Below are positions 1 to 20,132 of a stretch of DNA of 20,132 nt, in pieces. The notes under the pieces were generated by a model. The model was not told the DNA's origin, did no database searches, and saw only the letters and a list, made by a program, of their open reading frames with translations. Every line of letters starts with the position of its first letter. Positions within the stretch are counted from its first letter, which is position 1. The stretch is from Candidatus Desantisbacteria bacterium CG1_02_49_89 (GTDB taxonomy: Bacteria; Desantisbacteria; UBA1551). The translations under genes and the position numbers were made by a program. Location: the NCBI GenBank assembly GCA_001871075.1, contig MNUP01000077.1, forward strand, positions 1-20,132. Direction: 5' to 3'.

Positions 1-8
1 TTGGTTAA

Positions 9-26
9 ACTCGCCTACGGGCGAGT
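9..26. repeat. Short hairpin with a TACG loop
   Basis: Seven-base stem (ACTCGCC / GGCGAGT) closed by TACG, which in RNA would be a UNCG-type stable tetraloop. No T run follows, so it is not a classical intrinsic terminator. It lies at the window edge, so the gene it may follow cannot be seen. Confidence 0.4.
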
Positions 27-107
27 GGCCCCGGCTTTGTCGGGATGAGTAGCAGGAACGGTTTTACCCGCTACCCATACAAAACTCGGAAGAACCTTTG
101 GTAAAGG

Positions 108-138
108 GGTTGCCGCGCCCTTCGGGCTCGCAATGACA
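108..138. repeat. Right half of the TGTCATTG/CAATGACA repeat family
   Basis: GGTTGCCGCGCCCTTCGGG followed by CTCGCAATGACA resembles the right half of the complete element at 20003-20087. The left half is not evident. The rest of 1-188 holds no gene I can support; it is GC-rich, with small hairpins, up to the acs leader. Confidence 0.6.
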
Positions 139-188
139 AAATAAAGAAACAAGGTAACAATTATCTAATAATAGAAAGGATAAAATCA

Positions 189-2177
189 ATGAGTGAAGAA
201 AAGAAAAAGGCAATATCAACCGATTCGTTGATGACGGAGAACAGGACTTTCCCTGTTCCCAAAGAGATGGAGGGGAAAGCTTACATCAATGCGAAACAAT
301 ATAAAGAGATGTATGAAATGTCAGTTAACGATCCTGATAAGTTCTGGCTCAAGCAGATCGAGATCATTGACTGGATCAAGAAACCTACCGTATCCCGGAA
401 ATATACATGGGATACCGGAAAACGCGTAATTGAACATACGTGGTTTGAGGACGGCGAGCTGAATATCAGCTTCAACTGCCTTGACCGCCATCTCAAAACC
501 AAGACAAAGGATAAGCCCGCACTCGTATGGCAGGGAGAGCCGGAAAACGACGTTAAAACGCTTACTTACGAGCAGCTGCACAAAGAAGTGTGCAAGTTCG
601 CCAACGTGCTGAGGTCGCACGGCATCAAGAAAGGCGACCGTATCTGTGTTTATATGCCCATGATAATTGAACTGCCGGTAGTTATGCTTGCCTGTTCCAG
701 GATAGGAGCTATCCACTCCGTAGTATTCGCGGGATTCAGCGCTGATGCTCTCGCGGACAGGATAAACGACTCCAAGTGCAGGATACTTGTTACCACCAAT
801 AATTCCTACCGTTCAGGAAAGATAATACCGCTGAAGAAAATATCTGATGACGCTCTTGCCAAAACGCCGTGCATCGAAAAAGTCATCGTAACCAAGAGAA
901 GCGAGGAACCCTGCAATATGAAGGAAGGCAGGGACCTCTGGTACCATGATGAAATGGCGAAAGCAAGTGCTGACTGCAAACCTGAAGTAATTAAGGCGGA
1001 AGACAAGCTGTTCATCCTCTATACTTCCGGCTCAACAGGAAAACCCAAGGGTGTTGTGCATACAACCGCCGGATACCTTATCCACGTAATGCTGACCCAC
1101 AAATACATCTTTAACATCCATGATGACGATATCTTTTGGTGCACAGCGGATATCGGCTGGGTGACAGGCCACAGCTACATAGTTTACGGGCCTCTGGCTA
1201 ACGGCGCGACAAGCATGATGTTCGAAGGCGTGCCCACATACCCGGACGCAGGCCGTTTCTGGCATATTGTGGATAAATTCAAGGCTACGGTGTTCTACAC
1301 AGCCCCGACCGCGATCAGGGCGCTCATACGCCTCGGGGACGAATGGCCGAAAAAATACAAGCTCGATACGCTCAGGATACTCGGAACCGTAGGCGAACCT
1401 ATCAACCCGGAAACTTGGGTCTGGTACCACACCATGATCGGCAAGGGGAAATGCCCTGTTGTTGATACCTGGTGGCAGACCGAGAACGGCGGCATACTGA
1501 TCACACCGCTGCCCGGGGCGCACACGCTGAAGCCCGGAAGCGCGAGCAGGCCTTTCTTCGGGGTTGAGCCGGTAGTCCTGCGCGATGACGGCACCGAGTG
1601 CAGCAGGAACGAGGGCGGCAAGCTCTGCATAAAGAAACCCTGGCCCGGAATGATGCGGACAATGTGGGGCGACCACGACAGATTTGTGGATACTTACTTT
1701 ACAATGTACAAGAACCTTTATTTCACCGGTGATGGGTGCCGGCTTGACCAGGACGGGGATTACTGGCTGATGGGACGCATTGACGACGTTGTGAACGTGT
1801 CAGGCCACCGCATCGGCACAGCCGAGGTTGAAAGTTCGCTTGTCAGCCACCCGAAAGTGGCTGAGGCGGCAGTGGCGCCAATGCCCCACGATATCAAGGG
1901 GCAGGCACTGTACGCGTTCGTAACCCTTAACGAGGGTGTTGTCCCAAGCGAAGAGCTCAAAAAAGAGTTGTTGCTTCACGTGCGCAAGGAGATCGGGCCC
2001 ATAGCGGTCCCGGATAAGATCCAGTTCGCGCCGGCACTTCCAAAAACGCGTTCCGGCAAGATCATGCGCCGCATCCTGCGTAAGATCGCCGAGAACCAGA
2101 CTGACCATATAGGGGATACGACCACGCTTGCGGATCCCAGCGTTGTGGAACAGCTTGTAAAAGAACGCCAGGTTTGA
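189..2177 (+). CDS. acs: Acetyl-CoA synthetase (AMP-forming)
   Basis: Activates acetate with ATP and CoA to acetyl-CoA through an acetyl-AMP intermediate, in the cytoplasm. The 662-residue length is normal for Acs. The ATP-binding motif YTSGSTGKPKG lies near residues 277-287, the acyl-binding TWWQTE near 428-433, the adenylate hinge GRIDDVVNVSGHRIG near 530, and the C-terminal PKTRSGKIMRR near 619-629. K624 is the catalytic lysine, which in many bacteria is switched off by acetylation. The ATG is supported by AGAAAGGA at 173-180, 8 nt upstream. A carrier gene follows after a 175-bp repeat-filled spacer, which fits acetate or monocarboxylate use. No oddity was seen. Propionyl-CoA synthetase is a less likely alternative. 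Confidence 0.95.
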   Translation: MSEEKKKAISTDSLMTENRTFPVPKEMEGKAYINAKQYKEMYEMSVNDPDKFWLKQIEIIDWIKKPTVSRKYTWDTGKRVIEHTWFEDGELNISFNCLDRHLKTKTKDKPALVWQGEPENDVKTLTYEQLHKEVCKFANVLRSHGIKKGDRICVYMPMIIELPVVMLACSRIGAIHSVVFAGFSADALADRINDSKCRILVTTNNSYRSGKIIPLKKISDDALAKTPCIEKVIVTKRSEEPCNMKEGRDLWYHDEMAKASADCKPEVIKAEDKLFILYTSGSTGKPKGVVHTTAGYLIHVMLTHKYIFNIHDDDIFWCTADIGWVTGHSYIVYGPLANGATSMMFEGVPTYPDAGRFWHIVDKFKATVFYTAPTAIRALIRLGDEWPKKYKLDTLRILGTVGEPINPETWVWYHTMIGKGKCPVVDTWWQTENGGILITPLPGAHTLKPGSASRPFFGVEPVVLRDDGTECSRNEGGKLCIKKPWPGMMRTMWGDHDRFVDTYFTMYKNLYFTGDGCRLDQDGDYWLMGRIDDVVNVSGHRIGTAEVESSLVSHPKVAEAAVAPMPHDIKGQALYAFVTLNEGVVPSEELKKELLLHVRKEIGPIAVPDKIQFAPALPKTRSGKIMRRILRKIAENQTDHIGDTTTLADPSVVEQLVKERQV

Positions 2178-2184
2178 TCCTGCG

Positions 2185-2309
2185 TGTCATTGTGAGGAGC
2201 GTAGTGACGAAGCAATCTAATGCGAGATTGCTTCGCTATCGCTCGCAACGACTTCGTCGGATTGTCCCGAAGGGATCCCTTTGGGAATTCGCTGTCGCTC
2301 GCAATGACA
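2185..2309. repeat. Interspersed palindromic repeat (TGTCATTG...CAATGACA)
   Basis: Begins with TGTCATTG and ends with its complement CAATGACA. It appears composite: one palindrome around AGCAATCT/AGATTGCT, then a second containing the near-perfect inverted repeat TCCCGAAGGGATCCCTT at 2265-2286. It fills most of the acs to carrier spacer. Related copies or half copies occur at 108, 8416, 11888, 12299 and 20003. Confidence 0.85.
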
Positions 2310-2352
2310 TAAGAAATATGACAGTTAATCGTATTAAAGGAAAGGTGGATTA

Positions 2353-3600
2353 ATGGATGAGACGAAGCCTGTAAAGAACATCGGCTGGCGGGTAGCCCTT
2401 GCCGGGATGGGGATAAACCTTGCTTTCGGGGTCCTGTATACGTGGAGCGTTATCAGCAAAGCGATCCCGGCTGAATGGGGATGGAAAGAAGTTGATAAAT
2501 CATGGCCGTATTCCGTTGCCTGCCTTGTGTTCGCCCTGATGACTGTTCCAGGAGGCCGGCTCCAGGATAAAATAGGCGCCCGCATTGTGGCTACGGTCGG
2601 GGGCATATTTGTGGGCATTGGCATGATCCTGGCAAGCTTCAGCACGTCACCGGTTATGTATATTATAAGCTTCGGGATCATAGCAGGCGCAGGCATAGGT
2701 TTCGGTTACGCTTCCGCCACTCCGCCCGCGCTCAAATGGTTTTCCGCGAAAAAAACAGGGCTTATATCCGGCATCGTGGTTTCTGGTTTCGGGCTCGCGT
2801 CCGCATACGCTTCACCGCTTTCAACCTGGCTGATAGGCAGTTACGGCGTGCAGAGAACAATGCTTATCCTGGGCGTGATATTCCTGGTTGCCGTTGTCGG
2901 CATAGCGCAATTGTTAAAGGAGCCCCCGAAGGGATACCAGCCGCAGGACGCTGCTGTGAGATCGGCAACAGCCGCGGCTCCGGTTCAGATCAGGGAGTGC
3001 AAGTCAGGAGAGATGCTCGGTACCGGACAATTTTATCTTATATGGTTCATGTATGCGTGCGGCGCCGGCGCCGGCTTAATGATAATAGGAAAACTTGCCG
3101 CGATCGCCAAAATGCAGGCGCATCTAAATCTTGGTTTTGTGCTTGTCATAGTTCTTGCATGCGGCAACGGGGCAGGCAGAATACTCGCCGGAATGATATC
3201 AGATAAGATAGGCTGCAGGAAGACTCTTTTTATATGTCTTGTTTTTCAGGCATTGCTCATGATGCTGCTTTCAAAGGTATCTGATACCAATATTCTCGGT
3301 AATATGATCGTCCTTTCGATCATCTCAGCTCTTATCGGGGCAAACTACGGAGCGAATCTTTCTCTTTTCCCGTCACATACAAAGAGCTGTTACGGCCTGA
3401 AGAACTTCGGTTCGAATTACGGTTTTGTTTTTACCGCGTGGGGAGTAGGCGGGTTCCTCCTGTCTCTTCTTGCGGGCAGGATGTATGATTTGACAGGGAG
3501 CTTCGTTATAGCTTATTATGTCGCATCAGGCCTGCTTGTTGCCGCCGCGATCGGAACATTCTTTATGAAGCCGCCCGTTTTAAAGACAGATAAGGCATAG
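2353..3600 (+). CDS. MFS transporter, oxalate/formate antiporter (OFA) type
   Basis: An inner-membrane carrier of 415 residues, with about twelve hydrophobic segments as in the major facilitator superfamily. The N-terminal GVLYTWSVISKAIP and the first-loop motif GGRLQDKIGAR are typical of the OFA family, which carries oxalate/formate, lactate, pyruvate or similar monocarboxylates. A second-half loop, AGMISDKIGCRKT, mirrors the first-loop motif. The start is supported by AAAGGTGG at 2341-2348. The neighbouring acs gene suggests a monocarboxylate substrate such as acetate or pyruvate, but the sequence alone does not fix the substrate. It is not the sodium-solute symporter ActP, which belongs to another family. 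Confidence 0.85.
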   Translation: MDETKPVKNIGWRVALAGMGINLAFGVLYTWSVISKAIPAEWGWKEVDKSWPYSVACLVFALMTVPGGRLQDKIGARIVATVGGIFVGIGMILASFSTSPVMYIISFGIIAGAGIGFGYASATPPALKWFSAKKTGLISGIVVSGFGLASAYASPLSTWLIGSYGVQRTMLILGVIFLVAVVGIAQLLKEPPKGYQPQDAAVRSATAAAPVQIRECKSGEMLGTGQFYLIWFMYACGAGAGLMIIGKLAAIAKMQAHLNLGFVLVIVLACGNGAGRILAGMISDKIGCRKTLFICLVFQALLMMLLSKVSDTNILGNMIVLSIISALIGANYGANLSLFPSHTKSCYGLKNFGSNYGFVFTAWGVGGFLLSLLAGRMYDLTGSFVIAYYVASGLLVAAAIGTFFMKPPVLKTDKA

Positions 3601-3659
3601 GCACGGATCATAGCCAATTTATAATCAACGTTACCAACCAGGTAAATAAGATTTACTTT

Positions 3660-3715
3660 ATGCTGGATAATGGATTGAATGTTTTTTTCTAAATCCGGTA
3701 TCCAGCATTTTCTTT
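3660..3715 (+). terminator. Probable intrinsic terminator downstream of the MFS gene
   Basis: ATGCTGGATA and TATCCAGCAT form a 10-bp outer stem. GGATT and AATCC extend it across a two-base mismatch around a T-rich loop. The right arm is followed by TTTTCTTT. It would separate the acs-carrier unit from ndk; alternatively it is another interspersed palindrome. Confidence 0.55.
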
Positions 3716-3725
3716 AGGAGCGCAG

Positions 3726-4187
3726 ATGGAAAGAAGCCTGATAATAATTAAGCCCGATGCCGTGTGCAAGGGCAGGATAGGTGAGGTTATTGGGCGCATT
3801 GAGAAAAAAGGTTTCATAATACGCGCGCTGAAAATAGTACGCCTTACAAAGAAAAAAGCTGAAGAATTCTACGGGATTTACAGGGGCATGCCGTTCTTCA
3901 AAGGCCTTGTCAAATTCATGATTTCGGCCCCGTCGGTCATGATGGTGGTGGAAGGCAGGGGTGTTATAAAGAAAATGAGGGAAATGATAGGCGCGAGAGT
4001 GCCTTCAGAAGCAAAAAAAAGAACTATAAGGGGCGACCTGGCTTCAGACGACAGGCGCAATATAATACACGGCTCTGATTCAAGAAAAAACGCGGCGCGG
4101 GAAATAAAGATATTTTTCAAGCCAAATGAGATATATAAATATGATAAGAAAGACTGGCTGAACAGCGAGCCTGATAGAAACAGTTAA
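3726..4187 (+). CDS. ndk: Nucleoside diphosphate kinase
   Basis: Transfers the gamma-phosphate of ATP to nucleoside diphosphates through a phosphohistidine, keeping NTP and dNTP pools balanced in the cytoplasm. The N-terminal RSLIIIKPDAV is the family signature. NIIHGSDS carries the catalytic histidine H115, and TIRGDL binds nucleotide. At 153 residues it is slightly longer than the usual 135-150, with a lysine-rich tail ending in EPDRNS. The ATG has AGGAG at 3716-3720, 5 nt upstream. The stop codon lies inside the first 7-bp word of the tandem repeat at 4182, so the last residues may be repeat-derived. Confidence 0.95.
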   Translation: MERSLIIIKPDAVCKGRIGEVIGRIEKKGFIIRALKIVRLTKKKAEEFYGIYRGMPFFKGLVKFMISAPSVMMVVEGRGVIKKMREMIGARVPSEAKKRTIRGDLASDDRRNIIHGSDSRKNAAREIKIFFKPNEIYKYDKKDWLNSEPDRNS

Positions 4188-4216
4188 AGGTTAAAAGTTA
4201 AAGGTTAAAAGTTGAA
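4182..4216. repeat. Five tandem 7-bp words at the ndk stop codon
   Basis: AGTTAAA, GGTTAAA, AGTTAAA, GGTTAAA and AGTTGAA follow without gaps. The ndk stop TAA (4185-4187) lies in the first word. Unlike the other spacers, no complementary right arm is present before the next start at 4244. Confidence 0.85.
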
Positions 4217-4243
4217 GACAAAACATGGAATTATGGTGGAAAT

Positions 4244-5074
4244 ATGGCATATAAAATATTGGAAAAAGAAGAACTGGCGCCGGGGATAAAACAATACGAT
4301 ATTCACGCTCCCCGGGTCGCGGAAAAATTCAAGCCCGGGCAGTTCCTGGTCATACGCCTGCATGAAAAAGGGGAAAGGATACCGCTTACCATAGCCATGG
4401 CAGACGCGCGCGCGGGCAGTGTCAGGATCGTGTTCCAGGAAATGGGCAAGACCACTTTTGAACTGGGGGCTATGAACAAAGGGGACAGTATAATGGATGT
4501 TCTCGGTCCTCTCGGAGTTCCCACGGAAATAAAAAAATACGGCCTTGTCGCAGGTGTGGCAGGAGGGGTCGGCGCCGCGCCGCTTCTTCCCATATTGAAA
4601 GCGCTTAAGGAAACAGGCAACAGGGTCATTACAATACTCGGGTCAAGGACAAAGGACCTGCTTATTTTCCGCAGGGAACTTGAGAAGGTGAGTAGCGAAC
4701 TCATAATAACCACGGACGACGGGACCGCGGGTGAAAAGGGATTCGTTACTTTTCCCCTGAAAAGGATCATTGAAGGCAAGAACAAGCCGGACGCTGTATG
4801 GGCGATAGGCCCTTTGATAATGATGAAGAATATCTGTAACGTGACAAGGAACGACGGGGTCAGAACGTTTGTAAGCCTGAACCCGATCATGCTGGACGGA
4901 ACAGGGATGTGCGGCTGCTGCAGGGTCACTGTCGGCGGGCACGTTAAGTTTTCCTGCGTTGACGGGCCGGAGTTTGACGGCCTTATGGTCGATTTTGACG
5001 AGATCATCGTCCGCAACAGGCGTTTCCTTGAACAGGAGCGTATTTCATACGAAAAGTATAAAAATAGTTTATAG
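4244..5074 (+). CDS. nfnA: Ferredoxin:NADP oxidoreductase subunit NfnA / sulfide dehydrogenase SudB type
   Basis: The FAD and [2Fe-2S] subunit of an NfnAB-type enzyme, which couples NADH, NADPH and ferredoxin by electron bifurcation. The same fold serves as the SudB subunit of sulfide dehydrogenase. The 276-residue length fits. An FAD-binding beta barrel is seen at residues about 1-95, with the flavin motif RIPLTIA. The nucleotide-binding GVAGGVGAAPLLPI follows near 105. The C-terminal cluster region DGTGMCGCCRV carries C223, C225 and C226, with C238 in FSCVDGPEFDG. SD GGTGG precedes the ATG. The gene lies directly upstream of the partner nfnB, as is usual. The last two codons and the TAG stop lie in or next to the 9-bp word repeat at 5066. 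Confidence 0.88.
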   Translation: MAYKILEKEELAPGIKQYDIHAPRVAEKFKPGQFLVIRLHEKGERIPLTIAMADARAGSVRIVFQEMGKTTFELGAMNKGDSIMDVLGPLGVPTEIKKYGLVAGVAGGVGAAPLLPILKALKETGNRVITILGSRTKDLLIFRRELEKVSSELIITTDDGTAGEKGFVTFPLKRIIEGKNKPDAVWAIGPLIMMKNICNVTRNDGVRTFVSLNPIMLDGTGMCGCCRVTVGGHVKFSCVDGPEFDGLMVDFDEIIVRNRRFLEQERISYEKYKNSL

Positions 5075-5184
5075 AGTTTACATAGTTTATGTAGTTTACA
5101 AAGTTAAGGATAGGGAAAATTATAAATGTATAGTTCATTACATATACTCTGTAAACTCTGCAAACTTTGTAAACTATGTAAACT
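5066..5184. repeat. Word-arm palindrome between nfnA and nfnB (9-bp words)
   Basis: The left arm is four 9-bp words, AGTTTATAG, AGTTTACAT, AGTTTATGT and AGTTTACAA (5066-5101). The right arm (about 5146-5184) is the complementary series, of the type TGTAAACTN, also with 9-bp period. About 45 bp separates the arms. The first word contains the nfnA stop TAG, and the right arm ends 5 bp before the nfnB ribosome binding site. Confidence 0.9.
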
Positions 5185-5198
5185 AATCTGGAGTTAAA

Positions 5199-5708
5199 AT
5201 GGAAAGCCGGCAGGAAATGCCCAGGCAGGAACCTGGTAAAAGAATAAAAAACTTCAAGGAAGTTGCTTCCGGATACACCGAGGAACAGGCTCTTAAAGAG
5301 GCATCCAGGTGTATTCAATGCAAGAAACCGACCTGTAAAGCGGGTTGCCCTGTTGAGATCGAGATACCTGAGTTCATAAAAGCTATAGCCGAAAAGGATT
5401 TTGCCAAAGCAATTGAGATCATCAAGCAGAAGAACAGCCTTCCCGCGGTATGCGGCAGGGTCTGCCCGCAGGAGAGCCAGTGCGAGAAGGTATGCGCGCT
5501 TTCGAAAAAATACGGGTCTGTGGCGATAGGCCGCCTGGAGCGTTTTGTTGCTGATCTGCAGATCAGCAACAGTATCAACGTGTCCCGCCCAACAAACGTT
5601 GGCGGGCAGGCGCCGTGTCAAAGTGTCAAAGTAGATAAAACGAAGGACGATGCACGATGCACGATGTTACGAAGGTTGCTATCGTGGGCTCTGGGCCCGC
5701 GGGCCTGA
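5199..5708 (+). CDS. nfnB: NfnB/GltD-type subunit, N-terminal iron-sulfur part (frame broken)
   Basis: First part of the NADPH-binding subunit of NfnAB, also called the GltD-like small subunit. It carries two four-cysteine sets for [4Fe-4S] clusters: C38, C41, C46, C50 and C85, C89, C95, C99. The homologous part ends at about residue 124, GRLERFVADLQ. The remaining 45 residues are encoded by repeat DNA and by the wrong frame of the downstream flavin domain, ending in a stop at 5706. The FAD and NADPH domains continue in another frame from 5657. GGAG at 5190-5193 supports the ATG. Either the gene is frameshifted, or the two parts are made as separate chains. One extra copy of the 7-bp repeat at 5647-5666 would fuse them into a 482-residue protein. 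Confidence 0.8.
   Translation: MESRQEMPRQEPGKRIKNFKEVASGYTEEQALKEASRCIQCKKPTCKAGCPVEIEIPEFIKAIAEKDFAKAIEIIKQKNSLPAVCGRVCPQESQCEKVCALSKKYGSVAIGRLERFVADLQISNSINVSRPTNVGGQAPCQSVKVDKTKDDARCTMLRRLLSWALGPRA
5546..5666. repeat. Repeat insertion inside nfnB
   Basis: Four repeat structures are packed here. A perfect 26-bp palindrome centred on CTGCAG spans 5546-5571. An imperfect hairpin, CCCGCCCAAC / GTTGGCGGG, spans about 5584-5609. Two copies of the 8-bp word GTGTCAAA lie at 5615-5630. The 7-bp word ACGATGC repeats 2.9 times at 5647-5666. The DNA replaces the linker between the iron-sulfur and flavin domains. Confidence 0.8.
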
Positions 5709-6640
5709 CATGCGCGGGGGACCTCGCGAGAATGGGTTACAGGGTTACTGTATTTGAATCCCTGCATTCCACAGGGGGCGTGCTCAGGTACGGCATACCC
5801 GAATTCCGCCTTCCGAAAGCAATACTGGATTTTGAAGTGGAAAGTATTAAATCCCTGGGTGTTGAAGTGAAGGTAAACGCGTTGATAGGCGGGAGCTATA
5901 CTCTTGAAGACCTGTTCAAAGAAGGTTATAAGGCTGTTTTTATAGGGACAGGAGCGGGCCTTCCTTATTTTATGGGAGTAAAAGGCGAGAACCTGAACGG
6001 CGTGTATTCAGCCAACGAATTCCTGACAAGGGTTAACCTTCTGAAGGCGTATGAATTCCCGGAATACGACACGCCGGTCAAAATAGGGAAAAAGATCGCG
6101 GTGATAGGCGCGGGGAACGTGAGCATGGACTGCGCGCGCGTTTCCCTGCGGCTCGGTGCAGAGGAGTCATGGATCGTTTACAGGCGCTCGGACGCTGAAA
6201 TGCCCGCGAGGGCGGAGGAGATAGAGAACGCGAAGGAAGAAGGGGTCAAATTCAGCCTGCTCACGCTTCCTGTTGAGGTTTTGAGCGACGGAAAGAGCGG
6301 AGTGAGAGCTTTGAGATGCATAAAAATGAAACTCGGTGAACCTGACCAAAGCGGCAGGAAAAGGCCTGTTCCTATAGAAGGCTCCGAGTTCGACATGGAT
6401 ATTGACACCGTGATAGTTGCAATAGGCCAGGGCCCGAACCCGCTCCTGCCGAGGAAAACGCCGGATCTGAAAGTGACAAGCCATGGGAATATAGTTGCCG
6501 ACCCCCAAACCGGAAAAACATCGATAGAAGGGGTTTATGCAGGCGGGGACATTGCCACAGGCGCGGCAACGGTCATAGAAGCAATGGGCGCGGGAAAACG
6601 CGCCGCCAGAGCGATTGATCAATACATAAAGAAATTATGA
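5657..6640 (+). CDS. nfnB: NfnB/GltD-type subunit, FAD and NADPH domains
   Basis: Second part of the NfnB subunit, 327 residues. The FAD-binding motif VAIVGSGPAGL lies near residues 7-17. The NADPH site is KKIAVIGAGNVSMDCA with YRRSDAEMPAR, near 150-190. The closing FAD motif GVYAGGDIATGAATV lies near 295. The frame differs from that of the upstream iron-sulfur part, and the two overlap by 52 nt. The ATG has AAGGA at 5643-5647, 9 nt upstream, so separate translation is possible. Both halves keep all key motifs, which argues against long-standing decay. The stop TGA lies across the first two 7-bp words of the repeat at 6633, so the final lysine-leucine codons overlap the repeat. Confidence 0.85.
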   Translation: MHDVTKVAIVGSGPAGLTCAGDLARMGYRVTVFESLHSTGGVLRYGIPEFRLPKAILDFEVESIKSLGVEVKVNALIGGSYTLEDLFKEGYKAVFIGTGAGLPYFMGVKGENLNGVYSANEFLTRVNLLKAYEFPEYDTPVKIGKKIAVIGAGNVSMDCARVSLRLGAEESWIVYRRSDAEMPARAEEIENAKEEGVKFSLLTLPVEVLSDGKSGVRALRCIKMKLGEPDQSGRKRPVPIEGSEFDMDIDTVIVAIGQGPNPLLPRKTPDLKVTSHGNIVADPQTGKTSIEGVYAGGDIATGAATVIEAMGAGKRAARAIDQYIKKL

Positions 6641-6737
6641 ATTATGAATGATGAATTATGAATCAAAGGCATAAGGATTTTATTTGAAATAAATTCCTTG
6701 CAGTTGACTCATAACTCATAATTCATAACTCATAATT
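6633..6737. repeat. Word-arm palindrome between nfnB and purH (7-bp words)
   Basis: The left arm is AATTATG, AATTATG, AATGATG, AATTATG (6633-6660). The right arm is CATAACT, CATAATT, CATAACT, CATAATT (6710-6737). The spacer carries AAGGATTT and AAATTCCTT as an inner inverted repeat. The nfnB stop TGA lies across the first two words, and the purH ribosome binding site AGGAGG starts 8 bp after the right arm. Confidence 0.92.
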
Positions 6738-6754
6738 GATTTTCAGGAGGAATA

Positions 6755-8344
6755 ATGCCAAAGATAAAACGGGCGCTTATAAGCGTGTCGGATAAAACAG
6801 GGCTGGTAGATTTCGCGAAGGGCCTGCAGGAGATGGGCGTGGAAATACTTTCCACCGGAGGCACGGCAAAACTGCTTGAAAAGGAAAAGATAAAAGTAAA
6901 GGAAGTTGCGGAATACACCGGATTCCCGGAAATGCTGGATGGAAGGGTGAAAACCCTGCATCCCAGGATACACGGAGGGCTTCTCGCCCTGCGCAATAAC
7001 CCGGACCACATGAAACAGCTTAAAAAAGAAAAGATAGGCCTTATAGACATGGTGGTAGTTAACCTTTATCCTTTTGAGAGCACCATAGCGAAACCCGGAG
7101 TTAAGCTTGAGGAAGCGATCGAGAATATTGATATCGGCGGGCCTTCAATGCTGCGCTCGGCAGCGAAGAACCACCAGAGCGTGATAGTGATCTGCACACC
7201 CTCCCGCTACCAGCAGATCCTTGAAGAACTGCGCAAGCATAAAGGAGACATTCCCCTGCAGCTCAGAGAGGAGCTTGCGGCAGAGGTATTCAGGCTGACC
7301 AGCAATTATGACACGGCGATCCATAATTACCTCGATATGAAATTCAGGATAAAAGAGGAAGGTTTCCAAACATCCGAGCTCAGCTTCCCGAGTTTCCTAG
7401 GGTTAAAGTTTGAAAAGATCCAGGAGCTGCGTTACGGCGAGAACCCGCACCAGAAGGCTTCGTTCTACAGGGACCTGGCTGCGAAAGGCCCGAACCTCGC
7501 GGGCGCCAAACAGCTGCACGGCAAGGAGCTGTCATTCAATAATATATATGATATGCACGCCGCGTTTGAAAACGTAAGGGATTTTGAGGAACCGACAGTG
7601 GTCATAATCAAGCACAATAACCCATGCGGAGTCGCGTCAGCGAAAGACCTTTTATCAGCTTACAAGGACGCCCTTGACTGCGATCCGCTCTCGTCTTACG
7701 GTTCGATAGTGAGCGTCAACAGGGAAATGGATGCCGCGGCCGCGAAGGCGATGATGGATCTGTTCATAGAGGTTATACTGGCGCCTTCGTATTCAAAGGA
7801 AGCGCTTGAAATACTGAAAGGAAAGAAAAACCTCAGGATCATGGAAGTTCCCGCGCTTAACCCGGCGCTGCGCAGGCAGATCTCAATGGGCCTTGATATC
7901 AAGAAAGTCAGCGGCGGGATCCTGGTGCAGGAGCCGGACGAGAAGGATTTTGACCCGAAGAGCCTCAGGGTTGTTACAAAAACCGAGCCTGCGAAAGAAG
8001 ACATAAAGTCGCTTCTTTTCGCCTGGAAGGTGGCAAAGTTCCTCAAGTCAAACGCCATAGTGCTTGCCCAGGGCACAAAGACCGTGGGCATAGGCGCGGG
8101 CCAGATGAGCCGCGTGGATTCGGTTATGCTTGCCGTGACAGAAGCAAGAGATAAAGCGAAAGGCTCAACCCTGGGTTCGGACGCGTTCTTCCCGAAGGCG
8201 GACGGAGTTGAAATGGCAGCGGAAGCAGGGGTAAAGGCGATAATCCAGCCCGGCGGCTCCATTGCTGACGAAGAAATTATAAAAGTCTGCAATGACAACA
8301 ACATAGCAATGGTGTTTACCGGAGTCCGTCACTTCAGGCATTGA
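6755..8344 (+). CDS. purH: Bifunctional AICAR transformylase / IMP cyclohydrolase
   Basis: Catalyses the last two steps of IMP synthesis: formylation of AICAR with 10-formyltetrahydrofolate, then ring closure. The 529-residue length is close to the usual 510-530. The N-terminal cyclohydrolase domain (about 1-200) starts RALISVSDKTGL and has STGGT and GRVKTLHPRIHGGLL. The transformylase domain has RYGENPHQ and the catalytic K286-H287 pair in KHNNPCG. A later signature is GSDAFFPKADGVE, and the end is VFTGVRHFRH, as in the family. AGGAGG at 6745-6750 sets the ATG. No other purine genes are adjacent. GlyA and MnmE downstream also use folate one-carbon units, but that may be coincidence. Confidence 0.96.
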   Translation: MPKIKRALISVSDKTGLVDFAKGLQEMGVEILSTGGTAKLLEKEKIKVKEVAEYTGFPEMLDGRVKTLHPRIHGGLLALRNNPDHMKQLKKEKIGLIDMVVVNLYPFESTIAKPGVKLEEAIENIDIGGPSMLRSAAKNHQSVIVICTPSRYQQILEELRKHKGDIPLQLREELAAEVFRLTSNYDTAIHNYLDMKFRIKEEGFQTSELSFPSFLGLKFEKIQELRYGENPHQKASFYRDLAAKGPNLAGAKQLHGKELSFNNIYDMHAAFENVRDFEEPTVVIIKHNNPCGVASAKDLLSAYKDALDCDPLSSYGSIVSVNREMDAAAAKAMMDLFIEVILAPSYSKEALEILKGKKNLRIMEVPALNPALRRQISMGLDIKKVSGGILVQEPDEKDFDPKSLRVVTKTEPAKEDIKSLLFAWKVAKFLKSNAIVLAQGTKTVGIGAGQMSRVDSVMLAVTEARDKAKGSTLGSDAFFPKADGVEMAAEAGVKAIIQPGGSIADEEIIKVCNDNNIAMVFTGVRHFRH

Positions 8345-8355
8345 TTTCAAAATTA

Positions 8356-8464
8356 CCACAGAGGCACAGAGTAGGGCAAGGCTTTAGCCTTGCTTAAACC
8401 GCAATCCTGCTTGCTTGTCATTGCGACCCGCCGGTATTCAGTATTCGTGGCGGGGAAGCAATCT
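8356..8464. repeat. Repeat-filled spacer after purH
   Basis: Three pieces are present. CCACAGAGGCACAGAG lies at 8356-8371. A perfect 18-bp hairpin, GCAAGGCTTTAGCCTTGC, lies at 8376-8393 and has no strong T run after it. A left half of the TGTCATTG family lies at 8416-8464, with an inner CCCGCC / GGCGGG hairpin and an AAGCAATCT end. Confidence 0.7.
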
Positions 8465-8487
8465 ATTTTAATAGGTTGGAGGAATTA

Positions 8488-11400
8488 TTGCGTTCAAGGT
8501 CGTTAACTATCCTTTTACTTTTATTATGCCTGCCTGCTATTTCCGCAAACGCGCAAAAATCCCCGGTTTTTTCCTGCCAGGATAACTTTTCAAATTATAA
8601 TGACGGAAGCGACGGTTCTCCGGCGTGGATCACGAGTTCAGCCGGATGGGGAGTGAGCAAAGGCGTTTTTTCATGCGACGATCCGGACAAGCAGTTTGCC
8701 GTGCTCAGTTCTCCTCTGCTGAAAAAGTTCTTTATCGAAGCCCGGCTTACCATACGCGAAAAGACGGGTTCTGACTGGAAGATAGCCGGTATTTCCGTTT
8801 TCGTAGATGAAAAAAACTACTGGCACCTTGCTCTTGCGGAAAAACCGGACAGCGCGGGCGGCGGGCATTTCGTTGAGCTTGTTGAAATGTACGACAACGC
8901 CTGGCTTTCCCAGTCGATCACCCTGACAAAGCTGACGCCGCTGGCTTCAAAAGGGGGGAGTTTCAACTGGGAATATAACCATCCCTATATTTTAAGGATA
9001 GAGATGGCAGATGAGACAATTACCGGTTTCGTGAAGGAACTGGACGGCACAATAAGGTCAAAACTCGGTTTCAGGTTCAATAACGAAAAAGCGGTGAAAT
9101 ACGGCAAGCCCGCCCTTGACAACGGCAGTTTCAGGGCTGAGTTTGACGATTTCTCGGTTAAAGCAGAGGAAGATATGAAATCAGCGGTTGAAGATGCAGG
9201 AAAACCGTCTTTTGCCCCTTATGAAAGCAGGGGATGGGAAGGATTGAAAGGAAAGGCATCGGGATTTTTCCGCGTTGAACAGGCCAAAGGGACCTGGTGG
9301 GTGATAGACCCTTTCGGGAACGCTTTCTACATAATCGGCACAGACCATGCAAGTTTTAAGGTGCACTGGTGCGAAAAACTCGGTTACGCCCCTTACAGCA
9401 GGAACTGCGAGAAGATATACGGCACCGAGGAAAAATGGTCTGACAGCACTGTAGGGCGGTTGCTTTCCTGGGGATTCAACAGCCTGGGAGCGAACAGCTC
9501 TTTGTTTATCAGGCACAGGGGACTTGCTCACACAGAGATCCTGGGCATGGGAACAATGTTCGCAGGAATGGAGAACATAACCCCGCGCACAACCTGGACA
9601 GGATTCCCCAATGTCTTCAGTTCCAGGTTCGAGAAATACTGCGATAAGCTGGCGCAGAAGATATGCGCTCCTGTCAAAGATGATCCCTGGCTGATCGGGT
9701 ATTTTATTGACAATGAACTGGAGTGGTATGGCACAGCAGGAAAGGGTATCTTTGATGATGCTTTTTCAAAGCCGGCTGAGAACAGCGCAAAGAAAGCAAT
9801 TGTTGAAATGCTGATAAATAAGTATAACAAAATCAATATGTTTAATGAAGCGTGGGGAACCAATCTTTATAAGTTTGAAGAGCTTTATGAGCTTAAAAAG
9901 CTTCCCGGGTCAGCAAGCCCGCAGGCACAGGCTGATAGAAGGGATTTTATCCGGCTTGCAGCTGAAAAATACTTCTCAATTACGTCTGCAGCGATCCGCA
10001 GGCATGACCCTAACCATATGGTGCTTGGGTGCAGGTTCGCGGGTTCAGCCCCTGACGTATGGGACATAGCAGGCAGGTACTGCGATATTGTCAGCGTGAA
10101 CTGCTACAGGACAGTTGACCTGGAGAAAGGCATACTGGCAGACGGGTTTGAAAAAGACCTTGCAAGCTGGTACGGATCAGCAAAGCGGCCGATGATGATA
10201 ACAGAGTGGAGTTTTCCGGCTCTTGACGCCGGGCTTCCCTGCAAGGGCGGGGCAGGGCAGCGGGTCCCGATACAGAAGGACAAGGCATTCGCGTTCACGG
10301 TTTTCCAGAAGCTCCTTTTCGCGACGCCGTTCTTAGTGGGTTCGGATTATTTCATGTGGGCAGACGAGCCGGAGCTGGGAATATCCAAGACATTCCCGGA
10401 GGATTCAAACTACGGGCTTGTGAACGTGAATGATGAGCCGTATACTCTCCTGACCCGGGCGGCAACTGACCTGCACCAATACGTTTATACGCTTCACAGC
10501 AGGAATGCGCCGGAGATCTCCGTAAGGCCGGGCAAAGAGAAGGGATCTTTTGAAATAAGTAACTCCGGCGAAACAGACGCTGCCTGCTCGATAGAGATAA
10601 TTATGGACGGAAAAGTTATCGAGCAGAGGAAGGAAACGATAGGCGGCAACAAGAGCGTTGAGTTAAAAGCAACCTATTCTTTTATTCTTGCGCCCGGAGG
10701 CCATCTGCTTGCGTGCAAGGCGAAACCTGAAAACGAGTTCCTTGAACTGGACAGGACTAACAATATAGCGACGCAGGTATTATACGTTCCCGGCGCTGCC
10801 TGGTGGGACAAGGCGCAGAAAAATAGTTCAGAGCGGCTTCCTTTTGTTATCTGCAATTTTTCGGATAAAACCGTCAAGGACGCGAGCGTTATATTAAAAA
10901 CGCCGGACATCTACCCGTTCCTGCAGAAGGCAAAAAAATTAAGCGTGGTTTGCGCGTCAGCGTCAGGCGTAATAAATGAGATCGCGCCTTTCCAGGCCAG
11001 GCCGGCAGAAGGGGAGATAGCCGTTTTCGCGAATGAGATAAAGCCAATGGAATGCGCTACGTTTTACCTGTATAACGGGAACCTGGCTGCAGTCCAGCCC
11101 CAGAGATCAAAGATTGAGTATAAAAAAGAAGGTGACGTTTTCGGCGCGGACAACGGGGTAATGAAATTTTACAGGACTGACGCGGCAAAAGGGAATGCTT
11201 TTGACAGGATCGAGCTGAAAGGCATTGAGCTGGGAAGGTTCACGCCGCTGGTGTGGCAGAAGGTGGGCCAGAACATGTGGATCGGCCCGGATAGCGTGGA
11301 GAATATAGAGATCAACCACGGCCCGGTCTTCCTTTCTTTCGACATGACGTTTTCTTTTTCCCGCGGCGGGAGCGAGATGAAAACAGAGGTTGACAGCAAA

Positions 11401-11877
11401 GGCAATTACGCTTCCATGACCAGCCGCCCGCACAGTTTTCGCGCGAAATACAGGATAACGATCTTCCCTGAAAAACAATATTTTTCAAGCAGGATGCTGT
11501 GGATCGAGAATACCGACAAAGAACCCTGGGAACTGGGTGCTTATTACCACTACCTTGTCTCGAACATAAACGGCAGCGTGAAGGACGATGAGGCAAGGGG
11601 AACAAAATGGTTTGATCCCGGAACCGGCATATCTTTCGGCGCAGCGGCATTCTCGCCCGAGATAAAGATAACGTTCTGGAAAGACCCGGGCGGGACAGAG
11701 CATCCGGATACCTGGCGCGAGGTCGGCAAAATGTTGAAGCCGGGTGAGCGATATTCGGACCCCCAGCCCGAAGTTTATATTATCGCGGCAAAAACCGAAG
11801 GGGAGTGGAAGGAAATAATTGATTCCATCAAGTTCCATTCCGCGCTCTCAGCCCAGTCCTTTCCCATAGAAAAATAA
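8488..11877 (+). CDS. Large secreted clan-A glycoside hydrolase (agarase/GH50- or GH42-like)
   Basis: Predicted exported polysaccharide- or oligosaccharide-hydrolysing enzyme, about 1129 residues. I chose TTG 8488 over the in-frame TTG 8476 because GGAGG at 8478-8482 lies 5 nt before it. The signal peptide is then MRSRSLTILLLLLC, ending ANA-Q near residue 22. Residues about 25-225 look like a concanavalin-type beta sandwich. The catalytic barrel spans about 255-660, opening with GTWWVIDPFGNAFYIIGTD. E410 in YFIDNELEW is the likely acid/base and E573 in MITEWSF the likely nucleophile. Residues about 674-770 resemble a CARDB/Ig-like domain with FLELDRTNN. The remaining 350 residues are beta-rich and unrecognised. 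The family assignment is uncertain; GH50-like agarases are the nearest match I recall. No sugar transporter or other hydrolase is adjacent. Confidence 0.75.
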   Translation: MRSRSLTILLLLLCLPAISANAQKSPVFSCQDNFSNYNDGSDGSPAWITSSAGWGVSKGVFSCDDPDKQFAVLSSPLLKKFFIEARLTIREKTGSDWKIAGISVFVDEKNYWHLALAEKPDSAGGGHFVELVEMYDNAWLSQSITLTKLTPLASKGGSFNWEYNHPYILRIEMADETITGFVKELDGTIRSKLGFRFNNEKAVKYGKPALDNGSFRAEFDDFSVKAEEDMKSAVEDAGKPSFAPYESRGWEGLKGKASGFFRVEQAKGTWWVIDPFGNAFYIIGTDHASFKVHWCEKLGYAPYSRNCEKIYGTEEKWSDSTVGRLLSWGFNSLGANSSLFIRHRGLAHTEILGMGTMFAGMENITPRTTWTGFPNVFSSRFEKYCDKLAQKICAPVKDDPWLIGYFIDNELEWYGTAGKGIFDDAFSKPAENSAKKAIVEMLINKYNKINMFNEAWGTNLYKFEELYELKKLPGSASPQAQADRRDFIRLAAEKYFSITSAAIRRHDPNHMVLGCRFAGSAPDVWDIAGRYCDIVSVNCYRTVDLEKGILADGFEKDLASWYGSAKRPMMITEWSFPALDAGLPCKGGAGQRVPIQKDKAFAFTVFQKLLFATPFLVGSDYFMWADEPELGISKTFPEDSNYGLVNVNDEPYTLLTRAATDLHQYVYTLHSRNAPEISVRPGKEKGSFEISNSGETDAACSIEIIMDGKVIEQRKETIGGNKSVELKATYSFILAPGGHLLACKAKPENEFLELDRTNNIATQVLYVPGAAWWDKAQKNSSERLPFVICNFSDKTVKDASVILKTPDIYPFLQKAKKLSVVCASASGVINEIAPFQARPAEGEIAVFANEIKPMECATFYLYNGNLAAVQPQRSKIEYKKEGDVFGADNGVMKFYRTDAAKGNAFDRIELKGIELGRFTPLVWQKVGQNMWIGPDSVENIEINHGPVFLSFDMTFSFSRGGSEMKTEVDSKGNYASMTSRPHSFRAKYRITIFPEKQYFSSRMLWIENTDKEPWELGAYYHYLVSNINGSVKDDEARGTKWFDPGTGISFGAAAFSPEIKITFWKDPGGTEHPDTWREVGKMLKPGERYSDPQPEVYIIAAKTEGEWKEIIDSIKFHSALSAQSFPIEK

Positions 11878-11887
11878 ATCCCTGTCA

Positions 11888-11994
11888 TGTCATTGCGAGC
11901 CGAAGCCGCGAGCGAAGCGTGGCGGGACGAAGCAATCTGTATTGTAGCGGTCCGATGTATCGTCGCACTTGTAGGGGCTCGATTTATCGAGCCC
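11888..11994. repeat. Left half of TGTCATTG repeat plus a hairpin
   Basis: TGTCATTGCGAG opens a half element that ends in AAGCAATCT at 11938. A separate hairpin, GGGCTCGATTTATCGAGCCC, follows at 11975-11994 with a 9-bp stem. Neither is followed by a T run. They begin the 595-bp gene-free stretch 11878-12472. Confidence 0.75.
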
Positions 11995-12036
11995 GAAATC
12001 CTTTTGCTCCCCCCTGCGCCTGTATAATATAATCGA

Positions 12037-12156
12037 AAATTGACCCACTTAGGCGGTAGTTGTAGTTGAAATTTGATCCACCCTGCAATATAATTTCGGA
12101 ATTTAGGTGGGTCAAACCGGATTACAACATGGGTCAAAATGACATTACAATTGACA
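12037..12156. mobile_element. Fragment resembling an IS21-family terminus
   Basis: Repeated copies of a TTTGACCCA-like word occur in both orientations: TTGACCCACTTAGG at 12040, TTTGATCCACCC at 12072, and on the minus strand near 12102-12116 and 12131-12139. The minus-strand end reads TGTCAATTGTAATGTCA. IS21-family ends often carry several such TTTTGACCC repeats next to a TG terminus. No transposase gene is present, so this is at most a solo end or a miniature element. Confidence 0.4.
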
Positions 12157-12184
12157 CCTCGTAGGTTGGAATGGTTGCCGAAGG

Positions 12185-12209
12185 ATCCGTCTTTAAGACG
12201 GATTTTTTT
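12185..12209 (+). terminator. Intrinsic terminator
   Basis: ATCCGTCTT and AAGACGGAT form a 9-bp stem with a minimal loop, followed directly by seven T residues. No gene ends just before it. It may stop read-through from the glycosidase gene 300 bp upstream, or belong to the element remnant beside it. Confidence 0.75.
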
Positions 12210-12217
12210 GTTTTTCC

Positions 12218-12246
12218 TTGCATTTTTATTTAATTTAGTATATAAT
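12218..12246 (+). promoter_or_regulatory. Promoter-like sigma-70 site
   Basis: TTGCAT and a perfect TATAAT are separated by 17 bp, in an AT-rich stretch just after the terminator. It could serve the small ORF and nucleotidyltransferase genes about 220 bp downstream. The -35 matches consensus at only three of six bases, and the local AT richness makes a chance match possible. Confidence 0.35.
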
Positions 12247-12298
12247 ATATAAGTCTAAATAATTTGAGAAAGTATAATATAGTGGCTGGCAGGTTTGT

Positions 12299-12417
12299 TC
12301 CGATGGAATCCCTTTGGGACAATCCGTCGTTGCGAGCCGAAGCCGCGAGTGAAACGTGGCGGGCAAGCGAAGCAATCTCGTATCTGGATTGCTTCACCCT
12401 TCGGGTTCGCAATGACA
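12299..12417. repeat. Composite copy of the TGTCATTG/CAATGACA repeat family
   Basis: Carries modules seen at 2185 and 11888 in a new order: GGAATCCCTTTGGGACAATC, then GCGAGCCGAAGCCGCGAG and AAGCAATCTCG, then the right end CTTCGGGTTCGCAATGACA. It lies between the promoter-like site and the small ORF at 12473. Confidence 0.8.
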
Positions 12418-12472
12418 TGTTGGTTGGAATTTAATATTGCAGAGTACCAAGAACTTCCGGAGTGTGAAATAA

Positions 12473-12685
12473 ATGAAAAAATATGTTTCTGAAGAAAAAG
12501 AATGGCTGGAACTGAGCCCGAAGCAGAGAATAAAAGAGCAAACTATGCTCTGGCAGATATACATGTCCCTTGGAGGTAGCCTTGATCCGGAACCCGATCC
12601 TCAAAGTCCTTTTTACTTTCCGGAAATTCGGTGTAAAAAGCCTTCTGATCGGAGGGCAGGCGTGCATTATCTACGGCGCCGCTGA
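12473..12685 (+). CDS. Small protein of unknown function overlapping a nucleotidyltransferase gene
   Basis: Seventy residues, MKKYVSEEKEWLELSPKQRI and so on, with no signal peptide or membrane segment. I do not recognise a named family. The central stretch LGGSLDPEPDPQSPFYFPE reads like a conserved motif rather than random sequence. The tail, RRAGVHYLRRR, is dictated by the overlapping gene. GGAG at 12459-12462 lies 10 nt before the ATG. The next gene starts inside it at 12582, with its ribosome binding site formed by the Gly-Gly codons. The pairing with a small nucleotidyltransferase suggests a two-gene functional unit, possibly of the toxin-antitoxin kind, but it does not look like a HEPN protein. 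Confidence 0.65.
   Translation: MKKYVSEEKEWLELSPKQRIKEQTMLWQIYMSLGGSLDPEPDPQSPFYFPEIRCKKPSDRRAGVHYLRRR
12572..12576 (+). promoter_or_regulatory. Ribosome binding site inside the small ORF
   Basis: GGAGG lies 5 nt before TTG 12582 and decides the start of the nucleotidyltransferase. It is formed by the GGA GGT codons of the upstream protein's LGGS motif. Confidence 0.65.
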
Positions 12686-13319
12686 ATTCAGCAGGGATTC
12701 AGATTTCGCGGTCCTCTGTGACGCGGAGAATATCAAAAGACTAAAAAAAGCCCTGCGGTCTCTAAAGGCAAAAAATATCTATGTCCCGCCTTTGGAACAA
12801 AGCTATCTTAAGACGGGACACGCCTGCCATTTCAGGTGTTCCGGCAGGCCGGTTAAAAATTTCAGGGTTGACGTGATCTCGAAACTCAGGGGCTGCGGGA
12901 GTTTTGAAGAATTATGGGACCGGAGATTCATTTTGAGGGTTGGGAAAAACATAAGCGTTGATATAATCAGCATAGAAGACCTTGCAAGAAGCAAGAAGAC
13001 CCAGAGGGATAAGGACTGGCTGATGCTGAACAGGCTGGTTCTGAGCGATATGTCAAGGACCAAAAGACCGTCAGAAGAAAAAAATAAATGGTGGCTGCTT
13101 GAATGCAGGGACAGCAAGGTTCTTATAAACCTGTCAGGAAGTAACAAGGCCCTGGCAAAAGAGTGCCTGGTTGAAAGGCCGTTGCTGAAAGCAGCTTTAA
13201 CCGGACACGCGGCAAAACTGGACGCTCAGCTCAGGCAGGAGGAAAAAAAGGAGCGGGAGGATGACAGAAAATACTGGAAACCTTTGTTAAAGGAACTTGA
13301 AGTTTTAAGGCATAATTAA
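12582..13319 (+). CDS. Nucleotidyltransferase-fold protein
   Basis: A protein of about 245 residues with a minimal nucleotidyltransferase core. LLIGGQACIIYGAAEFSRDS is followed by a D-x-D pair at D39 and D41 that would bind metal. It would transfer a nucleotide to a protein, RNA or small-molecule target; the target is unknown. RVDVISKLRG near residues 95-105 may supply the third acidic residue. The C-terminal third is lysine- and glutamate-rich and may be helical. TTG 12582 is preferred over the in-frame TTG 12570 because GGAGG lies 5 nt before it. The gene overlaps the small ORF by 104 nt, implying translational coupling. It resembles the MNT-like or abortive-infection class, but the usual HEPN partner is absent. 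Function is not established. Confidence 0.7.
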   Translation: MIRNPILKVLFTFRKFGVKSLLIGGQACIIYGAAEFSRDSDFAVLCDAENIKRLKKALRSLKAKNIYVPPLEQSYLKTGHACHFRCSGRPVKNFRVDVISKLRGCGSFEELWDRRFILRVGKNISVDIISIEDLARSKKTQRDKDWLMLNRLVLSDMSRTKRPSEEKNKWWLLECRDSKVLINLSGSNKALAKECLVERPLLKAALTGHAAKLDAQLRQEEKKEREDDRKYWKPLLKELEVLRHN

Positions 13320-13363
13320 CACTTTGATCTGTTTAAAAATTACTGAGATCAGGAGTTGAGAAA

Positions 13364-14602
13364 ATGGATGCGATTTCAAGGCAAGATCCGATAGTCGGAA
13401 AGATCCTGAAAAACGAGATGAAACGCCAGCAGGAAAACCTGATCATGATCGCTTCAGAGAATTACGTGAGCCCGGCTGTGCTTGAGGCGCAGGGATGCAT
13501 AATGACGAATAAATACGCCGAAGGCTATCCGGGGAAACGCTTCTACCAGGGCTGCGGCAATTACGACAAGGTTGAGTCGCTCGCTATCAGCAGGGCAAAG
13601 AAGCTTTTCGGCGCTGAGCACGTGAACGTCCAGCCGCATTCAGGTTCCCAGGCGAATATGTGCGTGTATTTCGCGGCCCTGAAACCAGGTGATAGAATAT
13701 TATCCATGAGGCTTGACCAGGGCGGGCATCTTACCCACGGACTCAAGTCGAATTTCTCCGGAAGGGCGTACAGGTGCGCGTTTTACGGTGTGAGCAAGAA
13801 AACCGAGACCATTGATTACGATGAGGTTATGAGGATCGCGAAGAAATTCAGGCCGAAACTGATAGTTTGCGGGGCAAGCAGTTATCCCAGGATCATTGAT
13901 TTCCGAAGGTTCAGGCGGATCGCCGACAAATGCGGCGCTATGCTGATGGCTGATATCGCGCATATAGCGGGCCTTGTTGTCGGGGGAGTGCATCCGAACC
14001 CTGTTTCTTACTGCGATTTCGTTACGACTACCACCCACAAAACCCTAAGGGGCGGAAGGGGCGCGATAATTATGTGCAGGAAAAAATACGCGGATGCAAT
14101 AGACAGGGCTGTTTTCCCAGGGACACAGGGCGGCCCGCTCATGCACGAGATAGCCGCAAAAGCTGTTGCTTTCGGGGAAGCAATGAGCCCGAAGTTCAGG
14201 CTGTACCAAAAAAATATAGTAAGGAACGCAAGGATCCTTGCAATAGCGCTTCTTGGCAGCGGCATACGGCTTATTTCACGCGGCACAGACAACCACCTGA
14301 TGGCAGCCGACGTATCGGGTTTTGGCATTGACGGAAAAAAGGCGGCAGCGATCCTTGAAGAAGCCGGCATCGTGGTTAATAAGAACCAGATACCTTTTGA
14401 CAGGCTCCCGCCTACACGTACAAGCGGGATACGCATCGGAACTCCCGCAATAACAAGCAGGGGGATGGGCCCTAAAGAGATGATCCTGATAGCAAGCTGG
14501 ATCAAGCGGGTTCTCATGCGCCCGGGTAATAAAAACCTGCGCGTAATGATCAAAAAAGAAGTAAAGAAGCTGTGCGCGCGCTTTCCAATATACAGTAAAT
14601 AA
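13364..14602 (+). CDS. glyA: Serine hydroxymethyltransferase
   Basis: A pyridoxal-phosphate enzyme that converts serine and tetrahydrofolate to glycine and 5,10-methylenetetrahydrofolate, the main entry of one-carbon units. The 412-residue length is normal. The N-terminal [19 protein letters not shown] and [14 protein letters not shown] are family signatures. [15 protein letters not shown] and [14 protein letters not shown] follow, with K226 as the PLP-binding lysine. The usual THKTLRGPRGG reads [11 protein letters not shown] here, a mild variation. AGGAG at 13351-13355 lies 8 nt before the ATG. It is followed by mnmE, whose product consumes methylenetetrahydrofolate, with a word-arm palindrome between the two genes. 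Confidence 0.95.
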
Positions 14603-14603
14603 C

Positions 14604-14702
14604 AATTATGAATTATGAGTTATGAATTATGAGTCAAGGAATTTAGTTTAAAATAAAACTCCTTGTTGTTGATTCATAACTCAGCATTCATAATTCATAA
14701 TT
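14604..14702. repeat. Word-arm palindrome between glyA and mnmE (7-bp words)
   Basis: The left arm is AATTATG, AATTATG, AGTTATG, AATTATG (14604-14631). The right arm is CATAACT, CAGCATT, CATAATT, CATAATT (14675-14702). The inner inverted repeat is CAAGGAATTT / AAACTCCTTG. The left arm begins 1 bp after the glyA stop, and the right arm ends 4 bp before the mnmE ATG. Confidence 0.92.
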
Positions 14703-14706
14703 AATT

Positions 14707-16086
14707 ATGGAAAAAATACAAAATGATACTATTGCGGCAATAGCGACACCTGTGGGCGAAGGCGGTATAGGGATAATACGCCTCAGCGGCTCTGGTTCTT
14801 TGAAGATCGCGGACGGCATCTTCGAAGGAAAACACGGCAGGAACAAACCTTCCGGGTTCTTGACTTATACAACGCATTACGGGCTTATACGCGACAAGAG
14901 CGAAAAGATCGATGAGGTGATACTCACGGTTATGCGCGCTCCCAAAACCTACACGCGTGAGGACGTTGTTGAGATAAACTGCCACAGCGGCATTGTCCCC
15001 TTGCGGAAAATACTTGAGCTTGTGCTGGCAAGGGGCGCCAGGATCGCGGAACCGGGTGAATTCACGAAAAGGGCTTTTCTGAGCGGCAGGATCGACCTGA
15101 GCCAGGCTGAAGCGGTCGCGGATGTTGTGCGCGCGAAGACCGACCTGAGCCTGAAAGCCGCGATGGGGCAGCTTCAGGGAGGGCTGTCAAAAAAGATCAG
15201 CTCTGCGCGGGCCGGGCTCCTGAACCTGCTTGCGGACATAGAAGCTTCAATTGATTTTCCTGAGGAAGATACCGGGGATGTGCCGGGAAACATGCTCGCG
15301 GGAAAGCTTGACCAATGCAGGATCGAGCTTGAAGGCCTGCTTAAGACATTTGACGCGGGAAGACTGCTTAAAGAAGGGGTTTCAGCCGCGATAATCGGGC
15401 GGCCTAACGTAGGCAAATCGTCTCTGTTGAACTGCCTGGTGGGAAAGGAAAGGGCGATAGTGACTTCCGTGCCCGGGACCACAACAGATACCATAGAAGA
15501 AACAATGGATGTCGGAGGGGTCCATATCAGGGTTATTGACACTGCAGGCATAGGCCGCAGGGGTAAAAGACCCGGGATCATTGAGGCAGAGGGGATAAGG
15601 AGAGCGGGCAGAGTTATGGAGGTTTCACAGCTGCTTTTGCTTGTCCTGGACGGCTCGCAGCCGCTGAAAGCTGAGGACAGGAAGTTACTCGGCAGAATAA
15701 AAAATAGGAAAGCCATCATACTTATAAACAAGATAGATCTTCGACAAAAGATAAAATCGAAAGACCTGCAAACCGCGCATCCGGCCATAGAGATCTCGGC
15801 AAAGAAAAACAGGAACATAGACAAGGTCCGCGCGCAGATAAGCAGGGAAGTCTGGGGCGGAAAGATCGATTTTACCGGAGACGCGGTGCTTACGAGCATA
15901 AGGCATAAGAATGAGATCGGATCCGCAGTGAAGAATCTGCGGTCTGCCGGAAGCTCAGCCGGTTCGGCTGAGCTTGCTTCAATGGATATCAGGGAAGCAA
16001 TTAACGCGCTCGGCAGGATAACAGGCGAAACAATAACCGAAGATATCCTGGACAGGATCTTCGACAAATTCTGCATAGGTAAATGA
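14707..16086 (+). CDS. mnmE: tRNA modification GTPase MnmE
   Basis: With MnmG it installs the (carboxymethyl)aminomethyl group on U34 of certain tRNAs, using methylenetetrahydrofolate and GTP. The 459-residue length is normal. The folate-binding N-terminal domain starts DTIAAIATPVGEGGIGIIRL. A helical middle domain follows. The G domain has GRPNVGKSSLLN near 230-241, DTAG at 278 and NKID at 341. The C-terminal FCIGK includes the cysteine typical of the family. The G2 loop reads PGTTTD rather than the usual GTTRD. No ribosome binding site is visible; the DNA before the ATG is the right arm of the repeat. mnmG is not in the window. Confidence 0.95.
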   Translation: MEKIQNDTIAAIATPVGEGGIGIIRLSGSGSLKIADGIFEGKHGRNKPSGFLTYTTHYGLIRDKSEKIDEVILTVMRAPKTYTREDVVEINCHSGIVPLRKILELVLARGARIAEPGEFTKRAFLSGRIDLSQAEAVADVVRAKTDLSLKAAMGQLQGGLSKKISSARAGLLNLLADIEASIDFPEEDTGDVPGNMLAGKLDQCRIELEGLLKTFDAGRLLKEGVSAAIIGRPNVGKSSLLNCLVGKERAIVTSVPGTTTDTIEETMDVGGVHIRVIDTAGIGRRGKRPGIIEAEGIRRAGRVMEVSQLLLLVLDGSQPLKAEDRKLLGRIKNRKAIILINKIDLRQKIKSKDLQTAHPAIEISAKKNRNIDKVRAQISREVWGGKIDFTGDAVLTSIRHKNEIGSAVKNLRSAGSSAGSAELASMDIREAINALGRITGETITEDILDRIFDKFCIGK

Positions 16087-16094
16087 GCAGTAAA

Positions 16095-16188
16095 TATTGT
16101 GAGATTTTAAGATTTAAGATTGTAAGATTGTTTAAAAATAATTCAACTTCTTTTCACTCTCACAATCTTACATCTCACAATCTTCAAT
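16095..16188. repeat. Word-arm palindrome between mnmE and the oxidoreductase gene (about 8-bp words)
   Basis: The left arm (about 16098-16131) runs TGAGATTT, TAAGATT, TAAGATTG, TAAGATTG. The right arm (about 16158-16187) is the complementary series built from CTCACAATCTTA. The period is mostly 8 bp and less regular than in its sisters. Here the arm starts about 11 bp after the stop codon rather than inside it. Confidence 0.85.
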
Positions 16189-16210
16189 AGCAAGCTCTGC
16201 GGGGGTTGGT

Positions 16211-17155
16211 GTGCTGAAGCTGGGAGTAGCGGGGTATGAGGGGCATGGCCAGGCTTTTACTGAGGCGCTTAACGGAACAGAACTCGGTGATAAGCTGGGA
16301 ATGAAAGTAGCCGTGATCTGGCAGGACCCTGACAATAAAAAATCCCATGAGAACATGCTTTCGGCAAGCGACAAGCTGGGTTTCCAGGTCGCGCACACCC
16401 TGAAGGAACTTGAAGAGGGGAATGACGGCATAATAATAGGGGAAGAACGCCCGACAAGGTATCTTGAGCTGGCAAAGCCGTTCATGCAGAAAAAATTGCC
16501 CACTTTTATAAACAGGCCGGTCGGGGCAAGCGTAGGTGACGCAGGAGCCATTTTTCATATGGCAAAGAATTACAGGACACCGATACTTACCGGCTCTTCT
16601 CTTGTTTTTGACCCGGTTGTGCGCAACCTGATAACCGAGGTGGAAGCATTTAAGCCGATACAGCTCTTTTATGATACAGGGCCCACTAATTTCGTAAATT
16701 TCTATTTGCCGCACGTCATAAGCGTTGCGGTTACCGTGTTCGGCGCCGGTGTTTTACAGGTCCGCTGCCTTGCGCTTGAATGGGATGAGCCCGGATGGAC
16801 CTGCAAGGGAAGCATCATTGCCAGCGTGGAATATTCGGACAAGGCAAAATACCCTGGGCTGCACGGCATAATAGCGCAGGTCCCTGACCCGGTTAAGAAC
16901 TGGTACGGCTTCAGGCTGAAAGTATTCGGGGCAGGCGAATCGCAGGAATACAACACATACCAGTCGCACGGCTGGCAGGAGATACTTGAAGCGTTCAAGC
17001 AGGTCATTGAGACCAAAAAACCGGTGATACCCGAAGAAGAGGCTATGGAAGTGCCGAAGATATATTACGCGATACTGAGGAGCGCGTCTGAAAGGCGGCC
17101 GATACAGCTTTCCGAGTTTGACGACGAGATAAAAGACAGGATATGGATGCTTTGA
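16211..17155 (+). CDS. Gfo/Idh/MocA-like oxidoreductase
   Basis: A predicted cytoplasmic NAD(P)-dependent sugar or cyclitol dehydrogenase-like protein of 314 residues. The N-terminal MLKLGVAGYEGHGQAF is a Rossmann nucleotide-binding start, and a beta-alpha second domain follows. The family's EKP motif, with its catalytic lysine, appears as N101-R102-P103 in TFINRPVGAS. The lysine is therefore replaced by arginine, and dehydrogenase activity is uncertain. The start is GTG 16211 with a G-rich stretch (GGGGG) about 6 nt upstream. The gene is followed by a UroD-like gene and a PfkB kinase, which suggests a small catabolic group. The substrate cannot be read from the sequence. Confidence 0.75.
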   Translation: MLKLGVAGYEGHGQAFTEALNGTELGDKLGMKVAVIWQDPDNKKSHENMLSASDKLGFQVAHTLKELEEGNDGIIIGEERPTRYLELAKPFMQKKLPTFINRPVGASVGDAGAIFHMAKNYRTPILTGSSLVFDPVVRNLITEVEAFKPIQLFYDTGPTNFVNFYLPHVISVAVTVFGAGVLQVRCLALEWDEPGWTCKGSIIASVEYSDKAKYPGLHGIIAQVPDPVKNWYGFRLKVFGAGESQEYNTYQSHGWQEILEAFKQVIETKKPVIPEEEAMEVPKIYYAILRSASERRPIQLSEFDDEIKDRIWML

Positions 17156-17159
17156 TTCC

Positions 17160-17204
17160 AAATAAAAGTTAAAATTCAAATTGCAAAATGTAAATTTCAA
17201 ATTG
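17160..17204. repeat. Short direct word repeats in the spacer
   Basis: AAATTCAAATTG is followed by AAATTTCAAATTG, with AGTTAAA and CAAAATGTA between. It resembles the tandem-word spacers but lacks a clear complementary arm. The UroD-like gene's AAGGA lies just after it. Confidence 0.5.
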
Positions 17205-17216
17205 AAGGAATAAAAT

Positions 17217-18359
17217 ATGACATCGAAAGAAAGAATGCTGACAGCGATGCGGAACAAACAGCCGGATATGGTGCCGGTCGCGCCGGATATGTCCAACATG
17301 ATCCCCGCGAAACTTACAGGAAAACCTTTCTGGGACATATACCTGTACAGGAATCCGCCATTATGGAAGGCGTATATAGATACGGTAAGGCATTTCGGCA
17401 TCGACGGATGGCTGGCCAGTATTGACGGGCAGATCTTTGATGATTATCCCCAGCCCGGCTACAAGACGGAAAACGTCATTGTTTTCAGGAATGAAGAGCG
17501 GATAATAACCAGGGTGTATTCAGAAAAAGAAAAAGGGAAAAAAGAATGGTCCGATTTCATAACGGTATATTACGTGAAAGACCCGCCGACCTACCTTAAA
17601 GCCTCGAAGATAGGGATGCAGGCCCCGCCTGAAAAATGGTGGCAGATCGAGGGGGTAAAGCCGGAAAAAAAGGATGAAGCGCTCCTGGCTGAGGTTAAGG
17701 AATATATGGGCGATGACGGCGTGTCCGCGGTGGGATGCTGCCCGCCCCAGCTGAGCAACCCGGAAGGCGGCGGTTACTCGGTTTTTGACTATTACGACAG
17801 GTACAAAGAAGTAAAGGAGTGGAGCGAAAGGGCCACGGAGGACATCCTCAAACGCCTTAGAAAGGTCCTGTCTTCCCCGTCAAGGCCGGATTTCATACTT
17901 ACAGGCGGTTCCGGTATGCTTGTTTTTATGACTCCGAAAATAGTGCGCGATATTTCGTTCCCGGCGCTGAAAAAAATAACTACAATGTGCAAGGATGCGG
18001 GCGTCCCCACACAGATCCACTGCTGCGGGCCAGAAAGAGCGCTTGTGGAGATGTGCGCCAATGAAACAGACCTTACTTCCATAAATCCGCTGGAGATCCC
18101 GCCTATGGGGGACTGCGACCTTGCCGAGATAAAGAGATCATTCGGGAAGAATCTTTCCCTGATGGGCAACCTGCATACTACGGAAGTCATGCTGCGTGGA
18201 AAAGTCGCGGATGTTAAAAACGCCTCAAAGAAAGCGATTGACGATGCTGCCGCGGGCGGCGGGTTCTTGTTATCCACAGGTGACCAGTGCGGCAGGGATA
18301 CACCCGAGGAAAATATTTTCGCGATGGTGGAAACAGCGCGGTCTTATGGTAAATATTAG
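17217..18359 (+). CDS. Uroporphyrinogen decarboxylase (URO-D) family protein, probable methyltransferase type
   Basis: A 380-residue TIM-barrel protein of the URO-D superfamily. It starts TSKERMLTAMRNKQPDMVPV, as do the corrinoid-dependent methyltransferase and uncharacterised catabolic members rather than haem-synthesis HemE. The H-x-C motif, H268-C269-C270-G, and a late cysteine, C358 in STGDQCGRDTP, match the zinc-ligand pattern of MtaA/MtbA-like methyltransferases. LMGNLHTTEVMLRG is also typical. No corrinoid protein gene is adjacent. It follows the Gfo/Idh-like gene by 61 bp, and a PfkB gene follows. Its last codons and TAG stop abut the repeat at 18358. Confidence 0.82.
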   Translation: MTSKERMLTAMRNKQPDMVPVAPDMSNMIPAKLTGKPFWDIYLYRNPPLWKAYIDTVRHFGIDGWLASIDGQIFDDYPQPGYKTENVIVFRNEERIITRVYSEKEKGKKEWSDFITVYYVKDPPTYLKASKIGMQAPPEKWWQIEGVKPEKKDEALLAEVKEYMGDDGVSAVGCCPPQLSNPEGGGYSVFDYYDRYKEVKEWSERATEDILKRLRKVLSSPSRPDFILTGGSGMLVFMTPKIVRDISFPALKKITTMCKDAGVPTQIHCCGPERALVEMCANETDLTSINPLEIPPMGDCDLAEIKRSFGKNLSLMGNLHTTEVMLRGKVADVKNASKKAIDDAAAGGGFLLSTGDQCGRDTPEENIFAMVETARSYGKY

Positions 18360-18456
18360 TTATGAATTATGAATGCTGAGTTATGAATCAACTGCAAGGA
18401 GTTTAAATTTTAAATAAATTCCTTGACTTATAATTCATAACTCATAATTCAGCATT
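18358..18456. repeat. Word-arm palindrome between the UroD-like gene and pfkB (7-bp words)
   Basis: The left arm is AGTTATG, AATTATG, AATGCTG, AGTTATG (18358-18385). The right arm is TATAATT, CATAACT, CATAATT, CAGCATT (18429-18456). The spacer carries CAAGGAGTTT and AAATTCCTTG as an inner inverted repeat. The first word overlaps the TAG stop (18357-18359). The right arm ends 5 bp before GGGAG, the pfkB ribosome binding site. Confidence 0.92.
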
Positions 18457-18472
18457 CGAGCGGGAGCGAGTC

Positions 18473-18778
18473 ATGGATGTTGTTTGCTGCGGAATAATAG
18501 TTGCCGATGTGGTAGCCAGGCCTGTAAGAAAATTCCCCCAGAGGGGCAAGCTCGAGCTTTCAGACGAGATGGGGCTTTTTGTAGGCGGGTGCGCGACCAA
18601 CACGGCCATAGACCTGGCAAAACTCGGGATTTCAACAGGCGTTATGGGCAAGGTAGGAAAAGACGGGTTTGGAGATTTTGTGATAAGCGAAATGCGCAGG
18701 CACGGCCTTAATATAAGGGGAGTAAAAAGGGATCCCGGGCTTGAATACTTCAGGGACAATGGTATTCGTCCTTCCTGA
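18473..18778 (+). CDS. PfkB-family sugar kinase, N-terminal part (frameshifted)
   Basis: First part of a ribokinase-like (PfkB) kinase. The start MDVVCCGIIVADVVARPVRK and the substrate-binding VGGCATNTAIDLAKLG are family hallmarks. Homologous sequence runs to about RDPGL (position 18742), after which the frame reads YFRDNGIRPS and stops. The continuation is in the +1 frame from 18741. Removing one base near 18743 restores a continuous protein of about 308 residues reading DPGLNTSGTMVFVLPDG, a normal PfkB length. GGGAG at 18462-18466 lies 6 nt before the ATG. It is either a recent pseudogene or a sequencing/assembly error. Confidence 0.78.
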   Translation: MDVVCCGIIVADVVARPVRKFPQRGKLELSDEMGLFVGGCATNTAIDLAKLGISTGVMGKVGKDGFGDFVISEMRRHGLNIRGVKRDPGLEYFRDNGIRPS

Positions 18779-19400
18779 CGGTGAAAGGTCTTTCATACAC
18801 TATTTCGGGGCAAACTCGACTTTCGGAGAAAAGGATGTGGACTACAATTTCATCAAAGGCGCAAAGATATTTAACGTAGCCGGATTTTTCCTCCTGCCTG
18901 CGATGGAAGGGAAACCGATAGCAAACGTGTTCCGTAAGGTAAAGCAGATGGGGATAACCACTACTTTTGACACTGCCTGGGATTCGAGGGGCAGGTGGCT
19001 GAAGGCGATAAAGCACGCTTTTCCATATGTTGACGTGTTCCTTCCGAGCCTTGCAGAGGCCAAGATGATATCGGGAGAAAGTGAGCCGGACAGGATATGC
19101 CGGTTCTTCCTGGACAGAGGCGTAAAAACAGTAGGGTTAAAGATGGGACCCAAAGGCTCTTATTTAAAGACAAAAGACATTAAAATGTATGTTCCCCCTT
19201 ATAAGGTAAAGTCTATTGACGGGACCGGAGCTGGAGATGCTTTTGTCTCGGGGTTCCTGGCAGGCATGGTCAGGAACTGGCCTTTTGAAAAATGCATAAA
19301 ACTGGCGAATGCTGTCGGCGCTCTTGCAACAACTAAAGTCGGCGCCACCTCAGGAGTAAGTTCCATGAGGGACGCTCTTGAAATTATGAAACAGCGATGA
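18741..19400 (+). CDS. PfkB-family sugar kinase, C-terminal part (frameshifted)
   Basis: Second part of the same kinase. TSGTMVFVLPDGERSFIHYFGAN continues the sugar-binding half. The family signature DGTGAGDAFVSGFLAGM carries the anion hole and the catalytic aspartate, about residue 255 of the restored protein. The phosphate acceptor is probably a sugar, nucleoside or cyclitol; PfkB proteins cannot be assigned a substrate by eye. The nominal TTG start at 18741 has no ribosome binding site, so independent translation is unlikely. All motifs are intact, consistent with a very recent lesion or an error. It ends a possible Gfo/Idh, UroD, PfkB cassette. Confidence 0.8.
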   Translation: MNTSGTMVFVLPDGERSFIHYFGANSTFGEKDVDYNFIKGAKIFNVAGFFLLPAMEGKPIANVFRKVKQMGITTTFDTAWDSRGRWLKAIKHAFPYVDVFLPSLAEAKMISGESEPDRICRFFLDRGVKTVGLKMGPKGSYLKTKDIKMYVPPYKVKSIDGTGAGDAFVSGFLAGMVRNWPFEKCIKLANAVGALATTKVGATSGVSSMRDALEIMKQR

Positions 19401-19425
19401 CTTCGCGAAAGGATATGAAACTATA

Positions 19426-19470
19426 TTGACACTGATATTCACTGATTTTATCTGTGTAAATCAGTGTCAA
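19426..19470. repeat. Inverted repeat upstream of the HEAT-protein gene
   Basis: TTGACACTGA and TCAGTGTCAA form a perfect 10-bp stem around a 25-bp loop that repeats the words CACTGAT and TCTGTGT. No T run follows. The HEAT gene's AGGAGG lies 22 bp downstream. Confidence 0.75.
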
Positions 19471-19502
19471 AAGAAATTTATTTGTGAAAAATAGGAGGTT
19501 GT

Positions 19503-20045
19503 ATGAGAATATTTTTATTAGTTCTCGTATCCATGCTAGTCGTTTCTTTTGGATATTCACAGGGAAATGATGTCGGAACGATACAAACAAACATACGGGC
19601 TTTTTCAGGCGGGGGCAAAAATATCAAAGCAATAGATGAATACAGGAAACTTTTTACCCAGACAAAAACTCATGACACTGAACTGCTGCACAGGATCGTT
19701 ATGGGAAGCCTGAGAGATGAAGACGGGTACATGAAAATGGCAGGCGCGATAGCTGTGGGCCAGCTGGGAGGCAGCACAGAAGCCTTTCCGTTCCTCAGGG
19801 ACAATCTTAAAGAAAAAGATATGTGGATACGTATATGGACAGCTGTTTCTATAGGTGAAACCGGGGACAAGGAAGCGATACCCAATCTCCTTTACGCACT
19901 GCTTAACGACAGGGTTAATTTTGTAAGGATCTCATCGGCTATCGCGCTGGGCAAACTGGGTGATGCTAGTGTGGTGTCTCTAACAGATCTTTACATTTGG
20001 GCTGTCATTGCGAGGAGTGTTAACGACGAAGCAATCTCGACCTAA
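19503..20045 (+). CDS. Secreted HEAT-repeat protein, truncated by a repeat insertion
   Basis: Begins with the signal peptide MRIFLLVLVSMLVVSFGYSQ, so it is probably exported to the periplasm or cell surface. Residues about 70-160 contain HEAT/PBS-lyase-type helical repeats, for example MKMAGAIAVGQLGG, WIRIWTAVSIGETGD and FVRISSAIALGKLGD, each about 31-35 residues apart. Such proteins are scaffolds for protein binding; no enzyme function is implied. From about residue 168 the frame runs into the TGTCATTG repeat at 20003, and the last 13 residues and stop codon come from that repeat. The native gene was probably longer. AGGAGG at 19493-19498 sets the ATG. Confidence 0.8.
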   Translation: MRIFLLVLVSMLVVSFGYSQGNDVGTIQTNIRAFSGGGKNIKAIDEYRKLFTQTKTHDTELLHRIVMGSLRDEDGYMKMAGAIAVGQLGGSTEAFPFLRDNLKEKDMWIRIWTAVSIGETGDKEAIPNLLYALLNDRVNFVRISSAIALGKLGDASVVSLTDLYIWAVIARSVNDEAIST

Positions 20046-20087
20046 AAATCGAGATTGCCACGCTCCCTTTGGTCGCTCGCAATGACA
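20003..20087. repeat. Complete 85-bp palindromic repeat (TGTCATTG...CAATGACA)
   Basis: The clearest complete copy. TGTCATTGCGAG at the left matches CTCGCAATGACA at the right, and GCAATCTCGA pairs with TCGAGATTGC around the centre. The intervening arms carry GAGGAGTGTTAACGACGAA and CACGCTCCCTTTGGT. It has inserted into, or replaced, the 3' end of the HEAT-protein gene. The remaining 45 bases of the window show no gene. Confidence 0.9.
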
Positions 20088-20132
20088 ACTCAAAGCAGAA
20101 TCAAATGTCAAGGGATTTATGCGACACCATAC

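Follow-up and report, generated by a model that had tools for sequence, protein, structure and literature searches.

Facing arrays of short tandem words behind stop codons: dispersed inverted repeats whose arms may be edited in concert

Inverted repeats built from short tandem words lie at many gene ends of one bacterial genome and recur in other phyla, and we propose, at what we judge an even chance of being right, that these are dispersed STRR-type repeats that settle at gene ends and whose arms are later edited by slippage and template switching. The window, by which we mean the whole 20,132-nucleotide stretch of DNA analysed, belongs to a genome of 2.48 Mb assembled in 150 contigs, of which it is number 54. 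An initial annotation had described five two-armed spacers and a one-armed sixth (4182) with words of 7, 9 and about 8 bp, and all six were found again in the window sequence, together with arrays that it had overlooked:

4182..4217, + strand: lone arm, GTTAAAG/GTTAAAA words of 7 bp repeated about five times, partner arm absent
5064..5105, + strand: left arm of 9-bp AGTTTACAN words, which includes the preceding gene's stop codon
5106..5145: middle of the AGTTTACAN element, from reading the sequence
5146..5184, - strand: right arm of the AGTTTACAN element, complementary 9-bp words, from reading the sequence
5615-5666: GTGTCAAA and ACGATGC arrays within a gene, previously overlooked
6633..6663, + strand: left arm of 7-bp AATTATG words, the third being AATGATG, with the upstream stop codon inside
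6664..6706: shared palindromic core (CAAAGGCATAAGGA...TCCTTGCAGTTGA) of the AATTATG element, from alignment of copies
6707..6738, - strand: right arm, complementary AATTATG words, terminating before the purH ribosome binding site
about 8357: CACAGAGG array, previously overlooked
14604..14634, + strand: left arm of AATTATG words, abutting the glyA stop codon
14635..14671: shared AATTATG-element core, inverted relative to the cores of the 6633 and 18360 elements
14672..14702, - strand: right arm, complementary words, one being AATGCTG, from alignment of copies
16096..16131, + strand: left arm of ATTGTAAG words of about 8 bp, with the mnmE stop codon 9 bp upstream
about 16160..16190, - strand: right arm of the 16096 element, complementary words CTCACAATCTTACATCTCACAATCTTC, from reading the sequence
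17170..17204, + strand: lone AAATTGC array (7-bp words) 14 bp downstream of a stop codon, previously overlooked
18360..18388, + strand: left arm of AATTATG words, the third being AATGCTG, abutting a stop codon
18389..18425: shared AATTATG-element core, oriented as in the 6633 element
18426..18456, - strand: right arm, complementary words including AATGCTG, from alignment of copies
19425-19470: CACTGA-word array, previously overlooked

Three of the six annotated spacers have the upstream stop codon within the array (4182, where it belongs to an ndk-like gene, Pfam NDK, 5064 and 6633), two have it abutting the array (14604 and 18360) and one has it 9 bp away (16096), which corrects the earlier count of four of six with arms starting inside or across it. 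The middle TCAACnGCAAGGA..TCCTTGA is common to the three AATTATG spacers (6633, 14604 and 18360), which are therefore copies of one family. Two genes of the window are each read as two frames. The glutamate-synthase-small-subunit-like gene has its Fer4_20 domain at 5199-5708 and its Pyr_redox_2 domain at 5657-6640, with the GTGTCAAA and ACGATGC arrays sitting exactly where the frames meet, and seems to have been split by word insertion; the pfkB-family kinase gene (18473-19400) consists of the overlapping frames 18473-18778 and 18741-19400, which suggests a frameshift. A second dispersed palindrome, GTCATTGCGAG..GAAGCAATCT, is present in the window at 2181-2312, 8415-8470, 11880-11940, 12300-12420 and 20000-20090.

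The same layout, between stop codon and ribosome binding site, is found elsewhere in the genome. A census of a 591-kb sample, taken as stretches, gave 342 word arrays in 213 loci (207 once merged), with more than 15 word types, periods of 7-10 bp and four as the most frequent number of words per array; 19 of the 207 loci fall within reading frames. The word types include AATTATG, AGTTTACAN, GTGTCAAC, GTTAAAG, ATCCGTGGNN, CACTGANNN and GTCGTAC, as well as GTCATTA, CAAATTG, CACGAAAG, ACAAGTA, AATAGAGC, ACGATGC and CACAGAGG. These arrays are not products of chance, since period counts in the sample far exceed expectation (TTATGA at period 7, 99 observed vs 0.33 expected; AGTTTA at period 9, 53 vs 0.08; GTGTCA at period 8, 38 vs 0.05) and the 13-mer TTATGAATTATGA has 150 copies in the 2.48 Mb against none for its reversed control. 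Copies are dispersed in both orientations. The nearest relative available for comparison shares only the order with this genome; none of these words was found in 159 kb of a same-order relative (G001), and CACAGAG was the sole clear tandem word of such kind in 300 kb of genome G202. Hairpins of AATAGAGC words with unequal arms appear clustered round tRNA genes (L034 and L036, for example L036:13818-14620 and 18133-18399), and five ATCCAGG words stand in frame in a variable stretch of an apparent leucyl-tRNA synthetase gene (L042:11670-11710).

Within the window's genome the AATTATG copies align to a single consensus of about 100 bp, composed of the arms and a palindromic core (TCAACnGCAAGGAATTT..AAATTCCTTGnnGTTGA), whose halves are unequal, the third word tending to AATGATG or AATGCTG in one half. 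Half-cores of this element also adjoin arms of other words (GTGTCAAC, ATCCAGG, CACAGGTTAA). Once each word had been given a left or right direction manually, on the basis of pairs in which both arms carry it, 41 of 51 same-word pairs less than 120 bp apart face inward (left-right), as do 29 of 56 different-word pairs at that distance, among which 5 face outward (right-left). Many loci join arms of unrelated words that cannot pair, and some loops of tandem-word hairpins contain REP-like palindromes.

The AATTATG hairpin is also found far from this genome. Scanning GTDB genomes with the pattern TTATGAATTATGA N25-55 TCATAATTCATAA returned at least 116 matching stretches, mostly from Bacteroidota among the matches listed, which also included Chloroflexota, Acidobacteriota, Planctomycetota, Hydrogenedentes and one gammaproteobacterium. 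The 13-mer TTATGAATTATGA reaches 165 copies in Parabacteroides PF5-6, 112 in Hymenobacter actinosclerus, 114 in a Hydrogenedentes bin and 72 in an Anaerolineae bin, and its reversed control was absent from all nine genomes searched. The middles of these hairpins are unrelated from genome to genome; in Parabacteroides the arms are near-perfect and the inner loops close to random (identity 0.67 vs 0.55 shuffled). Carriage by phages was rejected, the pattern occurring in only 3 stretches on 2 contigs among 2.9 million viral contigs.

Gene ends, as delimited by simple longest-ORF calls, are the favoured site of these elements. Of 122 stop-side edges outside the window's genome, 98 are no more than 10 bp from the stop codon and 117 no more than 30 bp, and between co-directional genes the median distance is +3 bp to the upstream stop and +15 bp to the next start. 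Where at least 60 bp of other sequence is left, the stop is the nearer gene end for 16 of 21 elements. Divergent gene pairs are under-used in these genomes, with 9 (8-9) of 107 elements vs 108 of 541 background gaps (20%). In the window's genome, with all words counted, the stop-side distance is 10 bp or less in 80 of 178 cases.

Coupling between the two arms was assessed by swapping partners. In the window's genome true partners score 24.1 in complementarity vs 29.0 for swapped ones, with the true mean reached by every one of 2000 permutations; the cause is the inequality of the family's two halves. In Parabacteroides swapping the partners makes no difference, the arms being uncoupled beyond their shared words. 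In the other genomes, words besides AATTATG/AGTTATG are common to both arms 45 times vs 4.9 after swapping (0 of 5000 permutations), and, as genome word usage confounds swaps across unrelated genomes, these were dropped and the comparison redone within groups, giving 27 shared variant words vs 15.8 with swaps restricted to related genomes (0 of 5000 permutations). The annotated idea that words spread while the arms are kept complementary thus applies to other genomes, by these counts and by the paired changes described below, but not to the window's genome, with its less complementary partners and mixed-word pairs. G.U mismatches on the transcribed strand are as common as A.C ones (41 v 40; 22 v 23), so selection for RNA pairing is not visible, and the RNA role raised by the initial annotation is not supported.

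Comparison of orthologous gene junctions, which that annotation had called for, revealed turnover of the word itself. Among the first 116 loci, about nine pairs are bordered by orthologous genes in different species, with arm identities of 0.86 and 0.81, and 0.52 for loops vs 0.41 for unrelated loops. AGTTCTG..CAGAACT in one Hymenobacter species corresponds to AATTATG..CATAATT in another, and over 22 species pairs 32 double changes are still paired vs about 8 expected under independence, an expectation that takes no account of the word's hypervariable A/G position. At the ftsA-ftsZ junction of Hymenobacter a hairpin is retained in all 17 readable junctions (fold z < -2 in all, median -5.3), with a period of 7-8 bp in most and at least six word types, AATTATG, AGTTGTG, ATTTAAC, ATGTTGA, TTAAATGG and AAATGGCT among others. 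In one Hymenobacter species (L295) a GTCATGCTGAGGAACGAAGCATC palindrome, which resembles the window palindrome GTCATTGCGAG..GAAGCAATCT, replaces the word hairpin at this junction.

At the rpsM-rpsK junction, conserved flanks enclose a plain hairpin whose sequence is free in most Hymenobacter species, and a long tandem-word hairpin takes its place in a few. The flanks, GTAGCGGGAATC..CAACACCTTCCGC, are conserved in the genus (L261-L290), and the hairpin with its flanks might be an unlisted structured RNA of a ribosomal protein operon; the loci searched gave no Rfam match at threshold. No clean pair of filled and empty sites was found, the wordless rpsM-rpsK sites still bearing the plain hairpin. 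In Rikenellaceae the loop GTCTTTGCTCGG..GCGGCGAAGCCCC is common to L091 and L173 in opposite orientation, an apparent inversion that was kept out of the evidence as one flank alone is orthologous.

Among known element classes, these repeats come closest to two. The STRR of filamentous cyanobacteria likewise consist of tandem words, about 7 bp long and present in many intergenic copies, and can form hairpins, as can the window elements and the orthologous junctions; Nostoc STRR heptamers with hairpins lie between genes of the same operon, such as hupS-hupL (PMC2670836), and ttgtcagttgtcagttgtca is listed 44 times (PMC2408588). A single word of the window's genome, GGTTGTC, resembles csR1.1 of the latter report when compared with the published consensus. 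Unlike STRR, the elements described here occur in another lineage, one genome of which has over 15 types of word with lengths of 7, 8, 9 and 10 bp; measured in addition were the fixed polarity of the two facing arms, pairs that mix words, docking at stop codons and concerted change of the arms. The second class comprises classes 1-3 of Geobacter metallireducens, three to five tandem repeats of 7-8 nt in opposite-strand pairs at variable distance and in many copies (PMC2700814). The window's genome has the same layout of tandem words in opposite-strand pairs with variable spacing, but the insertion sequences found at a fixed distance from Geobacter class 1 sites (PMC2700814) were not seen here. 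Nostoc STRR and the Geobacter metallireducens pairs are the same kind of thing as these hairpins.

The elements also share features with MITEs and REP/BIME palindromes, which are small, dispersed, non-coding intergenic inverted repeats that also form mosaics, and the AATTATG elements have the inverted terminal repeats and many copies of a MITE. They differ from these classes in that no target duplication or matching transposase was found and in that, in other genomes, the arms are kept while the middle changes. The test for target duplication gave 2.95 bp vs 2.84 bp for swapped flanks over 21 elements; no transposase lies within the elements, and no word-associated enzyme was noticed at the loci read, the genome-wide search covering Y1 genes only. 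RAYT/REP was rejected as a mobiliser, as several of the ten Y1 transposase genes in the genome are flanked by other palindromes. All this bears out the earlier remark that the spacers are not like a normal insertion sequence. The Y1 genes at L077, L078 and L079 (contigs 23 and 111) are flanked by the serial palindromes CAAACCTGAAGGTTTGAGTTACG and CCTCAACTTGTTGAGG, relatives of which occur in tandem-word hairpin loops elsewhere in the genome. Intrinsic terminators, with a GC-rich stem and a T run, were rejected too, no terminator-like site being found at the elements, and Rfam matches all fell below the gathering score.

The main rival explanation is a selected intercistronic mRNA hairpin, in which a stem behind the stop codon would be kept for mRNA stability, coupling or termination while the sequence of the words is free; it covers the position of the elements and the persistence of hairpins. 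The shortage between divergent genes, the folding of every ftsA-ftsZ junction despite differing words, the hairpin at most rpsM-rpsK junctions with words or none, and the excess of paired double changes all agree with it. We consider it rather unlikely, however, given the balanced G.U and A.C mismatches, the many loci of the window's genome that combine non-pairing arms and the lack of terminator-like features; moreover, pairing alone leaves the tandem words, and the same word across phyla, unexplained.

A further reading, by analogy with the one published for the same layout in Geobacter metallireducens, where the sites were proposed to bind a global regulator, IHF/HU (PMC2700814), would take the arrays as sites for DNA-binding proteins. 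The word itself is indeed kept beyond pairing, in ordered arrays of about four, but word and period vary by locus, by species at one junction, and over more than 15 types per genome, so many different proteins would be needed, and we regard this reading as improbable. Origin in place, by slippage and quasipalindrome correction at each site without dispersal, would explain the turnover of words and the concerted arms at orthologous sites; it is contradicted by identical words at 100 or more places per genome and by the same word in several phyla, is strongly disfavoured by the core common to the AATTATG copies of the window's genome, and appears to us just as improbable.

Dispersal followed by editing is the reading that we prefer. 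An element would be a pair of inward-facing arms on either side of a loop, with some four AT-rich words of 7-10 bp in tandem per arm, and it would spread within a genome either whole or as one half, presumably by transfer of DNA. Gene ends, directly behind stop codons, would be almost the only places where it settles or survives, the cost there being lowest and an intercistronic hairpin being able to form. Slippage within an arm would then add and remove words, and the polymerase, by switching templates between the arms, would copy variants across, so that both arms come to share them while the loop drifts. PMC8604942 outlines how the switching of templates between inverted repeats makes the arms alike and flips the spacer, and tandem words, matched arms, free loops and matched multi-base changes are what such switching predicts. 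Dispersal is required in addition because words are shared at 100 or more places and the copies in the window's genome share a core. In that genome spread may outpace editing, which would leave one family consensus, unequal halves and free mixing of arms with different words. Copy number, dispersal in both orientations, position, co-variation, loop divergence and word turnover at orthologous junctions were observed directly; slippage was not, since adjacent identical variant words number 13 vs 11.8 in a within-arm shuffle, which is no excess.

As far as the literature searched shows, novelty lies in the polarity of mixed-word pairs, in the docking at stop codons measured in several phyla, in arms that change in concert and in the turnover of words at an orthologous junction. 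More tentatively, the hairpins could constitute a word-writing class present in many phyla, in which copying tied to gene ends would write words into both arms, match the arms in concert and replace the word between species, without a mobilising enzyme of its own. In some bacteria such repeats occupy many intergenic gaps; scattered reports of them go back decades and share no agreed explanation, and the ftsA-ftsZ and rpsM-rpsK junctions of Hymenobacter make the choice between spread of DNA, writing by replication error and selection of mRNA hairpins directly testable.

Follow-up and report, generated by a model that had tools for sequence, protein, structure and literature searches.

Several kinds of short repeat offer points of comparison for the locus described here. 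The Rickettsia palindromic elements (RPE) are dispersed short repeats that lie in frame within unrelated housekeeping genes and add translated peptide to their products (PMC10969869). Heptameric simple sequence repeats (STRR) are found genome-wide in cyanobacteria, Xanthomonas (GGGAATC) and the Beggiatoaceae (TAACTGA), mostly with few units and often adjacent to genes (PMC4679880, PMC4692102); the majority lie between genes, and they are scarcer than expected in coding regions (PMC4692102, PMC4679880). The tandem repeats in the open reading frames (ORFs) of Borgs encode disordered stretches of protein without disrupting the ORF, and their unit lengths are divisible by three (PMC9879509). Heptamer arrays at known phase-variable loci comprise 13-38 units (PMC2651432). 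We found no paper in the open-licence literature that directly matches in-frame heptamers in the phyla considered below.

We have analyzed a window of 20,132 nucleotides that constitutes the entire contig C54 of a 2.48 Mb genome in 150 contigs, related to Candidatus Desantisbacteria. The nearest genome compared, that of Candidatus Desantisbacteria CG1_02_38_46, belongs to the same order only, with 77% identity across the flavin half of the gene under study. That gene is nfnB, which by its sequence is the large subunit of an NfnAB-type flavin-based electron-bifurcating transhydrogenase. It adjoins nfnA (4244-5074, + strand; NCBIfam NF004862, 398.8 bits against a cut-off of 220), its upstream partner, coding for a sulfide/dihydroorotate dehydrogenase-like FAD/NAD-binding subunit. 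As the original prediction stated, nfnB is divided between two ORFs on the + strand, which differ in frame and overlap by 52 nt. The 5′ ORF (5199-5708) carries the Fer4_20 iron-sulfur domain (Pfam PF14691, E = 4e-45, residues 15-124) with its invariant cysteines all kept, and then reads through the repeats to a TGA at 5706-5708. The 3′ ORF (5657-6640), whose possible start is an ATG within the repeat, carries the FAD/NADPH-binding half (Pyr_redox_2, PF07992, E = 2e-35; Thermotoga maritima 4ylf chain B, E = 2e-126).

The two ORFs match one and the same chain of T. maritima NfnAB, 4ylf_B. The locus thus resembles the NfnB or GltD-like subunits of T. maritima (4ylf) and Pyrococcus furiosus (5jca) in its domains, cysteines, nucleotide-binding motifs and upstream nfnA, but these solved homologues are single chains, whereas in the assembled sequence the two domains lie in different frames and the linker between them is frame-broken. 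Neither half is interrupted by a further stop, and the two together retain 89 of the 90 residues that are invariant in 45 relatives, bearing out the claim that the catalytic motifs are intact on both sides. A search of the genome returned a single match to nfnB and no second copy.

The interruption lies in the linker between the two domains. From the GxLER motif to the flavin domain most relatives have 26-29 residues, and there are about 47 codons here, so that the frame-broken linker is some 20 codons longer; repeats do indeed stand in place of the usual sequence. We conclude that this linker is a disordered stretch in which dispersed short repeats have lodged. Where domain meets linker there is a perfect palindrome of 26 nt (5546-5571) that changes the usual ADW to ADL. 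It has no loop; codons that belong to nfnB are joined directly to their reverse complement. No other occurrence was found in the genome, and we have rejected it as a dispersed element; it is probably the result of a local fold-back event, possibly a fold-back template switch. There follows a GC-rich palindromic repeat (5583-5612, + strand), of which AACGTTGGCGGGCAGGCG (5595-5612) belongs to a genome-dispersed family with 15 matches at two mismatches or fewer, against none for the control. Beyond this GTGTCAAA is tandemly repeated in 2.2 copies (5615-5632, + strand); its 17-nt pattern occurs once in the genome, and this 8-bp tandem too was rejected as a dispersed family. The stack ends, as predicted and now confirmed by tandem repeat search (TRF), in 2.9 copies of ACGATGC (5647-5666, + strand). 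Between the two tandems lie a TAA (5636-5638, + strand), the last upstream stop in the frame of the 3′ ORF, and an AAGGA (5643-5647, + strand), a possible Shine-Dalgarno sequence 9 nt before the ATG at 5657, where it was said to be.

The ACGATGC array is a member of a genome-wide heptamer family. There are 34 matches to ACGATGCACGATG in the genome and none to the reversed control, far above chance. In 20 regions whose surroundings were inspected the arrays are mostly intergenic or at gene ends and comprise 1.9-3.7 units, most of those in the genome having 1.9. A census of tandem arrays in a 736-kb sample, which covers 30% of the genome, reveals an excess of the 7-nt period over other unit lengths: there are 120 arrays at lag 7, compared with 0, 4, 51, 26, 15 and 3 at lags 5, 6, 8, 9, 10 and 11 respectively. 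In the nearest relative, 622 kb scanned in the identical way contained seven period-7 arrays. Other repeats in the window deserve mention. Four intergenic regions (5064-5184, 6633-6740, 14604-14702 and 18360-18457) contain tandem arrays of 9-bp or 7-bp units that face each other as inverted repeats, with arms of 25-34 nt separated by 31-54 nt; these look like fold-back elements built of short tandem units. Close to the contig end (19990-20045), the tail of the last ORF (IWAVIARSVNDEAIST) resembles a translated dispersed repeat.

The 120 period-7 arrays divide into 65 that are intergenic, 22 at gene ends and 33 in ORF interiors, in frame, although a few of the last, near the N termini of secreted-looking ORFs, could be misassigned start sites. 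Carriers include the genes for valine-tRNA ligase (valS), topoisomerase I (topA), XerC/D (xerC), threonine synthase (thrC) and a radical SAM protein, together with dxr, ispG, mnmG and thiL. The insertions in Dxr and XerC/D are seen by alignment with the nearest relative. ThiL (L115:1535-2680, - strand, G000:C22) has five in-frame repeat inserts, one of which is the ACGATGC family read from the opposite strand (TVHRASCIVHR); in the ThiL of the nearest relative these five loops are also occupied by inserts, of different sequence. The valine-tRNA ligase gene of the genome under study (L133:6078-8963, + strand) contains three separate in-frame heptamer arrays. On our reading such repeats are retained within genes only where they lie in loops, are free of stops and preserve the frame.

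This distribution can be set against the systems introduced above. As with RPE, there are many copies in the genome, and several lie in frame within unrelated housekeeping genes. An RPE is one palindromic unit, about 150 bp long, and belongs to a defined family, whereas here we find mostly tandem heptamers of 20-36 nt, in many sequences, stacked with palindromes; the likeness is in pattern, array size being different, and we claim no relationship of sequence. Like the heptameric STRR these are tandem heptamers present genome-wide, mostly with few units, but more than a quarter of the sampled arrays lie in ORF interiors, in frame. The coding of disordered stretches is shared with the Borg repeats. 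However, a unit of seven, unlike one divisible by three, constrains the copy number, and one error in it is enough to interrupt a gene, as nfnB illustrates.

The same arithmetic bears on how the frame might be restored. The original prediction noted that one additional 7-bp unit would join the halves of nfnB into a protein of 482 residues. The calculation is correct, but it carries no weight as evidence for a switch, because a change of +7, of -14, or of -8 (one unit of GTGTCAAA) would each restore the frame. The two frames are offset by one position; one kind of offset is repaired by adding one unit or removing two, and the other by removing one or adding two. Since a 7-bp unit is 1 modulo 3, any array of this kind that is out of frame can be corrected by the gain or loss of one or two units. 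It also follows that the ATG of each unit falls in a different frame (those at 5650, 5657 and 5664 occupy one frame each), and that a perfect ACGATGC array encodes the same cyclic heptapeptide, TMHDARC, in all of them.

We also examined the linker in related proteins. Among 80 NfnB relatives, 78 have an ORF of more than 400 amino acids that spans both domains; of the other two loci, one contains a run of N and in the other the match starts near the contig edge. The comparison with relatives that had been proposed as a check therefore disclosed no relative with the same split, all the intact full-length genes being fused. Heptamer arrays are present in the same linker in 11 of the 76 fused relatives that could be scored, with 14-21 of 21 lag-7 matches, whereas no window elsewhere in those genes exceeds 13 of 21. 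These 11 come from metagenome-assembled genomes labelled Elusimicrobia, Omnitrophota or unclassified 'bacterium'; all are fused, with the arrays in frame. The units vary, and include CAGAGTT, GACCATA, GTCCACA, ACATTAC and AGGCGAC, among others. CAGAGTT arrays have 29 matches in the genome of one such relative, L036, and 0-2 in four others, and arrays of the GWCCAYA type are dispersed in their own genome. Because the units tested are dispersed and partly genome-specific families, the insertions appear to be independent. A palindromic insert is also found in the NfnB linker of the nearest relative. In a model of the L036 NfnB, with a mean pLDDT of 86, the sole segment below 50 is residues 129-141, within the repeat-coded linker. 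Repeats have thus arrived in the NfnB linker time and again, and are tolerated there if in frame.

Against this background the nfnB of our contig is exceptional. Considering perfect heptamer arrays of 20 nt that are flanked on either side by coding-like sequence, the flanks share a frame in 11 cases and differ in one, which is nfnB. It is likewise the one frame-broken gene among 101 orthologues shared with the nearest relative in the sample. Eleven arrays between neighboring ORFs were considered as hidden splits and rejected; their gaps of 37-101 nt are typical of spacers. The same contig does contain a second frameshifted gene, a PfkB-family kinase (18473-18778 and 18741-19400) whose halves match positions 3-87 and 90-299 of PF00294. 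Its break, within 18473-19400, is of single-base type near 18740 (CCCGGGCTTG) and lies outside any tandem repeat, and the Pfam halves are contiguous. In a census of overlapping ORFs, five candidate pairs were scanned with Pfam, and PfkB alone comprised two halves of one family; three of the others are pairs of different genes and one was uninformative.

What, then, has happened to nfnB? The explanation that we consider likely is accidental. Several short repeats have collected in the linker, at least two of them from families scattered through the genome (the GC-rich palindrome and the ACGATGC heptamer), together with the 8-bp tandem. The total length added is not a multiple of three, so that the gene is interrupted in this contig. 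The break itself would be either an indel that the sampled strain acquired recently in its repeat-bearing linker, or a consensus error or mixed population; recent loss of frame and consensus error are both likely, and a regulated switch forms no part of the explanation. It rests upon the dispersal of the repeats, the recurrent use of the linker as a site, the arrays that lie in frame in other genes and the lack of any further frame-broken array in the sample. The second frameshift of the contig, in PfkB, and the otherwise intact state of the two halves also speak for it. Loss of the fused protein would last as long as the break, and that loss would be complete because the genome has no second copy of nfnB. 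This absence of another copy tells against an accident, as do two further observations, namely the stop-free halves that keep nearly all the invariant residues, as would those of a functional split gene, and the usable Shine-Dalgarno match ahead of the ATG at 5657.

A pure consensus or assembly error, with the true nfnB in frame and fused through a repeat-derived linker, is a tentative alternative of clearly lower probability that overlaps with this accidental origin. The fused state of the intact relatives and the in-frame state of all the other in-gene arrays found are what it predicts, and the presence of two frame breaks in one contig of 20 kb, the second outside tandem repeats, with almost none elsewhere raises the chance of a local error. 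Yet short reads easily span a 20-bp array, and with no other break in the 101 sampled orthologues the assembly is not generally error-prone. A functional split, in which the repeat supplied the ATG at 5657 with its AAGGA and NfnB functions as separate iron-sulfur and flavin subunits, on two polypeptides, is possible but seems to us unlikely. The predicted anti-Shine-Dalgarno pairing at this ATG is -5.4 kcal/mol, near the values for nfnA (-4.9) and the 5′ ORF (-5.9), the gene median being -6.1. The new start would lie five residues before the conserved KVAIVGSGPAG, just ahead of the first conserved strand, and all but one of the 90 invariant residues are retained. Nevertheless the match is about average for the genome, with sites equally strong at 26% of internal ATGs, and the 5′ ORF continues for 52 nt beyond the new start with a meaningless tail. 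No relative lends support to such a putative split. Moreover, at conserved sites the 5′ ORF carries four private changes, including L24S and P107S, compared with one in the sister genome, whereas in the 3′ ORF the counts are 10 and 10; this hints at relaxed constraint on the 5′ half, with too few changes to decide.

The other means of rejoining the halves are much less probable. The suggestion that slippage of the array toggles NfnB between fused and split states, by gain or loss of a unit, has in its favor that a tandem array sits at the break and that a 7-bp unit shifts the frame, but we regard it as very improbable. The array of 2.9 units falls far short of the lengths at known phase-variable loci, and ACGATGC arrays in this genome are for the most part shorter still; heptamer arrays at least as long lie in frame in essential genes of the same genome (valS, topA, dxr and ispG), and copy number is therefore unlikely to flicker. 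Furthermore, NfnB works in the cytoplasm as a metabolic enzyme, and is not the product of a surface or restriction gene. A programmed -1 ribosomal frameshift could in principle join two overlapping ORFs of which the 3′ lies in the -1 frame, and we have rejected this as barely credible. Downstream of 5636, where the 3′ frame has its last stop, no in-phase X-XXY-YYZ occurs before KVAIVGSG; a shift at the lone in-phase one, GGGCCCG at 5693, would abolish the nucleotide-binding motif, and no relative uses such a mechanism.

The split of nfnB is itself probably incidental to the wider phenomenon. By extrapolation from 33 arrays in 30% of the genome, arrays with a unit of seven would lie in frame in roughly a hundred genes, essential ones included, and such arrays are found in the NfnB linker of at least 11 other lineages. 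A bolder view would treat stop-free tandem heptamers as coding-compatible spreading elements that have independently rewritten the same linkers and loops (NfnB and ThiL) in several uncultured phyla, the ATGs of ACGATGC having split nfnB into two translated subunits; taken as a whole this is doubtful. For gene calling and domain annotation in these phyla the arrays are a warning to expect repeat-coded peptide and occasional splits. They also provide a natural experiment in how repeats enter coding sequence, revealing protein sites that tolerate random peptide, with selection for frame as the filter.
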